A stretch of 64,000 bases of DNA from a virus (IMGVR_UViG_3300034073_005389:124001-188000), one strand, 5' to 3'; shown: positions 1-64,000, counted from the first letter of the stretch. A program made the numbers and translations. Notes: a model not told the origin generated them from the sequence alone.

Positions 1-61
1 TTAATTGTTCTGGTTCAACTACTGAGAGTATTTTACCATCGCCATGTTTAATAAAAGCCAT
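1..61 (-). CDS. Partial CDS, N-terminus of an unknown protein
   Basis: The window begins inside this gene. An ATG at 61-59 opens a frame without a stop to the window edge, giving about 20 residues that start MAFIKHGDGKILSV. A GAGG Shine-Dalgarno sequence lies 5 to 8 nt upstream of the ATG. It follows the 217-aa gene by only 11 nt on the same strand, so it is probably the next gene of the same operon. The fragment is too short to assign a function. Confidence 0.65.
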   Translation of the reverse strand, partial: MAFIKHGDGKILSVVEPEQL

Positions 62-72
62 ATAAACCTCGA

Positions 73-726
73 CTATCCTTGCACTAAGTTATTACGTTCT
101 TTAATAGTATCATTTAATTGATCTTCTCTTCTATTAAATAATTCTAATATTAATGGTTTTTTGTGTTCTAATTTCATATTTAATTCATCGCCAACGGCAT
201 CTACCCAGCTGCTAGCTAAAATGTTTTCTTGAACATATGAAATAATTCTTTCTTCTACTAATTTATCTATTTCTTCAGATTTGTCTTGAATTTTTTCAAT
301 GGAAGAGACAATGTTTTTAGTAAATTCTTTAGAATTTAAATCATCAAATAAATCTACGAAATCATTTACAGCTTCTTCTAGTTCATCTACTGAATTAATA
401 TATGATTTCATTATTTTAATAATTTGAGTATCAGAGCCGAAAGTTTGCATAACTTTTACACATTTAAAAGCGACTTGTTTAAAGTCGTTAAAGTTTTTAA
501 CAGACTCATCACGATATCTTCTAATAGCGGCTCTGGTTTTAATAATTTCTTCAGTAGGAACTTCTGGGTTATCTTTAAAAGATGTTTTCATGATATTCAA
601 ATGATCACTTGCTTTTTTCAATTTTTTATTAGCATAATTAAAGCAAATAATAGCATTTTTTGCCTGATGCTTTTCAGCAACAGTCACGTCATAGCTCATT
701 TGAACAGAAGCGGCATTTTTTTTCAT
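73..726 (-). CDS. Hypothetical helical protein
   Basis: A 217-residue protein that I do not recognise. It is Lys/Glu/Asp-rich and predicted largely alpha-helical, with heptad-like stretches around residues 95-160 that suggest a coiled coil. No signal peptide, membrane segment or metal-binding cysteines are visible. The start is uncertain: no clear Shine-Dalgarno precedes the first ATG, and a second ATG at codon 10 is also possible. It sits at the downstream end of the phosphatase and lysozyme-like gene cluster, so a virion or assembly role is possible but is only inferred from position. Confidence 0.7.
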   Translation of the reverse strand: MKKNAASVQMSYDVTVAEKHQAKNAIICFNYANKKLKKASDHLNIMKTSFKDNPEVPTEEIIKTRAAIRRYRDESVKNFNDFKQVAFKCVKVMQTFGSDTQIIKIMKSYINSVDELEEAVNDFVDLFDDLNSKEFTKNIVSSIEKIQDKSEEIDKLVEERIISYVQENILASSWVDAVGDELNMKLEHKKPLILELFNRREDQLNDTIKERNNLVQG

Positions 727-746
727 AATAATATTGTGTTTTATGC

Positions 747-1520
747 CTAATCATAAAAGAAGCCAGAGTAGTTTTCTACTGGACCTACTCCACGAATTCC
801 TGCATCGTTATTAAATAATCCTACTAAAGGTACTATATCTTTGTTTTCAGCAGGTTGTACAGGTCTATTATAATTTTCTCTAGTAGGAGATTGATCATTT
901 ATATACACATACAATGCATCCATAGGATATTGCCTTGTAGGAGTTAAATATGGGGCGAATGATCCTCGTCTGCCTTCATCTAAAAAAGTGTCTCTATTAT
1001 CTGAAATATATTCTCTTTGATTAGATACAATATTAGATCCATCTAATTTAGACATTAAATTATCTTTTTCTAATTTAGAGTTTCTAATTAATTTTTTAAA
1101 CAAAGTAACGACTTTAGGATCTAAACCAACTCCAAATCCTAATGAAACGGCTTCATTAATAGCATCTTCTGGGTCCATTCCTAAATATTTTGTTTTAAAT
1201 AATCCAATTAATAATCCAGTGCGGTCTTTTCCTGCATGACAATGTACGAAAGTAGGAGCATTATCTAATAAAAGTTCTTTTAGATTAAATTTTAATAATT
1301 TGAAAATATCTTCATATAAAGAATCAAATTCAATTGGAATAATAACTTGTTCAATATCTAATAGTTTACAAGCTCTTGAAATTCTATCAGCATCTAGTTG
1401 ATCTAAGCTAATAATTTTATTAATTTTTAACTTTTCTTTTAATAAACGAACATCGTCAGGGCTAGGAGCACTGCCTCGAAATAATAAATTAGGGATTACT
1501 TCTACAAAGCGATGTATCAT
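747..1520 (-). CDS. Dual-specificity / tyrosine-type protein phosphatase
   Basis: The 257-residue protein carries the cysteine-phosphatase P-loop HCHAGKDRTG at residues 93-102, with nucleophile Cys94 and phosphate-binding Arg100 in the CX5R arrangement. The N-terminal part (FVEVIPNLLFRGSAPSPDDV) matches the usual start of the dual-specificity and Siw14/PFA-type phosphatase fold. The family hydrolyses phospho-Tyr/Ser/Thr, and some members hydrolyse inositol phosphates; the substrate here is unknown. Residues beyond about 150 form a C-terminal extension of unknown role. The start codon overlaps the upstream stop as ATGA, suggesting translational coupling. A phosphatase amid virion-type genes is unusual; it may modify host signalling or a virion component. 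Confidence 0.8.
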   Translation of the reverse strand: MIHRFVEVIPNLLFRGSAPSPDDVRLLKEKLKINKIISLDQLDADRISRACKLLDIEQVIIPIEFDSLYEDIFKLLKFNLKELLLDNAPTFVHCHAGKDRTGLLIGLFKTKYLGMDPEDAINEAVSLGFGVGLDPKVVTLFKKLIRNSKLEKDNLMSKLDGSNIVSNQREYISDNRDTFLDEGRRGSFAPYLTPTRQYPMDALYVYINDQSPTRENYNRPVQPAENKDIVPLVGLFNNDAGIRGVGPVENYSGFFYD

Positions 1521-2254
1521 AAATACCTAACTAAGTTGTTAAGTACTTCTCTAATATACCTAGGATTATGGTTGAAAAGTACAGTTTTAACGAAGGTGAT
1601 TGATTGCCCTAAAGAAGATGAGGCGGGCATTTTTTTAGAACCTAGCTCATTTTCATTTAAATAATAAAATTTTTGTTTTAGTCTATTAATAGATTTTTGT
1701 CTTTTTGCTGGAGAGATTCTATTTAGGATAAATTTAACAATATTAGCTAAATAGTTGCCAACTGTTTTTGGATCACCTAAACTAGGTAGGGAGGCGGCTA
1801 CTTTGACTAATTTATTTTTTATTTTAATTTTATATAATTTTTTAAACTTTTTTAAAGCATGATCTAAGGCAACATTAGGAACATTCTTCATTTTGCTTTT
1901 AACAGCTTGATCAAAATAAAATTTATATTCTTTTATAAACTCATTAGCAATATCGGGATCAATTTTGTTTAATTCTCTCATGATAGCAGATAAAGAAAAG
2001 AACTTAATTTTAGATAAGTCTAATTCTTTTTTAGGCTTTAAATCTAAGGTATCTAAGTATTTAAAATATTCAACTTGTTTTAATCTTTTTTCAGCTGCCT
2101 TTTTAGAAGAAAAAGTACCTAAATTCCTATTTCTTTGAGAAAGGACTCTATATTTACCACTAGGCAATTTTTTTATTTTTGCAGATTTGACTATGGTATT
2201 CTGACAATGTTGTTGATAGATGTCAGATATTTTAACAAATTGATCTATTGTCAT
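1517..2254 (-). CDS. Hypothetical protein with small beta-sheet (KYRV/LGTF) motif
   Basis: A 245-residue basic protein. Residues about 27-60 contain LPSGKYRVLSQRNRNLGTF followed by KKAAEKRLKQVEYF. This short three-strand-plus-helix pattern resembles the arm-type or AP2-like DNA-contacting folds and recurs in phage proteins. The rest is helical and Lys-rich. A KVAASL stretch near residue 150 resembles the K-x-A sites in other proteins of this window. It overlaps both neighbours by 4 nt. Function is unknown; nucleic-acid binding is an inference from the motif and charge. Confidence 0.7.
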   Translation of the reverse strand: MTIDQFVKISDIYQQHCQNTIVKSAKIKKLPSGKYRVLSQRNRNLGTFSSKKAAEKRLKQVEYFKYLDTLDLKPKKELDLSKIKFFSLSAIMRELNKIDPDIANEFIKEYKFYFDQAVKSKMKNVPNVALDHALKKFKKLYKIKIKNKLVKVAASLPSLGDPKTVGNYLANIVKFILNRISPAKRQKSINRLKQKFYYLNENELGSKKMPASSSLGQSITFVKTVLFNHNPRYIREVLNNLVRYL

Positions 2255-2652
2255 CTCCCAAAATTCTTTACTATTTCAGAGGCTTCTCTACTTCTTAAAA
2301 ACATATCTTCTAGGTTAACGCCATCGCATACGCTTAATGTTCTAATGGCTCTTTCACTAATAAACATTAATTTTCCTGTTTTTAATTGCTTATTGTTATC
2401 AACATAAGCAGCACTAATTACAAGACATTCTCGATATGCTCCAACAACTTTACCGCAAAAAACAGCTGGATATTCTATTGAAATTTGCTCAATAGATACT
2501 TGTTCATAAGCATCACCAAGATAAATCTCTACAAATTTATCTTTAAATAGTTCTGCTAAAAACTCAGCAAAAGTTTTACAAGAATTTTCTAATTTTTTAG
2601 ATAATTCTTGCACTTCGAATTCATTAACATGTTCCATGTTTTCCTCAAGCAA
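2251..2652 (-). CDS. Hypothetical protein
   Basis: A 133-residue acidic protein with alternating strands and helices and no recognised motif. The middle part (residues 40-110, including YLGDAYEQVSIEQISIEYP) reads like a compact globular beta-rich domain. It overlaps the upstream lysozyme-like gene by 8 nt and the downstream gene by 4 nt, so it is almost certainly co-translated with them. A baseplate or chaperone role next to the muralytic protein is possible but not shown by the sequence. Confidence 0.7.
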   Translation of the reverse strand: MLEENMEHVNEFEVQELSKKLENSCKTFAEFLAELFKDKFVEIYLGDAYEQVSIEQISIEYPAVFCGKVVGAYRECLVISAAYVDNNKQLKTGKLMFISERAIRTLSVCDGVNLEDMFLRSREASEIVKNFGR

Positions 2653-3700
2653 ATTTAAGTAAAAATTTTCTACGATTAGAGTTAATTGCAGCAGAAGTTA
2701 ATTCTGTAATAGATGACTTTTTATTCAGTAAAATTTTTGCATTTATTTGATATTCTGGAGAGTCTTCTATTTTATTATTAAAATAATTGATATTTTTTTG
2801 TATAATTTCTTGTGCGGCTTGAACTGCTAAATATTTTGGAGCTGGGAAAGAAAAATTAATTTCTACTTTATTATTGTTTGAGTGAATGCTACAATTAGAA
2901 GAGAGTTCTTGTTCTAAATTAAAAGCCAATCTATTAGCAAATTCTATATTATTAACTATATCAGGAGAGCTGATTTTAATTAAAGCATGATAAGTTGGAA
3001 TATCAGATGCTGCAGACTCAAATTGTTTTATTAATTGTTCTACTTCATTAATATTTGAAGGCTCTTCTGATAATTGTTCTAATTCAGCCATAAAATTTTC
3101 TAATTGTGGTTGAGATAAATTTTTTTCTTCAATTATTTTTTCTATTTTTTGTTGATATTTAGGTAGATTATATTTTTTATAAAAATTTGTTAATCTTTCA
3201 GAATAAACTTCTGGAGGTGCAAGATAGTATTTAGCAGTTCTTTTTGATTTAGGGTCGCTAGACTTTTCTAATCCAGTTAATAATCCTTTAGAAAAATGGT
3301 AAGGATCTGGTTTAGCAGATTTAACTGCTTCCCAGGCATCTGGATATTTTTTCTTAATTAATTGTACATAGTCTCTGACTCCTGATTTTAAATCAGGGTA
3401 AGCTTTATATTTATTTTTAATTTTTTGACCAGGAATACCTGAAGTTTCTTCTACTGTTTTTTCATCAAAAACATATGGGTCATTACCAGTGGCAACAATA
3501 TGACCTACGTTATAATTGCTAATTAATTGAGCGTCACCTATTTCAAAAGCACTATGTGATAATAATAAAGTTAATTGTTCTTGGGTAGGAGGGACTCCTT
3601 CTATTTCAGCAAATACATCTGCAATAGTTTTAGCTAACTCCTCTATAGGAACAGGGGTTTTTTGTCTAGGAACAGATGGTCCGGCGCCTAATTTAAACAT
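2645..3700 (-). CDS. Glucosaminidase / lysozyme-like peptidoglycan hydrolase
   Basis: A 351-residue protein whose first 190 residues resemble the GH73/FlgJ-type muramidase fold. It has SAFEIG at 50-55 (candidate catalytic Glu53), then NYNVGHIVATG and a conserved tail of the domain, YKAYPDLKSGVRDYVQLI, followed by APPEVYSERLTNFYKKY. Residues after about 200 form a separate helical and beta C-terminal domain. No signal peptide or holin gene is visible nearby. Its place beside giant virion-type genes fits a virion-associated wall-piercing enzyme better than a lysis endolysin, though both remain possible. The extreme C-terminus is KFLLKFA. Confidence 0.7.
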   Translation of the reverse strand: MFKLGAGPSVPRQKTPVPIEELAKTIADVFAEIEGVPPTQEQLTLLLSHSAFEIGDAQLISNYNVGHIVATGNDPYVFDEKTVEETSGIPGQKIKNKYKAYPDLKSGVRDYVQLIKKKYPDAWEAVKSAKPDPYHFSKGLLTGLEKSSDPKSKRTAKYYLAPPEVYSERLTNFYKKYNLPKYQQKIEKIIEEKNLSQPQLENFMAELEQLSEEPSNINEVEQLIKQFESAASDIPTYHALIKISSPDIVNNIEFANRLAFNLEQELSSNCSIHSNNNKVEINFSFPAPKYLAVQAAQEIIQKNINYFNNKIEDSPEYQINAKILLNKKSSITELTSAAINSNRRKFLLKFA

Positions 3701-3710
3701 AATTTCCTTA

Positions 3711-5900
3711 TTATCTAATTCTAGATGCTATTCTATATAGACTGGTCGATAAGTTTTTGTTTTTATTTTGAATTAATTTAGCGTATTTCTTCATAAATGA
3801 AGAAACTAAGATAGGTGACTCAGAGGATAAAGATTGTAAAGTGTGCATAAAATTACTAATAAAAGCATTTGCTTCAAGTTCGTTGATTGGTATTTTTGAT
3901 AAAACTGTTGCAGTAACAAAAATTGAATCCTTTGGCAGAGAGAAAATTTCTCCAGAAATTTTAAAAACTTTACTATTTTCATCTGACATATTTTCGACAA
4001 GCGTAGCTTTGATAGGATCAGATGTCCCCACAATTGCATCAAATATTCCTTTAATAGAATATTCTATATCGTTAAAACTTTCAATATCTTTAAAATAATC
4101 ATTTAATTTTATTTTATTATTAAGATCTTCAACGACAGCCTGAATTTCTTTACCTTGAACATTTGCTATAAGTAATATGCTGTCTAAATTATTACTATCA
4201 GCAAATATATCTTTTTTAATTAAACGCTGATCGGGTTCAAGGACATCGTCAGAGTTAGTAGCTGGGTTTTCTTTAGCGGGTTCTAATTGTTCTTCAGGAG
4301 AGGGAGTATTTTCTTTTTCTTTTTCTTCTTTTGGATATATTAAATCATTTTTAGTTACAGAAGCTAAATAATTATTATATTTTATAGTAATTTTTCCAGT
4401 CACTGGATTATCATTAACTATTTTAACTGAGATATTTTCTTCTAAATCTCTAGTATCATTGTCAAAATTATTTTGTTTATCGATTAAAGATTCAGCAGAT
4501 CTACTTTGTAAAAAAATATTTTTTTTAAAAATATTTTTTTTAATTAATATATTATTCTCAGATTTAGGAGAATCTGGAGGCGATACCTCTGGAGGAGGTG
4601 CTTCTGGAGTGGGTTCTACGGCAGGCTCTACGGCAGGCACTTGTGGTTCTGCAGCAGCCTCTTGAACTTGTTTAGCGCCTTCATTTATTTGCTTAGCTGG
4701 AGTTGCCCCATCAACTTGCAATTCACTTACATCAACGTCTATCTCTTCACCTTCACTTTCTAATACAGCAGTATTATCATCATTTATCCTAGAAATAACT
4801 GCTTCTCTTTCATCACTTGTTTTTACAGGTGTACCAGGGGTTAAATCGCGTTGAGGAGAAGTATTTTGGTCAGGCAATAAAGAAGGCTGTGCCGCAGGGG
4901 CGCCTTTAGGTGCTGGTGGAGGTGCTACTACACCCGCATCTGCAACATTTGCTGCTAAAGCAGCAGAATCTACTGTCGGTTCAGATTCAGATTGCTGTAT
5001 TGCCTCTGGAGGAGCAATATCTTCCAATATATTATTTAAATTACTTTTATGTTTTTGAAAATTAGCGCTATTAATTACGCCAGAATATCTATCAACTTGA
5101 TCAATTATTGTTTTAGAAGCTTTGACATAATCTGCAATTTTTCTTTCTGCTCTAGCTCTAGACATAATATTGAGCTGATTTTGCAATACATTTAACAATC
5201 TATCTGAAGCAGATAAAACAGATCTAATATCGTTTCTTAAATCTTTACTTATTCCTGGTTGAATTCTTTCCCATAAATCTAAAGCAGATTTTCTTTGCAT
5301 TTTAGAAAATAAAGAACGAACCCAATTAATTAATCCTGCTTTTTTATAAAAGCCAGCTTTTTTAAATAATTTTTTGTTTTTAGAATAAGCAGTAACGGCA
5401 GGAACATCTTGTGATGGAATATATTTTGGATCTTTTGATTTAGTTAAAAATCTTAATACAGATTCTGCTTGTTCTTCGGTTAATGGGTCTGCTAGAGAAG
5501 AAAAATACTCTGCATTCAAAGAAACTATGATATGTTCTGCATTTTTTAATAATTGTGCACAGTATAGTACTTTTACATAAAACTGTTCTAAGTAAGAGAT
5601 AGAAACTAGATATTCTTTATTTTCATAAGCATCTTTAGCATTATCCAATATATTTTTAATAGGACCTGATGCTTCTGATAAATATGGTATTTGATCTCCA
5701 ATTTTTCTATTTAATAGAGTAGCTCTAACTTGATTATCTACTTCACGCAATTGGTTCATCATTGTACCAAAGACATTGCTTTTGCCTTCTAAATATCTGC
5801 CGCCTAAGAAAGTAAACTCTCTGAATCTATCAGAACGAGATCGTTCTTGGGCTACTTTTAATAAATTTTGATTGCGTGAAATAGTTGAAGATCTAGACAT
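3711..5900 (-). CDS. Tandem paralogue 1: large virion-type protein
   Basis: First of four adjacent paralogues (729 aa). The shared N-terminal domain, residues about 15-300, contains RFREFTFLGGRYLEGKSNVF, VRATLLNRK-GDQIPY, EYLVSISYLEQFYVKVLYCA and VLSASDRLLNVLQNQLN. The middle (about 300-440) is a Pro/Ala/Glu/Ser-rich linker. The C-terminal block holds ESPILVSSFMKKYAKL and is shared with paralogues 2 and 3. The start has an AAAGGG Shine-Dalgarno. No known family is recognised. Position between the portal and the muralytic gene and the modular make-up suggest an internal virion, ejection or tail-associated protein, which is inference. Confidence 0.75.
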   Translation of the reverse strand: MSRSSTISRNQNLLKVAQERSRSDRFREFTFLGGRYLEGKSNVFGTMMNQLREVDNQVRATLLNRKIGDQIPYLSEASGPIKNILDNAKDAYENKEYLVSISYLEQFYVKVLYCAQLLKNAEHIIVSLNAEYFSSLADPLTEEQAESVLRFLTKSKDPKYIPSQDVPAVTAYSKNKKLFKKAGFYKKAGLINWVRSLFSKMQRKSALDLWERIQPGISKDLRNDIRSVLSASDRLLNVLQNQLNIMSRARAERKIADYVKASKTIIDQVDRYSGVINSANFQKHKSNLNNILEDIAPPEAIQQSESEPTVDSAALAANVADAGVVAPPPAPKGAPAAQPSLLPDQNTSPQRDLTPGTPVKTSDEREAVISRINDDNTAVLESEGEEIDVDVSELQVDGATPAKQINEGAKQVQEAAAEPQVPAVEPAVEPTPEAPPPEVSPPDSPKSENNILIKKNIFKKNIFLQSRSAESLIDKQNNFDNDTRDLEENISVKIVNDNPVTGKITIKYNNYLASVTKNDLIYPKEEKEKENTPSPEEQLEPAKENPATNSDDVLEPDQRLIKKDIFADSNNLDSILLIANVQGKEIQAVVEDLNNKIKLNDYFKDIESFNDIEYSIKGIFDAIVGTSDPIKATLVENMSDENSKVFKISGEIFSLPKDSIFVTATVLSKIPINELEANAFISNFMHTLQSLSSESPILVSSFMKKYAKLIQNKNKNLSTSLYRIASRIR

Positions 5901-5931
5901 GTATAATCCCTTTTATCATATAAGGTAATAA

Positions 5932-8499
5932 TCACATTATTCTTTTAGAAATTTTCATTAATTTTTGAGATAAATGTTTGTTGTTGGTAAGACGAGCATA
6001 TTTCTTCATAAATGAAGAAACTATAATAGGTGACTCATGAGATAATGCTTCTAAAGTGTAAATAAAATTGCTTTGTTTGTTTTGGTTGTCCTTATTTTGT
6101 TTATATAAAGCAATAGGAATTTTCTTTTCTGGATTAGTTAATATTTTATTTCCATTAGCTTTAAAAGTTATAACTCTACCTTTATCATCTTTTTCAATAT
6201 TTTCAAGATCATCAGGTAATGTGTAAGTTAAATAATATTTTCCTATGTCATAAGTTTTTAAATCTACTGCGGCAACTTTTACAGGTATTCTGTCTGGTAT
6301 TTTGGATTGATATTTATCAAATAATTGTTTAGAAATATTTTCCCCATATTCATTAAATCCAAAAATTTCTATTCTATGATTAACAACATCAGATTTATTA
6401 ATTTCTACATCGCTATCAATATTATAAATCGGTATTTCGCTTTCTAATTGAGATTCATCTATCTCTTTTTCTGGTTCTTTTCCTTTTGTTGAAATTTCTA
6501 CATCGCTACTTAAAGTAACTATCAAATATTCATTTTGCATTTGTACTTTAACATTAACTCCAGTAAGATCGCCCCCGCTAAAAATATCAATATTTTCTAA
6601 AATAATTTTTCTTTCTTTTAAAGCCCTTCTTAATTTGCCAACAACTATTCTTATAGGATATGAGCTAAAAGTTAAATTAATTATTAACTTAGCTCCTTTT
6701 TCAGGCAGCGTATCAGGTATTCCAGACTCTTTATCAAATCTATTTTTAATTGAATTTAATTGTTCTAGTGTTACGCCATTAATTTCAGCATTTATACTTT
6801 TAATATTGCAGGTAGTAAACATACCTGCATTTTTATTTAAGTCTAGTTTATTATATTTAATTTTTATTCTACCAATATTAGATCTAGCTCCAAGGACCTC
6901 TACCTGACTACCAAGATCTAATTCTACTTCCGTCATATTAGTTTCATCTACAGGAGCAGGTGCGTCGCCAGTAGGATTTCCTTCAGGAGATGCTGGTTCG
7001 GCTGGTGAGGCACCACCAGCTTCACCGTCAGATCCTCCACCAGCTTCTCCACCAACACCAGCTTCTTCACCAACACCAGCTTCTCCACCAGCAGCTTCTC
7101 CACCAGCAGCTTCTGGAGCAGCTGGTACGCTTGGTTGTCTAGGAGGAGGTAAATTTACTCCGCCATTTTCAACAATTACTTGAGCATCTGCAGCTTCTAA
7201 TGGTATTTGCGCTACAGGAACAACTTGCTCTTGACCATTTTCCTTATTTTCTACAGTAGCTTGATTATTATCTACACTTTTTACAGTAAACAAGCCTCTA
7301 ATTCCATTTATAACACCCCTAAAAAATTTGCCAATTAAACCTTTAGCATCATTAGGAATAGCTGCTGCTGGTGGTGGTGTAGCAGGATCAGCGGCAGCTT
7401 GAGCTTGTTGTTGTTGAAGTTGTTGCTGTTGAGGAGCATTAGCTGCAGGAGCACTAGTATTAGTTGGATTTTCTACTTGTGCCGCTAATTGAGGAGTAGG
7501 TTGAGCTACATTAGAATTATCTTTAGCTGCTTGTGCTTGCGCAGGAGTAGCCATTTGCTCTAATATTTTATTTAAACTGTCTGTATGCTTATTAAAATTT
7601 GCATTAGTAATAGTTCCGGAATAATTAGTAACTTTATTAACTAAGTCTTGAGAAAAACGATCATAATCTGCTATTTTTCTACCTGCCCTAGCCTCAGACA
7701 TTTTATTTAAATTAGTTTGAAAATTATTTAATAACCTATCAGAAGCAGATAATACTGTCCTGATATCGCGACTTAATTGCTTGCCAGCTCCAGGTTGAAT
7801 TCTTTCCCATAAATTCAAAGCAGATAATCTAGAATCAAATAACTCTTTTACCCAATCAATTAATCCAGCTGTTTTATGAAATTGAGCCTGCTTCCTCATA
7901 TTATAATTAATAGAAGATAGAGCAGCTAAATCTTTTGCATTCTGCTCTTTCATTCTCTTAATTTCTTCTCTGACTTCTGGAGAAAGATATTGTTCATTTT
8001 TTTGTTCTATTAAATAATTATAAATTCTTCTTTTTTGATCATCGGTTAAATCTTCTGCTAATGCTTTAAAATATTCTGCATTTAAATTTTTATTAATTTC
8101 ACTTACATTTTTTAATACTTGAGCACAATATAAAACTTTTTGATAAAATTGCTCTAAATAAGAAATAGAAACTAAATATTCTTTATTTTCATAATTTTTC
8201 TTGGCAGATTCCAATAAATCTTTTGCAGAAACTTCTCCAGCATATGGAATTTGATCTCCATATTTTTTACCAAGAAGAGTAGCTCTGACTAAATTGTCAG
8301 CCTGTCTTAATTGACCCATCATAACGCCAAAAATTTGTGTTTTATTTTCTAATCTTTTACCACCAAAATTTGACCATTCCAAAAACCTATCCGTCCAACC
8401 CCTATCTTGAGCAGTAACTATAATTTGGTTTGAGGTTTGGGCTGAGCTATAAACTTTTTGACTTGCTTTATAAACATTTAATGATGAAGTTCTAGACAT
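5932..8499 (-). CDS. Tandem paralogue 2: large virion-type protein
   Basis: The protein (855 aa from the chosen ATG) shares the N-terminal domain of its neighbours (DRFLEWSNFGGKRLENK, VRATLLGKKYGDQIPYAG, EYLVSISYLEQFYQKVLYCA, IQPGAGKQL, VLSASDRLLNNFQTNLNKMS). Its C-terminal block is HESPIIVSSFMKKYARL. The middle contains Gln-rich and Gly/Glu/Ala-rich repeats. A longer frame to 8547 would need a TTG start. The ATG at 8499 is preferred because it has AAGGAA upstream and gives MSRTSS, matching the MSRSS start of paralogue 1. Several beta-rich modules follow residue 500. Function is unknown. Confidence 0.78.
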   Translation of the reverse strand: MSRTSSLNVYKASQKVYSSAQTSNQIIVTAQDRGWTDRFLEWSNFGGKRLENKTQIFGVMMGQLRQADNLVRATLLGKKYGDQIPYAGEVSAKDLLESAKKNYENKEYLVSISYLEQFYQKVLYCAQVLKNVSEINKNLNAEYFKALAEDLTDDQKRRIYNYLIEQKNEQYLSPEVREEIKRMKEQNAKDLAALSSINYNMRKQAQFHKTAGLIDWVKELFDSRLSALNLWERIQPGAGKQLSRDIRTVLSASDRLLNNFQTNLNKMSEARAGRKIADYDRFSQDLVNKVTNYSGTITNANFNKHTDSLNKILEQMATPAQAQAAKDNSNVAQPTPQLAAQVENPTNTSAPAANAPQQQQLQQQQAQAAADPATPPPAAAIPNDAKGLIGKFFRGVINGIRGLFTVKSVDNNQATVENKENGQEQVVPVAQIPLEAADAQVIVENGGVNLPPPRQPSVPAAPEAAGGEAAGGEAGVGEEAGVGGEAGGGSDGEAGGASPAEPASPEGNPTGDAPAPVDETNMTEVELDLGSQVEVLGARSNIGRIKIKYNKLDLNKNAGMFTTCNIKSINAEINGVTLEQLNSIKNRFDKESGIPDTLPEKGAKLIINLTFSSYPIRIVVGKLRRALKERKIILENIDIFSGGDLTGVNVKVQMQNEYLIVTLSSDVEISTKGKEPEKEIDESQLESEIPIYNIDSDVEINKSDVVNHRIEIFGFNEYGENISKQLFDKYQSKIPDRIPVKVAAVDLKTYDIGKYYLTYTLPDDLENIEKDDKGRVITFKANGNKILTNPEKKIPIALYKQNKDNQNKQSNFIYTLEALSHESPIIVSSFMKKYARLTNNKHLSQKLMKISKRIM
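7015..7125 (-). repeat. Tandem short repeats coding Gly/Glu/Ala-rich linker
   Basis: Within paralogue 2 the DNA repeats units like CCACCAGCTTCT and CCAACACCAGCTTCT in tandem. These encode alternations of GGEAAGGEAGVGEEAG. The units are multiples of three, so copy-number change would keep the frame. The repeat lies between the helical N-terminal domain and the beta-rich modules and looks like a flexible linker. Confidence 0.75.
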
Positions 8500-8543
8500 A
8501 AATTTTTCCTTATAAAAATCTAAATATAATATCAGATTATTAA

Positions 8544-11500
8544 TCAAACCATCATAGAAGCTATCTTTTTTAATTTATATGATATTTTTTTATTTTTCTT
8601 ATTAATTAAATTAGCGTACTTCCTAATAAAAGAAGCTACTATAATTGGAGATTCATAAGATAATTTTTCTAAAATATAAACAAAAGAAGCTTTTTTAGCG
8701 TTTTTGAGATCTTGCTCAGGAATTAAGGCAGTTAAAGTAGTTGGAGTATCAGATGTAGGATCTGCTATATCTGCCTCAACTAAATAATAAACTATATTAT
8801 CTATATTTTGCTTTTCTTTAATAGTTACTGTGATTGGATCATTTATATTATTAAGTATTTCTGGCAAACTTTTATGTTGTGGTTTTAAATTGTTAATAAA
8901 AATATTTTTACTAATACTTATTTTATCATTTACAGAAAATTTTATTTCTGATGAGATACTATCTGCTATAACTCTATAGTTATCTATTATTTTTTGTTGA
9001 TAATCTTTATTATTTGAACGCATCATCAATTCTTTAACTATTGTCTGAATTTCCCAAAGATGAGCGGTTGGTTCTAAGTTAAAAAACTTATAAGCTTTCT
9101 GTAATGGTGTAAGATCTTCTTCAGGCTCTACAGATGGAGCTACGGCAATTGTAGACTGTACACTTTGAGATCCATCAGGAATAGATTCAGAACCACCTTG
9201 AGATGATTCAAATTCTTGATAAATTTCTGGCATCATACTTCTTATGACATTAGGAAAGGCTCGTTCAGTAAAATTTTCAAATAACCCATATAATGGGCCA
9301 TATGTTTTATCTTGATAAAAAATAATAAAATCATATTTATCATTAGATGATGATAAAGAATATAATTCTGCTTGCAAATAATCCGGATTATTTACAATAT
9401 TTTCTTTTACTTCTCTTTTTACTTGTTCTTTTATATTTTTAACATCTTTAACATCTTTTAATTCTAAAATATTTTGTAAAGATGGCGACATTCCGGTTGT
9501 CAAATTTTCAAAAAAATATTCAGTAGGTATTTTTACATTTATTTTATTTGTTTTTAATTTTTCTTTAATTATATTATATAGTTTTTGTGCGGGACTTTGT
9601 TGTACAACGCTCGGTACACCTGAACTCTCATCAGGAATCGATACACCAACCTCACCACTGCTTAAAGTTGCAAATTGATTTAATTTGTTAAAACTAATTT
9701 CTATTTTAGGAGAATCAAATTTAGGTCCTAATACTGATTTTAAATCATTAATAATAACAAATGCTTTTTTGTTTTGTTCATCAATTGATTCTATTTTAAT
9801 TGTAACAATGTTTTTATCACTTAATGTAAAATGACTCAACTTCTCTGTACTTAAATCGTCCTCTGTTACTTTTTTATATCCCTTTTTTTCTAGATATAAT
9901 TGTAGCACATAATTATTTATTGCCGAGAAACCTTCTTTAGTATTAAAATCAAATAATTCTGCAACAGAAATACTTAAAATATCTCCTACTTTAAACTTAG
10001 ACTCTAATCCCTCTGCTCCAGGAATATCTGATGGCTCTTGACTTGGAACAGGAGTTTTAAATTTATTAAATTTATTTCTTATAAATTTATCAAAAAATTT
10101 ATCATATAATTTTTCATATTCTTGTAAAGAGTATTTTTTGCTTTGTTCAGGATCTTTTGCAATAATATCTTTAACTCTATCAATAGCGGCAAGTAATTCT
10201 GCTATCGGAATAGCTAAATTTGGATTTTCTATGTCATCATATTTATTTAAATTATTTAAAATAAAATTATTTTTATCTTTAATATACTGATCAAGATCTG
10301 CAACTCCTGATACATCAGGAGTTATTCCCGCGAGATTTGCTAATTTGCCAAATCTAATTCTTGCCTCATCTATTTCAATATTTTCTGGTGGTAAAGATAA
10401 TTGTTTGCCATCAGGAGTAATGACGGAAATTTGATTACTTTCCCTATCAATTCCTTGTATCTTAACTTCCTGCTCTTTACCATCAATAGTAGCCTTGGCT
10501 CCAGTATTTGCAGGTATTCCAATAAAATCTCTAAGAGAAATAACCGCCCTAGCAAACCAACTTTTATTAGGAATCGGTGGAACTGCATCTTGTAATGCTT
10601 TAGATGCCTCTGCTACAACCTCTACTGTAACAGGAGATAATTCTCCTGCTTGTTGTTTTGATAATTCTTCAATATTATCTAATTTTTGTTGCGCATCTTG
10701 CGCAGCATTAATAAGACTAGCCGCTGCCGCTTGTACTTGCTCAACCTTAGCCTTACCCATATTCTTAATAGATTTAATTAACCTATTAAAAAATCCAGCA
10801 GCCTCTCTAGCTTTAGGCTGATCTTGTTCTTGATTTAATTGTTCTTCAACTCGTTGTAAATCAGGTAATACTGCCTGTAATTGTTCAGGGGTTTTTCTAT
10901 CTAAATTTTCTAAATTTGCTTTAACTTCTGGCTTAATAGATAAATTAAGATCATTTAAATCAATTTCTATACTAGGAATGTTGGCTTCAGCTTGACCTAC
11001 TTGTCTAACTTGCTCAATACTCTGCTGTAAATTACTTAAAGAAGCCGCAGCTTGTTGAGCAGCTTCTTTAATTTCTGGAGTTGCTGGATTAGCAGCAGCT
11101 AATTGTTGTTGAGCAGCTTGTATTTGTGGTTGGGCTGCAACTACTGCTTGTACTACAGCAACTGTGGCGGCTGGAGTGGCAGGAGCAGCTGCAACTTGAG
11201 CAGGAGAGGGCGCTGGAGCAGAAGTATTAGAGTTATTTTTAACTTGAGCGGACAATTGTGAGCTTGGTGCGCTGGTAGTATTACCAACTTCTTTTTGTTG
11301 TTCTGGAGGAACAACATTATTTAAAATATTTTGCAATTGATCTGCATACTGACTAAAATTAACTCTATCAATAGAAGAAGAGTATTGATTTACTTGATCA
11401 ACAATATTTTTAGATGTTTTAACGTAATCTGCTACTTGTCTATCTATTCTGGCTTGAGACATCTTATTAAGATTAGTTTGTAAAACATTTAATAATCTAT

Positions 11501-12269
11501 TAGATGCTGATAAAACTATTCTTAAATTTTTTTTTAAGTCTGTGCTTGCTTTAGGATAAATTTTTTCCCATAAATTTAAAGCAGATAATCTAGAACTAAA
11601 AAGTTGTTGTATCCAATCAGTTAAGCCAGCAGTTTTATAAAATTGTCCATGTTTTTGTATTTTATATTTGGTGTTACTGGTAACATTACCAAGATCTCTT
11701 TGTATGTTTTCTTTTAAATCTTTTAATTTTTTTCTTTCATCTTCAGAAAGATATTCTTCACCTTTAGCTTTAGCTAAATAATTTTTGATTCTCTCTTTCT
11801 GTTCATCGGTCAAATTCTCTGCTAAAGATTTAAAATATTCTTGATTTAAACTAATTGTTAATGAGTCTAAACTTTTTAATAATTGTGCACAGTATAATAC
11901 TTTTTGGTAAAATTGATCTAAATAAGAAATTGCTAACAAATACTCTTTGTTATTATAATTTTGTTGAGCTAAATCTAATACTTTTTTAATAGGTAAATCT
12001 CCAGCATATGGTGCTTGATCGCCCATTTTCTTTCCTAATAAAGTAGCTCTAATTCCGTTATCTACAGAACGCAAATTATTCATTATTAATTGAAATAAAT
12101 CGCTTTTTTTCTCTACTCTAGCTCCACCAAAATTAGCCCACTCTTTAAATGATTCGGTCCATCCCCAATCTTGAGCCAACTTGTTAAATTTATTTTGATT
12201 AGAAAATTGATATTTTTTTTGCATTTTGTCGTTTCCAAATAAAACTCTACTAAATACTGTTTTAACCAT
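8544..12269 (-). CDS. Tandem paralogue 3: giant virion-type protein
   Basis: A 1241-residue paralogue with the shared N-terminal domain (SFKEWANFGGARVEKKSDLF, IRATLLGKKMGDQAPYAG, EYLLAISYLDQFYQKVLYCA, IVLSASNRLLNVLQTNLNKM) and C-terminal block YESPIIVASFIRKYANL. The middle is Ala/Gln-rich, followed by long helical and beta regions not shared with paralogues 1 and 2. The start is uncertain. An ATG at 12224 (MQKKYQFS) has GGAAA 7 nt upstream and lies clear of the terminator-like hairpin at 12278-12301, so it may be the true start. No enzymatic motif is visible. An internal capsid, ejected or tail role is inferred from context. Confidence 0.77.
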   Translation of the reverse strand: MVKTVFSRVLFGNDKMQKKYQFSNQNKFNKLAQDWGWTESFKEWANFGGARVEKKSDLFQLIMNNLRSVDNGIRATLLGKKMGDQAPYAGDLPIKKVLDLAQQNYNNKEYLLAISYLDQFYQKVLYCAQLLKSLDSLTISLNQEYFKSLAENLTDEQKERIKNYLAKAKGEEYLSEDERKKLKDLKENIQRDLGNVTSNTKYKIQKHGQFYKTAGLTDWIQQLFSSRLSALNLWEKIYPKASTDLKKNLRIVLSASNRLLNVLQTNLNKMSQARIDRQVADYVKTSKNIVDQVNQYSSSIDRVNFSQYADQLQNILNNVVPPEQQKEVGNTTSAPSSQLSAQVKNNSNTSAPAPSPAQVAAAPATPAATVAVVQAVVAAQPQIQAAQQQLAAANPATPEIKEAAQQAAASLSNLQQSIEQVRQVGQAEANIPSIEIDLNDLNLSIKPEVKANLENLDRKTPEQLQAVLPDLQRVEEQLNQEQDQPKAREAAGFFNRLIKSIKNMGKAKVEQVQAAAASLINAAQDAQQKLDNIEELSKQQAGELSPVTVEVVAEASKALQDAVPPIPNKSWFARAVISLRDFIGIPANTGAKATIDGKEQEVKIQGIDRESNQISVITPDGKQLSLPPENIEIDEARIRFGKLANLAGITPDVSGVADLDQYIKDKNNFILNNLNKYDDIENPNLAIPIAELLAAIDRVKDIIAKDPEQSKKYSLQEYEKLYDKFFDKFIRNKFNKFKTPVPSQEPSDIPGAEGLESKFKVGDILSISVAELFDFNTKEGFSAINNYVLQLYLEKKGYKKVTEDDLSTEKLSHFTLSDKNIVTIKIESIDEQNKKAFVIINDLKSVLGPKFDSPKIEISFNKLNQFATLSSGEVGVSIPDESSGVPSVVQQSPAQKLYNIIKEKLKTNKINVKIPTEYFFENLTTGMSPSLQNILELKDVKDVKNIKEQVKREVKENIVNNPDYLQAELYSLSSSNDKYDFIIFYQDKTYGPLYGLFENFTERAFPNVIRSMMPEIYQEFESSQGGSESIPDGSQSVQSTIAVAPSVEPEEDLTPLQKAYKFFNLEPTAHLWEIQTIVKELMMRSNNKDYQQKIIDNYRVIADSISSEIKFSVNDKISISKNIFINNLKPQHKSLPEILNNINDPITVTIKEKQNIDNIVYYLVEADIADPTSDTPTTLTALIPEQDLKNAKKASFVYILEKLSYESPIIVASFIRKYANLINKKNKKISYKLKKIASMMV

Positions 12270-12277
12270 AGAAAACC

Positions 12278-12301
12278 AAAAACCCCTTTACAGAGGCTTT
12301 T
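12278..12301 (-). terminator. Rho-independent terminator-like hairpin
   Basis: Read on the minus strand, AAAAGCCTC pairs with GGGGTTTT across the loop TGTAAA, giving 9 bp with two G-U pairs, and runs into a T5 tract. The wobble pairs exist only in minus-strand RNA, matching the direction of the genes. It lies between paralogues 4 and 3 and could reduce transcription between them. Confidence 0.6.
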
Positions 12302-12321
12302 GTTTTTATTTAAGTATTTTT

Positions 12322-15300
12322 TTATTTATTTAATAGTCTTAATCTTCTTAAAAAAGATTGAACAATTATAGGGGATTCTTTATTTTTAATTTGATTAAAT
12401 GCTTTCTTATAGTCTAACTCATCCTCATCTTCTTCTTCAAATTCTTCTTCCTCTTCCCCCAATCCTAATTCTTGTAAAAATTCTCTTTCTAAATCTTCAT
12501 CAGGACCTTCCCCTTCTCCTTCTCCTTGATCTTCTTCCCTTTCTTCTCCCGCAACCTCTTCTTTTTCTACCTCTTCTTCACTTACTTGTTTTCTTATATT
12601 TTTTTTATTTTCTTCAACTATATTTTTTAAAATATTATCTAAATATTCAGCTTTTTCGCTTTCTGATTTATTTTCTATGTCAGTTTGAATTTTTTCAAAT
12701 TTATTTGGAATCAACATGTTTAATAAATTTAATTTTTCATCAATAGTCATTTTTTTAGCAGGAGTTCTAGTTTCAACAATTGGGGAAGGCTTAATAGAAA
12801 CTGCAGGCTCATATCTATAGTCTTTATTACTTAAATAGTTTTCTAAAGTTGTTAAATTTCCTGATATTTGTTTAGTCACTAGACGGCTTTTGATAACTTC
12901 ATCCTCACCTTTTTCTTTATATTTTGCAGTCTCTTCTAATGATAACTCAAAATTTAAACTATTTTTATCTTTATTAAAAGTTAAAATTTTTATTTTTTTT
13001 GGTTGAGTTTGCATCGTTCCTAAAATTTTAAGCTTAGGAATATTTATTTTTTTTGTTTCAATTGGAGCATCTTCAAAAGAAAAAGTATCTCCTGCTTTAA
13101 TATTTTTTAATATTTCTTTTAATTGAGACTGGTTTGTAACCCCTTGCACTGATTCTACTGCTGGAGGAACTTTTTGTTCTGCAGGAGGAGAATCCTCCTC
13201 TGGAGAAAGAGGCGCTTCCTCATCTCTTTCTGTAAGTGTAGGCGGAGATGATGTAAATATTACTTTTTGTATTTTATTATTTTCTAAATCATTTGCATTA
13301 ACTGTAATAGTATGTGTACGATTACCATCAGTAAATGAAACTCTGGCAAATTGCTCATTTTCGTTTTCAATTAAAGTAGTATTTAAAATAAATCCAAAAT
13401 ATTCATCATTCTCAACAGGAGTATACTTAATAGCATCATCATTTTTAATTTCATTTAAATTACTATATTTTGTTAAAGTAAATTTGCTTGAATCAAAAAA
13501 TATAGCAAATCTATCAAGATTTTTTACTGCTTTTGCTGGTGACTGCCCACCTACTTCTGCTGGCGACTCCCCTGCTAGTGGTGGTTGCTCGCCTCCTGCT
13601 ACTGGTGGTTTTGCTGCTGGTTCAATCACTTTAACCAAATAATATTGTTTGGGATTAATTGTAAATATCGGGTCTATATTATCAAATCTTACTTCAATGC
13701 TTCCAGGATTATTATACTCTGCTCTATTTACATTAGTAACTGTTCCAGTTAAAATATTATTATTATTATTTTGCGCCTGTGCCAAAGAAACAAGCCTGTA
13801 TAATTCCATGTATGCTGTAGCAGTTTTAATAACTCCACTAGTATTATCAAATGTAATTCTATCTCCTACGTTATAATCTTTAGTATAAATATATTTTGGT
13901 AAAGCTGTTTTTTGATCGAGTAACTCTAAATGCTGTATAAAAATACTAAAGTTTCTACGACCAATTAAATATTTATGTTTATTTTCTAATGCACTATCAG
14001 AAACATTACAAACATATCTTAAAAATGGAAAATCTACTTGAACTTCTACTGCTGATATAATATTTGTAACTTTTCCTATTAATTGGGATGCAATTACATT
14101 ATCGTCAAAATCTTGTTGTCTAATAAAATTAAGAAAATCTTGAGAAATTCCAGCAACTTTACCCTGTACTATTGTGTCTGGCATAAAGCTAGAAATGTCT
14201 TTTTTAGTAGAGGCGGCTGATGGAGCAGGCTGTTTCTGAGGAGGAGTAGCAGTTTTAGGCGTAGCTCTAATTTTTGATGTTAAATCGTTCTCATAAATCA
14301 CTACCTCATAGCCAGGTCCGCTTGGATGGTTTTCAAAATTAAAATAATAACGATTGGAAATCGTATCGCCCTCTTGTGCTGTGTCTACTTTAACCAAAGT
14401 TCCATTACCCCAATCTGGTTCTTCAATATATTCAATACTGGCATTTTTAAGCCGCTTTTCAATCTTATTTTCAGTCGTACCACCAGGAGCACCAGCACCA
14501 GCACCAGCACCAGCACCAGCACCAGCACCAGCACCAGAAGCACCAGCACCAGAAGCACCAGCACCAGCAGGAGCAGCAGGAGTATTTGTTGAAAACAAAT
14601 TTTGTTGAATCAAATTGTCTTTAGAAGCAGATTCAGGGGATACTTCATCATAACCGTCAGCATTTTTATAATGTAAAAATACATTATTGTTATTGTTTTT
14701 ATCTTCAGAGAATTTAACGGTCTTGTTAATATTGATTTTGCTTGTATCTATGCCAAACATAGGACCTATAGTTCTTAACGCCAGTGGATTTATTACATGC
14801 TCTAAATTAATATTTAAATCTGTTACAGATTGCTTATACTCAATCGCATCTATTAAGTCTTTTAATTTATCTTTTGAAATTAATACGGGGGGGGTGGATC
14901 TTTCTTGAGTAGCTATATATCTATTGTTGTTTCGATCAAACACAATAGCAATAGGTCCTGGTTTTAAACCTTTTAAAATGCTTTTAACACCTCTACCAAC
15001 TGCTTTGGCAGAATACCCGTACATTACATTGTTTGATAATGCACTTGTAATTTCATCAATTTTTTTCTGAGCTTTTATCTGCTCATCTTCTGCAGTTATA
15101 TTTTTAATTATCTGTTTAGTAAAGATATTTGCCTTGGTGTTTCTAGGTAGTAAGAGTGCTTCCCAATCTCCTCTAGTTTTATCTGCTATCTCTTTTTTTA
15201 AAATATATCTATATGGTCTATTATCAGGACCAGTTATCTCAACAACATCTTCCTTTTTAAAAGTCTTTCGTAATTCTGCTGTTATTCTGCCACCTTTAAC

Positions 15301-16902
15301 AACAGTCTTTGTCTCTGGCTCTAGTTCCGCAGGTGCTGCTGCCGCTGCCGGTTCTGCTGCCGCTGGTGCTGCCGCTGCTCCTGCTGCTGCTTCCGGTTCT
15401 GCTGCTTCCAGTGGAGGTGAGGGCTTCGCAGCCGCCGCAGCTTGATTATTTGTATTTTTAACTTGAGTAATTGCATCATCACTTGCCGGAGCAACAACAT
15501 TTTTATTTGTATTTTGACTAGCTAATTTATTTGTAAAAAATGTTTTTAATTCTGCTAAACTTGTACTATATATTGGTCTGTTTGTATCAGATTCTGGCAA
15601 ATTACTAATTTTACTTGCTAAAGAATCTAATAAAGAAATAATGTTAGTAACTTCTTCTTGAGTATAATTACCTTCTTTATTAATTAAATCTTTAGCTTCA
15701 TTTAAACTCTGTTGAATATCAGTAATATTTTGTGGAGTAACAGGTGCTTGACTTAATTGCTGCCGGACTACAGTAGCACGAGCCAACTCACTATCACTAG
15801 CACGAGCTTGAGTTACTGGGACAGTTACATTTTTACCCTCTACCTCTACTACTACCTCACCAACATTTGGTCCAGGAGCAACCACCATTCCAGTAGCAGC
15901 TTGACCATTTACAGGTAAAACAACTGTATTCCCAGGACTAACGTCAACAGGCAATTGACTTTGTAAAGCTGTTGCAGTAGCAGAGTTAGTATTTACTTTA
16001 GGAGCAGCTGGTCTAGATGCATCATCTGCATTTTCAACCGCAGCACCTAAAGAAGCAGCACTAGGAGCCGTAGCTTGCTCTTTAGCTTCTTGCATTACCG
16101 TTTCAGGAATTTTAGTTCCTAGTACTTCTAAGATCTGACTCTTATATGTATTTAAATTTAAACTATTTAGTTTACCACTGTAAACTTGAATTGCATTTAC
16201 CGTGGCATCAGCAAGTAATACATAATTAGTTATGTGCCTTTCTGAACGATATCTAGACATCCTTACTAAATTATTTTTAATAGTATTTAAAATATTATTG
16301 GTAATAGAATATGCTTGTGTTAATACTGCGCGTAACTCTTTGGCAGCAGCTGGATTAATACTAGACCATAACTCTAACGCCGATTTGCGATCATTAAAAA
16401 ATCCACTATTGAAAATATGTGAAATAAAATCAAAAAATGCCGCAGTCTTTACAAAATTATGATCACTAGCTGTAGCTTTCTTGCTATTTAAATAATTACT
16501 AACTTGCTCCGCTTGCTCTGGTGTAATGTTTCCAGCCAAAAATTGTAAATATGCCTTGTTTAAAACAGTTAAATCTTGTTCAATTTTTTTAAATGTTTGA
16601 CATGTATATGCAATCTTAGAATATAATTGATCTAAATCTGATATTACTTGCAAATATTCTAAATTGTCTAAATTCTTTTTAGCACTTCTAAGTAACTCGT
16701 CTGCTGATACGTCGCCACCAAAAGGCATCGCCACGCCAACCGTCTTGCCAAGCAAAGTTGCTCGCACCTCATTATCGTGCTCTCGCAACCTGTCCATCAT
16801 ATCCCTAAAAATATCTACTTCGTTCTCAATCTTGCGAGCCCCAAAATTAGTCCATTCACGAAATAAGTCAGATAAAGATCTTTTTTGTGCAACTTTGTAC
16901 AT
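12322..16902 (-). CDS. Tandem paralogue 4: giant divergent virion-type protein
   Basis: The largest and most divergent paralogue (about 1526 aa). The N-terminal domain is recognisable (LFREWTNFGARKIENEVDIF, VRATLLGKTVGVAMPFGG). The C-terminus keeps the family motif (NKESPIIVQSFLRRLRLL) and is preceded by a highly acidic Glu/Asp/Gly stretch. The middle holds several Ala/Pro/Gly-rich linkers separating beta-rich modules, including a (Gly-Ala)n run. A longer frame to 16914 would use TTG; the ATG at 16902 has GAGG 8 nt upstream and gives MYKVAQKRS, resembling paralogue 1's LLKVAQERS. It is the first of the four genes after the portal gene. Function is unknown. Confidence 0.78.
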   Translation of the reverse strand: MYKVAQKRSLSDLFREWTNFGARKIENEVDIFRDMMDRLREHDNEVRATLLGKTVGVAMPFGGDVSADELLRSAKKNLDNLEYLQVISDLDQLYSKIAYTCQTFKKIEQDLTVLNKAYLQFLAGNITPEQAEQVSNYLNSKKATASDHNFVKTAAFFDFISHIFNSGFFNDRKSALELWSSINPAAAKELRAVLTQAYSITNNILNTIKNNLVRMSRYRSERHITNYVLLADATVNAIQVYSGKLNSLNLNTYKSQILEVLGTKIPETVMQEAKEQATAPSAASLGAAVENADDASRPAAPKVNTNSATATALQSQLPVDVSPGNTVVLPVNGQAATGMVVAPGPNVGEVVVEVEGKNVTVPVTQARASDSELARATVVRQQLSQAPVTPQNITDIQQSLNEAKDLINKEGNYTQEEVTNIISLLDSLASKISNLPESDTNRPIYSTSLAELKTFFTNKLASQNTNKNVVAPASDDAITQVKNTNNQAAAAAKPSPPLEAAEPEAAAGAAAAPAAAEPAAAAAPAELEPETKTVVKGGRITAELRKTFKKEDVVEITGPDNRPYRYILKKEIADKTRGDWEALLLPRNTKANIFTKQIIKNITAEDEQIKAQKKIDEITSALSNNVMYGYSAKAVGRGVKSILKGLKPGPIAIVFDRNNNRYIATQERSTPPVLISKDKLKDLIDAIEYKQSVTDLNINLEHVINPLALRTIGPMFGIDTSKININKTVKFSEDKNNNNNVFLHYKNADGYDEVSPESASKDNLIQQNLFSTNTPAAPAGAGASGAGASGAGAGAGAGAGAGAGAPGGTTENKIEKRLKNASIEYIEEPDWGNGTLVKVDTAQEGDTISNRYYFNFENHPSGPGYEVVIYENDLTSKIRATPKTATPPQKQPAPSAASTKKDISSFMPDTIVQGKVAGISQDFLNFIRQQDFDDNVIASQLIGKVTNIISAVEVQVDFPFLRYVCNVSDSALENKHKYLIGRRNFSIFIQHLELLDQKTALPKYIYTKDYNVGDRITFDNTSGVIKTATAYMELYRLVSLAQAQNNNNNILTGTVTNVNRAEYNNPGSIEVRFDNIDPIFTINPKQYYLVKVIEPAAKPPVAGGEQPPLAGESPAEVGGQSPAKAVKNLDRFAIFFDSSKFTLTKYSNLNEIKNDDAIKYTPVENDEYFGFILNTTLIENENEQFARVSFTDGNRTHTITVNANDLENNKIQKVIFTSSPPTLTERDEEAPLSPEEDSPPAEQKVPPAVESVQGVTNQSQLKEILKNIKAGDTFSFEDAPIETKKINIPKLKILGTMQTQPKKIKILTFNKDKNSLNFELSLEETAKYKEKGEDEVIKSRLVTKQISGNLTTLENYLSNKDYRYEPAVSIKPSPIVETRTPAKKMTIDEKLNLLNMLIPNKFEKIQTDIENKSESEKAEYLDNILKNIVEENKKNIRKQVSEEEVEKEEVAGEEREEDQGEGEGEGPDEDLEREFLQELGLGEEEEEFEEEDEDELDYKKAFNQIKNKESPIIVQSFLRRLRLLNK
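14490..14569 (-). repeat. Hexanucleotide microsatellite encoding Gly-Ala repeats
   Basis: On the plus strand the unit ACCAGC is repeated perfectly several times and then with AGAAGC interruptions. On the coding strand this is GGTGCT, encoding (Gly-Ala)n with some Ser. It is an in-frame low-complexity linker inside paralogue 4 and is prone to slippage without frameshift. Confidence 0.85.
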
Positions 16903-16924
16903 TTTTAACCTCAAAAATATAAAC

Positions 16925-16932
16925 TATTTATA
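16925..16932 (-). promoter_or_regulatory. Candidate T4-type late promoter element
   Basis: The minus strand reads TATAAATA here, identical to the T4 late promoter core, 22 nt before the start codon and just upstream of the GAGG ribosome-binding site of paralogue 4. In such AT-rich DNA a chance match is quite possible. No late sigma gene is recognised in the window, so this is only a candidate. Confidence 0.3.
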
Positions 16933-16962
16933 TGTTAAACTAATAGTATCTTTTTTATTTTT

Positions 16963-19900
16963 TTATGGAGGAGGTGGCGCTTCTCCAGGTGGTGCCCCTA
17001 AATCTGGCGGAGGTCCTCCAGGTGGCGCCTCTCCAGGTAATGGTGCCCCTCCACCTGCACCCTCTTCCACCGGCTCTGGAATCTCGTCTTCCTCATCCAA
17101 TGCACGCAATGTATTCAAATCCAATGCCGCCAATGCCGTCTTTTCTTTCTTGGAAATCTCTGATTGAATTGCTTCCTTGCGCATCTTGCGTACCTCATCG
17201 TCAAACTCTAATCCCAAAGAATGATACAATGTATGCAATGATGCCCGCTTCTGATCTCCCTCGCCCTGTGTCAAAGTACTTAATATGTTAATATAATCCC
17301 CTGTGTCAAACAAAGACATGTGATTCCATGTTATCTCAGGTACTATTAACTGCTTCTCTCCACCCGAATAATCATAAAAACCCTGAATCTTAGATATAGG
17401 TGCAAAAATCTTTCTCTTCAACCAACTAGATAACATGTTCCTAAATTGCATGTACCTTTGACGTAATACATCCAATGCCACACCACCGTTGGCATATGTA
17501 GTGTCAGCTCCACCATCCATTATCACAGATGGTGCCTGTAACCCCGTATAAATCTCTTTGATCAATTGTGTTATGTCCCCAGAAATATCATAAATTCCTG
17601 CCCCATAACCCACTCTCTCTACCGTCACTCCCTCGTGCGTAAATACTTTAAAGTCCTTGTCGTATTGCGCTTCTTCAAAAATATTGCGCCACGCTTCTAA
17701 ATCAGCAAAAGTAGGCTTGAACTCCGCTGAACCTATCTTGACTAGGGTCAATGGATTTATCATATTGTCCGCTTGAGCGTATTTAGAATTGCCTTGAATC
17801 GTAATTTTCCCATTGCGTCGGGTCACAAACAATCCAGTTGGTACCTCAAAACACCAAACTACACCATTATAGTCTTTTTCTATAATTCTGGCCCCGCCAC
17901 CATTGTTATTTTTCTTTGGTAAAGAACTAACGTTTGGCTCAACTCCATAATTTGTATCTGACCACATAACAATATATTCTGTGACAATTCTTTTATCAGA
18001 TTTTGCAGCCGTACTAACACAAATATTTGGCACATAACCTAACTTATAAACAAGCTCATATACATCGTCAGCTAATTGCTTAGAAACAGTAGAGTATCTA
18101 TAATTTTTAGATCCAGTACCGTATTTACTAAATCCTTCAGTACCATCACCTTTTACTAATGCTTCTAATAAAATAGACATTAATTCTGGTTTTAGTTCAA
18201 GTGTCCATCTAGGTAATTTTTTAAAGTGAGAAGATACTTGGTTATTTGTCCCTAACTCATTTGAAAAATGAGCAACAATATCTTTTCCATGAATTGATAC
18301 GCTCCAAATTTCTTTAGGAGTCAAAGCAGAGTATCCTGTTCCTGCGGTTTTAATAAAATGATTTGCTTTTTTACCCATAAAAGTTGCAAATTTAGAAAAT
18401 GCATCTTTCATATCTTGATAACAATCGCTAGAAGTTAATTGATTAACAGAAATAATTGCATCATATCTTCCGTTTTCAAAATTAGAATAAATACATCCTT
18501 CAGATGCCAAATAACCTAATACTTTTAAATATAAGTCTGTAGGAATATTATGCCCACAAACATTAATTGATTCAGGATCATTAGTTAAATTAAAATTAGC
18601 TTTAGAGCTTAATTTGTAACCCTTCTTTTTACTTAAAAGAGAGGATGCTGTTCTTTTCTGAAAATTACCCCATTTTCCATTAGTGCTTTCTTTTACCCAC
18701 ATCTTGTGGTTAGGTGTAACTAAACAGTCTACTTTTTTACCAGTAAAATGAAGCATCTTGCCTTCGTAATGCGACATGTGCATCTCAATTGGCGCGTGAT
18801 ACTCTACCTGATTGTTTTGCGGATTCACACATGCCACTTTGAACCCCTCTTTCATTGACAGTATTTTAATACTGTCTGGGCTCAAGTTTTTACTGTCTTG
18901 GTTCATATTTTTACTGTCTAGGTTCAATAAAACGCCATTAACAAAATTTGAATTAACGTTAATATCTGAGGTAAAATGCAGTAAATCAGTGATTTTCTTG
19001 AATCCTTTGTCGGTTAGAACCTCTGTGTCTTCATCGTAACACTCCCTTAATTTATCAAATAACATAAGCTGCCTGAACACACACACAGGCAGACCGGTTC
19101 CTCTAATTTCGTATGGGCTAATTTTTCTGGCCAAGTGGGAGATATTATAATTTTCCAGCGGGATATTATCTCCACGTTTCACGGAGTCGATGATATGTTG
19201 ATTTAGTTGTTTTTTCTGTTCGATATCGGCGGGTTTATTGGAGAAGATAATTTTCTTTAAATTTTCATCAGGGCGGAGCATGATGAGGGGTTCATCAGCG
19301 ATGACGGTGCGTTTGACGACCATGTAGTCTGGGTTTTGGATTAGTAATCGATCCCATTTACCTTTAGTTTCATTTAATTCTGCGTAGATGAAGGATTCAC
19401 CTAGTAGCCAATATTCTTGGGCTATTTGAACGCAGATATTCATTAGATTAAGTTCTTCGATCATATCGTTGAAGAACTTTTCAATTTCTTTGTTAGGGCA
19501 TTTGATGTTCATTTTGCTGATGGGGTAAGTACTATGTAGATTGATAGCATTATGAACAAAAGGATTTAAAGCATAAAAGCTTCTGCACCAAGCATTAATA
19601 GTGGCACGGTCTCTTGGAAGATTAAGATTGCTATTAAGCCATAGAGGAGAATAGACTTCAGGAGTTTGTTTAACAGAGTCTCCATTACCTCCACGGAAGC
19701 CTCCACCTGTACCAACGACTTGACCTACTTTTTTAAAACCGATAGAAGAGACTACGTTTGAATTTTGGGTAGGAGTATAATTTTTAGATGGGGTAGCGGA
19801 TCCATCACGAAAGAATCCTTGTTCTACTTCATTGGCGAGATTATCTCTTCTAGATTGAGAGACACTTTGAGCCATGAGGGCACTGACTTGAGGGACTTGA

Positions 19901-19971
19901 GATTTATTTTGTAGATATTGTTCAGAATTTGATGGACCTGTCCAAATCTTACCATTTTTTGAAATTGACAT
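16963..19971 (-). CDS. Portal protein interrupted by an intein
   Basis: The 1002-residue precursor consists of N-extein 1-310, intein 311-728 and C-extein 729-1002. Joined exteins (584 aa) match a T4/SPO1-like large portal in size and character: YSPLWLNSNLNLPRDRATIN, NPFVHNAINLHSTYPISKMN, EYWLLGESFIYAEL, and then TGLQAPSVIMDGG with WNHMSLFDTGDYINIL in the C-extein. The portal forms the dodecameric DNA channel at the capsid vertex and docks the terminase encoded upstream. The C-terminus is Pro/Gly-rich. The start has GAGG. Synonymous base choice changes sharply between the two exteins (see findings). Confidence 0.82.
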   Translation of the reverse strand: MSISKNGKIWTGPSNSEQYLQNKSQVPQVSALMAQSVSQSRRDNLANEVEQGFFRDGSATPSKNYTPTQNSNVVSSIGFKKVGQVVGTGGGFRGGNGDSVKQTPEVYSPLWLNSNLNLPRDRATINAWCRSFYALNPFVHNAINLHSTYPISKMNIKCPNKEIEKFFNDMIEELNLMNICVQIAQEYWLLGESFIYAELNETKGKWDRLLIQNPDYMVVKRTVIADEPLIMLRPDENLKKIIFSNKPADIEQKKQLNQHIIDSVKRGDNIPLENYNISHLARKISPYEIRGTGLPVCVFRQLMLFDKLRECYDEDTEVLTDKGFKKITDLLHFTSDINVNSNFVNGVLLNLDSKNMNQDSKNLSPDSIKILSMKEGFKVACVNPQNNQVEYHAPIEMHMSHYEGKMLHFTGKKVDCLVTPNHKMWVKESTNGKWGNFQKRTASSLLSKKKGYKLSSKANFNLTNDPESINVCGHNIPTDLYLKVLGYLASEGCIYSNFENGRYDAIISVNQLTSSDCYQDMKDAFSKFATFMGKKANHFIKTAGTGYSALTPKEIWSVSIHGKDIVAHFSNELGTNNQVSSHFKKLPRWTLELKPELMSILLEALVKGDGTEGFSKYGTGSKNYRYSTVSKQLADDVYELVYKLGYVPNICVSTAAKSDKRIVTEYIVMWSDTNYGVEPNVSSLPKKNNNGGGARIIEKDYNGVVWCFEVPTGLFVTRRNGKITIQGNSKYAQADNMINPLTLVKIGSAEFKPTFADLEAWRNIFEEAQYDKDFKVFTHEGVTVERVGYGAGIYDISGDITQLIKEIYTGLQAPSVIMDGGADTTYANGGVALDVLRQRYMQFRNMLSSWLKRKIFAPISKIQGFYDYSGGEKQLIVPEITWNHMSLFDTGDYINILSTLTQGEGDQKRASLHTLYHSLGLEFDDEVRKMRKEAIQSEISKKEKTALAALDLNTLRALDEEDEIPEPVEEGAGGGAPLPGEAPPGGPPPDLGAPPGEAPPPP
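17788..19041 (-). mobile_element. LAGLIDADG intein within the portal gene
   Basis: The intein is 418 residues. It begins at Cys311 (CYDEDTEVLTDKGFKKI, block A), has TPNH (block B), two DOD endonuclease motifs LGYLASEG and LLEALVKGDG, and block F VVWCFEVPTGLFVTRRNG. It ends in IQGN before Ser729. The junctions read LRE/C and GN/SKY. The penultimate residue is Gly rather than the usual His, while the terminal Asn and the +1 Ser nucleophile are present. The intein should excise itself from the portal precursor, and the endonuclease should promote homing into intein-less portal alleles. Both activities are inferred from motifs. Confidence 0.88.
18861..18925 (-). repeat. Short 21-nt tandem repeat inside intein
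   Basis: Three degenerate units containing TTTTTACTGTCT-GG, spaced 21 nt apart, encode the peptide series DSKNMNQDSKNLSPDS. It lies in the insertion between intein blocks A and B. It looks like local slippage duplication. Confidence 0.6.
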
Positions 19972-20105
19972 GAGACCTCGATTAATAGACTTATACTTTA
20001 TATATACATGATAAATAATATATCAATTTTAAAATTATTAGTTGTTAAATATAATTTAATTATGTTGGTATTTCAATAATATAGTATTTTAAAATAGGAG
20101 ATAAA
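19972..20105. promoter_or_regulatory. Divergent AT-rich promoter region
   Basis: This 134-bp gap separates the minus-strand portal gene from the plus-strand 174-aa gene, so it should hold promoters for at least the plus-strand gene. The plus strand ends with AATATAGTAT and an AGGAG ribosome-binding site before the ATG at 20106. The minus strand contains TGATATAT and ATATATAAAG upstream of the portal GAGG. No single promoter can be assigned by eye in such AT-rich sequence. Confidence 0.45.
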
Positions 20106-20630
20106 ATGGATAATTATTTAAAATTTTTAATTGAGTTGTATGCTGATTCTAAAATAAAACAAATTAGAAAAAATAGTTTTAGGGATGAGAAGGCAGAAAT
20201 TAAGTTAATGTTAGAAAATTTAGTTAATAGTTGGTTTGATAAAAATTATGATGAATTAAAAAGCAGTATTAATTTTGATAAATTAGAAAAAATTATTGAT
20301 AAGGATGCTTACATTCAAAATCTTATTGATCCTGGATTGAGGTTAGAGGCTCGCAGGAAATTATTTTTAATAAAGCGATTAGCCGATTACAGGGGTGAGA
20401 GGTGGTATGAGGAGGAGTCGGTAGATAGTCCTAGGACATATACAAATGTGGGAAAAGCTATTTCAGGATTATTGATGGCGGTAACTTCTCTTGGGGAGGA
20501 TAGGGTATTTAGTATGGTATCTCCTTTAGTTAGAGAGATTGAGAATTTAGATACTCCTACAAAGGCTGCTATTTGGGTAGCTCCAACGATACTTGGCATG
20601 ATGATTGATGCTTTCAAAAGATTAAAGTGA
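20106..20630 (+). CDS. Hypothetical protein, plus-strand orphan gene
   Basis: A 174-residue protein and one of only two plus-strand genes supported in the window. A strong AGGAG lies 8 nt before the ATG. The first 100 residues are charged and helical. Residues about 117-170 include hydrophobic helices (ISGLLMAVTSLGEDRVFSMV, TKAAIWVAPTILGMMIDAF) that could pack against or enter a membrane. Its 3' end overlaps the convergent HNH gene by 9 nt. No family is recognised. The isolated orientation beside an endonuclease gene suggests a separately regulated or inserted cassette. Confidence 0.75.
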   Translation: MDNYLKFLIELYADSKIKQIRKNSFRDEKAEIKLMLENLVNSWFDKNYDELKSSINFDKLEKIIDKDAYIQNLIDPGLRLEARRKLFLIKRLADYRGERWYEEESVDSPRTYTNVGKAISGLLMAVTSLGEDRVFSMVSPLVREIENLDTPTKAAIWVAPTILGMMIDAFKRLK

Positions 20631-21365
20631 GAAATATTTTAAATAATTGCAATTAAAGCATAATAGTTGAAAATTATTAGGATAATAGTTGGCATTTAGC
20701 CAAGCGTATATGTTTTTAATTTTTTTACGATGGATGGCACCATCATTGTTAATATGATCAATGGTTAAGAACTGTAGTTTATTACATTTGCAGTTATTGC
20801 AGCAATTATTATAATGTTGATAAGCTTTTAATTTTAAAGTAATTTGATAATTAATTTTTTGTTTATTACGGCAGAGGTTACAGGTGTACTTTTTTACATT
20901 ATTGTTGGAGTGGCAGTACTTACAACATTTATTGATTAGATAATTTTTATTAGTGATAGTTAGGGTATGTTTAGTGATTGAGTGTTGGCAATTGCAATTA
21001 TAGCATAGGATTCTAATATTATTAGGTTTATGTTTATGAACATATTTATAAAAGCTTGTACCTGAGTCTGTGGTTAAGATAGATTTTCTATGCTGTCTAC
21101 CATTTTTATCAATATGATCTAGGGATAATTTTTGATAGTTTGATTCATTGCATAGTTGGCATTTACCGCCGTAGTAATCAAAGACTTGTTGTTTGATTGA
21201 TGCGCGGTTGATTTTAAGAAAAGATAAATATTGTATTTTTTTAAGTTGATATCTTTGATTATTATCTTTTTGGATGCAAGATTTGCAGATTAATTGGTTT
21301 CTTTTTTTTCTGCTGGGGAGCCAATTAAGATTATTTAGTAATTGAGAGCATTGATTGCATTGCAT
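20622..21365 (-). CDS. HNH homing-type endonuclease with two HNH units
   Basis: A 247-residue basic protein with an N-terminal zinc ribbon (CNQC ... CKSC) and two successive HNH-like units. The first has CQLC, LSLDHIDKNGRQHR and ILCYNC. The second has CNNC, LTIDHINNDGAIHRKK and LLCFNC. A CKYC/CNLC pair lies between them. DH-x-N/D and paired CXXC knuckles are typical of HNH nucleases in phages. It lies 2 nt after the terminase stop, with no obvious ribosome-binding site, between terminase and portal, a frequent site for free-standing homing endonucleases. Which unit is catalytic cannot be told by eye. Confidence 0.8.
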   Translation of the reverse strand: MQCNQCSQLLNNLNWLPSRKKRNQLICKSCIQKDNNQRYQLKKIQYLSFLKINRASIKQQVFDYYGGKCQLCNESNYQKLSLDHIDKNGRQHRKSILTTDSGTSFYKYVHKHKPNNIRILCYNCNCQHSITKHTLTITNKNYLINKCCKYCHSNNNVKKYTCNLCRNKQKINYQITLKLKAYQHYNNCCNNCKCNKLQFLTIDHINNDGAIHRKKIKNIYAWLNANYYPNNFQLLCFNCNYLKYFSL

Positions 21366-21367
21366 GA

Positions 21368-23227
21368 TTAAAATTTTCTAGGGATATAGCCGGTTAAGAT
21401 CATTGGTTTATTTAAATCTTTTACATTTTTATCTTTGTAAGCAGGGTTGAGATTACTAAATGCTTTAGTAATAAAAAATTTATAAGCTAAGTAAGCATTG
21501 AGCAAAGCCATAAACCCATCGTTTGGGGTACCACCTTTTACATAGTGGATGGTAGGGTCACCACCACGGGAGATAGACGGTTTAATTTCCATACTAGCGC
21601 AGTGGTCGATGAGCCAGGCAATTTTTTCATAATCACCGAATGGGAATTTGACCATACCTTTTTTCATTTGTTCAAACAGTTCTCCAATATAATGATCTCG
21701 TTCAAAGACTAATTCTTTAGGGTAGGCTTCTTGGTTATACTTGACGAAGTTATTTACTTTATTATGGGCTCTGGAGACGATGTATCTATCGCCATAGGTA
21801 TTGTGCATAACTTCGGAGAAGTCGTTAGAGTAACCGATATCTCCGATGGCTAATTGAACGCTATATTGTCTCATTAGTTGATCGATGATACCTTTTTTGC
21901 TTTCGAAGTCATTTCTTTTAAATTTAGTAGCGAACTCAATAGATAGTAATCCTGCACCTTTGGCGGTTAGGACTACGGCAGTAGAATAAGATTGCCCGCC
22001 TTTAACTTGTTCTGGATTGGCTAATTGTTCTAGGTCTGCACGAGCGCCGTAATCGATACCTAGCACAACAATTTCTTCTTCTCCTGGAGAGATTCTAGCT
22101 CTAAATTTACGACCTGGTTCTCCGCAATTTTCTCTTATTTCTTCTACTGTAATTGGGCTACTGTCACCTTGGAAGAACTCTCCTAATACTTCATTTTGGT
22201 AAAGTCTTTCATTATTGACTGGATGTATTCCTGGTTTTTCGTTTAAGATATCTTCTTTAGTAAAGAAGGGCATGTACAATTGGTTAATATGAAAACCGAT
22301 CATTTTACAATCTTCATCGGTTTCTGATTTTAGAGCAACCCATTTACCATTTTCTGCGGCTTGTCTTTTATCTTGTTCGTGCCCGCAATGAGTACATTTA
22401 ACAATGTAGCTATGCAGCCAAATTTTTTCCCATTCATCAGATCCTGGGGTATATAATGGAAAATGTTTTTTGCATTGGGAGCAGCCTAGATAATAATATT
22501 GTTGAGTAGAGCTAGCCCATCTTTTGTAGTATCCGGATCCTTTACGACGAGGGGTTCCAAAGAATACTTGTACGCCTTTATTGCCGTATTTGGCGGTAGT
22601 TAAGATTTTTAAAGCATTACCGATGGCATGATCTGGAGTTCTTTGACATTCGTCGATAAACATAACATCGGCGGTTCTACCGATTAAGCGATCTGCATCC
22701 ATACCAGTAGATTCGATCCACAAATGGTTTCCGTTTAAAAATTGTTTAAAATGAAGTGAGTCATTGGTAGAGGAGGAGGTATCTAATAAAGCCTGCATGT
22801 AAGATTTAGGTTTTAAACCTTTTTTATCTGATTGTTCTTCTAATTGAATAGAAGAGTTAATCATATGGCTTAATTTTGTTTTTGAGTAGGCGGCAGCTAA
22901 TTCTAATTGTGGGAAAGTATGGATAATACGGATGGGAGGTCTATTTCCTGTACCAAATAATCCACATCCCATAAAATACATTTCAAGGGCACTTGCCATG
23001 GTAGTTGCGCCTACCTGACGACCTTTGACAATAATAACAGGTTTAGCATTAGGTTCTAAGGCTTTAATTCCGACATAACGATAAATATCAGAAAATGGTT
23101 TATAACCATTCCCATTGATTCTAAAAGGTTTACCATCTAAAGTAAGATATTTTTCACAAAAGCTTACAGGATCAATGCTTAATAATTGTTTTTTTAATTT
23201 AATAAATAATTCGTCGTCTTTATTCAT
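21368..23227 (-). CDS. terL: Terminase large subunit, GpA type
   Basis: The 619-residue DNA-packaging motor. The ATPase has a Walker A-like KGRQVGATT at 68-76 and Walker B VMFIDE at 188-193. A zinc finger of GpA-type terminases is formed by Cys249/Cys252 and Cys278/Cys281. The nuclease domain starts with GIDYGARAD (Asp392). It translocates genomic DNA through the portal and cuts concatemers. No small terminase is recognised. It has no clear Shine-Dalgarno and is separated from the upstream gene by a strong terminator hairpin at 23244-23276, so it probably has its own promoter in the short gap. Confidence 0.93.
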   Translation of the reverse strand: MNKDDELFIKLKKQLLSIDPVSFCEKYLTLDGKPFRINGNGYKPFSDIYRYVGIKALEPNAKPVIIVKGRQVGATTMASALEMYFMGCGLFGTGNRPPIRIIHTFPQLELAAAYSKTKLSHMINSSIQLEEQSDKKGLKPKSYMQALLDTSSSTNDSLHFKQFLNGNHLWIESTGMDADRLIGRTADVMFIDECQRTPDHAIGNALKILTTAKYGNKGVQVFFGTPRRKGSGYYKRWASSTQQYYYLGCSQCKKHFPLYTPGSDEWEKIWLHSYIVKCTHCGHEQDKRQAAENGKWVALKSETDEDCKMIGFHINQLYMPFFTKEDILNEKPGIHPVNNERLYQNEVLGEFFQGDSSPITVEEIRENCGEPGRKFRARISPGEEEIVVLGIDYGARADLEQLANPEQVKGGQSYSTAVVLTAKGAGLLSIEFATKFKRNDFESKKGIIDQLMRQYSVQLAIGDIGYSNDFSEVMHNTYGDRYIVSRAHNKVNNFVKYNQEAYPKELVFERDHYIGELFEQMKKGMVKFPFGDYEKIAWLIDHCASMEIKPSISRGGDPTIHYVKGGTPNDGFMALLNAYLAYKFFITKAFSNLNPAYKDKNVKDLNKPMILTGYIPRKF

Positions 23228-23243
23228 ATATAAAGATATATCT

Positions 23244-23276
23244 AAAAAAAATAACTCATAGATATCTATGAGTTAT
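23244..23276 (-). terminator. Rho-independent terminator
   Basis: A perfect 26-nt palindrome (ATAACTCATAGAT and its complement) at 23251-23276 is followed on the minus strand by eight T residues. It lies 22 nt downstream of the 214-aa gene and upstream of terL, and is one of the clearest intrinsic terminators in the window. Confidence 0.85.
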
Positions 23277-23298
23277 TAAGTAAGTTTATTTAATTGTA

Positions 23299-23943
23299 TT
23301 ATATTTTAGCTGGCATTAGAGCGCTAAAATAATCGGAGTTTAGTTCATCAGAGCTTAATTGGTTATTGTCTTGTGATCTACCTAATTGCATTTCTCCTTG
23401 CATATTTGAGTTAGATGCTTTTTCTTTTAAATTAAGTTCATTAGTTAATTTTAATAAATTTTCATCTTCCCAATATTTATCTTCTGAAACATCTTTTCGG
23501 TGAATAGATTTAATTTTTTCTAAAATAGCTGGTAAAGGCAAATTGCCCTTAGTACTAGAAATAAAGTTTTTTATTGTAATTAAGATTTGGGGTCGTTCTT
23601 TTAGGACTAACACTTGGTCTAAATGTTGTAGATCAGATTCAGAGATAGGTCCGGCGATTTTTTTATTTGTTATTTCTTGTTCAGATTGTTTAACATTTTT
23701 TAAATAACTGGTTAATCCGCTACGCTGCATCATATCTTCTACAGCTGCGGCTACAGAGGTATATTTAGATTTTTTGTTGATTACGGCATTGATTTGATCG
23801 AACATTGATTGATCAACTCTTCTTGGCTGTACTGCATTTTTTTCTAAATTTTTTTCAAATTGTCTAAGCCAATAATCATCATCAATATGAGCATCTTTTT
23901 CTCTATTGATTACGGCTTGATGTCTAGAATATCTGTTTGACAT
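23299..23943 (-). CDS. Hypothetical protein upstream of terminase
   Basis: A 214-residue hydrophilic protein, mainly helical, with a disordered Asn/Ser/Gln-rich C-terminal 40 residues. AAGGA precedes the ATG. It lies directly before the terminator and terL. A small terminase or head-assembly protein would be expected near here. The helical N-terminal half, which contains a helix-turn-helix-like stretch (TSVAAAVEDMMQRSGLTSYL), would fit a DNA-recognition role, but I see no diagnostic motif and do not assign one. Confidence 0.72.
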   Translation of the reverse strand: MSNRYSRHQAVINREKDAHIDDDYWLRQFEKNLEKNAVQPRRVDQSMFDQINAVINKKSKYTSVAAAVEDMMQRSGLTSYLKNVKQSEQEITNKKIAGPISESDLQHLDQVLVLKERPQILITIKNFISSTKGNLPLPAILEKIKSIHRKDVSEDKYWEDENLLKLTNELNLKEKASNSNMQGEMQLGRSQDNNQLSSDELNSDYFSALMPAKI

Positions 23944-23945
23944 AA

Positions 23946-24878
23946 TTATCCTTTATAATTTGAAGCCCAGTCAATACCGTCGCTGCTAGATACTTCTAAT
24001 GCATCTTCTGGCAAATATCCACGATCTTGACGTAAAGGATAGCCCATATCATCTAATAACTGTCTTACTTCTGCTTGTTCACGAACGCTTAATTTATATA
24101 ATTTAACTTGTTTTTCGTATGTATTTTCAATATCATGACCAGCAGAAACCATACCGTTAATACAAACTCTAGCAATTCTAGAAATCAATAAAGGAACAGT
24201 AACATACACACCTTGTACGCCTGTAATTTTTTGAGCTTCTTTTACAAAACCCATAGGAATTACTTCTGCTTCAGATTTTTTCTTTTTCTTGGTTTTTCTT
24301 ACTTTTTCTAATCTATCTTCTAATCTTTGTAATCCATCATCAATAGTTGATCTGATTGCTTCTACTTTATCTGCATCTAAAGCTCCATCTAAATCTAGTC
24401 TCATAGCTTTAGATATTTCATTATCTAATCTTTGTAGATATGAGATGGCTCTTTCTAATCCAGCAGTATCCATACCTGAGTGGCGGGGGACAGAATCTAC
24501 TCTATCTTTTACCCAGACAACAAATCCATGATGACCTTTGGATTCCCAGTCCCATTTATCTTCTTTTTTAGATTTGCGGGCATCATTGGTATCGCCTTTA
24601 TCTTCTTTGTCTTCTTTATCTTCCACTATAATTTCAGGTGCATCTTCTGCGCCAGGAACATCTGGTAATGTAATCTCAATCTCTACTTTCTCAGGATGCA
24701 AAATATTTAAGCTATTTGGAGCCTCATGCATATGCTGATGTTCTCCATGAGAATGAGATGGCATAGCTGGTAACATAGGAGATAATACGGGCTCTAAAGA
24801 AGATAAAGGAGGAGATACATCACCTTCAAAAGATGGATCCACGACTACTAATTCTTGAGCAAGAGTCATTAATGACAT
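23946..24878 (-). CDS. Hypothetical protein with His-rich N-terminal segment
   Basis: A 310-residue protein. Residues about 1-95 are Pro/Ser-rich with a His-rich patch (PSHSHGEHQHMHEAP) and an acidic segment of repeated EDKEDKED, and look disordered. Residues 110-300 form a helical domain with a coiled-coil-like, Lys/Glu-rich centre. GAGG lies 6 nt before the ATG, and a good sigma-70-type promoter is found upstream. A virion role is likely from the neighbourhood; the function is unknown. Confidence 0.73.
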   Translation of the reverse strand: MSLMTLAQELVVVDPSFEGDVSPPLSSLEPVLSPMLPAMPSHSHGEHQHMHEAPNSLNILHPEKVEIEITLPDVPGAEDAPEIIVEDKEDKEDKGDTNDARKSKKEDKWDWESKGHHGFVVWVKDRVDSVPRHSGMDTAGLERAISYLQRLDNEISKAMRLDLDGALDADKVEAIRSTIDDGLQRLEDRLEKVRKTKKKKKSEAEVIPMGFVKEAQKITGVQGVYVTVPLLISRIARVCINGMVSAGHDIENTYEKQVKLYKLSVREQAEVRQLLDDMGYPLRQDRGYLPEDALEVSSSDGIDWASNYKG

Positions 24879-24915
24879 TGGTACCTCTAAAGTAAAAATC
24901 TTTTAACATTTATAT

Positions 24916-24943
24916 ATTATAATAATCACTGATTATATAACAA
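24916..24943 (-). promoter_or_regulatory. Sigma-70-type promoter for the His-rich gene
   Basis: On the minus strand TTGTTA at 24943-24938 is followed after 16 nt by a perfect TATAAT at 24921-24916. Transcription would start near 24909, leaving a leader of about 30 nt that contains the GAGG ribosome-binding site. The element fits neatly in the 66-bp gap between two genes. Confidence 0.6.
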
Positions 24944-24944
24944 T

Positions 24945-25595
24945 TTACACAAACCACATTTTATTATAAATTTTGTTTCCTGAGTTAGTTACATCATAAT
25001 ATTGATTAATATTGTTAACTGTTTTATCTGCATCTAAATCTTCTTCTGGATCAAAACCATTTGGAAACAATAAATCTGGTTCTTTAGGTTGTAATAAAAT
25101 AGTAGCCAATCCTTTTAGATATGGAGAAGGCTCTTCGTCTTCGACATAATCTCTTCCAAAATTTAATTGTTCTGGTCTTTTGCCTTCAAAATCATTTAAG
25201 GCAAAATAATAATCGCCTCTTCCGCCAATCGGAATAGAATTTACATAAGCACCATTTTCTCCTAATATAGGAGTTACATATTGGTCTAATGAAAAATCAA
25301 TGGCTTTTTTTATAATTTGATTTAACAAATTGATTCTAGCTTTTGTTTTTTTATTTTTATATTTATTTTTTAATTTTTTTCTTCTTTTATTTAAAAAGTC
25401 TTTTACGCTTTTATACTGTAATATTTCATTCCAGCCTGATCCAGGACCATATTTACCAGGCACATCATATAAATCATAATTTTTATAAAATATTTCTTCA
25501 AATCTAGGTTGTACCAATACAGCTTTTTCTGGCTTATATTGTTGTTTTTTAGGTTTAGGCTTTTCAGTTCCTTGAAAATAAGAATGTTTAAGCAT
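24945..25595 (-). CDS. Hypothetical basic protein
   Basis: A 216-residue protein with a Lys-rich central stretch (about residues 70-95, KRRKKLKNKYKNKKTKARI) and an acidic C-terminal third. GAGG precedes the ATG, and its first 8 nt overlap the end of the nucleotidyltransferase gene. No family is recognised. It lies in the putative head-gene cluster. The basic segment might bind nucleic acid. Confidence 0.7.
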   Translation of the reverse strand: MLKHSYFQGTEKPKPKKQQYKPEKAVLVQPRFEEIFYKNYDLYDVPGKYGPGSGWNEILQYKSVKDFLNKRRKKLKNKYKNKKTKARINLLNQIIKKAIDFSLDQYVTPILGENGAYVNSIPIGGRGDYYFALNDFEGKRPEQLNFGRDYVEDEEPSPYLKGLATILLQPKEPDLLFPNGFDPEEDLDADKTVNNINQYYDVTNSGNKIYNKMWFV

Positions 25596-26355
25596 TGGAT
25601 CCTCTTAAATGTTTTAAATAATAAGGATAAATTACCTCATTAACAGGAACATGATTCCACAAATTCATTTTATTTAAATAATAATTAGCCCTTTCAGGGT
25701 CAAGAGAAAAAGATTTATCTAATTTTTCTGAAATATAAGCGGGATTTACATCTTGTAATGGATTTTGTTGATTATTGACATAATCAATAATAGGTTGGTC
25801 TATATCAAAACCTAACTTACATGCAATATAAATTGCTCTCACTATTCTTTTTTTTTGTTCTAAATCTTGAAAAGTATATTCTGGAGATAAACAAGTTTTT
25901 ATTTTCTTTTGTTTAATATCTTGAAAAGCTCTTTCAGTAGGATCATAGATTGTAGTTAAATTAAAATCCATTAAAAGAGCATTACATGTAAAGTCTCTAC
26001 TAAATGTCTCTTTCTTTATATTAGTCGGATTAACATTCATATCTCTTAATATATTTTGTATATTAGGATAATTATAATTAGAAGAAAAATCTAATTTAAT
26101 CTTGCCCAAGAAAATAGAAATATGTCCATCTAACATTGTTTTTTTAGTTACTGTATAATTTTGTTTTAAAGCATCAAATAATTTAATAGCAACTAAATCA
26201 ATTGTTTTATCACCTGTTGTTAGATCTATATCTTCTAATTTATCTAACCGATCCATATAGCGATCACGAGCCGCACCTCCACAAAGATATACCGTAGAAG
26301 CGTTTATATCCTCTTGTGTTCTTCTAATTTGAGATAATAGGTCTCGTAATTTCAT
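25588..26355 (-). CDS. tRNA nucleotidyltransferase / poly(A) polymerase family protein
   Basis: A 255-residue protein with the class II CCA-adding/poly(A)-polymerase head: LCGGAARDRY at 24-33, the metal-binding DID at 42-44, SRDFTCNALLMD, and the neck motif RIVRAIYIACKLGFDI. The family adds CCA or A residues to RNA 3' ends. Bacterial enzymes are usually about 400 aa, so the body and tail domains are short or absent here. The ATG lies 1 nt after the upstream stop. Whether it repairs tRNA, adenylates RNA or acts otherwise cannot be decided. Its placement inside virion genes is odd. Confidence 0.83.
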   Translation of the reverse strand: MKLRDLLSQIRRTQEDINASTVYLCGGAARDRYMDRLDKLEDIDLTTGDKTIDLVAIKLFDALKQNYTVTKKTMLDGHISIFLGKIKLDFSSNYNYPNIQNILRDMNVNPTNIKKETFSRDFTCNALLMDFNLTTIYDPTERAFQDIKQKKIKTCLSPEYTFQDLEQKKRIVRAIYIACKLGFDIDQPIIDYVNNQQNPLQDVNPAYISEKLDKSFSLDPERANYYLNKMNLWNHVPVNEVIYPYYLKHLRGSNA

Positions 26356-26356
26356 A

Positions 26357-28264
26357 TTACACTACTGGTGGAGGTGTGACGGCTGGGGCTGGAGCTACGG
26401 GAGCAGGCGGTAATGCTGGTGCAGGAGGTGCAGGCATCAAGTCTTCATCAATCTCTATTTCTGGAGACTCTTGAACCCTACTCAAAGCTTCGTTAATTTC
26501 TTGATCTTTTCTTACTTGTTTTCTAATTTTTTCTTTAACTTCTCCAGATTCTAAGTTTTTCTTGATAGCATCAATTTGAGGAGATGTAGAAGGCAAGCTG
26601 TCTCCATACAAATTTATTTCTTTAGTCTGGGTTGCTCCATGTAATTTAGAAAGAATTGTATCAATACGAGTAGAGATATAGTTGTTTGACTCTAGTGCTT
26701 TGTTAGTTGCTTCAGATAAGTCTGGGAAGTATGAAGCCAATCCCAAACTATCTAACATCATATCTACAATAGCTAATTGTCTTGGAACTTCTCTTACTTT
26801 AAAGATTTTAGACAAATCTTCTAATTTAGAAATAATATCTTCTACTGTAATTTTAGAAAAAATTTCATTTACTTTGTTATCGAAAGTTTGTAAACTAGGA
26901 GAAGTTGACTTGTCAACAGCAGGAGCAGTTACTTCATCTTCTGATACTTCTAATGAAGGAGCAGCAGGCTCTGTAACAGGAGCTACTGGAGCAGGCGTCA
27001 TCGCAGGCAATGCTGGCGCAGGAGAACTTACTGCGGGCTCAGGGGCTAATTGAGCTTCTACTATTAACTCATCATCAATTGATAAATTATCTTCATCATA
27101 TACCTCTAATTCATCAATTGAATTAGAGTCTACGCCTTTTAATCCTTTTAAAAAGCTAGTAATACCAGGAGATTTGGGCTCTTTGGGAGCAGCAGGTGCA
27201 GCGGGAGCAGCAGGCATTGCTGGAATAGGAGGCGTTCCAGGTACTGGAGGTGCGCCACCAAGAGGAGGTATAGGTGTAGGAGGCATATTTGCGGTAGAGG
27301 GTGGCGCAGTAGGATCTGGAGGAGTTGCTGGGACAGTAGGAGAATTATCATTCTTAGGAGCTTCTGGCGCATTAGGCTGAGCAGGAATTGAAGCTGGTAA
27401 TCCGCCAGCAGAACCTGAACCACCAGCAGTATCGCTTCCAGTCATAGGATTAGGGGCAGGACTGACATTGGCTGCTGCTGCCGCAGCTGCTGGGTCATCT
27501 GCTAAAGCAAATAATAATTCGGCAGCATCAAAATATCCTCTTTTAACAAGAACATTGGCTTCACGAATAATCATATCTTGATACATTTTGTTAGAAGTGC
27601 TAACTTTATTTAAAGTACTTACTTTTTTCTTTAATCCAAAGATAGCTTCCATTAACGATTCTAATTCTTTTCCAGCAAACAAACTACCATCATCACTTCG
27701 TAATAGTTTTTCAATAGAATCTAGTCTACTGATTACTTTTTTTCTTTGTTTATTGATAATTTCTTTTCTTTCTTTATCTGTTAATTCGTTGCTAACTTTT
27801 TCTTTTACAGAATTAATATCTGATCCAGAAACTACTGCTTCTGATTTAATTGGGTCAGGTCTAATAGATAGAAAATATCCAGGATCGTCACCAAGGTAAT
27901 AATTATTTTGAGCAAATTTGTATTTCAAGTGATTACCCTCTTCGTAAAATCTAAGCCAATTTTTAAAATCTAATTTTTCATTATTAGACCAATTTGCAGT
28001 TGCCTGCGACAAAGCACTTGTTCGATCTAAACCATCTTTTTCTTTTGTGTATAATTCTCTTACCGCTACCAACCATTTATCTGTATTATGCTGCCCAGGA
28101 ATATGTAGCATGTACTCAGAATTAGGATATGCATACTTAATATCTGCTTCAGTCACTATTTCTATAGGCTCATCTGAAACGTCGGCATTTACAATACCAC
28201 CATCTACCAAAATATCTTCATCTAAAATATCTTTAGCCCCAGTTTCTAAAACTTCTATTTTCAT
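26357..28264 (-). CDS. Large probable virion protein with Pro/Ala linkers
   Basis: A 635-residue protein. The N-terminal domain (1-150) includes WSNNEKLDFKNWLRFYEEGN followed by LKYKFAQNNYYLGDD. A helical region (about 165-255) leads into long Pro/Ala/Gly-rich segments (260-360, 400-450 and the last 20 residues) flanking a second helical domain (about 460-600). Its modular, linker-rich build resembles the four giant paralogues, though I see no direct homology. KFAQ matches the KVAQ/KLAQ sites near their N-termini. A structural role is likely. Confidence 0.72.
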   Translation of the reverse strand: MKIEVLETGAKDILDEDILVDGGIVNADVSDEPIEIVTEADIKYAYPNSEYMLHIPGQHNTDKWLVAVRELYTKEKDGLDRTSALSQATANWSNNEKLDFKNWLRFYEEGNHLKYKFAQNNYYLGDDPGYFLSIRPDPIKSEAVVSGSDINSVKEKVSNELTDKERKEIINKQRKKVISRLDSIEKLLRSDDGSLFAGKELESLMEAIFGLKKKVSTLNKVSTSNKMYQDMIIREANVLVKRGYFDAAELLFALADDPAAAAAAANVSPAPNPMTGSDTAGGSGSAGGLPASIPAQPNAPEAPKNDNSPTVPATPPDPTAPPSTANMPPTPIPPLGGAPPVPGTPPIPAMPAAPAAPAAPKEPKSPGITSFLKGLKGVDSNSIDELEVYDEDNLSIDDELIVEAQLAPEPAVSSPAPALPAMTPAPVAPVTEPAAPSLEVSEDEVTAPAVDKSTSPSLQTFDNKVNEIFSKITVEDIISKLEDLSKIFKVREVPRQLAIVDMMLDSLGLASYFPDLSEATNKALESNNYISTRIDTILSKLHGATQTKEINLYGDSLPSTSPQIDAIKKNLESGEVKEKIRKQVRKDQEINEALSRVQESPEIEIDEDLMPAPPAPALPPAPVAPAPAVTPPPVV

Positions 28265-28267
28265 AAA

Positions 28268-29023
28268 CTACTCATTTAATTTTTGGGTAATGGTTTCATT
28301 TAATAGTTTTGCCTCTGCCAACTTCATATCAGTATTTAATATATTATTTTTCTCAGGACTTTTTAAACTTTCCATTTTTTTATGAAATACTTCCATAAAA
28401 TATAAAGATGTCTGCAAATCCATCTGAGATAACACATCTCGTATCACATCATGAAATACCGAAATATGCTGATCTACTACCTGTAAAGTAACATTATGCT
28501 GAACTACATTATTAGCCGGAACTTCTGTGAACTTATAATACTTTTCCAAAATATTACCTAATGTATCTGCATATTCAATCAACAACCTATCAATTCTTGT
28601 ATTTATATTTCTAGGATCTGCTTGTACTTCATCGAATACTTGTGCTAAACGAGTTTCAATCGCTACACATAAATTAGCAACAATCTTCCTAACGTCTATT
28701 TCTTTGCTAGCTAACTCCATCATTTTGCTTCTATAAGCACTATTGTTTTGAACAGATAAAGTTAGCTGCTCTTCTGTGTTAGTAGCTACTGCCATTTTTG
28801 ATTTTGCAATGTCTTCTTGAATTAAATTATAAATATCTAAATAATTATCTTTAAAAGATTGAATAGACTTTTCAGCAATCACAAACTTAGCCTCACTAAC
28901 ATTTGTGTATTTTGCCTGTAACCATTCGTGTACATCGTTAGCAGATGTTCCAATAACTAATTTAGAAATAATTTCATCTTTATCCGGATGATCTATTATT
29001 TTTTTTAAAGCGGTTTTGTTCAT
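28268..29023 (-). CDS. Hypothetical helical protein
   Basis: A 251-residue, almost wholly helical protein with acidic and basic faces. Residues 1-60 contain NKTALKKIIDHPDKDEIISKL and EWLQAKY, and could form a small DNA- or protein-binding domain. The ATG is preceded by TTAGG. It lies 4 nt from the next gene and after the nuclease relic. No family is recognised. Confidence 0.7.
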   Translation of the reverse strand: MNKTALKKIIDHPDKDEIISKLVIGTSANDVHEWLQAKYTNVSEAKFVIAEKSIQSFKDNYLDIYNLIQEDIAKSKMAVATNTEEQLTLSVQNNSAYRSKMMELASKEIDVRKIVANLCVAIETRLAQVFDEVQADPRNINTRIDRLLIEYADTLGNILEKYYKFTEVPANNVVQHNVTLQVVDQHISVFHDVIRDVLSQMDLQTSLYFMEVFHKKMESLKSPEKNNILNTDMKLAEAKLLNETITQKLNE

Positions 29024-29040
29024 ACATAATACCTAATTTT

Positions 29041-29068
29041 GTTATAATATATGCAAAATTATATACAA
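29041..29068 (-). promoter_or_regulatory. Possible promoter before the 251-aa gene
   Basis: Minus-strand TTGTAT, a 16-nt spacer and TATAAC sit just downstream of the nuclease relic and 17 nt before the ATG. The leader would be only about 10 nt, which weakens the case. Confidence 0.3.
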
Positions 29069-29070
29069 AT

Positions 29071-29268
29071 TTATAATGACTTTGGTTTTTTCCAATCAGA
29101 TTCCCACATAGTAATTAAGTTATATCCAGCTAATTTTATCAAACTTTCTCTTAAAAGCGTATTATCATATAACTCTTTCATGGTTTTATTAAGTTTAATA
29201 TTTATTTCTTCTGGCTTAAAAATTTTTGGATTACCATGAAAATAATCTCCATAAAATTTATTTGCTCT
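29071..29268 (-). pseudogene. C-terminal relic of a Vsr-like homing/restriction-fold nuclease
   Basis: The 313-bp gap between two genes holds an open frame of 65 codons without a usable early start. It begins right after a stop and reads ANKFYGDYFHGNPKIF, then ELYDNTLLRESL and GYNLITMWESDWKKP before TAA. The GDYFHGNP and GYNLI-MWE-DW pair is typical of the C-terminal half of Vsr-like (restriction-endonuclease-fold) nucleases found in phages and large viruses. The N-terminal part with the zinc finger and first acidic residue is missing, so this is probably a decayed homing endonuclease. Confidence 0.6.
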
Positions 29269-29307
29269 TTAATGCAAAAGAGCAGTCAGAAAGATCTGCT
29301 GCTCTTT
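29262..29307 (-). terminator. Three-arm hairpin region, probable terminator
   Basis: Arms TGCTCTTT (29263-29270), AAAGAGCA (29277-29284) and TGCTCTTT (29300-29307) can form two mutually exclusive hairpins. On the minus strand the right-hand hairpin (about 12 bp with one bulge) is followed by TTTT. It lies 30 nt after the 237-aa gene, so it may terminate that transcript. Confidence 0.5.
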
Positions 29308-29336
29308 GTAAATTATACTTACAAGATTGAACCATG

Positions 29337-30050
29337 TCAGTTATTATAACCCAAGCGTCCCTCTCGTGTATCGAAGATAGCATGTGCTGGTTCGCTTAAG
29401 TGTTGAGTCTGCTGTGAAACACTGCCTCCAGGCACTTTACCACCATTGCTTAAAGTAAATCCAGTGTCATAATTATAGATTTTTTTATCTAAATCACATT
29501 GCCAAGTATGCTCTCCTACTCTGGCAATTTGCGCACCGGGATGGTCAGGACATGTACGAGTGCTAAGGGGTGCTTGCAAAATTCTATAATCCTTTGTCAT
29601 ACCGCTATCTTCTACTGCTTTTTGAGCATCAGCTAACATATTAGTTTCTACTAAATCTTGACGAGGATCTATATATTTTTTTCTTAAAGCATCCATCCTA
29701 GCATCTTCTGAAGCTTTTTTAGCAGCTATAGCTCCTGGAGGAGCGGCAATGCTTAACAATAATTCATCTAATACAGAGGCTTGCTTTTTTAATTCTAAAT
29801 CACCAGAAGCATCAAATACAGCAGCTAAGTTAGCTAGTTTTTCTACTGCTTCTGGAGTAATCTTAGATTCTTCTGGAGGCTCTATATGATCTACTTCTTC
29901 TGCTGCATTTTTTAATAAAGCGGCAGCCAATACGCAAGAATTAGCAACTACTTTCATGCATTTTGCATCAGCTTCGGCTAACATCAAAGCTTCATTGTTT
30001 GGACTTTCTAGCCAGGATGCAATTGAATATAACATTTCAGAAATTCTCAT
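29337..30050 (-). CDS. Hypothetical protein with zinc-knuckle-like segment
   Basis: A 237-residue protein. The first 125 residues are helical and Ala-rich (ANSCVLAAALLKNAAEEVD, KLANLAAVFDASGDLELKKQA). Residues about 165-195 read CPDHPGAQIARVGEHTWQCD, a Cys/His arrangement that might bind zinc. The C-terminus is Gly/Gln-rich. GAGG precedes the ATG. It is followed by a terminator-like structure, so it may end a transcription unit starting at the 538-aa gene or earlier. Function is unknown; a virion component is likely from context. Confidence 0.72.
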   Translation of the reverse strand: MRISEMLYSIASWLESPNNEALMLAEADAKCMKVVANSCVLAAALLKNAAEEVDHIEPPEESKITPEAVEKLANLAAVFDASGDLELKKQASVLDELLLSIAAPPGAIAAKKASEDARMDALRKKYIDPRQDLVETNMLADAQKAVEDSGMTKDYRILQAPLSTRTCPDHPGAQIARVGEHTWQCDLDKKIYNYDTGFTLSNGGKVPGGSVSQQTQHLSEPAHAIFDTREGRLGYNN

Positions 30051-30060
30051 AATGCCTCAT

Positions 30061-31677
30061 TTATCCAAAGATTTTAGCATTCATAAAAGAAGCGCCTTCA
30101 TAACTCTCTGACATGCCTCTACGATATAGTGGTCTGTGATTGCCTTCGTTATCAATATATATTTTGTTGATGGGTAATCCAGTTTGCTTGGAGATAGGAA
30201 GTTTGCTATGTGCAGTTACATAGAAGTCATTTGCATTATACATAGGATGTTGTGTAATGTCTTGCTTCTTGTAATTTAACCCAGAAGCATATACATGGAA
30301 ACCAGTAGCATATGCTTTAGTATCGCCGCTAGAAGCAAGTACATTTAATGCATCTTCTGCCTTAGCAAGATTACCTTCTGATATTGCTTCTCTAATATTA
30401 TTAATTAAATCACTGGGTTTAACGCTAAACAATGGAGATGCTGTAGCAGCAACTTTGTAATCTGTTTGATTGTCGATGTATAGTTGATTAATGCCGTCTT
30501 CATCAAATGATGATACAGATCCATTGCAAATTAACATTCCAGGCTTTTGTAATTTGTTGTTAGCAAATTTAACAGGAACGGTAAAGGCTACTTTGCCAGC
30601 ATCTAATGAAACTCCGTAGAAAATAGTAGATTGATCACTGCCAGTAACTATAATTTGTGGGTTCTTATGACCAAATCCATGGAGTTCACGAGCAATATGG
30701 CTCATAGCTAGTTTTACCTTATCTTCGCCAAATTGGAAAGAAACTTGACCATAAGGAGAGGTAAATTGCTCTTCAAATGACTTAAATTCGTCAGACTGAG
30801 CTAATTTAATTTCTCCTGGAGCTTTTTCATCTACTTTAAGACCTAACACTTGATTTTGAGTAAAATCTGATTGAACTTGGCGAGAAGCATTTAATCTAAC
30901 TACAGCTAATTCTGCATCACTCACTTCACGATTATCAGAAGCTGCTTTAGTTAATACTTCTAAAATATTAGAACCAGTAACTTTTAATTTGCTACCAGCA
31001 TTTTTACGTAAATAGCCTTTTACGTTGTTATTATTAAGCTCTTGGGGTCCAGCGTTACCCATAAATACCATGGCTTGTGATACTTTGTTGGAGCGAACTT
31101 CTACTGGAACATAAAAACTAGTAATTCCTTTAGGAGTATCGTAATCTGCTTTAATAACTAAGAATTTCTCATTACCATCTATTACTTGTAGATTGGAGGG
31201 TCTTAAATTCCAAGAATCTAAATTTTTGCTTACATCACTGGCAGCTTTATCGGCTAAAGCTTGAGAATACATTTTTAATGGAACATTCTTATCAAAAACA
31301 CTATTTAAAGCGTTGCTAAGAACAGGATTTGCTGCCGCATACACATTAACCTCACCAGCATCGTCTCTTTGATGTAAGGTAGGTTCTGGTAATTGATCTG
31401 ATAATCCTAATTCCTCAGAAAATAATTGAGCAAATTTAGTGTTTCTAGAAAAAAGTTTATGATATAAATTTTTAAATTCAGCTTTACGAATAAACAAATT
31501 ATTGTTATCCGCCATTTTTTCAATCACTCTAGCCATAGAACCAAGTGTTTGATCCTCTGGATATGAATGCAAGCATTTAGCCAATTTCACAGATAATACT
31601 GGAATTGCTAATCTTTCATGATCCTCTACTCTTTGAGCGAGGGAACCTACTAATTGCTGTATTTTATCGAAGCTCAT
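30061..31677 (-). CDS. Large hypothetical virion-type protein with internal duplication
   Basis: A 538-residue protein without a recognised family. Two beta-rich units resemble each other. One contains TSFYVPVEVRSNKVSQAMVF with N-x-G nearby; the other contains VAFTVPVKFANNKLQKPGML with CNG nearby, each followed by an Asn/Leu-rich segment. The N-terminal 130 residues and residues 415-450 are helical. AGGA precedes the ATG. Its size and place upstream of the packaging genes make a head or tail structural protein plausible, but no capsid-fold signature can be claimed. Confidence 0.72.
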   Translation of the reverse strand: MSFDKIQQLVGSLAQRVEDHERLAIPVLSVKLAKCLHSYPEDQTLGSMARVIEKMADNNNLFIRKAEFKNLYHKLFSRNTKFAQLFSEELGLSDQLPEPTLHQRDDAGEVNVYAAANPVLSNALNSVFDKNVPLKMYSQALADKAASDVSKNLDSWNLRPSNLQVIDGNEKFLVIKADYDTPKGITSFYVPVEVRSNKVSQAMVFMGNAGPQELNNNNVKGYLRKNAGSKLKVTGSNILEVLTKAASDNREVSDAELAVVRLNASRQVQSDFTQNQVLGLKVDEKAPGEIKLAQSDEFKSFEEQFTSPYGQVSFQFGEDKVKLAMSHIARELHGFGHKNPQIIVTGSDQSTIFYGVSLDAGKVAFTVPVKFANNKLQKPGMLICNGSVSSFDEDGINQLYIDNQTDYKVAATASPLFSVKPSDLINNIREAISEGNLAKAEDALNVLASSGDTKAYATGFHVYASGLNYKKQDITQHPMYNANDFYVTAHSKLPISKQTGLPINKIYIDNEGNHRPLYRRGMSESYEGASFMNAKIFG

Positions 31678-31699
31678 GTAAGCATCCTATTCGGTAATA

Positions 31700-32155
31700 T
31701 TAAACTAATTCAGGGTACTTATTTAATACCGCATTTTTAGCTGAAACAGATAATTCATTCAACAATGACTTAACTAATTTCTTATTCTCGGCTAACTTAG
31801 CAGGCAAATAACTTTCAACTTGATTTAATTCTTGTGGAGGTATCCCTAATTTACTAGCTGAAACTCTAACAATAGGATCTCCTTTATAAGAAACTTCTAC
31901 TGCATTTGCTGTTTTAAGCACATTAACTTCCCATTCAGATTTCTTGATAGTATCTTCTGGATTGTAAATAGCTATGATATAGTCCCCATCATCAGCATTT
32001 TGAATCTGCCATAAATTAGCCGCCGCATCATTTTCTTTAAATCTAACAATATCAAAAGCTACTTTCTCTATTTTGTCTTGTACCTCTGATAGTTTATAAG
32101 CTTTTTTATAAATTTTGTTATCTAATTTTGAGTAATCAAGATTAAATTTTGGCAT
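31700..32155 (-). CDS. Hypothetical protein
   Basis: A 151-residue protein. A frame to 32167 exists, but GGGAG lies immediately upstream of the ATGATG at 32158-32153, so codon M5 of the long frame (MPKFNLDY) is the most likely start. The centre is a small beta-rich domain (DGDYIIAIYNPEDTIKKSEW, VSYKGDPIVRVSA), and the C-terminal 50 residues are helical. It precedes the 538-aa gene by 22 nt and probably acts with it. It contains KVAFDIV near residue 35, another K-x-A site. Confidence 0.72.
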   Translation of the reverse strand: MPKFNLDYSKLDNKIYKKAYKLSEVQDKIEKVAFDIVRFKENDAAANLWQIQNADDGDYIIAIYNPEDTIKKSEWEVNVLKTANAVEVSYKGDPIVRVSASKLGIPPQELNQVESYLPAKLAENKKLVKSLLNELSVSAKNAVLNKYPELV

Positions 32156-32224
32156 CATATCTCCCATTACATAATATGTATTCTATCATAGATAGACAAA
32201 TATTGATAATATTATATGTTTTTA

Positions 32225-33112
32225 TTATATGTATTGGTTATTATTTTTTCTTCTTTGCCTTTTGTATTCCGCAAAACATAATCTACAATAAGTATTTAGC
32301 CCAGAAGATGATCTTTTGTCTTTATTAAAAGAATGTGCCATTTTAATATGTTTACATTTAAAACATTCTTTTAAACCTAATGACGCATCATAAAAGCATT
32401 TATATTGTTTTTCTGGAGCTTTTCTATTTAAATTATATTTATTTTCTTTTTGCTCTATTATAGATTTTTTCCTATGACACAAAGCACAGAGAACTTGACA
32501 CTTTGCTAATTCTTTTTGCAAAATGTCAAAATTTCTATTTCTTAATTGACATATATTATACAATTTAGTGGAAGGGTCAATATGATCTAATTGCATATTG
32601 TAATAATCATATTGTTTTCCACAGTCAGCACATGGTTTGTTTTTAAATTTTTGAATCAATTCTACATTAGGTCTATGTTTTTTAGACGGAACTAATTTGC
32701 TGATTAATCTATTGTAAGACCTTTTATTATGACAAAGTACGCAAACCAAATCACATTTTTGTATTTCTTCTAATATCTTTTCTTTAGGAGAATTAGATAA
32801 AACCATTCTAGACACACTTTGTACTTTTTGACCCCTCTCAGGCACATGGTCAAAATCCATACAGTAAGGTTCATAGATATTATTGCAATCTAGGCATGGT
32901 TTAGATTTTTTTAAATCTTGCAGCCATTTAATTCTTTCAGCCCGTCTATTGTTGGTATTTTGTCGGCTAAGCTCTATATTTTTACTATATCTTTCTTTTC
33001 TATATTCAGAAAAACATATTTTGCACCAACTAGCTAATTTATCAGTTGTCTTTTTATCTGGACTAAAACAACTATTTTCTCTTTCATTTTTACATCTTAC
33101 GCATAGTTTCAT
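32225..33112 (-). CDS. HNH endonuclease with Zn-HNH-HNH-Zn layout
   Basis: A 295-residue basic, Cys-rich protein with a near-symmetrical arrangement. A zinc ribbon (CVRCKNE ... CKICFSEYRKER) at the start is echoed at the end by CFKCKHIK ... CRLCFAEYKRQRRK. Between them are two HNH units: CLDC/CMDFDHVPERG/CVLCHNKRSYN and CADC/MQLDHIDPS/CALCHRKKS. The ribbons probably bind DNA and the HNH units cut it. No ribosome-binding site is evident. It is probably a free-standing homing endonuclease between virion and replication genes. Confidence 0.8.
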   Translation of the reverse strand: MKLCVRCKNERENSCFSPDKKTTDKLASWCKICFSEYRKERYSKNIELSRQNTNNRRAERIKWLQDLKKSKPCLDCNNIYEPYCMDFDHVPERGQKVQSVSRMVLSNSPKEKILEEIQKCDLVCVLCHNKRSYNRLISKLVPSKKHRPNVELIQKFKNKPCADCGKQYDYYNMQLDHIDPSTKLYNICQLRNRNFDILQKELAKCQVLCALCHRKKSIIEQKENKYNLNRKAPEKQYKCFYDASLGLKECFKCKHIKMAHSFNKDKRSSSGLNTYCRLCFAEYKRQRRKNNNQYI

Positions 33113-33129
33113 GCATAATTATATATCAA

Positions 33130-33570
33130 TTACCAACGCTCTTCCCGTAATTCAGACATTTTGCCCAAAATTTCTTTGATCTTCTCATCATTCTCTATGA
33201 TTTTTTTGATCTTCTTCTTCGCACCACCGTACACTCGCTTACCATTTTTATAGTCAACATTGCCATTCAATGACTTTGTTATACTGCTTTGGTTCACATT
33301 CAGCATTTTAGCAATTTCCATTTGAGTATAACCATCGCTATACAATTTAATTACTTCTCGCTGTCTAGGGGTAAGTAATGTATTAATGACTCGCCAAAAT
33401 TCTTTTTTTAATTGGTCTTCTAAATCAAGTAACTCTTCATTATATTGAAAAGGATTTAGCTTGGCAGAAATACTATCATCATTAGAAAAAGCTTCCATCA
33501 TGTCATTAGAGCAAACAGTTTCTAACAAAATATATTGATAATGGTCGCTCCTATTTTTTCTTTTTTCCAT
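33130..33570 (-). CDS. Sigma-region-4-like HTH protein
   Basis: A 146-residue protein. Residues about 60-95 read LLTPRQREVIKLYSDGYTQM then EIAKMLNVNQSSITKSLNG, a typical sigma-70 region 4 / LuxR-type helix-turn-helix. The Lys-rich C-terminus (KVYGGAKKKIKK-like) continues the basic face. A core-binding region 2 is not seen, so it is more likely a small transcription regulator than a full sigma factor. GAGG precedes the ATG. It may switch expression of phage gene classes; the target sites are unknown. Confidence 0.75.
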   Translation of the reverse strand: MEKRKNRSDHYQYILLETVCSNDMMEAFSNDDSISAKLNPFQYNEELLDLEDQLKKEFWRVINTLLTPRQREVIKLYSDGYTQMEIAKMLNVNQSSITKSLNGNVDYKNGKRVYGGAKKKIKKIIENDEKIKEILGKMSELREERW

Positions 33571-33576
33571 ACTACC

Positions 33577-34272
33577 TCAGTTATTATGAATGCCATACCT
33601 CAATAATATATCTCGGATTGTATTTTTGCTACAACTAAATTTTTTAGCTAAATCCATTCTAGAATATTGACCCGTCTGATACAAATTGCAAATTTTCATT
33701 TCTTGTCGCTTAGAAAATAAATGCTGTGACTTATGATATGTTTTTCTTATTTTTATTTTATTTCTAAGCAAAATATCAGAAATAGTGGTTTTAGCGCAAT
33801 TATATTGTTTAGCCAACCAATAAGCCGATTTGTTTTCTACACTATACAATCTACATATTTCTTTTTCAATAGCTTCACTAAATTTTCTTCTAGATTTAGC
33901 TGAAGTATTAGATCGAGATCTTGAAATATTTATTTTCCATTGTCTGGGAAATTTTTTCCCACCATTAGTATTTCCACCATCTCCACCTTGAGTATCGTTG
34001 TATCCACGATCTGATTTATAGCTATCATAAAATTTAATATAAAATTTTTCTCCTTGAATCATTGCTTCAAATGAAGAGTATTGTTTCAATAATTCAATAT
34101 GAAAATTCTTTTCTCCATATTTCCTAATAGCTTTATGCAAGGAGCTAGAAGAATTTTTTCTTGCACTAAGACAATGCTGATACAATCTAGCAGATAAAGA
34201 TCTTTGAGTGTATCCAATATATATTTTTTGATTAACTAAATTAGTAATTTTATATATTTGATAGTAAGTCAT
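33577..34272 (-). CDS. GIY-YIG homing endonuclease
   Basis: A 231-residue protein. The GIY-YIG domain occupies 1-95 (YQIYKITNLVNQKIYIGYTQ, then an RLYQH arginine/histidine element and GEKFYIKFYDS with the catalytic Glu). It is followed by an NUMOD-like basic stretch (KKFPRQWKINISRSRS) and two helix-turn-helix repeats (NKSAYWLAKQYNCAKTTISD and YSRMDLAKKFSCSKNTIRD) for DNA recognition. It starts inside the stop of the primase TOPRIM gene (ATGA overlap), suggesting that it inserted just behind that gene. Confidence 0.88.
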   Translation of the reverse strand: MTYYQIYKITNLVNQKIYIGYTQRSLSARLYQHCLSARKNSSSSLHKAIRKYGEKNFHIELLKQYSSFEAMIQGEKFYIKFYDSYKSDRGYNDTQGGDGGNTNGGKKFPRQWKINISRSRSNTSAKSRRKFSEAIEKEICRLYSVENKSAYWLAKQYNCAKTTISDILLRNKIKIRKTYHKSQHLFSKRQEMKICNLYQTGQYSRMDLAKKFSCSKNTIRDILLRYGIHNN

Positions 34273-35015
34273 ATTTGTATAGTAAAAGATAAAGAATCAT
34301 AACTATTTTGAGATAGATACTCATCTATATCTTTATATGGCAGTGGCAAATAAAAATTAGTAATATTAGCTAATCCTTTATATTTTTCAGTTATTTTTTT
34401 ACGACCTTTTTCTCCTGCCTCATCATTATCTAACAAAAGACAAATATTATTGGTGTATCTTGTAAGTAAAGACAGTTGAGTGGCTGACATATCTGCTCCT
34501 CCCAAAGACACAATATTTTTAAAATTGTTTTGAGAAGCCTTGATAGTATCAAATTGACCTTCTACTACAAAGGCGCAGCCTTTTTCTAATATTTCTTTTT
34601 TGTTTTCATACAAACCAAACAAATGTTTGCTTTTAGCAAAGTTCGTATTTTTATACTTTGAAACTTTGCGTTGATGATCTGGTAGTAAAGATCTGCCTAC
34701 TAAAGCAATTACGTTACCATATACATCTTTGTATGGCATTACTAAAGGATGATCTTCAAAAAAAGAAAATAAAATCTTTCTAGGAAATAAAGAATCTTCA
34801 ATATCTCTAGAATAAAGAAGCGAATGTTGAGATAAAACTTCTTCTCCTACAATAGAAGTTAATGCTTGGATATTTTCTAAATTAGGAAAATATCCAAACT
34901 GGAATAATTTTTGCCCAGATTCATCTAATCTATTATTGATGTAATCTTTGCAATCTTGAGCTTGGCTATAGTTATTTAGCAAATAATGACAAGCATCTAC
35001 GATTTTTTGTAGCAT
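34269..35015 (-). CDS. Primase catalytic (TOPRIM) half, split DnaG
   Basis: A 248-residue protein corresponding to the RNA-polymerase core of DnaG. It has an N-terminal subdomain, a LVMPYKDVYGNVIALVGRSL segment, FAKSKHLFGLY, and TOPRIM motifs VVEGQFD (Glu152, Asp156) and LLLDNDEAGEKG (Asp196, Asp198). It would synthesise RNA primers for lagging-strand replication. The zinc-binding domain is encoded separately at 58376-58990, and no helicase-binding C-terminal domain is visible. It overlaps the GIY-YIG gene by 4 nt. Confidence 0.85.
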   Translation of the reverse strand: MLQKIVDACHYLLNNYSQAQDCKDYINNRLDESGQKLFQFGYFPNLENIQALTSIVGEEVLSQHSLLYSRDIEDSLFPRKILFSFFEDHPLVMPYKDVYGNVIALVGRSLLPDHQRKVSKYKNTNFAKSKHLFGLYENKKEILEKGCAFVVEGQFDTIKASQNNFKNIVSLGGADMSATQLSLLTRYTNNICLLLDNDEAGEKGRKKITEKYKGLANITNFYLPLPYKDIDEYLSQNSYDSLSFTIQI

Positions 35016-35016
35016 A

Positions 35017-35352
35017 TTAAATATCTTGCGGTTTTTTTAATTGTTCTAATAGCATGATTTTAAAGGGCTGACTAAGATGCGAATGCAATGCTTTACATTT
35101 AGGGCAAATTACTTCTTTATTTTGAATTTGGGGACGCTCTTCTATATTACAATTTTTGCATTTAACTGCAAAAGAAATTGTTTTTTTAGGTCGATATTGC
35201 TTAAATTGTTTCATTTGCATTTTAATAAAATGCGTAATATTGTTTAATTCTCTCTCACATTTAGAGCAATATACTTTATCTGTAGCTGGATCTAAGTATG
35301 GTTCCATTAAGTCTCCACAACCACGATTTGAGCAAACTATAGAAAATGGCAT
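35017..35352 (-). CDS. Double zinc-ribbon protein
   Basis: A 111-residue protein with two zinc ribbons: CSNRGCGD/CSKCERE in the N-terminal half and CKNCNIEE/CPKCKALH in the C-terminal half, joined by a basic helix (KMQMKQFKQYRPKK). AAGGA precedes the ATG, which touches the DnaJ stop. It lies directly before the primase TOPRIM gene and might serve as a DNA- or primase-binding accessory protein; this is positional inference. Confidence 0.75.
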   Translation of the reverse strand: MPFSIVCSNRGCGDLMEPYLDPATDKVYCSKCERELNNITHFIKMQMKQFKQYRPKKTISFAVKCKNCNIEERPQIQNKEVICPKCKALHSHLSQPFKIMLLEQLKKPQDI

Positions 35353-36284
35353 TAAGCGTCCTTATTTTGTAATAAATTAATGATTTGATCTGTATTTTGT
35401 GGATATTCCACTTCTAGATAAACTTTTTGATTACCTTTTTTATTTACTCCTAGATTAGGAATTATTACTACGTCTTTGTTTTTAGACAAGGGCTTAATAT
35501 TAATTTCTTTCTCATCTAACACTGTAGGAACTACTTTTGCACAGCCTTGCAATGCCTCCAATAAAGAAATTTTAAGATAAGAAATTACATCTGATCCTTC
35601 TAAAGACAAATTAGTATTATTTTCCACATGAATATACAGATGTACGTCACTAGACTGATCTAGTCCCATAAACTGACCGACATAGTTTCCCATACCAGCT
35701 AGTCTAAGAATATTGCCATCAGACACCCCTCCAGGAACAGAGACATGAATATTACACTCAGAATCTAAAGAACCTTCTCCTTTACAAGGAGAACATTTTT
35801 CTGTTTTAGTCTTACCCATGCATTTGTCGCATGTTTGCACAAAAATCATCTGACCACGAGAAACAGTAATTTGCCCTCTTCCTTTACATTTGTCGCAGCC
35901 ATTGTTTAATTTAATGAGACCATCTCCGTCACAAGAATTGCATTTTGTTTTTCTAGAATAAGAAATATTCTTTTTTGTCCCTAATACTGATTCTTGGAAA
36001 GAAATAGTAGTTTGAATAGAGATATGCTGAGGGACAGCTTTTACTCTACCACCAAATGGATTAAATCCTGAAAACCCAGAAAATAAAGAATCAGGTTCTG
36101 GTTCATCGCCTTCTTTGATTCTAGTGTAAGCTTCATTTATTTTTTTAAATTTAGCATCAGCATCTGGCTCTTTATTTACATCTGGATGATATTTCCTAGT
36201 TAGCTCTTTATATTTCTTTTTTACTTCTTCTTCTGTTGCCTGATTTGATAAGCCAAGGGTAGAATAGGCTTCTTTTAAATTCAT
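35352..36284 (-). CDS. dnaJ: DnaJ (Hsp40) co-chaperone
   Basis: A 310-residue type I DnaJ. The J-domain has HPD at 33-35, followed by a short Gly/Phe region and four zinc repeats (CNSCDGDG, CDKCKGRG, CDKCMGKT, CSPCKGEG), the third slightly degenerate. The C-terminal substrate domain is present (HVSVPGGVSDGNILRLAGMG). The family delivers clients to host DnaK and stimulates its ATPase; in phage lambda replication DnaJ remodels the initiator complex. Full zinc motifs suggest activity. AAGG precedes the ATG. Confidence 0.93.
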   Translation of the reverse strand: MNLKEAYSTLGLSNQATEEEVKKKYKELTRKYHPDVNKEPDADAKFKKINEAYTRIKEGDEPEPDSLFSGFSGFNPFGGRVKAVPQHISIQTTISFQESVLGTKKNISYSRKTKCNSCDGDGLIKLNNGCDKCKGRGQITVSRGQMIFVQTCDKCMGKTKTEKCSPCKGEGSLDSECNIHVSVPGGVSDGNILRLAGMGNYVGQFMGLDQSSDVHLYIHVENNTNLSLEGSDVISYLKISLLEALQGCAKVVPTVLDEKEINIKPLSKNKDVVIIPNLGVNKKGNQKVYLEVEYPQNTDQIINLLQNKDA

Positions 36285-36829
36285 TTTTTCTTACCTTTAA
36301 TCTTTTTAGTTAACAATAATGAATAATATAAAGCAACAGCTATGCTGTCAGCCATATCATAATTTTCTACTTTAATACAACCTTTTTTGTTGATCTGATA
36401 TGGAAATGTAATTTGTAAATGTTTGGCGACAAGATCTGGAATATCTTCTTTTTTTGGTAAGGTTTTTTCTAATTTTATTCCATGACGGATAGTCATGACA
36501 TTAAAATAATTTGGTTCTTTCTTTAAGAAATCATACGCCAATAAACCAATCATTCTATTAAAAGAAGTTAGTGTAATAATAGTCTTAGCGGTAGAAGCTC
36601 CAGACATAAATTGAATAATATCTTCTATTACAATATGATCTGGAGATACTGATTCTATTATTTTCTTAATCTTGTCTCTAGTATCAGCTAATCTTGCAAC
36701 TATGCTTTCTTTTTTTATAGGCTTAATGTAATTACAAGATACAAATTTAATGTTATTAGAATCATCAATTTCTAATACGCAATATCCAATTGTTGTTGAT
36801 GAGCAATCAATTCCCAGTATTTTAGTCAT
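36281..36829 (-). CDS. RuvC-like Holliday junction resolvase
   Basis: A 182-residue protein with the RuvC/RNase H fold: GIDCSSTTIGY (Asp8) at the start, HIVIEDIIQF (catalytic Glu) in the middle and YDMADSIAVALYY (Asp) near the end, as in RuvC's acidic cluster. It should cut four-way or branched DNA during recombination and before packaging. It overlaps dnaJ by 4 nt, and its ATG lies just 21 nt after a terminator hairpin with no clear Shine-Dalgarno. Confidence 0.87.
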   Translation of the reverse strand: MTKILGIDCSSTTIGYCVLEIDDSNNIKFVSCNYIKPIKKESIVARLADTRDKIKKIIESVSPDHIVIEDIIQFMSGASTAKTIITLTSFNRMIGLLAYDFLKKEPNYFNVMTIRHGIKLEKTLPKKEDIPDLVAKHLQITFPYQINKKGCIKVENYDMADSIAVALYYSLLLTKKIKGKKK

Positions 36830-36850
36830 TGAAAGCTAATATAACAGCTA

Positions 36851-36883
36851 AAAAGGAGCTAGGTTTAAACCTAGCTCCTTTTT
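36851..36883. terminator. Bidirectional rho-independent terminator
   Basis: A perfect inverted repeat, AAAAGGAGCTAGGTTT and its complement, ends in a T run in both directions. It sits 21 nt after the SSB gene and before the resolvase gene, so it separates the SSB transcript from the downstream genes. Confidence 0.87.
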
Positions 36884-36903
36884 AATTCTAAGTGCTTTTA
36901 ATG

Positions 36904-37593
36904 TCAGGCATCATAAGATGGAAATGCATCGTCGTCATCATCCATACTTACTGGCGCAGGTTTTGACTTTTGTTCAGGCTTTTTGCTGGGCATAGCCACA
37001 GAAGTAGTTTCTCCGCCGCCACTGATCTTTTCCATTCGCTTCAGAACTTGATCTGGAGTTAGCGGAGTTACTCTACGTTTGAGATCATCTAAATCCGCAT
37101 TGTCTTTGATTTGTTGGTCTGCAGCTGATAGTGGTTCTTTAGAAATAGGTTGTACTGAGTAATACCCAGTTGCCCCACCATTCTTGTCTACTACGATATC
37201 AATGTCGTATTTGGTAGGATCGCCCCATCGTGCAGTGTTACGAGCCAATTTTCTAATTTGGCTAAATACTGCAAAAGAAACGTCTAATACTTTGTAAGTA
37301 CCAGTCTTGCGACTAATCACTCCAAGCAACCAACGAGGTTTAGCCTTGTCTCCCATTGTGCAAAGTGGACAGCTGCCATGAATTGCTGAACAAGAAACTT
37401 TTTGACCAAAATCTTTTGGATTATTGGGATCTTTCTTATATTTATGTACTAAATATTGAAATGGTTGAGTGATGATTCGCATCTCATTTGAACCCTCGTC
37501 TAAACGAAGGAACAAATCTTTTGCATTGGATTTTTGTTTGTCACCACCTGAAAAGACATCATCTTCCCAAGATACTTCACCGAATGTATTCAT
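36904..37593 (-). CDS. Single-stranded DNA-binding protein, gp32-like
   Basis: A 229-residue protein with the layout of T4 gp32-type SSBs: an OB-like core, a zinc knuckle (CSAIHGSCPLC, about residues 67-77) followed by KAKPRWLLGVISRKTG, and a disordered tail ending in an acidic cluster (MDDDDDAFPSYDA) that recruits partners. It has a strong TAGGAG Shine-Dalgarno and its own terminator, fitting high expression. The neighbours are RecA and a resolvase. Confidence 0.85.
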   Translation of the reverse strand: MNTFGEVSWEDDVFSGGDKQKSNAKDLFLRLDEGSNEMRIITQPFQYLVHKYKKDPNNPKDFGQKVSCSAIHGSCPLCTMGDKAKPRWLLGVISRKTGTYKVLDVSFAVFSQIRKLARNTARWGDPTKYDIDIVVDKNGGATGYYSVQPISKEPLSAADQQIKDNADLDDLKRRVTPLTPDQVLKRMEKISGGGETTSVAMPSKKPEQKSKPAPVSMDDDDDAFPSYDA

Positions 37594-37680
37594 ATTTTTC
37601 TCCTAACTGTTTTTTTTCTATTGTACACTAACGGTACTTTTATCTGTTTAACAATAATCGGACTATTATAATCTAATTAT

Positions 37681-37971
37681 TCATCGTGTAAATTCAACAT
37701 AACGTACACGAGCATGATCAGTAGTGCGACCAAAAGTAGCACGCACCTTTCGGGCTCGAAGACGACTTAGTACTCGATTTAGTACTACTCGTAGTGCACT
37801 AGGTGAGCCTGGAAGCATATTTCGCTGAGCACGAGGAGTGATCTTACGAATTGCTGCACCAAGCTGTGTCATAGTACCTGTCCAAGCAACTTGCCCGCCA
37901 TTTGGTACAACTACATTTAGTACGCCATTGAGAACTAGATCGTTTACGTTTGTTTCTGTATTTGATGTCAT
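37681..37971 (-). CDS. Small basic winged-helix-like protein
   Basis: A 96-residue, Arg-rich protein (pI clearly basic). The pattern WTGTMTQLGAAIRKITPRAQ, PGSPSALRVVLNRVLSRLRA, then a beta wing RATFGRTTDHARVRYVEF matches winged-helix modules found at the ends of primase/helicase proteins. Its G+C and Arg content are higher than in neighbouring genes. AAAGGG precedes the ATG. DNA binding is likely; regulation of the downstream SSB gene is one possibility. Confidence 0.68.
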   Translation of the reverse strand: MTSNTETNVNDLVLNGVLNVVVPNGGQVAWTGTMTQLGAAIRKITPRAQRNMLPGSPSALRVVLNRVLSRLRARKVRATFGRTTDHARVRYVEFTR

Positions 37972-37987
37972 TTTATTACCCTTTCTT

Positions 37988-38332
37988 TCATTTCACTAAT
38001 GTTTGCATTTTATTTGCGTTGAAAACTAAACTTCTGATGCTGTGTACCCTGTGCCAGGGGAACCACATGTCTAGTATAAGTTCCTTAGGAGTCTGTGTCA
38101 ACAGGTCGTTAAATGTTTTAATTATCTCTTCGTCTGATAATTCTGAAAAGAATCCTTTTGCTAAAATAAAACCATTCTGTGAGTCTGGCTTATCTATAGA
38201 AATAAATTTTTGATATGTAGTGCCTGATTTCCCACCGCTAGAATGAGATAGCGATACTAAATAAATAGGTTTTTTATTAATAGCCCCAACTGTAGGAATG
38301 GTAGCTACGCCAATTGAAAAATCTTTATCCAT
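37988..38332 (-). CDS. Hypothetical protein coupled to recA
   Basis: A 114-residue protein. A GTG one codon earlier is possible, but the ATG at 38332 is better: it overlaps the recA stop (TGATG) and has AAAGG upstream. The sequence has beta strands near the start (IYLVSLSHSSGGKSGTTYQK) and helices later. No family is recognised. It is translationally coupled to recA, so a recombination accessory role is possible. Confidence 0.7.
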   Translation of the reverse strand: MDKDFSIGVATIPTVGAINKKPIYLVSLSHSSGGKSGTTYQKFISIDKPDSQNGFILAKGFFSELSDEEIIKTFNDLLTQTPKELILDMWFPWHRVHSIRSLVFNANKMQTLVK

Positions 38333-39492
38333 CACTTTACCTTTCTTTTCTTTTTGCTATCTTCGTCTTCTTCTGATTTATTTTTTAATGCTTCTTGTTC
38401 TTGTCGTTTTGTTTCCCATTTCACATCACGAGCTTCTGAAATTTTTTGAACTAACTCTTCTGCTAAGGCAGGATCCTCTTTAATAGCTTCACAGAACTTT
38501 CCAAATCCAACCCATTTCTTATCACCATATTCATGTGTAACAGATGTTGGCTTGCTAACCACATTATAATCTAATGCTAGTTGTGCAATCTCTTCATGAC
38601 GATCAATTACTCCAATTCCAAAGTCTACTTTAAATTCACATTTTTTTGGCCAAGCACAAAATTTTGATTTTTCTGTAGTTGCTCTTATGGTATGACCAAT
38701 CTTATTATCTTTTTCATCTAAAATCATTGCATCTTTTCTCATCACCGCTTCAAAATATAAATTGGCTGAAAGAAAGTGAGCATATGTATTTCCGCCAGAG
38801 AAAGTATGATCAGAGCCATAAGGATCCATATTGTCTCTTTTATGATTGATAACTAAAAATGGAACATTAGCTTTATTTACTTCTAAAGCAAGCTTCTTAA
38901 ATGTTGTAGTTAAGAATCTTGCCATTAGTGCCATGTTAGCTTTTCCAACAGCAGCTACATCCTCTCCTGGAGGAATTACGGCACCTAATGAATCTAGAAT
39001 AATAAGATTTACATCTATTTCTTTAGAAACAATCTTATCTAAGAGACCCTCTTTCTTTTTACCAACTAAAGCATGGGTTCTAGCATCTTCTTTGGGCTCT
39101 CCTAATAACATCTCGAAGCAACGACGACCGTTAACTGCTAAATCGCCATCAACGATAATAACTCTAGAAGTATCCAATCCTAGTTGCTCTGCCCACTCAA
39201 CGTTAAATGTATTTTCTGCATCAATAAATACTTGTTGAGACTCAGAGTTGAGTTGTTGCGCCTCTTTCATTGCCAACATAGCTAATAAGCTTTTGCCAGA
39301 TCCAGGAGGTCCATATAATTGGATAATCCTGCCTAAAGGATATCCGCCACAACCTAGAATTTCATCCAATAATAGTGATCCGGTAGGGACTGATTTTAAT
39401 TTGACATTTAACCTATCTTTTGCGACTTGATAATTTAATTGCTCATCTGAGTTTGCATAACTTTTAAAAAATGCATCTAGTTTACTTGACAT
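38332..39492 (-). CDS. recA: RecA/UvsX-like recombinase
   Basis: A 386-residue protein. Walker A GPPGSGKS at 61-68, the segment FIDAENTFNVEWAEQLGLD, Walker B NLIILDSLGAV, and a QLALDYNVV-type C-terminal part match RecA-family strand-exchange proteins. The C-terminus is Lys/Glu-rich. It coats ssDNA, pairs homologues and supports recombination-dependent replication together with SSB and SbcCD encoded nearby. GGAG lies upstream of the ATG. Confidence 0.9.
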   Translation of the reverse strand: MSSKLDAFFKSYANSDEQLNYQVAKDRLNVKLKSVPTGSLLLDEILGCGGYPLGRIIQLYGPPGSGKSLLAMLAMKEAQQLNSESQQVFIDAENTFNVEWAEQLGLDTSRVIIVDGDLAVNGRRCFEMLLGEPKEDARTHALVGKKKEGLLDKIVSKEIDVNLIILDSLGAVIPPGEDVAAVGKANMALMARFLTTTFKKLALEVNKANVPFLVINHKRDNMDPYGSDHTFSGGNTYAHFLSANLYFEAVMRKDAMILDEKDNKIGHTIRATTEKSKFCAWPKKCEFKVDFGIGVIDRHEEIAQLALDYNVVSKPTSVTHEYGDKKWVGFGKFCEAIKEDPALAEELVQKISEARDVKWETKRQEQEALKNKSEEDEDSKKKRKVK

Positions 39493-39564
39493 ATTTTCTT
39501 ACTCCAAATAGACGTTGTGTCCGACAGTATATACCCCACATTTGCAGGTTTTAAATATAAAAAA

Positions 39565-42500
39565 TTACTCAACAACACTTGCCCAAGAATCTATTCTTGT
39601 TACTTGTCTTGGTGCTGGTATCGCCCTAGTAACAGTATTGGTTTTTGAATTATCAACGTTCTGACCAGTACTCACTGTTTGAAAACTTAACTGAAAAGAT
39701 GTACTGCTAGCATTAGATACAGCAATCTTACTACCTAAATACGGATCATTAAATACTTGAGTCTCTATACAAGTAGGAATTTGATTTAAAGATATTCCAA
39801 ATATTAATGTCCCGTCTGGCTGCTTTACATTAGTTACATATCCTTGTGATAAATCATTAGGATCTACTGCGTACCTAGCTACTGGACCTCCATTGCTAGA
39901 AGCTAAGTAATCTACTCCCCAAATAGAACCATAACCAATAGAACAAGCATTGCTATTATTTACTAAAGGAGAATAAGTAGAAAAATATACAATCCCATTA
40001 AATAAAACTAAATTTCCAGTTACTCTAGATCCATTATTTAATGGCTGTACCCAATTTTCAGAAACTTTAACAGTTGAATTAACTATAGATTCTTTTAATG
40101 ACCATACTCGATTTACAGCCTGATCTCCATTGCTTAATTGTAATTGCTCTCCTGTAGTAAATAAAATTATATTATTTCCAAAAGAATCTACACTAACAAT
40201 AGGCGCAGTATGAATCGCTTCCCCAGATAAATAATTATCTGTAGGTAAAGAGTAAGCATCCCAAATTAAATCTGCGCTCCATAATTGAGGATCTGAGCTA
40301 GAAACATCTATTCTCCACAGAGATCCATCTGCATCTCCTACATAAATTTTAGAAGCTACTTGCCCTGTTTGAGATGGATATGCTACTGGAATTCCTGTAA
40401 TAGGAGAATCAAATGGCACTACTTTCGACTTACCCGCAGCAACTAAACCTGGAGGTCCTTCTGCATCAGAGCCTCTAAAGTTCATTAATACTTCTCCAGT
40501 ATCTAGTCTAACAATAGTCAATGATCTGCCAGGACCTTCTTGACCATTGTTTTGCCAACACTTGACAGACCCCCGCACTCCATAAGATTCTTTAGGATTA
40601 AAGATAGTATAAGGCTTTGGCTGGCGATTGCAAGCCCCTGCTGCTAGGGGCGACTCTCCGCCTGATAAAATACCTACAGCTATTTCTTTAATTTGACCAC
40701 TGCTGTCTTTAATAGATAAATTAGCAATTGTAGGAGTAGGGGATGTTCTTCCAAATAATTTATTTCCATTTACATCAGTAGATAATTGCCACAAAAATTT
40801 AGGATTAACTGGATCTGTTACATCTAAGGCATAATAAAATCCACCGGCAGGACCACCACCTGCTAACAATATGCTATTCCAAACTGACCCATTATTTGAT
40901 GCCTCAATAACATTTTTCTCATACACTACATCTTTTACAATTGGCGAGCCATCTAATAATATAGATTGCTGATTAAAAGAGCCTAATAAACGAGGTAATA
41001 CAATTGGAGGAATAAAGCTCCATAATTCATTATTTTTTAATAAATCTACTTTTAATAAGTCATTGTTATCATTTGCTGAAACTTTAAAAGCATGTAGTTG
41101 ACCATCTGTAGTTGCCGTGTATAACATTAATGGTCTTTTGCTTTGAGTAACTGCAAAATTTGCGTATGACTCGTCTCTTAAATATTCTTTAGGAGTTCCA
41201 GTTACAAAAGGAGTAGAATGATAAATAGATCCTAATTCGCTACAAGTAGAATTAGCTGGGCAAAAAGCGGGTTCTCTAGTCAAAAAAAAACCTGGTGTAG
41301 TTTCTCCTACATTCCAACGAATTAATCGTAAAGCACATTCTGTAGCACTATCAGTTAAAAACTGATCGCACAAATTAGGTACATTCAACGGATCAATATT
41401 TAATGCTTTTAAATTATTTAAATTAGATAATTGTGTGGAGAAGCTTTGACCATTTAATGGACCAATAATATTTCCAAAAGTAATACCTAAACCATCATTA
41501 CTTAATAAATTTGGTCTAGCACTTCTATCTGAAAAAATATTAACACCCGTATTATTAATATAAGTAATAAATTTTCTTGGATTAGCTATGTCATTAGAAT
41601 TAATATTCGAAGCAAAATCATCTCCCTTTAATGGATCTACAGGGTTAATAACTGTTTGTAATACTCCATTTTGAGAAGAACAAGTATACCTTTTTCTATC
41701 TAAATTGCCCTGCCATAATCCAGTGCCTCCAGGAATAGAGAATGAGGACCCAAATTGATAACCAATAGCTGGTGCATTAGATAAGGAATTAGATGTAACT
41801 GTAGCAGAAGAAAAAACTGGCAATGTTCTACTAGTAGAAGTATTAGTGATATTGGATAATACAGAAGATAAAACAGATTTTAATGAACCAAGATTATCTG
41901 CAAAATATGCTTTTTCTGTGCCGCCATTATAAGCAATTCTATGTAAATTACAACAAGCTTTTAATGTGCCAGATGCAGTAGTACAAATCCCATTAGCAGA
42001 AAAAGCAGTTACAGGATCTACCTGGCTACAATCAAAACCTGCCCCTGATGCTAAACCAAATCCTACTGCAAAAGTTTTAACTTGCTGGTTAATATTCAAA
42101 TCTTTAGCTAATTCATATGCAATTTGTTCTGGCAATGAATAAGGGCATTTGCCTCCAGGAGCAGCGCATTCAGGTCGTAAATCTAAATTAGGCTCTCCAT
42201 CAGAAAGTACGATAATGTAATTTTTTCTACATCCACCTAAAACATATGGATCAAAAGATGGACTAATTGGTTTATTATCAAGATCTTTAGAAAGATCTAA
42301 TTTAAAATATCCTTGAGCGTCTGACAACATACCAGCTAAAGGCGTAGCTCCATAAGGTCTCATGGCGAGCAATGCAGTTTGAATGAACTCTGTTCTAGCT
42401 TTAGAATTAGTTGGAGATTCATCAAATGGTCCAAATGGTACAAATCTACCTTCCCATGGAGGAGCTGCCTGATTACGGGCGCCTACTTCTAATTTTTTAG

Positions 42501-43185
42501 GAGAACATCCTGCTGGATTACCGCTAGCAAACACTCCTCCATTACCCCAATTAGCGTAATAACTCCACAATCCATTCATACCAGAACTAATAGAATAATC
42601 AGGTCCATTAGATCCTGTAGATGAGTCTGGAGAAGTATCAAATGTCATTAGTCCAAATCTAGCTCTATCTCCAAATACGTCTAAAATTCCATCATAAGAT
42701 GGTTTGAAAGCGCCAGGCGAACATAATTTGTTTAAATCATTATATGGATGAATTCTAAAAGCATTGCTTGGAACTGGCCAAGTTAGCCAAGAAAAGGGCA
42801 AAATACCAGGACCTAGAGCACAAATGTTGCCTGCACTATCTTTGGACAAAGGTCGATGATAAGATAAACTATATGGCTCATCGTAAGGCTCTACACTATT
42901 AATAGAATATTCTGCCTTAAAAGAAGATGTTGTTCTTTTTAGTTCTTGGCATGAATAATTATCAAGAGTTCCGTTCAAGACTGTAAGTAAGGTTGCCCAA
43001 CGATTTAATGGAGTAGTAACTCCAGGATTGCATTTAGGCAAAGAATTATCAATCATTCTTTCCATGGACCCAGAACTATCTACTAGCAATAGTACATTAG
43101 GCATGGGAGGATTAATATCTGATTGAGCGAAAGCATTAGAAGAATAACAGATAATAAATAAAATTAGTAATAAATACTTTTTCAT
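39565..43185 (-). CDS. pilY1: PilY1-like secreted pilus-tip adhesin
   Basis: A 1206-residue protein with signal peptide 1-20 (MKKYLLLILFIICYSSNAFA). A von Willebrand A domain has the MIDAS motif DSSGS at 36-40, a later TPLAGML threonine element and the IIVLSDGEPN aspartate. The C-terminal half is a PilY1-type beta-propeller: TTDGQLHAFKVS, ELWSFIPP, GGFYYALDVTDPVNPKFLWQ and YVGDADGSLWRIDVSS. PilY1 proteins sit at type IV pilus tips and mediate adhesion and calcium-dependent retraction control. GAGG precedes the ATG; the AAA+ gene ends 6 nt upstream and recA follows. It is full length and intact, which is very unusual for a phage genome. Confidence 0.93.
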   Translation of the reverse strand: MKKYLLLILFIICYSSNAFAQSDINPPMPNVLLLVDSSGSMERMIDNSLPKCNPGVTTPLNRWATLLTVLNGTLDNYSCQELKRTTSSFKAEYSINSVEPYDEPYSLSYHRPLSKDSAGNICALGPGILPFSWLTWPVPSNAFRIHPYNDLNKLCSPGAFKPSYDGILDVFGDRARFGLMTFDTSPDSSTGSNGPDYSISSGMNGLWSYYANWGNGGVFASGNPAGCSPKKLEVGARNQAAPPWEGRFVPFGPFDESPTNSKARTEFIQTALLAMRPYGATPLAGMLSDAQGYFKLDLSKDLDNKPISPSFDPYVLGGCRKNYIIVLSDGEPNLDLRPECAAPGGKCPYSLPEQIAYELAKDLNINQQVKTFAVGFGLASGAGFDCSQVDPVTAFSANGICTTASGTLKACCNLHRIAYNGGTEKAYFADNLGSLKSVLSSVLSNITNTSTSRTLPVFSSATVTSNSLSNAPAIGYQFGSSFSIPGGTGLWQGNLDRKRYTCSSQNGVLQTVINPVDPLKGDDFASNINSNDIANPRKFITYINNTGVNIFSDRSARPNLLSNDGLGITFGNIIGPLNGQSFSTQLSNLNNLKALNIDPLNVPNLCDQFLTDSATECALRLIRWNVGETTPGFFLTREPAFCPANSTCSELGSIYHSTPFVTGTPKEYLRDESYANFAVTQSKRPLMLYTATTDGQLHAFKVSANDNNDLLKVDLLKNNELWSFIPPIVLPRLLGSFNQQSILLDGSPIVKDVVYEKNVIEASNNGSVWNSILLAGGGPAGGFYYALDVTDPVNPKFLWQLSTDVNGNKLFGRTSPTPTIANLSIKDSSGQIKEIAVGILSGGESPLAAGACNRQPKPYTIFNPKESYGVRGSVKCWQNNGQEGPGRSLTIVRLDTGEVLMNFRGSDAEGPPGLVAAGKSKVVPFDSPITGIPVAYPSQTGQVASKIYVGDADGSLWRIDVSSSDPQLWSADLIWDAYSLPTDNYLSGEAIHTAPIVSVDSFGNNIILFTTGEQLQLSNGDQAVNRVWSLKESIVNSTVKVSENWVQPLNNGSRVTGNLVLFNGIVYFSTYSPLVNNSNACSIGYGSIWGVDYLASSNGGPVARYAVDPNDLSQGYVTNVKQPDGTLIFGISLNQIPTCIETQVFNDPYLGSKIAVSNASSTSFQLSFQTVSTGQNVDNSKTNTVTRAIPAPRQVTRIDSWASVVE

Positions 43186-43191
43186 AAATCC

Positions 43192-44196
43192 TCACTTATC
43201 GGCATAAGAGAATACTTTGTCTAATGACATTCCTTTGGTTTCTTCTACTAATTGTAGATTTTTCAGAATATTCATTCTTACTTCTTCATCTGGTGGACCT
43301 ACTTCTTTCACAAATCTAAATCTAGAGGGTCGGCTTTTGATAGAATCATCTATTTTAGTAATATCATTAGCTGTCATAATAAACATAACTTGTTTATAAT
43401 CATTATGAACGCCATCTAATGCATTAATAAAAGAATCAAAAGTAAATTTAACTTGATCATTTTTCATAGCACATTCTCTACCATGAAAATAATTATCAAA
43501 GTCCTCCATTAAAACAATACATCTTTGAGGAATAGTAGAGAACATTAAAGAAATATCTAAGTTATTGTATTCAGGATTTAAATACACTATGTATATGGGC
43601 AAGCAGTATTTTTTGCTTAAATACTTAACAAACTGTGATTTACCATTACCTGGAGGACCGTATAACAAACATCCTGTTTTTCTTTTTTTACCAGACAAAA
43701 CTAATTTTAAATCTTCTTCAATGTCTTGATAAATTGATTTAGACAAATAAATATTAGGATTAGATTCGCAAATCAGCTGCCCTAATCTATCAGATCCTCT
43801 TGGCACTAAAGCCATGATAGAAATAGTACTATCATCTTGATCTGAGCCATCTAACATATTATCAATTTTGCTTCTTTGCCATCTTGGAAAAATAATATAA
43901 GAAACACTTTCTTTACTTTCCCAACCAGTAGTTAGCAATCTTTCATTTTTACCAAAATAAAAAAAACAGCCATTTAAAAAAACTAAAGCTTCATATATTT
44001 CTGGATATTTAGGATCTTTTACTTTATCCTTAGATAAGACCCAAGCTTTAGAATTATTTTTTTTAATTTTATTAATTAATTTTTTACTTATTTCATTATC
44101 TAGTCTATAATTATTTAAAATTAGATACTTAAATACAGCCCAGCTAGAAACAAGAATTGTGCTAACAATACCAATAATAGTTAAAAAACTATTCAT
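43192..44196 (-). CDS. Membrane-anchored BCS1-like AAA+ ATPase
   Basis: A 334-residue protein. An N-terminal membrane helix (about residues 4-27, FLTIIGIVSTILVSSWAVF) is followed by a BCS1-type middle region (about 50-165). The AAA+ module has Walker A GPPGNGKS at 180-187, Walker B IVLMEDFDN, sensor FIMTAND (Asn277) and arginine fingers in RPSRFRF at 289-295. BCS1 proteins form ring translocases for folded proteins in mitochondria; bacterial and viral homologues are less understood. The C-terminal lid is short. It overlaps no gene but lies 3-6 nt from its neighbours, in the same operon as PilY1. Confidence 0.87.
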   Translation of the reverse strand: MNSFLTIIGIVSTILVSSWAVFKYLILNNYRLDNEISKKLINKIKKNNSKAWVLSKDKVKDPKYPEIYEALVFLNGCFFYFGKNERLLTTGWESKESVSYIIFPRWQRSKIDNMLDGSDQDDSTISIMALVPRGSDRLGQLICESNPNIYLSKSIYQDIEEDLKLVLSGKKRKTGCLLYGPPGNGKSQFVKYLSKKYCLPIYIVYLNPEYNNLDISLMFSTIPQRCIVLMEDFDNYFHGRECAMKNDQVKFTFDSFINALDGVHNDYKQVMFIMTANDITKIDDSIKSRPSRFRFVKEVGPPDEEVRMNILKNLQLVEETKGMSLDKVFSYADK

Positions 44197-44199
44197 AAA

Positions 44200-44718
44200 T
44201 CATTCATATCCTTCTGGAATCTTTTCACGTTCAGTTGCTTGTGTGGGAGTATAGCCCAGAATAGTTCGACGTAAACCTGCGGCAATATCTTTATAATGAT
44301 GGTGGCTTTTTATTATTATATCATATTTCTTTTCTAAGACTACTTTACTAGCTCTAGCTTTTGCTAAGCTAATAGAAATTTCATCTACTTCAGGAGATGA
44401 GTTACCAGCCCAAATTTTCATATCTGTAGTAGTCTTACTACCATCAGGAGCTTTATACTCTAAAGATGCTTTGTTTTTAACAGAATTAATTTTAGATTCT
44501 AAATAACCCACTGTTTTTACTATTTTACCTAAATATTCTGTTAGAATATCAGCTCCTCGCAAAGCTTGTTGTTGTAACAATTCTGCATGAGCTAAATCCA
44601 CTGGGTCTGACTCTTGTAAATGTAATAATACTTCTTGAATTTCAGTTAAGTCAAAATTAACAAAATCTTCTTCTAATTCATTTCCTAAAAAATCGCCTAA
44701 TCTTACCTTGCGACTCAT
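44200..44718 (-). CDS. Hypothetical helical protein, possibly UvsY-like
   Basis: A 172-residue helical protein. The part around residues 70-155 (KASLEYKAPDGSKTTTDMKI, an EVDEISISLAKARASKVVLE helix, then HHHYKDIAAGLRR) is reminiscent of UvsY-family recombination mediators in length and helix pattern, but the match is by eye and weak. UvsY loads the RecA-like UvsX onto SSB-coated DNA, and recA lies two genes away. AGGA precedes the ATG. Confidence 0.7.
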   Translation of the reverse strand: MSRKVRLGDFLGNELEEDFVNFDLTEIQEVLLHLQESDPVDLAHAELLQQQALRGADILTEYLGKIVKTVGYLESKINSVKNKASLEYKAPDGSKTTTDMKIWAGNSSPEVDEISISLAKARASKVVLEKKYDIIIKSHHHYKDIAAGLRRTILGYTPTQATEREKIPEGYE

Positions 44719-44728
44719 AAATACATTC

Positions 44729-45088
44729 CTATTTCTTTTTTTGTTTATTATCTATTAAACTTATTTTTTCATCTAATGATTTAATTTTTGAATCTAATTC
44801 TTTTATTTTATCTTTGAATTGAGATACAATATTACTAACCTCTGAATGCGCTGCGCGCAAGTGCTGATGTACCATTACGCTCATTAAAAATAAATAAACT
44901 TCAAAACTAGTTTGGCGCTTGGATGGAGGTTTTAAAAAAATAATAATACCTGCATCGTCTGTCTCAAATAAATCTATGAATAAATCTTCGCCTTTGTTGG
45001 TATTGGTAGTATAAGATTTTACAATCTTTTGATACATCCCCCACTCATCTTCTGTCATATTTACTTTTTTATTATCAATTACTCTCAT
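44729..45088 (-). CDS. Hypothetical protein with C-terminal coiled coil
   Basis: A 119-residue protein. A compact N-terminal half (residues 1-75, including GIIIFLKPPSKRQTSFEVYL) is followed by a heptad-repeat helix (DKIKELDSKIKSLDEKISLI) that should form a coiled coil. GAG lies upstream of the ATG. No family is recognised; the neighbours are replication and recombination genes. Confidence 0.72.
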   Translation of the reverse strand: MRVIDNKKVNMTEDEWGMYQKIVKSYTTNTNKGEDLFIDLFETDDAGIIIFLKPPSKRQTSFEVYLFLMSVMVHQHLRAAHSEVSNIVSQFKDKIKELDSKIKSLDEKISLIDNKQKKK

Positions 45089-45096
45089 ATTTTATC

Positions 45097-45912
45097 TCAA
45101 GACCTTGAAAAACTTCCTTTTCCACGATTTGAACCAGATTCAAAATTTTGCCTAGATTGATTTACCCTGCTGTGCAACTGCTGTAATTTAACTAAATCAG
45201 CCGGATTAGATCCACTTTTAGATTTAGCTCTACTTGCCATATTTAATACTACCGAAGGAATGTCATCATCTATGCTCACATCACCTAAAGATGAAGAAAT
45301 CTCATTTCCATCTAACAAAGACTGCATCTCTAATACTGCATCTGGATCTGCAGATTCTATTAACTCAGGTGATAAAAATTGAGAACTTCCACTTTCATTA
45401 GCCAATAAAGGAGTACCTACTCTTTTAATCTGCTGCGCCAATTTTTTTAAATGCTCTGTTTTTTCAGAAGCATTCTGAAATCCTTCTATTTTGGGCTTTA
45501 CAGCCTCTGCCCTCTTAAAAAATTCATTGGTCTTGTCTTCAGATTGTATTCTTTCTGCCAATACCTCTTGCTCTCCAGCATCTGTCTTTACTTTTACAGT
45601 GAATTTTTTATTTTCTTTTCTTTCCTCAAAATCTTTTTGATCTTCCACTCGCTTAATTTCTTTTAAAGCTTCTTTTGGAACATAATTAATTAATTTTTCA
45701 GAATCTGTTCTAATAAAATTAAAATTAGATAACATCCAATCATTTAACTGATCAGAATAATCTTGCATTTTAACCATAGTGTCATTTAATATTGACAATA
45801 AGTTTTTTAACGCTTCATCCATAATAGACTGCCCACAATATGGGCAAATATTTTGATCAATGGCATGTTTCCATTTAGGATTAATATCTGATTCACATGA
45901 AATGCATTTCAT
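45097..45912 (-). CDS. Zinc-finger helical protein downstream of dnaE
   Basis: About 271 residues from the ATG at 45912, which has AAAGGA 8 nt upstream; the longer frame to 45930 would use TTG. The N-terminus holds a zinc finger (CISCESD ... CPYCGQS). The rest is helical, Lys/Glu-rich and ends in a Ser/Arg/Asn-rich disordered tail (NFESGSNRGKGSFSRS). It follows the polymerase gene by 24 nt and may be a replisome accessory factor; this is positional inference only. Confidence 0.73.
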   Translation of the reverse strand: MKCISCESDINPKWKHAIDQNICPYCGQSIMDEALKNLLSILNDTMVKMQDYSDQLNDWMLSNFNFIRTDSEKLINYVPKEALKEIKRVEDQKDFEERKENKKFTVKVKTDAGEQEVLAERIQSEDKTNEFFKRAEAVKPKIEGFQNASEKTEHLKKLAQQIKRVGTPLLANESGSSQFLSPELIESADPDAVLEMQSLLDGNEISSSLGDVSIDDDIPSVVLNMASRAKSKSGSNPADLVKLQQLHSRVNQSRQNFESGSNRGKGSFSRS

Positions 45913-45936
45913 AAGATTTCCTTTCAACAATATATA

Positions 45937-48900
45937 TCAATCATCTTCTTGTTCAGAATCTAAATCAATTAATCCCTGATCATAAAGATTGTTTTCTATT
46001 TCTTCCAATAAAGAAGATGCTGGCTTATCCATTTCTTTTTTAGCATCTTTCAAAGATACTTTTTTAGATTTTAAATCTTCTGGCAAAGAAGGAGGCGGGG
46101 CTACATTATACATCTTTTCAAAAATAATACCAAGCTCTTGCTCATATATATTAGCCGTTCCAGAAAAATGAATACCCAAACCAACATCAAAAACTACTTT
46201 GTTATGCACCTTCTTTAAGTATTTTTGAAGATCTGCCCACCTATCAGGAAAAATTGTCAAACTACAACGATCCCCATTTCTATCTTCAATTGTAGCCTTA
46301 ATCATAGGCTGACCATAATATTTACTAGTCTCTTTCTTAACCTTAAATTCAAAAAAATCTTTGACAATTCCTTTCATAGAAGGTAATGGCGTTTTTTCTT
46401 TTGCATTTTTTAATTGCCTAATCACAATATGATCATCTTTAAAGAAACTACCATATGCCACTGGCGGCTTACATACAAATGACTCGCCCATATAAAATTG
46501 CTCTAATGCATATTTTTCAGCAATACTCCAGTCTAATTCCTTTGACCATGGATAAATAAACTCTTCCTTAGATGGATCATGCTTTTTGCACCATACCTGT
46601 AGTTTCTTCCTGTAATCCGATACATACAAAAACATAAGCTTGCGAGGTAAGTTGAAACAATCCATCGCCCCAGATGCAATCAATGCCTGTATATTGTTAG
46701 CTCGTACTTTCTTAGAATCTACCCTAACCATAAAATCAAAGAAATTAGTAAAAGGTCTCTTCTCTACAATATCATTAATAGCCTCATCACCAACAAACTT
46801 CAATGCATCCAAACCAGTAATTAATTGATTCTCGCCTACAATAGAATATTGTAACTTAGATTTATTAATGTCTGGTGGTAAAATCTTAATCTTATTGGCT
46901 CGTAACTCCGATTTAATACGCTCAATATTAACTTTAGCGTCTGGAGTATTAGACTTTACCTCTGCCATCAAGTTGGCTAACAAAAATTCAACAGGATAAT
47001 GAGCTTTTAAATAGGCCGTCTTGTAAGAAACCATAGAATATAAAACTGCGTGAGCCGCGTTGAACCCATACGAATTGAAGCCACTTACGACATCTATCCA
47101 TATCCTCTCGGCAATATTTTCATTAATACCATTCTTTACAGAATCTTCGATAAACTCCATTTTCCACTGTTGAACCTTCTTAGGATTCTTACCTTTTTCT
47201 TTAGTAAGTTTTCTAAGGCGATCCGCAGAATGAAGACTCCAACCAGCTATGTCCTGAGCCAAATACATAAGACACTCTTCATATAAGCCAAACCCATAAG
47301 TATTAGCGAAGGCTCGTTTTAAATTAGGGTGTAATAATATTATAGGCTTCTTACCATCTCTGACTTTAATAAAATCATCTCGCATATCGCGAGCAGAAGG
47401 GCGAGCTAAGGCGTTAATGTTGGCTAGATCATTGATACTTCTAGGCTTGATTCTCTTACACAAATCTACTGTTCCACCAGAAGTACCGAACTGGAAGACG
47501 GCAAAAGTATCACCTTTAGAAATTAGTTCATATGTTTTCTCATCATATTCTTCATAGTCTAAACTATCTGGGGGCAAAGGCTTACCTTGTTCTTTAATCA
47601 AGCGATAAGTCTCACCGATAATATCTAAGGTTGACAAGCCAAGAGTATCCATCTTGACCAATCCATTTTCTTCTGCTTTATCTTTATCATACTCTAGTGC
47701 TAGAGCACCATCTTTATCTCGGCGTAGTGGAACCAAACCAGTAAGAGGTCTGGCAGAAATAATAATACCTCCAGCGTGGGTAGACCAAGCACGATATTTA
47801 CCACAAATATCTTTGTACTTTAAGAACTCTGGATATTTCTTACAATACTCGGCAAAGAGTGGTACTTTTTCATAAGCATCATCAATAGAATGAATATCTG
47901 ATGGAATACAATCTGCTACGTCGTTACCTAATTTAATAGCTTCTTCTCTGGAGCCGCCTAGCTCACAGGCTCTAGAAATATCTCGAACATATACTTTTGG
48001 AGTGATGGTGTTAACGTTGGAGACGTGGGCAACATGATCATCTCCGTATTTATGACGAAGATAGTTTTGAACCTTCTCCCTTCCAGAAGGAGCAAAGTCT
48101 AGGTCTATGTCTGGAAAGCTGCTCTTTTCTTTATTATGGAATCTGGCAAAGATAAGATTGTATTTAATAGGATCAGCTTGATGGATTCCTAATAGATAAG
48201 CGATTAAGGAGCCACCGACTGAGCCACGACCTTCACCTACTGGGATATTGTTCTTTCTGGCCCAGTTAACATAATCGGCAACGATTAGCATATAGCTAGA
48301 GAAGCCATGATATTCTAATACATCTAGTTCTTCATTGATTCTGTCGAGATAGAGAGATTTTTCTTCATCGGAAGAAAATTTAATACGAGGGAATTTATTT
48401 TCACAGGCAAAGCGAAGATATTGTTTATCTTCGGATAGTTGTTGGACAAATTCTGGTTGAGAGGAAGACCATTGTAAGAATTGTGGATAATCTAATTCAT
48501 CTTTAACGGGAAAGATAGGAAGTTCTTTACCGGAGGGATTAGAGTATTTAGGATCGATCCAGTTGGGAATTTCGCACATATCAGCGAAGTGTATAGTATT
48601 TTGGCAGATTTGGGTGGCAAATTCTTCACCATAGTTTCTTGAGAAGAAGTTTTTAACTTCCTCACCGGATTTGAGGTAGAAATCTGGTACTGGATATTTG
48701 AGGCGAAAATTGGAATATCTGGGCTGATGAGATCCGATAGAAAGAAGAACATCATGGATATCATGATCTTCTTTATTTAGATAGTGGGCATTGCAGGCGG
48801 GGACGATTTTTACATCATGTTTTTTAGCCAGTTCAATAAGTCTACGGTTAAGGAATTGTTGATCAATTTCGTCATTATAGACATTGGAGCCACGTTTCAT

Positions 48901-49431
48901 GTTATTGGGCTGAACTTCTACGCCTAATTTATCTTGGAAGATTTCTTTTAATTTTAAGAGTGTACGTTCAGCTTCATCAAATTTACCTTTGGTGAGTAAT
49001 TGGCTGATGATACCATTACCGCAGGCGGTGAGGCAGATAAGACCTTCTGAATAAGTTTGAAGTAGGTTCCAATCGATGACGGAATAGACTCTTTTACCGG
49101 AAAAGGAGTTATGATCGAAGCCTTTTTTGTTTAAGGTAAGTAGATTTCTATATCCAATAGCATTAGTTGCTAATAATACTAAATGTCTGAATTTATCTTC
49201 TGGATTTTTATTATCATTTTGAAAATAGCATTCGCAGCCAATAATTAGTTTAACATTGGTATCTTTGGAGACTTTATAGGCTTCCCAGGCGGAGGCGAGG
49301 GTACCATGGTCGGTGATAGCGATGGCTGGATAATCTAATTGTTTAGCTTTATTGAACAGGTTTTTGACGGAGATGGTAGAATCTAGGATAGAGTAATCGG
49401 TTTGATTATGTAGGCTTACGAAAGGTGTCAT
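45937..49431 (-). CDS. dnaE: DNA polymerase III alpha subunit (DnaE type)
   Basis: The 1164-residue replicative C-family polymerase. The PHP domain is at the N-terminus (HNQTDYSILDS, IAITDHGTL). The palm has GEGRGSVGGS at 399-408 and the catalytic PDIDLDF at 440-446 (Asp441, Asp443). The helix-hairpin-helix region (LITGLDALKFVGDEAINDIV) is followed by an OB domain near 1010-1110 and an acidic C-terminus. It is nearly the length of bacterial DnaE. No beta clamp or clamp loader is recognised in this window, so it may use host factors. Base composition shifts within the gene (see findings). Confidence 0.95.
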   Translation of the reverse strand: MTPFVSLHNQTDYSILDSTISVKNLFNKAKQLDYPAIAITDHGTLASAWEAYKVSKDTNVKLIIGCECYFQNDNKNPEDKFRHLVLLATNAIGYRNLLTLNKKGFDHNSFSGKRVYSVIDWNLLQTYSEGLICLTACGNGIISQLLTKGKFDEAERTLLKLKEIFQDKLGVEVQPNNMKRGSNVYNDEIDQQFLNRRLIELAKKHDVKIVPACNAHYLNKEDHDIHDVLLSIGSHQPRYSNFRLKYPVPDFYLKSGEEVKNFFSRNYGEEFATQICQNTIHFADMCEIPNWIDPKYSNPSGKELPIFPVKDELDYPQFLQWSSSQPEFVQQLSEDKQYLRFACENKFPRIKFSSDEEKSLYLDRINEELDVLEYHGFSSYMLIVADYVNWARKNNIPVGEGRGSVGGSLIAYLLGIHQADPIKYNLIFARFHNKEKSSFPDIDLDFAPSGREKVQNYLRHKYGDDHVAHVSNVNTITPKVYVRDISRACELGGSREEAIKLGNDVADCIPSDIHSIDDAYEKVPLFAEYCKKYPEFLKYKDICGKYRAWSTHAGGIIISARPLTGLVPLRRDKDGALALEYDKDKAEENGLVKMDTLGLSTLDIIGETYRLIKEQGKPLPPDSLDYEEYDEKTYELISKGDTFAVFQFGTSGGTVDLCKRIKPRSINDLANINALARPSARDMRDDFIKVRDGKKPIILLHPNLKRAFANTYGFGLYEECLMYLAQDIAGWSLHSADRLRKLTKEKGKNPKKVQQWKMEFIEDSVKNGINENIAERIWIDVVSGFNSYGFNAAHAVLYSMVSYKTAYLKAHYPVEFLLANLMAEVKSNTPDAKVNIERIKSELRANKIKILPPDINKSKLQYSIVGENQLITGLDALKFVGDEAINDIVEKRPFTNFFDFMVRVDSKKVRANNIQALIASGAMDCFNLPRKLMFLYVSDYRKKLQVWCKKHDPSKEEFIYPWSKELDWSIAEKYALEQFYMGESFVCKPPVAYGSFFKDDHIVIRQLKNAKEKTPLPSMKGIVKDFFEFKVKKETSKYYGQPMIKATIEDRNGDRCSLTIFPDRWADLQKYLKKVHNKVVFDVGLGIHFSGTANIYEQELGIIFEKMYNVAPPPSLPEDLKSKKVSLKDAKKEMDKPASSLLEEIENNLYDQGLIDLDSEQEDD

Positions 49432-49446
49432 AATTATCCTTTAGGT

Positions 49447-49452
49447 ATTATA
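49447..49452 (-). promoter_or_regulatory. Candidate -10 element for dnaE
   Basis: Perfect TATAAT on the minus strand, inside TTATTATAATACC, 15 nt before the dnaE start and just after a terminator-like hairpin. The AAAGGA ribosome-binding site follows at once. A clear -35 is not seen. Confidence 0.4.
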
Positions 49453-49469
49453 ATAAATGCAAGTCTTAT

Positions 49470-49497
49470 AAAAAGCACTAAGCCGATGTGGCTTTGC
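49470..49497 (-). terminator. Probable rho-independent terminator
   Basis: On the minus strand GCA-AAGCC pairs with GGCTT-(AG)-TGC around the loop ACATC and runs into TTTTT. It lies about 30 nt after the FtsH-type peptidase gene and before dnaE, separating two transcription units. Confidence 0.5.
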
Positions 49498-49525
49498 ATA
49501 TTATTAGGGAATATAATATAATGGT

Positions 49526-50176
49526 TTACAGACCAAATTTAATTTTTAGAGATTGCTCGTCAATGGTCTCTAAATTTTTAGAAATGTCTTCAATTATTTT
49601 AAATTGTTTTTTCCAAAATTTTTTATTTATACTTTTACGAATTAAAATATTTTTTATATTTTGGAAGGGCAATTTTTTCTTAGCGAATAGGGAGTGAGCG
49701 ATTAAGGAAACATCTGACCAATTATTTTGTAAAACAGATAATATTTCTTTTATTTTTTTCTTTTTAAAGTCGTATCTTTTTTTACCTGGTGGAGCGAGAT
49801 TATGTTTTTTGATGATGGTAGCGGCTGATAAAGTATCATCGGAAGATCCATCTCTTAAAAAGAGTGGAAATTTATCAGAGCCGGATAATGTTTTAAAATG
49901 ATATTTTTCTGCAGTTAGCCCGGCATATTTTATACCGACTTCATTTTCTGCTAAAAATTTTGCAAGATAAGAATCTTTAAATTTAATTGGGTCTGGAATT
50001 TCGTATAGGCAGCAGCCTTCTATACGTTTACTTTGCTTATTATAGGCGATGTATACTTCATATACTTTTGCTTTATGAAGCAGGGCATAGATAACATGTC
50101 CTGCTTCATGGAAGCTGGTGGTGATTAACTCAAATTGTCTAGAAATCTTGGCAAAAAGATCATATTGAGTCATCAT
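49526..50176 (-). CDS. Stand-alone FtsH-type (M41-like) zinc metalloprotease
   Basis: A 216-residue protein. HEAGH at 23-27 provides two zinc ligands and the catalytic Glu. The segment AGLTAEKYHF ... GSSDDTLSAATII (about 85-121) matches the M41 stretch with the third ligand Asp. The C-terminal third is Lys-rich and helical. FtsH normally fuses this domain to a membrane AAA+ ATPase, and neither ATPase nor membrane helix is present here. AAAGGAG lies just before the paired ATGs. It may degrade host or phage proteins alone or pair with an ATPase. Confidence 0.8.
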   Translation of the reverse strand: MMTQYDLFAKISRQFELITTSFHEAGHVIYALLHKAKVYEVYIAYNKQSKRIEGCCLYEIPDPIKFKDSYLAKFLAENEVGIKYAGLTAEKYHFKTLSGSDKFPLFLRDGSSDDTLSAATIIKKHNLAPPGKKRYDFKKKKIKEILSVLQNNWSDVSLIAHSLFAKKKLPFQNIKNILIRKSINKKFWKKQFKIIEDISKNLETIDEQSLKIKFGL

Positions 50177-50204
50177 TATCTCCTTTATTTTAAGGGATAA
50201 TATC

Positions 50205-50480
50205 TTATATTGATAGCAAAAATTGTTCTAAACTATTTATTTTTTGTTCACAATCTATTGCTTTGCATTTGATTTGCAACCTATTAGATCCTAATGGACC
50301 GGTGATTACAAAATCTAAATTATCTACATATAAAATACCTGCCTTAGTAAAGTGTTCTGTTTCTTTAAAACCTGACTTAACAAAAACTTGTAAGATATCT
50401 TTTGTTAAGGGTTGATCTGTTTTAAAAATAAGAGCTTTTTTTCCACAACAAGATTGGATACTATGTCTTTCTACTTTCAT
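50205..50480 (-). CDS. Hypothetical protein
   Basis: A 91-residue protein starting at the ATG at 50480 (MKVERHSIQSCCGKKALIFK). The frame extends to a GTG at 50510, but that start would lie inside the terminator stem, so it is rejected. The protein looks like a small alpha/beta domain; a Cys-Cys pair near residue 10 and a Cys about 20 residues before the end are notable. No Shine-Dalgarno is evident. No family is recognised. Confidence 0.65.
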   Translation of the reverse strand: MKVERHSIQSCCGKKALIFKTDQPLTKDILQVFVKSGFKETEHFTKAGILYVDNLDFVITGPLGSNRLQIKCKAIDCEQKINSLEQFLLSI

Positions 50481-50493
50481 ATTATTATATAAG

Positions 50494-50529
50494 AAAAAAT
50501 AACTAGCCACTGTTTAGTGGCTAGTTATT
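50494..50529 (-). terminator. Rho-independent terminator
   Basis: A 14-bp perfect stem (AATAACTAGCCACT with its complement, 4-nt loop) is followed on the minus strand by a T6 tract. It lies 55 nt downstream of the 104-aa gene and ends the transcript that contains trigger factor. Confidence 0.87.
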
Positions 50530-50583
50530 TAGGTTAATGTTTATTGACTATTCATAGCAAAGTAATATTTATTTATTACTAGA

Positions 50584-50898
50584 TCATTCTTCTGTAGATC
50601 CGCCTACTTCTTCTCCTTTTCCTTCTAGCAAAAAGAGGGCATATTTTACTTTTGCGGTTTGTACTTTCATTGCATCTCGATATGGGGCAGTATATTCTTT
50701 TACTAATTCTTTTGCACCATTTAATTTATGGTCTTGGGTTTTTTCTTTTTCTATATTATAGAGATTACCTTCGCAAGTAAGGATAATTTTCTTTAAATCT
50801 TCTGGAGAAGAAGATTCTGCCATTTCTTTGAATTCTGGGATTTCTTTTAAGATTTTTGCCCATTTAGCTGGAAACACATTTTCTTCTGAATTACTCAT
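50584..50898 (-). CDS. Hypothetical small helical protein
   Basis: A 104-residue helical, charged protein with an acidic, Gly/Glu-rich C-terminus (EGKGEEVGGSTEE). GAGG precedes the ATG. It lies 11 nt after the trigger factor gene and before a strong terminator, so it is co-transcribed with it. No family is recognised. Confidence 0.7.
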   Translation of the reverse strand: MSNSEENVFPAKWAKILKEIPEFKEMAESSSPEDLKKIILTCEGNLYNIEKEKTQDHKLNGAKELVKEYTAPYRDAMKVQTAKVKYALFLLEGKGEEVGGSTEE

Positions 50899-50909
50899 TT
50901 TTACTTACC

Positions 50910-52154
50910 TCATTCTACTACTTTACAATTTTTAAGAACATAATCTAATACGTGTTCATCTTTGATTCTTGACATTAAGACTTGCAAATAGCCCGTATTA
51001 TTCATTTGTGCAATAAGCTCGTCAATAGATCCTTTTTTACTATTAGCCAAATTATTTTTAATAATATCAAAAACTTCTTGGTCTGTTAATTGGGCTTCTG
51101 GTTCAGACTCTCTGATTTTATCTAGGACTAGAGATAGTTTTACATTGCTGGTGGCAATTTCTATATATTTTGCTCGATCTAAGTCATTTAGAGTATCCCA
51201 ATTTACTTTAGCGGTATGTGCTACGTACCTAGCTTCTGAGAGTGCCATCCAGCTAGGCACATTAAAATGGTGATCTTGCACTAAGCGTTTAGCAACAGAT
51301 TCAGTTAAAGAGAGTCTAAATTTATTAGCTACTTGAACTTGTGACAATCCGTTTACATATTCTTTTAATTCTGCAAAAGTAGCTTTTCCTAATTTAGCGG
51401 CTAGATTATCATCCAATGCGCAAGGAATAGATTTAGATCCTGTCACTACAGTAAGTACAAACTTAACAGTCTTACCTGCCATAGAAGGCAATCCATTATC
51501 TGGGACTTTGACAGTAAATTCTCTAGTTTCATTTAGTTTCATGCCTAGTAGATTATTATCAAATTCGGGCAAAGGATTATTGCCTACTGTAACCATTTCT
51601 CCTTCGGCTACAAGGTTTTCATTTTTTTCACCATCTACAAAGCCTTCATAATTTACAATAATATTGTCGCCATTTTGAACAAAATCATTTTCAGTATATG
51701 GAACAGCGTCTCCGAATTTAATTCTTAGATCTTGCATCATACGTTCTGACAATTGGGTGGCGCTTTCTGCTTCATGTGGTTTGGGTATTTCTAGACCTTT
51801 ATAGGTAGAAAGTTCGAAATCTGGTTTGGTATGTAGTTGGAATTCGCAGCTAAATTTGCCATCCATTAAATATGCAGAGGTAAAACTTGGGGCTCCATGA
51901 GGTCTAAGATTTTTTTCAAAAATAGTATTATGAAAAGCTTCTTCTGCCATGGCGCGTTTTAGGGCATCATCAATTTGAGAACGATAATGCATTTTGATTG
52001 CGTCAGTGGAAGCCTTTCCTTTTCTGTATCCTGGAACTGGAGCTTTTTTAAAAGCGTTTAAAACTTCATTTTTTTTATTTAAAAGCTGTTCTGGGTCTGA
52101 ATGATATTGAATTTTTAATTTACATGGTTCAATTTCAGTTACGTGTATTTGCAT
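50910..52154 (-). CDS. tig: Trigger factor-like ribosome-associated chaperone
   Basis: A 414-residue protein with the order of trigger factor domains. The ribosome-binding domain carries the signature PGYRKGKAST at 41-50, equivalent to the GFRxGKxP loop. A PPIase-like domain (NGDNIIVNYEGFVDG ... FDNNLLGMKLNETREFTVKV) and a helical C-terminal chaperone domain follow. Trigger factor binds the ribosomal exit tunnel and shields nascent chains. Retention of the ribosome-binding signature suggests competition with or supplementation of the host factor. GAGG precedes the ATG. Confidence 0.92.
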   Translation of the reverse strand: MQIHVTEIEPCKLKIQYHSDPEQLLNKKNEVLNAFKKAPVPGYRKGKASTDAIKMHYRSQIDDALKRAMAEEAFHNTIFEKNLRPHGAPSFTSAYLMDGKFSCEFQLHTKPDFELSTYKGLEIPKPHEAESATQLSERMMQDLRIKFGDAVPYTENDFVQNGDNIIVNYEGFVDGEKNENLVAEGEMVTVGNNPLPEFDNNLLGMKLNETREFTVKVPDNGLPSMAGKTVKFVLTVVTGSKSIPCALDDNLAAKLGKATFAELKEYVNGLSQVQVANKFRLSLTESVAKRLVQDHHFNVPSWMALSEARYVAHTAKVNWDTLNDLDRAKYIEIATSNVKLSLVLDKIRESEPEAQLTDQEVFDIIKNNLANSKKGSIDELIAQMNNTGYLQVLMSRIKDEHVLDYVLKNCKVVE

Positions 52155-52172
52155 ATATTCCTCTTTATTAAA

Positions 52173-52967
52173 TTACCACTGAACTTCTCCATAGATAGAG
52201 TCTGGAGAACATTTTTGTTTTCCTGCATCACATGACTGTAAAAAATCACAGAACCTACACAAGTTACTTGGGCTAGGAGTATAATCTTTTTCTAAATTAA
52301 TTTGTTTGGCATATTCTGAATATTTATCTTTTACTTGCAAAATTTCTGGTACTAAAAATTCTGTAGTAATATATTCAAAATCATGTCGCATTAAAATATA
52401 AGATGCTCTTACTTTAGTAATTGTAGGATCTTCTAAATAAATAACATAAGCGTATGTTAATAATTGAAAGAAGTCATCTTTTAAGAATTTTTTATTTTTT
52501 GTAGTTTTATAGTCACATACGTGTATGACATTATCAGCATCGATCTGGATTCTGTCAATCATCCCGTTTAAAATAACTTTGTCAGCTATTTCAAAATCAA
52601 AGCTTTTTTCACAAGCTATAACATTGGGAGACGTATTATTCTTTTTATTTTCGCTTACAATTTTTAAATATTTGTCAATTAAATCCCAGCATTCTTTTTT
52701 CATTTCTGGGCTCATATTGTTGCCATACTCAGCCAAAGCTGCCTTATAAGCAATTCCCATTTCTATATTTAATGGTTTTGAAGATCCATTAATATAGGCA
52801 TTATGAAAATCTTCTAAGACTTTATGACAAAATTTTCCCAAAGTATGAAACTCCCATGTTTTCTTAGGAAGTTTTTGAATGTATGAAAATTTATATTTTG
52901 CTTTACAATCTAAAAAAGTTTTTGTCTTACTAACACTTAATCTTAAATCTTTTACTATATTTTCCAT
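52173..52967 (-). CDS. PD-(D/E)XK nuclease, RecB/Cas4-like, probable Fe-S
   Basis: A 264-residue protein. It starts with LSVSKTKTFLDCKAKYKFSY, then the nuclease core GMIDRIQIDADNVIHVCDYKTT (Asp and the D-Y-K motif) followed by a QLLTYAYVIYLE helix with the conserved Gln/Tyr. Cys21 and the C-terminal cluster LCRFCDFLQSC suggest a 4Fe-4S cluster as in AddB/Cas4-type nucleases. It is probably a single-strand exonuclease in recombination or end processing. No ribosome-binding site is evident. Confidence 0.85.
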   Translation of the reverse strand: MENIVKDLRLSVSKTKTFLDCKAKYKFSYIQKLPKKTWEFHTLGKFCHKVLEDFHNAYINGSSKPLNIEMGIAYKAALAEYGNNMSPEMKKECWDLIDKYLKIVSENKKNNTSPNVIACEKSFDFEIADKVILNGMIDRIQIDADNVIHVCDYKTTKNKKFLKDDFFQLLTYAYVIYLEDPTITKVRASYILMRHDFEYITTEFLVPEILQVKDKYSEYAKQINLEKDYTPSPSNLCRFCDFLQSCDAGKQKCSPDSIYGEVQW

Positions 52968-53023
52968 TTTTTATTATCTTAATCATTTTGTGTCTGCAAT
53001 GTATATAACACCAACTATTTTAA

Positions 53024-54013
53024 CTAAAATAGAACTCTGCGAGCAAATGGGAGCCATTGAAACACCATTCCAACTCCTTTTTGTTTTCCAGAAAACTTGA
53101 TAGCAGATAAGTTTCCATCGAAACTTCCAGTAGGTCTATAAGGAGTTTTAGAAATAATCCATCTATTTGCCCAAGTATCTAAATAATAATAAGTCATAGT
53201 ATTATCTCTTGGATTATAATGTGACTTTAAAAAAGATCCATTTGCTGGAGGAGCATCTAATCCATGAGTAAAATAACTATTGCCATCTCTAACTACATTT
53301 GGGTCTTGCAATGAGAAAAATTGACGATTAATTTGAGCAGGATCATCTGGGTTTTCTTTTTCAAAGTCTTGAAAAATAACAAAAGCTCTTGGATCAAAGG
53401 TAGCTGTAAATTGAGAAGTTTCTTCTGGTATCTCGGGAGTAAATGGTACTGTTACCTTACCAGGCAAATTGCCAATCCCTTTACCACTCTGACCTAGATA
53501 ATTGGTAGTAGAATAAACAATACTGTAATTTTCTACATTGTAGGGCTCGTTGGTAAAGGCGTTAGGCTGCCCCTTGCCGTCAAATCCTGTAGGTTCGGCA
53601 GGCAAAGCAGGATTATCTACAGTAATACCAGCGTCACCTGGATTTAAATATTCTCCTTCTGGCTGAGAAGGTGCTGTACCAAATGGATATAACCCTGGTA
53701 TATTCTTACCAGCTGGCACAGTAGTTGCAGAGTGTGGCAATCTAGTATTATTTAAAATATCAGTTACATAATTTTCTGTTACAATAGGAGAAGAATCTGT
53801 ACCATTAGTAGCAAATACTTTTAAGGTAAGAGAAAGTAAATCTATAGGTAAAAATATAGGTCCAGTATAAATAGTGGAAAATAAATCAGGATCGCTACCG
53901 TCTAGCGTATAAAAAATAGTAGAAGGAATATTGACTGAAATAGAAACAGTTTTAGGAAACCCTGCAACTATTTCTTCTTCAGATTGTGTAATAGTTATAC
54001 TAATAACTGCCAT
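53024..54013 (-). CDS. Putative virion/adhesin protein with chitobiase-C-like domain
   Basis: A 329-residue beta-rich protein. Residues about 20-80 (IFYTLDGSDPDLFSTIYTGP) match the CHB_HEX_C/Ig-like module common in surface and carbohydrate-binding proteins. The rest is Pro/Asn/Gly-rich with aromatic segments (MTYYYLDTWANRWIISKTPY) typical of tail-fibre or decoration proteins. There is no signal peptide, fitting a virion protein rather than a secreted one. It is the only likely virion-type gene in the replication section besides PilY1. Confidence 0.72.
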   Translation of the reverse strand: MAVISITITQSEEEIVAGFPKTVSISVNIPSTIFYTLDGSDPDLFSTIYTGPIFLPIDLLSLTLKVFATNGTDSSPIVTENYVTDILNNTRLPHSATTVPAGKNIPGLYPFGTAPSQPEGEYLNPGDAGITVDNPALPAEPTGFDGKGQPNAFTNEPYNVENYSIVYSTTNYLGQSGKGIGNLPGKVTVPFTPEIPEETSQFTATFDPRAFVIFQDFEKENPDDPAQINRQFFSLQDPNVVRDGNSYFTHGLDAPPANGSFLKSHYNPRDNTMTYYYLDTWANRWIISKTPYRPTGSFDGNLSAIKFSGKQKGVGMVFQWLPFARRVLF

Positions 54014-54014
54014 A

Positions 54015-54329
54015 TTATACCAAATTTAAAAATCTATTATTTTTATTAGTTAAATTTTGTTTTAACATTACCCTATATATTTTATGGGCGGCTTTTCTAA
54101 TTAACTTAGCTAAATCTAAGTAATTAGAATCACCTTCTCTTCTATACAAAATTATCAACTGATCGTAATAGTCTAATAATTCTAAATTTACTGTCAAATT
54201 TTCTTTTTTTTCTTTTTGAGCTTCCATTATTTTTTTAATGCAATACGTTAGTAGTTCCCGATAAAATTTATCGGGACCTACCGCTAAATATCTAGATAAA
54301 AATTCTTTTTTTAGGAAAGCTATACTCAT
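54015..54329 (-). CDS. Hypothetical small helical protein
   Basis: A 104-residue basic helical protein (YRELLTYCIKKIMEAQKEKK, LAKLIRKAAHKIYRVML). It is 1 nt from the next gene and 28 nt from the kinase gene. No family is recognised and no strong ribosome-binding site is seen. Confidence 0.68.
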   Translation of the reverse strand: MSIAFLKKEFLSRYLAVGPDKFYRELLTYCIKKIMEAQKEKKENLTVNLELLDYYDQLIILYRREGDSNYLDLAKLIRKAAHKIYRVMLKQNLTNKNNRFLNLV

Positions 54330-54357
54330 GACCAGTATCTTTATACTGGAATATAAC

Positions 54358-54981
54358 TTATTGATTTTTATTATCTTTTAGACAATTAAATATTTGACTT
54401 GCTTGGTCAGCAAGCTTGTCCAATGTCTTATTATTATAAACTATATAATCAAATTCTTCATCTGGTATACTATTTTGGTTTGTTTCACTGATGTGATTTA
54501 TCTTTAGCTCAGAATCTCTAATTAATTTAATTATGAAAAATTTTTTTTCTTTTAAAATTTTGCATTCATTCACGAACCTGACATCTGGAACTGCAAAAGC
54601 CAAGGCATTTTCTTTTTCAGCCGTATCTAATTTAAAAAGTAAATTATCTATCCATACATTTTCATTATATGACCTACCTAATCCTGTACCAAGATCAATT
54701 AATAACTGTCTAACTGTTAGTGGCTGATTGTCTTTAAATGCATTTGGTATAACAGAGTTTCTTAAAGAAGAAGATCCATATAGATAATTTTTATCTATAG
54801 ATGGAAACATAATTTCAATCATTTTTTTAATAGGGTCGGCAAAAGCGACTAATTTTATTTTTTCTTCGAAATTAGTTATTTTATTTAAATTAGTTTCATA
54901 ATGTTTAATATGTTCAAAAATTAAATTAGCTAATGTATTTTTACCAGAATTAGCTTTTCCGACAATTGCAAATTTATACAT
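54358..54981 (-). CDS. Deoxynucleoside monophosphate kinase-like
   Basis: A 207-residue P-loop kinase: GKANSGKNTLANLI (Walker A) at 8-21, AFADPIKKM, TVRQLLIDLGTGLGR, and VPDVRFVNECKILKE, matching T4 gp1-type dNMP kinases. It would phosphorylate dNMPs towards dNTP pools for phage DNA synthesis. GGTGA precedes the ATG. It is followed closely by the hypothetical 104-aa gene. Confidence 0.82.
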   Translation of the reverse strand: MYKFAIVGKANSGKNTLANLIFEHIKHYETNLNKITNFEEKIKLVAFADPIKKMIEIMFPSIDKNYLYGSSSLRNSVIPNAFKDNQPLTVRQLLIDLGTGLGRSYNENVWIDNLLFKLDTAEKENALAFAVPDVRFVNECKILKEKKFFIIKLIRDSELKINHISETNQNSIPDEEFDYIVYNNKTLDKLADQASQIFNCLKDNKNQ

Positions 54982-54984
54982 AAT

Positions 54985-57189
54985 TCACCAAGAAGAGACG
55001 ACTTTTGCTTTTGAAACCATATTTATATCTTGTTCTACTAAAATCCCATTAGTAAATTTATCTTTCAGCCTATCATTGTGAGTAATAACTAAAATAGTAA
55101 AATCTTTTTGAAAAAATTTAACAATATCTGCAAAAGCATCTACGCCAGCCTTATCTAAAGATTGATCTATTTCATCTAACATAAGGAATTGAATGTTAGT
55201 ACCGATCATTTTTTGTAATAAAAATGATAATCCTAATTTCAAACTAAAAGTAACTGCTAATTTTTGAGCGCCAGACAATTGATCATACTGACGTTCTTTT
55301 CCATTTATGTAATATAAAATATCTAAAGTATCAGCATCTGTGCCATCATTTTTTGTTTTTTCTATAAAAAACGAAAGTTGTAATCCAGGTTTTAACTGTT
55401 CTAACAATAAATTAGACTCTACCTGTAAGTCATCTAAAACATTTTGGATAAATAAATTAGGTATTCCTGTAGAAGAAAAAGCCTGTAGTACAGAAGGGTA
55501 TAAGGAAAACTGTTTATCTAACTTAGATAAATTGCTATTTAACTCTTCTTTTTTAGTCAAATCTTTCTTTTTTTGATCTAATGTATGTAGAATAACTGCC
55601 TTTGAACTATTTAAATGAGTTATTTCTTTGTTTAAAGAAGAGATTTTATTATTTGATTCTTGAATTAAATTCTTTTGGGCTTGTATTTTTTCTTTTAATT
55701 TATCTCCTTGGCTTTTAGAAGAGGCAGCTATTTCAGCTTGAACTTTTTGAATATCTTCTTCTTTTTGCTTTAGCTCTTGCTGTAAGGCATTAAAAGTAGT
55801 AATGCATTCAGAATGCAATGCTTTTTTATCTATTAACTCTTGATTTTTAGCAATAATTTTTTCAAAGATTTTTTCTAATTTTTGTTTTGAAATAAAAAAA
55901 ATATTAGTTTCTTGCTGTAATTTATTTGCATAAATATTTTTTTCATTAATAATACTTTTTGACTCAACAACTTTATTTTCTAAATCAAGTATTTGTTGAT
56001 TAATTTGAGACTGGCACTCTTGTCTATATTCTATAGAGACTGGTTGACGACAATGCTTGCAAACACTGTCTGTGGTTAAGGGCTCTTTTAGCTCTAAAAT
56101 TTTATGTAAATTATTTTTGATAAAAACATTATGCTCTGAAACAATCTCTTTTGCGGCAGTAATTAATTCATTATTTTTATCAATTAATGAAAAATCTAAA
56201 TCTTGTAACTTTGATTGCTCTTCTTTTAATGATTTTAAATCGGCAATTACTTCATTAGCTGATTTAATCATATTAGTTTTTTTAACAGAATAGTCTTTGA
56301 TAGAAGATTCTATCTTATCTTTTTCTTGAAATAATGACTTCTCTTTATTAATTAAATTAATAAAATTAGATTCTAATACAGAATACTCAGAAACTAAATT
56401 AGTTAGCTCTGAATTTAAATTACTGTTTTCTTGATTAATAGGCTCTAAAGATTCATTTTTAATTTTTAAATTATTATCTATAGATGTAAGCTGATTATTT
56501 AAAGACTCAATTTCTTGGTTGGGATCTTTTAAATGCTCTAAAATTGTTTTTGTTTTATCAATTTCTTTAGATAGCTGATTAGATTTTTCTTTAGCTATTT
56601 TTTCTAATTTAGAATAAATAGCTAAATTTAAAGCTTCTTTTAAGATTCCTTTTCTTTTTTCTGGAGTTGCTGTAGCCAAGCCAGAAAAATCATTTTGCAT
56701 AAAATGTACAGTGCTTCTAAAAGATTTAAAATTTATTTTTAAAAGTTTAGCAATATCTTTTTCTGTATCTGCTGCCCTACGACTAGAGATATCTTGCCAG
56801 AATTTATTGTCTGTTACTGCTAGTCCATCTTTTTGATAAACTACATCATCTTCACCTTGAACAGCATTTCTTTTATATAAAGAAACATCGGTTGTTCCTT
56901 TTTTTGTTCTAAGGCGCGAAAGCCTATATTCTTGATTATTATCAATAAAATCAATTATAATTTTACAAGAATTGGCATCATCTCTAATAATTTTCTCTAA
57001 ATTTACATCTGCTTGATTGAATAAGACATATTCAATCGCTTTAAAAATAGTAGATTTGCCTACACCGTTAGAAAAATTATCATTATTATCTACTTTTCCT
57101 ACTATTAATGCAGAGCTAAATTGAGAAAAATCTATATAACTAGATTCATGGCACATAAAATTTTGTATAAATAATTTAGATAATTTCAT
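54985..57189 (-). CDS. sbcC: SbcC/Rad50-like SMC exonuclease subunit
   Basis: A 734-residue ATPase of the T4 gp46/SbcC family. Walker A NGVGKSTIF (about 41-49), long coiled coils on both sides of a zinc hook CKHC (Cys377/Cys380), the ABC signature QLSGAQKLAVTFSL and Walker B FLMLDEIDQSL are all visible. It pairs with SbcD to process DNA ends and feed recombination-dependent replication. It overlaps the sbcD stop by 4 nt. Confidence 0.93.
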   Translation of the reverse strand: MKLSKLFIQNFMCHESSYIDFSQFSSALIVGKVDNNDNFSNGVGKSTIFKAIEYVLFNQADVNLEKIIRDDANSCKIIIDFIDNNQEYRLSRLRTKKGTTDVSLYKRNAVQGEDDVVYQKDGLAVTDNKFWQDISSRRAADTEKDIAKLLKINFKSFRSTVHFMQNDFSGLATATPEKRKGILKEALNLAIYSKLEKIAKEKSNQLSKEIDKTKTILEHLKDPNQEIESLNNQLTSIDNNLKIKNESLEPINQENSNLNSELTNLVSEYSVLESNFINLINKEKSLFQEKDKIESSIKDYSVKKTNMIKSANEVIADLKSLKEEQSKLQDLDFSLIDKNNELITAAKEIVSEHNVFIKNNLHKILELKEPLTTDSVCKHCRQPVSIEYRQECQSQINQQILDLENKVVESKSIINEKNIYANKLQQETNIFFISKQKLEKIFEKIIAKNQELIDKKALHSECITTFNALQQELKQKEEDIQKVQAEIAASSKSQGDKLKEKIQAQKNLIQESNNKISSLNKEITHLNSSKAVILHTLDQKKKDLTKKEELNSNLSKLDKQFSLYPSVLQAFSSTGIPNLFIQNVLDDLQVESNLLLEQLKPGLQLSFFIEKTKNDGTDADTLDILYYINGKERQYDQLSGAQKLAVTFSLKLGLSFLLQKMIGTNIQFLMLDEIDQSLDKAGVDAFADIVKFFQKDFTILVITHNDRLKDKFTNGILVEQDINMVSKAKVVSSW

Positions 57190-58379
57190 TCTTTTGATTC
57201 TATTTGATAAGTATTATAAATATCAGAAGCTAAACTAATAAAATCGGATCTATCTTTTTCTTCTATATACTGAGAGGCGTATGTTTTTATAGCCGTAACC
57301 ACATCCATTTTATTATCTAATAAAGAATCTTCTTTCTTTTTAATTAAAACTGGTTTTTTAGATTCAGAGATAGAAGAGACATTGAAAGCTCCTTGAGATA
57401 ATAAATAATCTTCTATCTCGTTTTTGTTTATTGATTTCAATTCTGGAGCAGATAATGAAACTTCTACTTTTACAATTGCTCTAGATAAATCAGAAGATTT
57501 TTTAATCTCTTGTAAAACATAAGATGTTGGATCCTCTGTTTCTTTAGGAATAGAGATCGTAATCTTCTTTAAAGAACGAGTAGGTAATGATTTACTAAGA
57601 AAAGCATTCTTCTCGCAGTCAAAAATAACAACTATTTTTTGGTGATCAGATTCTCCAAAATTAGAAACATCCATACTACCAATATGGGCTACATAAGGTT
57701 GTTTTTTATTTAAAACTTGAGGCTTATGAACATGTCCCATCCATACATAATCATATCCTTGAAACATAGAAATAGGGCAGAATAATTCATTATTATTGTC
57801 ATCTATTTCATCTCCAATAAAAATAGACCCCTCTATAGCTAGATGCCCTACTACTATTTTTTTATAGGTAACTGGAATAGAAGATAATTCATAAATTAAC
57901 GAATCTTGTAATAGAGCGAGTGCTTGTGCATTACTATTAACTGCAAATGATTTCCTGTCTCTAAAAGGAATAAAAGTAATGGCAGTGGTATCTATAAAAA
58001 TAGTAGATAAGTCTTTATAGATACTTACATTATCTAATTCTGCCTCATTAATAATATCTAATGGCGACGTATACACAAATCCACTACGCAGCACATCATG
58101 GTTACCCATGACAATATGAACATGTATATTATATGTTTGGCACTTTTTTAGCCAATTTAAGAATAAGGCAATAATAGACGGGTGTGGTTTAGGCTCTTCA
58201 AAAACATCTCCAGAAACAATAATATGCGAAGAGTGTGATTCTATCGCCTGCTCTAGAGTCCAATCTAATAAATTTAATTGATCTATTAGTCTCGTATTTA
58301 AATTAGATCCTAAATTGGTTTTACCAAGTGCAACACTTTTTCCAAGATGAGGATCGCCAAGAATAAGAATTTGTGTCAT
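57186..58379 (-). CDS. sbcD: SbcD/Mre11-like nuclease subunit
   Basis: A 397-residue metallophosphoesterase of the T4 gp47/SbcD/Mre11 family. GDPHLG (8-13), VSGDVFEEP, VMGNHDVLR, VGHLAIEGS and MGHVHKPQ mark the five metal-binding motifs, all with their key residues. It forms the end-processing complex with SbcC, whose gene overlaps it by 4 nt. It in turn overlaps the primase zinc-domain gene by 4 nt. Confidence 0.93.
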   Translation of the reverse strand: MTQILILGDPHLGKSVALGKTNLGSNLNTRLIDQLNLLDWTLEQAIESHSSHIIVSGDVFEEPKPHPSIIALFLNWLKKCQTYNIHVHIVMGNHDVLRSGFVYTSPLDIINEAELDNVSIYKDLSTIFIDTTAITFIPFRDRKSFAVNSNAQALALLQDSLIYELSSIPVTYKKIVVGHLAIEGSIFIGDEIDDNNNELFCPISMFQGYDYVWMGHVHKPQVLNKKQPYVAHIGSMDVSNFGESDHQKIVVIFDCEKNAFLSKSLPTRSLKKITISIPKETEDPTSYVLQEIKKSSDLSRAIVKVEVSLSAPELKSINKNEIEDYLLSQGAFNVSSISESKKPVLIKKKEDSLLDNKMDVVTAIKTYASQYIEEKDRSDFISLASDIYNTYQIESKE

Positions 58380-58990
58380 AAATTATATTTATCAATAGCT
58401 TGAATTAACTGATTTACTACCATTATAAGAGCTTCATTATTTAATTGATGTTTATGAGTTAAATCATCAAATATCTTACAATGTTTTTCTATAAATTCAA
58501 ATGATTTATCGTCTGGATAATTAATTCTAAATTCTCTCACATGATTAGAGAACTTCATCATAGTTTTTAATATTTCAAAAAAATCATCTTGAAAAGATAA
58601 TTCTATATTATCTACAGATGACGATAATTGCTCAATGATTTTTTTAGCTGCCTTAATTCTAGTAGAACCATCCATATTCATGACAAAATCTACTGGATGA
58701 GCACCTTGTTGGCAACCATAACACCAATATGTATTGGTGTTAGGATAATAATAAAAAGAGGCAGTATTTTCTCTACCTCCTTTGTGATTTTTAAATGGAC
58801 ATACAATTTTTCTGTTACCGTCATCAATCTTAACATGATACATCTTAAAGATTTGAAGAATAGGAACAGAATTTGCTTGTTTAATTAGACCTTGATACCT
58901 ATCTCTTTCATCAAAATCTGCAATATCTCCAGCTTCCCATGATGTCTCGCCATAACTAGTGGGTCCGGAGTTACTTGATAAATTGCGCAT
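58376..58990 (-). CDS. Primase zinc-binding (CHC2) half, split DnaG
   Basis: A 204-residue protein carrying only the DnaG zinc-binding domain: VPILQIFKMYHVKI, VCPFKNHKGGRENTASFYYY and WCYGCQQGAHPVDFVMN give Cys64, His69, Cys90 and Cys93. It recognises the template priming site. The catalytic TOPRIM half is encoded about 23 kb away at 34269-35015. The C-terminal 90 residues are helical and may dock the partner. A 34-residue N-terminal extension overlaps the small upstream gene. Confidence 0.87.
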   Translation of the reverse strand: MRNLSSNSGPTSYGETSWEAGDIADFDERDRYQGLIKQANSVPILQIFKMYHVKIDDGNRKIVCPFKNHKGGRENTASFYYYPNTNTYWCYGCQQGAHPVDFVMNMDGSTRIKAAKKIIEQLSSSVDNIELSFQDDFFEILKTMMKFSNHVREFRINYPDDKSFEFIEKHCKIFDDLTHKHQLNNEALIMVVNQLIQAIDKYNL

Positions 58991-59076
58991 AACTGTATGT
59001 ATTGATTGTATTTTTCTTTTTCTTGGGAAACTAACAATAATAGATAGTCCCGGTTAATTTCTGATAACTTATTCAT
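58885..59076 (-). CDS. Small overlapping hypothetical gene
   Basis: A 63-residue helical protein (RDYLLLLVSQEKEKYNQYIQ, KLEILQILMKEIG). Its start overlaps the upstream stop by 8 nt and its last 106 nt overlap the primase zinc-domain gene in another frame. The amino-acid composition looks normal and it fills an otherwise empty 78-nt gap, so it is probably real, but the long overlap leaves doubt. Confidence 0.5.
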   Translation of the reverse strand: MNKLSEINRDYLLLLVSQEKEKYNQYIQLCAIYQVTPDPLVMARHHGKLEILQILMKEIGIKV

Positions 59077-59569
59077 TTACATTTTTTTTGTCAATAGCTT
59101 GTAATTGTTTAATAATTTTTTCAGAAAAAGCGTCTGATTCTATTTTCTTTTCTAACTGAAAAACTTTATATTCTAAATTATTTATTTTGTCTCTTTGAGA
59201 TAAGACTGTTTTAAACAATAAAGTAATCCATCCTAATGAGCCCATACCTTCCTGCTCATTAGGATCATTATTTATTTCAACTGCTAATTGAATCATTTTC
59301 CCTAATGTTTCTCTTTCTAACTCATTAGAAAAAATAGATCTATTTTGAACTAAAGTCTTATCTTCCATCATTTTCTTAAATGATAAAGCTAAGTCAGCTG
59401 CCCTTTGTTTGTATCCAGAAGATTTTTCTTGTATTTCTTTTACTTTCTTGTCAAAATCTTCAGCTGTTGGCTTTTTAGGAATCTTTTCAAAAATAGACTT
59501 TTGAGAACTTACATTTCTTAGCCCTATTTTAGGGGCTATGTTTTTATCCTCTTCCTCGTCAAAGGGCAT
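59069..59569 (-). CDS. Hypothetical coiled-coil protein
   Basis: A 166-residue protein with an unstructured, charged N-terminus, a helical central domain (LGKMIQLAVEINNDPNEQEG) and a C-terminal coiled coil (RDKINNLEYKVFQLEKKIES). No family is recognised. It lies between the primase zinc-domain gene and the thioredoxin-like cluster. Confidence 0.72.
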   Translation of the reverse strand: MPFDEEEDKNIAPKIGLRNVSSQKSIFEKIPKKPTAEDFDKKVKEIQEKSSGYKQRAADLALSFKKMMEDKTLVQNRSIFSNELERETLGKMIQLAVEINNDPNEQEGMGSLGWITLLFKTVLSQRDKINNLEYKVFQLEKKIESDAFSEKIIKQLQAIDKKNVNE

Positions 59570-59579
59570 AACAATCCTT

Positions 59580-59858
59580 TCAAGCTCTAGCTACAATTAA
59601 ATATTTTTCAGCCAAAGTAACAGTATATTTGCTGCCAAGAGCTACCTCTAAAGCAGGCAGTACTGAAGGGGCAGAGGGAATGACATATAATTTAGAAGGC
59701 TCTATTGAAATAGGGTTACAATATTTTTCCACTACCTGATCGGGTAGTGCAAACATTTCTATTTTTTTGTCTTTAATTTCTTGCCATATTTTACCGGCTT
59801 CTGTAGCCGCTTCTGGTTTAATAGTTTTATTACTTAGTTTTTTAACTGCTTTACTCAT
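59580..59858 (-). CDS. Hypothetical small protein
   Basis: A 92-residue alpha/beta protein (VVEKYCNPISIEPSKLYVIP, YTVTLAEKYLIVARA). It overlaps the thioredoxin-like gene by 4 nt and follows it in translation. No family is recognised. Confidence 0.7.
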   Translation of the reverse strand: MSKAVKKLSNKTIKPEAATEAGKIWQEIKDKKIEMFALPDQVVEKYCNPISIEPSKLYVIPSAPSVLPALEVALGSKYTVTLAEKYLIVARA

Positions 59859-60178
59859 GACTTCTCCTTTTCATTAAATATATCAACAAAAACACTTTTT
59901 AAAGCAGAAGTCATTATTACGCCATTTACCCTAAACTTTTCTTTATTATTAAAATTAATAATAATGGCGGGAATGGAGTCTAATTGATAACGCTTACAAA
60001 TTGCTTTAAAAAAGTCTACATCTATAGCATAGAAAATAATTTTATCTTTGTATTTTTCTTCTATTTTAGAAATCATTGTCGCCATTCTTTTATGGAATGG
60101 CATCCAGGTTGCATAAAAGTACATGCAAGCTACAGGATAATTTAAATTTAACTCATTTTCTGAAGTAATATAAATCAT
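59855..60178 (-). CDS. Thioredoxin-fold protein lacking active-site cysteines
   Basis: A 107-residue protein aligned by eye with thioredoxin. YFYATWMPFHKRMATM occupies the place of F-A-x-W-C-x-x-C-K, IIFYAIDVD the next strand, and LDSIPAIIINF keeps the cis-proline (Pro70). Both cysteines are replaced (W25-M-P-F-H), so classical disulfide chemistry is not possible. It may be a structural subunit, as thioredoxin is for T7 polymerase. It overlaps its neighbours by 1-4 nt. Confidence 0.75.
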   Translation of the reverse strand: MIYITSENELNLNYPVACMYFYATWMPFHKRMATMISKIEEKYKDKIIFYAIDVDFFKAICKRYQLDSIPAIIINFNNKEKFRVNGVIMTSALKSVFVDIFNEKEKS

Positions 60179-60420
60179 TAGTTTTTATTAAATTTTTCTT
60201 GAGAGTCTGACTCAATCATTTTATTAATCTCTCCAGAATTTAAAGCTTTTTGTAAAATATTTTTTGCAGCTTCTGAAGAAACCTCTTCTACTACTTTAGA
60301 ATATTCTTCTTTTGTAAAGATGCCTTTATTTAATAAAGTTTTTTCTAAAGCAGTAACCCTAAGTAAAATTTCTGCTAACATCATGTAATTTTCTAATGAA
60401 TCGTCTGTTTTTTTGCTCAT
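60178..60420 (-). CDS. Hypothetical small helical protein
   Basis: An 80-residue acidic helical protein from the ATG at 60420, which overlaps the deformylase stop as ATGA. A longer frame would use a GTG inside that gene. Helices include ENYMMLAEILLRVTALEKTL. No family is recognised; it is translationally coupled to the deformylase gene. Confidence 0.7.
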   Translation of the reverse strand: MSKKTDDSLENYMMLAEILLRVTALEKTLLNKGIFTKEEYSKVVEEVSSEAAKNILQKALNSGEINKMIESDSQEKFNKN

Positions 60421-60965
60421 AATTTTACACCACAACACTTTTTAAATTTTTTAATTTTACCAGTTACAGGATCTGTCTTTCCACATTTGCATGGATCATT
60501 TGGACCCACTTTTTGCTTTTTATTTGTTAAAGGAACGCAAGCATAATCCATGAATAACTTAGAATTTAAGTGATCCAATTCATGCTGACAAACTACAGCT
60601 AATAAACCAGTCGCAATAAAACTAGGAAATGTAGAGAAATTATTTTCTACCAAAATTTCTTGAAACCTAGTAGTATTCTCTACTCTTCCCGGAAAGGATA
60701 AGCACCCTTCATCTTTAAAGATAGAGGGGTGATATGCTTGTTTTATCTTGGCATTAATTAAATTAAAATTAAATTCTCCCAATCTAACAATAGCTATATT
60801 TTTAGCTATACCAATTTGCGGTGCTGCCAAGCCAATTCCGGCTCTGCCCACCCTATTAGAATAGTCTAATTCTTTTTCTAAAGTAGAAATTAACTCTCCA
60901 ACTTCATCTACTAATACATCTTCGCATTTTACTCGAAGAGCGTCTTCATTATTAGTAATTATCAT
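60417..60965 (-). CDS. def: Peptide deformylase with C-terminal SEC-C zinc motif
   Basis: A 182-residue protein. Deformylase motifs GIGLAAPQIG at 43-52, EGCLS at 86-90 (metal ligand Cys88) and CQHELDHLN (His128, Glu129, His132) are intact, so it should remove formyl groups from nascent N-termini. The last 30 residues form a SEC-C motif (VGPNDPCKCGKTDP ... KKFKKCCG), as found at the end of SecA, with Cys159, Cys161, Cys177 and Cys178. TAGG lies upstream of the ATG. Confidence 0.94.
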   Translation of the reverse strand: MIITNNEDALRVKCEDVLVDEVGELISTLEKELDYSNRVGRAGIGLAAPQIGIAKNIAIVRLGEFNFNLINAKIKQAYHPSIFKDEGCLSFPGRVENTTRFQEILVENNFSTFPSFIATGLLAVVCQHELDHLNSKLFMDYACVPLTNKKQKVGPNDPCKCGKTDPVTGKIKKFKKCCGVKL

Positions 60966-61003
60966 TTTAAACCTATATATCAGCCAATGTTACAAGGAAG
61001 ATA

Positions 61004-61204
61004 TTAACCACCACAACGACATTTGCCAACTATATTTTTAGGAGGAGATAAATTTATTTTTTTTAAGCAAGCGTTGCATGAATTATCTTTTTTAGCGCAT
61101 GTATCGCATAAAATATAAATATTTATATTTACATCTGATTTACATCTAACACACTTTTTTTTGGTATATGTAAAAGCAAGACTAGTACAGTTAGAACAGA
61201 GCAT
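61004..61204 (-). CDS. Small Cys-rich zinc-binding protein
   Basis: A 66-residue protein with five cysteine pairs (CSNC, CVRC, CDTC, CNAC, CRCGG), expected to bind two or more zinc ions. AGGA precedes the ATG. The function is unknown; it lies upstream of the deformylase gene and divergent from a small plus-strand gene. Confidence 0.72.
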   Translation of the reverse strand: MLCSNCTSLAFTYTKKKCVRCKSDVNINIYILCDTCAKKDNSCNACLKKINLSPPKNIVGKCRCGG

Positions 61205-61244
61205 AATAATCCTATTAATAAATAATTATTTATTTGGAGGTAGT

Positions 61245-61394
61245 ATGGACGACTTTTTCCCATTTCTTTACAAGAAAGAAGAAAGAAAAAATGAAACACC
61301 TAACTTCTTATATTTAGAATTAGATAATATTGATTACATGCCACCAGAAAAACAAAAAGAAGAAGAAAAAGTTACAATTATTGAAATTTTATAA
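61245..61394 (+). CDS. Small acidic plus-strand protein
   Basis: A 49-residue protein (MDDFFPFLYKKEERKNETPN to the TAA). The ATG at 61245 has a perfect GGAGG 4 nt upstream, better than most ribosome-binding sites in the window, which decides this start over an upstream in-frame ATG. It is divergent from the Cys-rich gene and its end overlaps the convergent 81-aa gene by 17 nt. No family is recognised. Confidence 0.6.
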   Translation: MDDFFPFLYKKEERKNETPNFLYLELDNIDYMPPEKQKEEEKVTIIEIL

Positions 61395-61623
61395 TTTTTT
61401 CTATTCTATCAGAAATTTTTGTTTCTTTACTAGAAGAATATTTTAAATATGTATTTACAATATCACGAACTTCACTATAGTCATTGCTAGGATCACTTAT
61501 TTCTAAGCAAGAAATGCAAATTTTAAAATTAGAAATATTAATATCTGATAATTTTTCATTTAATGAATCATTAGGATTAAACTCTTGCGCACAAATAATG
61601 CAATTACAGTTAGACTGACTCAT
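61378..61623 (-). CDS. Small zinc-finger-like protein
   Basis: An 81-residue protein with CNCIICAQEF and CISCLE, two CXXC pairs separated by about 24 residues that should form one zinc site. The C-terminal half is helical. AGG lies upstream of the ATG. No family is recognised. Confidence 0.7.
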   Translation of the reverse strand: MSQSNCNCIICAQEFNPNDSLNEKLSDINISNFKICISCLEISDPSNDYSEVRDIVNTYLKYSSSKETKISDRIEKIIKFQ

Positions 61624-61642
61624 ATTTACCTATATATCATAA

Positions 61643-61677
61643 ATAAATATTCATATTAAATACTCATGAATATTTAT
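61643..61677 (-). terminator. Inverted repeat at 3' end of HNH gene
   Basis: ATAAATATTCAT and its complement are separated by 11 nt, with the right arm overlapping the HNH gene's last codons and stop. No T run follows on the minus strand, so termination is uncertain; it may stabilise the mRNA end. Confidence 0.35.
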
Positions 61678-62176
61678 CTATGAAAAAGTCCCAGTCTTTA
61701 TGCCAGCTATTTGAGTAATTAAAATAAATAGTTCCATTAAACGAAGGGTGAACTGGTTTCATTTTTAATACTAAACCAGAATCTTCTAGTAATTTATCAC
61801 CTTTTTTATTATTACAAGGCAAGCAAGAAACTACACAATTAGTAAAAGAATTTACCCCACCTCTTGATCTGGGCAAAACATGATCAATTGTTACTTCAGA
61901 AGGCATTAGTTTTTTAAAGCAATACTGACAAGTTTGTCTATCTCTTTTAACTATAGCCTGCCTACTAAAATGAATAAAATGTGGGGCTCGTCTTACGAAA
62001 TGCTTTAATTTTAAAATTGCAGGATAATCTAATTGATCAGAACCATATTTAATTTTATCTTCCCAAATAGACAATACATCTACCTTATCTTTTAGTAATA
62101 GCTTAATAGCTTTTCTATCACAAATAAAAGATAATATCTCATAACTAGAATTTAACAACAAAGTTTTTTTATCCAT
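61664..62176 (-). CDS. HNH endonuclease (McrA-like)
   Basis: A 170-residue protein with a canonical HNH core: CQYCFKKL, VTIDHVLPRSRGGVNSFTNC and CLPCNNKKGDKL (zinc cysteines, DH pair and terminal Asn). The N-terminal 70 residues (LLLNSSYEILSFI, KAIKLLLKDK) are typical of the small HNH proteins widely found in bacteria and phages. It may cut DNA in genome processing or in competition with other DNA. It is 7 nt after the methyltransferase gene. Confidence 0.88.
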   Translation of the reverse strand: MDKKTLLLNSSYEILSFICDRKAIKLLLKDKVDVLSIWEDKIKYGSDQLDYPAILKLKHFVRRAPHFIHFSRQAIVKRDRQTCQYCFKKLMPSEVTIDHVLPRSRGGVNSFTNCVVSCLPCNNKKGDKLLEDSGLVLKMKPVHPSFNGTIYFNYSNSWHKDWDFFIDKYS

Positions 62177-62183
62177 GATTACA

Positions 62184-62966
62184 TCAGATGGCTTTCCATT
62201 TAGAATGTAAATCTGCGTACTGACTAGTAGTAACTAAATCATTATATTGTGTAGGAGTAAGATTTTGTAATTTATTTGCAGATACAAATATATCCTCTCC
62301 ATGAGTCATAGGGCTTTCATTTCCAACACAAAGCCAATTAGGTCTTTGTCTTCTAGCAAAGATTTCTATTTTTTTAATACTAGAATCTGGAAACATTAAA
62401 TCTAAAGAGTCTTGTAAGTGCTCTGGCTTAGCTGAATGTTTTAAGTTTTCTCCAAAAGAAACAGATCTTTGAGATTTATTTTTTAAGTGTTTGTAAATTT
62501 TACTATTATTAATGCCAATTAAACATAGTTCATGGGTTTGTCTAAACAGCCTTCCCATATTAAAAGACAATAAACTATTATAGTCATAGTTTTGATAACT
62601 ATCTTGCAATATAGATTGCAATTCTTTTAACGTTAATTGATTAGATTTTTTTGCTTGTTTTAAAATATTTTTACAAAGACTAGCAAAAGGATCTTTTTTA
62701 GACTTTACCCATACATTTACTTGTTTTTGATGAAACCCCCAAGACTTCATTACATCCAAACCTTCTTGTAATAAAGAAGATGGGGTCCATAAGGCTAAAA
62801 TAGCTCCTTCAGGGTCAGCTAAGCTTTTAATTGGTAGGGTTTTTACATTATCAATGGTCATAGTGCTGTAATTAGCAGCCGCGCCCCTAGCTATATCAGA
62901 CATTTTTAATTGATCAGAAAATGACCAAGGTACATCTACACATAAAACATTAAAATAATTTTTCAT
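62184..62966 (-). CDS. MT-A70-type adenine methyltransferase
   Basis: A 260-residue protein with the catalytic DVPW (residues 11-14, a DPPW variant), ILALWTPSSLLQEGLDVMKS with WGFHQKQVNVWVKSK, HELCLIGI, and a late KIEIFARRQRPNWLCVGNE. This is the MT-A70 arrangement of N6-adenine methyltransferases acting on DNA or RNA. A helical insertion (about 95-135) is family-atypical. It may protect phage DNA from restriction. It overlaps the next upstream gene by 4 nt and precedes an HNH nuclease gene. Confidence 0.82.
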   Translation of the reverse strand: MKNYFNVLCVDVPWSFSDQLKMSDIARGAAANYSTMTIDNVKTLPIKSLADPEGAILALWTPSSLLQEGLDVMKSWGFHQKQVNVWVKSKKDPFASLCKNILKQAKKSNQLTLKELQSILQDSYQNYDYNSLLSFNMGRLFRQTHELCLIGINNSKIYKHLKNKSQRSVSFGENLKHSAKPEHLQDSLDLMFPDSSIKKIEIFARRQRPNWLCVGNESPMTHGEDIFVSANKLQNLTPTQYNDLVTTSQYADLHSKWKAI

Positions 62967-63715
62967 ATTTTCAATATCATTACTGGTAATTCTACATTAG
63001 ATCGAGTGCCATCTATTTGAACGTTTTGATTTACTTCTGCTTTTTCTTTAGATAAAGATTCTCTTTTCTTAACTGTAACTTTATAATTGCCTAATGGCAA
63101 AGAAGCCATCCACTTACCACTTCCATTTGTTCTAGTTTTAGAAACTGTTTCTAAACTCTCAGCATTTACGATTTCTACATCTGCTAGAAATATTCCTTTT
63201 CCATTTTTATCAACCACTCTTTGAACTACTGGAACAGAAGAGTCTGCTGCGGCTATAACTTTATTTTCTTTTTTAGCAGCTTCTTTTGGTTGATCCGGCA
63301 CAATAATTTCTGCAGGAGTATCTTTCATACTTGGCAATTGCATCGGAAAAACGACTTGATTAGAGGCATTATTCTTGTTTAAGTACTTATCATCGCCTGC
63401 AAAAGTCTCTGGTCTAGAAGTTCTTCTAAATCCCAATGGCTGTTCTTCTAACAATATTTTATTTTCAGAAGAAATTGGAATGTTTTTTTCGTTAGGAACA
63501 CTAGGATGTGTCACAGTATTAACCGCTTCAACTACAATTTTATTGCTAGTAGATGCGCCTTTATCTAATTTATTTATTTTTTCCATTAAAGAATTTAATT
63601 TATTAGATAATAATTTAATGTTTAAATCTTGATTACGACATATACTCAACAAAGTATTAATTTTAGATTCTAGTTCTAGAATGATATCTGTCGCTTTCCT
63701 GGGCTCTTGGCTCAT
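62963..63715 (-). CDS. Coiled-coil protein with Ig-like carboxypeptidase-regulatory domain
   Basis: A 250-residue protein. Residues 10-50 form a coiled coil (LESKINTLLSICRNQDLNIK), 55-160 are Lys/Pro/Asn-rich and disordered, and 160-250 form a beta-sandwich of the CarboxypepD_reg type (VVQRVVDKNGKGIFLADVEI, TNGSGKWMASLPLGNYKVTV). A structural or anchoring role is suggested. GAGG precedes the ATG. Confidence 0.73.
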   Translation of the reverse strand: MSQEPRKATDIILELESKINTLLSICRNQDLNIKLLSNKLNSLMEKINKLDKGASTSNKIVVEAVNTVTHPSVPNEKNIPISSENKILLEEQPLGFRRTSRPETFAGDDKYLNKNNASNQVVFPMQLPSMKDTPAEIIVPDQPKEAAKKENKVIAAADSSVPVVQRVVDKNGKGIFLADVEIVNAESLETVSKTRTNGSGKWMASLPLGNYKVTVKKRESLSKEKAEVNQNVQIDGTRSNVELPVMILKI

Positions 63716-63722
63716 AAATCCT

Positions 63723-64000
63723 CTAATCTAGAAAAACACCAATTTTGATTGGCACTTTTTTTAAAACAATTAAATCGCTAACTGGTATAGGCTCTCCGCC
63801 ACAAAGCTCATGTTCGCCAAAAGCTAAATTTTTTACTTGCTCCTCTACTTTATCTAAAGTACCAGAACAAACAACCACATCATTCACTAGCAATAAATAA
63901 TCTTTATCTTCTAAATTTTCAATTACAGAAAGAATATCTTCTTCTGTCTTTTGTAATTTTGGTTTTTCTTGCTTAATTGTAACAGAATCAGAAAGTCCCA
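63723..64000 (-). CDS. Partial CDS, C-terminus of an unknown protein
   Basis: An open frame enters at the right edge and ends at the TAG at 63723-63725, giving about 92 residues: SVIENLEDKDYLLLVNDVVV, VEEQVKNLAFGEHELCGGEP, then PIPVSDLIVLKKVPIKIGVF. It lies 7 nt before the next gene's start, as is typical here. The N-terminus is outside the window. No family is recognised. Confidence 0.75.
   Translation of the reverse strand, partial: GLSDSVTIKQEKPKLQKTEEDILSVIENLEDKDYLLLVNDVVVCSGTLDKVEEQVKNLAFGEHELCGGEPIPVSDLIVLKKVPIKIGVFLD

Follow-up and report, generated by a model that had tools for sequence, protein, structure and literature searches.

What is a protein of the bacterial pilus tip doing among the replication genes of a large phage? 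PilY1 is found at the tip of type IV pili, the gripping fibres of bacteria, and a PilY1-like gene occupies positions 39565..43185 of the DNA analysed here. This stretch, termed the window, spans 64,000 nucleotides (bases 124001-188000) of a continuous, 361,490-bp IMG/VR virus sequence, and it also encodes a terminase and a portal protein, in keeping with the phage nature of the record. An initial, sequence-only reading proposed that the gene is a full-length PilY1 of a kind not described in phages. All features of the window given below lie on the minus strand, and all phage sequences compared are metagenomic.

The window encodes an intact, full-length PilY1

The gene has an ATG start codon and a frame that is open over 1206 codons, with zero internal stops. 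The product scores 33.3 bits against the Pfam T4P_PilY1 model (PF05567; cut-off 28.1, E = 3e-8), and a sequence search of the PDB returned 3hx6, the Pseudomonas aeruginosa PilY1 protein, as its sole match (E = 6e-10). Together with the bacterial homologues described below, these matches identify the gene as an intact, full-length PilY1 of the phage record, as initially proposed. Inspection of the sequence places a Sec signal peptide at residues 1-20 (MKKYLLLILFIICYSSNAFA; 43126..43185), with predicted cleavage before Q, and an AxA cleavage site followed by Q is also present at the N-terminus of the bacterial homologues. The leader makes export likely, which agrees with the sequence-only reading.

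An alignment with 17 bacterial homologues locates the MIDAS DxSxS motif (DSSGS) at residues 36-40 (43066..43080) and further MIDAS residues at T281 (42343-42345) and D329 (42199-42201). D36, S38, S40, T281 and D329 are all present in the phage protein and almost invariant among the homologues. The propeller and C-terminal region (residues 640-1206; 39568..41268) was modelled from 65 sequences with a pLDDT of 79 and a pTM of 0.85, and when this model was compared with all PDB chains the top match was 3hx6 (8.8e-16), well ahead of generic propellers. A BFVD search with the same model gave no close viral counterpart. The propeller and the MIDAS residues of the initial description are thereby borne out; for the vWA domain itself the Pfam VWA models gave no match to the PilY1 protein and a full-length AlphaFold model from 6 sequences reached a pLDDT of 35, so that the vWA fold is suggested by the MIDAS motif and homology.

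The C-terminal tail RIDSWASVVE (39568..39597) is kept in the aligned bacterial homologues, and the protein contains 22 cysteines, 21 of them in the mature form. The calcium loop Dx(D/N)xDGxxD is absent from phage PilY1 and from the matching stretch of the 17 aligned bacterial homologues, and no prepilin or pilin gene was recognised in the phage record itself. Across the PilY1 family, an N-terminal vWA/MIDAS region occurs in most members, the calcium loop is common but not universal, and adjoining minor pilins are typical rather than defining.

The pilY1 gene is part of an insertion in a conserved replication operon

The replication genes of the window include those for a DnaE polymerase, a UvsX/RecA-like recombinase and an SbcCD-like pair, among others. 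The pilY1 frame starts 6 nt past the stop codon (43192) of a gene for an AAA+ ATPase with an N-terminal hydrophobic segment (43192..44196; assigned from Pfam, PHROG and relatives), and it ends 72 nt ahead of the recA start (39492), which confirms the position given in the sequence-only reading. A ribosome-binding site recognised in the sequence (the GTGAGGATTT region; 43186..43199) overlaps the AAA stop codon.

Among viral contigs, 33 loci with relatives of the recombinase were found, and the order of the dnaE, p277, p119, p172, recA, p115, p229, ruvC and dnaJ homologues is the same in nearly all relatives. The junction from p172 to recA is held in some two dozen of these loci, with a gap of mostly 10-70 nt and of 116-221 nt in a few, and neither AAA nor pilY1 was found at the junction in any of these related jumbo phages. 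Since p172 and recA lie close together there, AAA and pilY1 constitute an insertion in a conserved replication operon. Comparison with relatives delimits this insertion to 4.7 kb (39493..44199), comprising AAA, pilY1 and the 72-nt spacer; its left border is p172 (44200..44718), a phage gene conserved in relatives, and its right border the recombinase gene (38332..39492; Pfam, PHROG and relatives). In two relatives (L043 and L070) the p172-recA gap (9016-10000) is filled by 1 kb of sequence that includes a gene for an HNH endonuclease, and the slot is, judging from these loci, an insertion hot spot.

Pfam and protein searches of 28 related phage records, many of them fragments, detected no PilY1, which indicates a lineage-specific accessory gene. 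The Pfam part of this result is weak because PF05567 is insensitive to Polyangiales PilY1, matching in only one of five genomes in which the protein is known to be present; the protein search provides the better negative. A scan of the whole window against Rfam gave no match, and promoter and terminator scans of the pilY1 region gave no more matches than chance.

Relatives of the AAA protein (39-63% identity; best full-length, 62%) occur in other large-phage contigs, and a distinct AAA paralogue is widespread in this phage clade. This distribution indicates a phage source for the AAA gene, unlike pilY1, though both lie inside the same insertion. A functional pairing of AAA with PilY1 is unsupported, as the records of the AAA relatives are without PilY1.

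The gene derives from a Polyangium-like bacterium and is constrained

Myxococcota homologues were found with a two-row alignment that includes a 3hx6 fragment, the best four being 37-45% identical at full length. When 379 genomes of the Polyangium phylum were searched in six frames, the best matches came from Polyangium-type genomes of 10-13 Mb, with 50-51% identity over residues 8-1206. The tree places phage PilY1 inside a clade of Polyangiaceae with support of 100/100 (96/96 for the inner fork), and a second tree gives a similar placement. The phage branch length of 0.72 compares with 0.70-0.74 for its bacterial neighbours. The genes for the bacterial homologues sit directly after FimU-, PilV-, PilW- and PilX-like prepilin genes and are therefore genuine type IVa pilus genes. 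On the strength of these trees and identities, the phage gene is a capture from a Polyangium-like myxobacterium. A host search with the phage terminase as query gave no match among 184 Polyangium-order genomes.

The closest described group is the Polyangiales PilY1 clade 1.4a (Mahanta et al., 2026; PMC13190605), which shows collinear full-length homology (46-51%) and a similar length. Its members, like phage PilY1, combine MIDAS residues and propeller with a conserved C-terminal tail and no calcium loop, and they have a median of 21 cysteines, against 22 (21 mature) in the phage protein, which the tree nests among Polyangiaceae sequences. Length, cysteine count and placement in the trees built here suggest that phage PilY1 fits this clade, although the phage copy is AT-rich and without adjoining minor pilins.

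The pilY1 gene of the phage has 35% GC and a GC3 of 0.17, compared with 70% GC for Polyangium pilY1, and its codon usage follows that of the rest of the phage (r = 0.971). This complete amelioration is indicative of long residence in phage. Moreover, 186 of the 193 residues invariant among the 17 bacterial homologues are kept, and the seven changes are all conservative (R/K, S/T, L/I and similar). In a leave-one-out comparison individual bacterial members lose 3 to 18 invariant residues, which shows that the phage copy is constrained like cellular ones. Every cysteine conserved in bacteria is retained, as are the MIDAS residues, and identity to the bacterial homologues is even from N- to C-terminus. 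Together, these features are indicative of an intact adhesin and not a truncated plug. In the collections searched, no other phage carrying exactly this gene was found.

The sequence-only reading had also raised contamination, and an assembly chimera with bacterial DNA might indeed be suggested by a metagenomic record, by bacterial homologues and by a protein that falls inside one bacterial group, the Polyangiaceae. Against this, a gene with 35% GC and phage codon usage is joined cleanly at conserved phage gene borders, with phage genes on its flanks and no breakpoints in a continuous 361-kb record. A truly mislabelled record, 'Acinetobacter phage MD-2021a' (INPHARED CAKLQH020000003.1; L261), looks quite different: it carries PilY1 on what is a bacterial chromosome, with rpsP, trmD, truB and a full pilin operon. 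Phage codon usage and conserved phage borders led to rejection of a chimera, which is scarcely credible, in favour of capture.

Large phages appear to have acquired PilY1 repeatedly

Used alone, the window PilY1 protein gave no match among viral contigs, phages, plasmids and genome contigs. Relatives were reached only via alignments with conserved stretches, so that 'no phage homologue' would have been a false negative. Alignment-based scans of IMG/VR recovered six more contigs with full-length PilY1 (L230, L231, L244, L245, L246 and L247). No phage PilY1 was found in the literature, as represented by papers from few subscription journals, and PHROGs holds no family matching the window protein. 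The initial statement that no described phage version is known agrees with these papers, but six further IMG/VR contigs carry one. A collection of 50,697 phage records gave no match to the window protein, a 3hx6 fragment or the L230 protein, and the only matches to the L247 protein came from the mislabelled bacterial chromosome.

The six further proteins are 1098-1413 aa long, and all have an N-terminal hydrophobic leader and DxSxS, with the propeller present. Phage genes accompany them: terminase, baseplate wedge and primase in the L230 record; terminase and tail sheath in the L247 record, a 328-kb jumbo phage; a tail fibre on contig L244 and a phage-type DNA ligase in its record; a long protein assigned to a PHROG family in the L245 record; and phage helicases in the L246 record. 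A neighbour gene of L231 pilY1 has a 64%-identical counterpart in L246; the phage status of L231 rests otherwise on the IMG/VR label. The six proteins are 23-33% identical to the window PilY1 for L230, L231 and L244-L247, and lie in different gene neighbourhoods.

In the trees, the proteins of L230, L231 and L246 fall with another Myxococcota PilY1 clade (L220/L221), and those of L244 and L245 make up a third branch, in an open fork near the window protein. The trees give no placement for L247 PilY1, which is 20-23% identical to the other phage proteins. Counting low-identity L247 as separate, and with some forks of the trees open, large phages appear to have captured PilY1 at least three times. 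The L244 and L245 proteins share 93% identity with a dN/dS of 0.092, which is direct evidence of purifying selection on one phage PilY1. Furthermore, pilY1 in L230 is directly preceded by a gene for a PilX-like minor pilin (L239, record G520; 14460-15146), which matches PilX_N with E = 8e-5, just below the Pfam cut-off, and is homologous to a Polyangiaceae PilX.

A model for PilY1 function during infection

The reading favoured here, in which belief slightly outweighs doubt, is that the gene specifies a functional, Polyangium-like PilY1 that is exported, attaches to the minor pilins of the host and gives the pili of infected cells a new tip. From gene position, PilY1 would be made in the early or middle replication phase, and from its leader it would enter the periplasm via Sec. 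Its C-terminal half would then dock onto PilX and the minor pilins of the host type IVa pilus machine. Host pilins are the assumed partner, and docking is suggested by the conserved C-terminal half and by the PilX pair in L230. The lack of a recognisable pilin in the phage record, the negative terminase search of Polyangium-order genomes and the lack of PilY1 in the 28 related records weigh against this reading. In Myxococcus xanthus, accumulation of PilY1.3 depends on PilX3 (PMC7541494), and binding of PilX to PilY1 by β-strand complementation has been predicted (PMC13190605).

Pili built during infection would in this way carry a phage-specified tip adhesin, and up to lysis the new tip would change pilus grip, and thereby how the cell adheres or moves or how readily pilus-dependent rivals gain access. 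This tip exchange is proposed because a shifted PilY1 balance in M. xanthus alters what the pilus tip is made of and makes motility independent of exopolysaccharide (PMC9109919).

The main competing explanation is superinfection exclusion, with phage PilY1 capping or jamming the priming complex as a dominant negative, or masking the tip against pilus-dependent phages. Phages do disable type IV pili, PfsE acting on PilC (PMC8764522), Tip and Aqs1 on PilB and Zip on PilZ (PMC11656802), and the pilY1 gene sits in an early/middle operon; exclusion could also result from an altered pilus tip. Jamming needs the docking part only, yet the N-terminal MIDAS half is equally conserved, the known phage inhibitors are small and intracellular, and exclusion is most useful for temperate phages, whereas this phage looks like a lytic jumbo phage. 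Exclusion is accordingly regarded as rather doubtful. Manipulation of host surface sensing or signalling through the vWA domain, away from the pilus tip, is improbable. Surface signalling in Pseudomonas requires the PilY1 vWA domain, and PilY1 signals outside the pilus too (PMC13190605, PMC13001225), but no selection confined to the vWA part was seen, the propeller and C-terminus being kept equally.

A virion component for binding host pili or surface, one of the functions initially suggested, fits the adhesin-like architecture and the use of pili as receptors by phages. The Sec signal peptide and the 21 mature cysteines, conserved ones among them, better suit a protein exported to the envelope, pilY1 is placed with the replication genes, away from terminase and portal and outside the structural module, and the related phage records searched are without PilY1. 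Comparison with phage structural families gave neither a PHROG match nor a close BFVD match, and this role is now disfavoured as very unlikely. Equally remote is a passenger gene with no function for the phage: pilY1 is lineage-specific and missing from the related records searched, but its 3.6-kb frame has stayed open, its codon usage is completely ameliorated and conserved residues are kept, the dN/dS in the L244/L245 phages is 0.092, and unrelated phages appear to have captured PilY1 repeatedly.

Functional tip exchange is preferred over simple blocking, as the whole adhesin half has been retained. The broader proposal is that PilY1 has been captured by large phages on at least three occasions, in one case along with PilX, and serves to rebuild host pilus tips during infection by replacement and not by inhibition, a form of host manipulation not described so far. 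We consider the case for this proposal evenly poised.

Relation to known systems

The family and domain order of phage PilY1 are those of M. xanthus PilY1.3 and P. aeruginosa PilY1, whose role as priming-complex component and tip adhesin is known. Identity is low, the phage propeller being ~18% identical to that of 3hx6 in a structure alignment, and the calcium-binding loop of P. aeruginosa PilY1 is missing from the phage protein, as it is from the Polyangiaceae homologues. Tip, Aqs1, Zip and PfsE are phage gene products that act on host type IV pili, as phage PilY1 would; these are small inhibitors of PilB, PilZ or PilC, whereas phage PilY1 is a 1206-aa captured structural component with a signal peptide. 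To our knowledge, the phage effects on type IV pili that have been described switch the pili off. The PilY1 family itself is known; what appears to be new is that phages have captured it, seemingly as a means of replacing the pilus tip.

The capture of an intact tip adhesin and its long persistence in a phage point to an ability of phages to re-specify what the pili of infected cells grip. This finding also provides a strong clue to the host of an uncultivated jumbo phage clade, namely pilus-bearing Polyangiales. Moreover, the seven phage PilY1 proteins, from different clades, can be set against bacterial ones to learn from evolution which parts of the protein matter.

Additional features of the phage records

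Several further observations were made in these records. The longer gaps ahead of recA (39493-39564 in the window; also L044, L046, L059 and L061) contain similar GATATAG-like stretches together with short inverted repeats, which may be a promoter or an RNA element. In two related jumbo phages (L046:6000-6760 and L051:4350-5000) dnaE is split in two ORFs. The N-terminal part ends GYGFN, followed by CLSALEKIDIYTSDGKFL... in L046 or ATLALFECVNIYTSEG... in L051; the C-terminal part begins MGNIKSVKY... and runs to ...LTSN|SHA. To judge from these sequences, the break looks like a natural split intein.

A tRNA-lysidine-synthase-like gene lies beside an AAA relative (L154:4402-6005) and, 57% identical, near pilY1 (L245:5673-11343). 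L154 and L245 share a metagenome number, and this common gene hints at gene flow among these phages. The phage with both PilX and PilY1 has a long run of genes resembling those for glycosyltransferases, epimerases and sugar-modifying enzymes (L236, record G520; 1-20000), and the PilY1-bearing contigs L253 and L256 (records G523 and G524) have genes resembling the YeaH-SpoVR-PrkA trio, which are normally bacterial stress genes. Finally, many proteins of records G520, G521, G523 and G524 start with a common motif like LRRIIKEEL or LKQLIKELL, perhaps a targeting signal or a cleaved leader.
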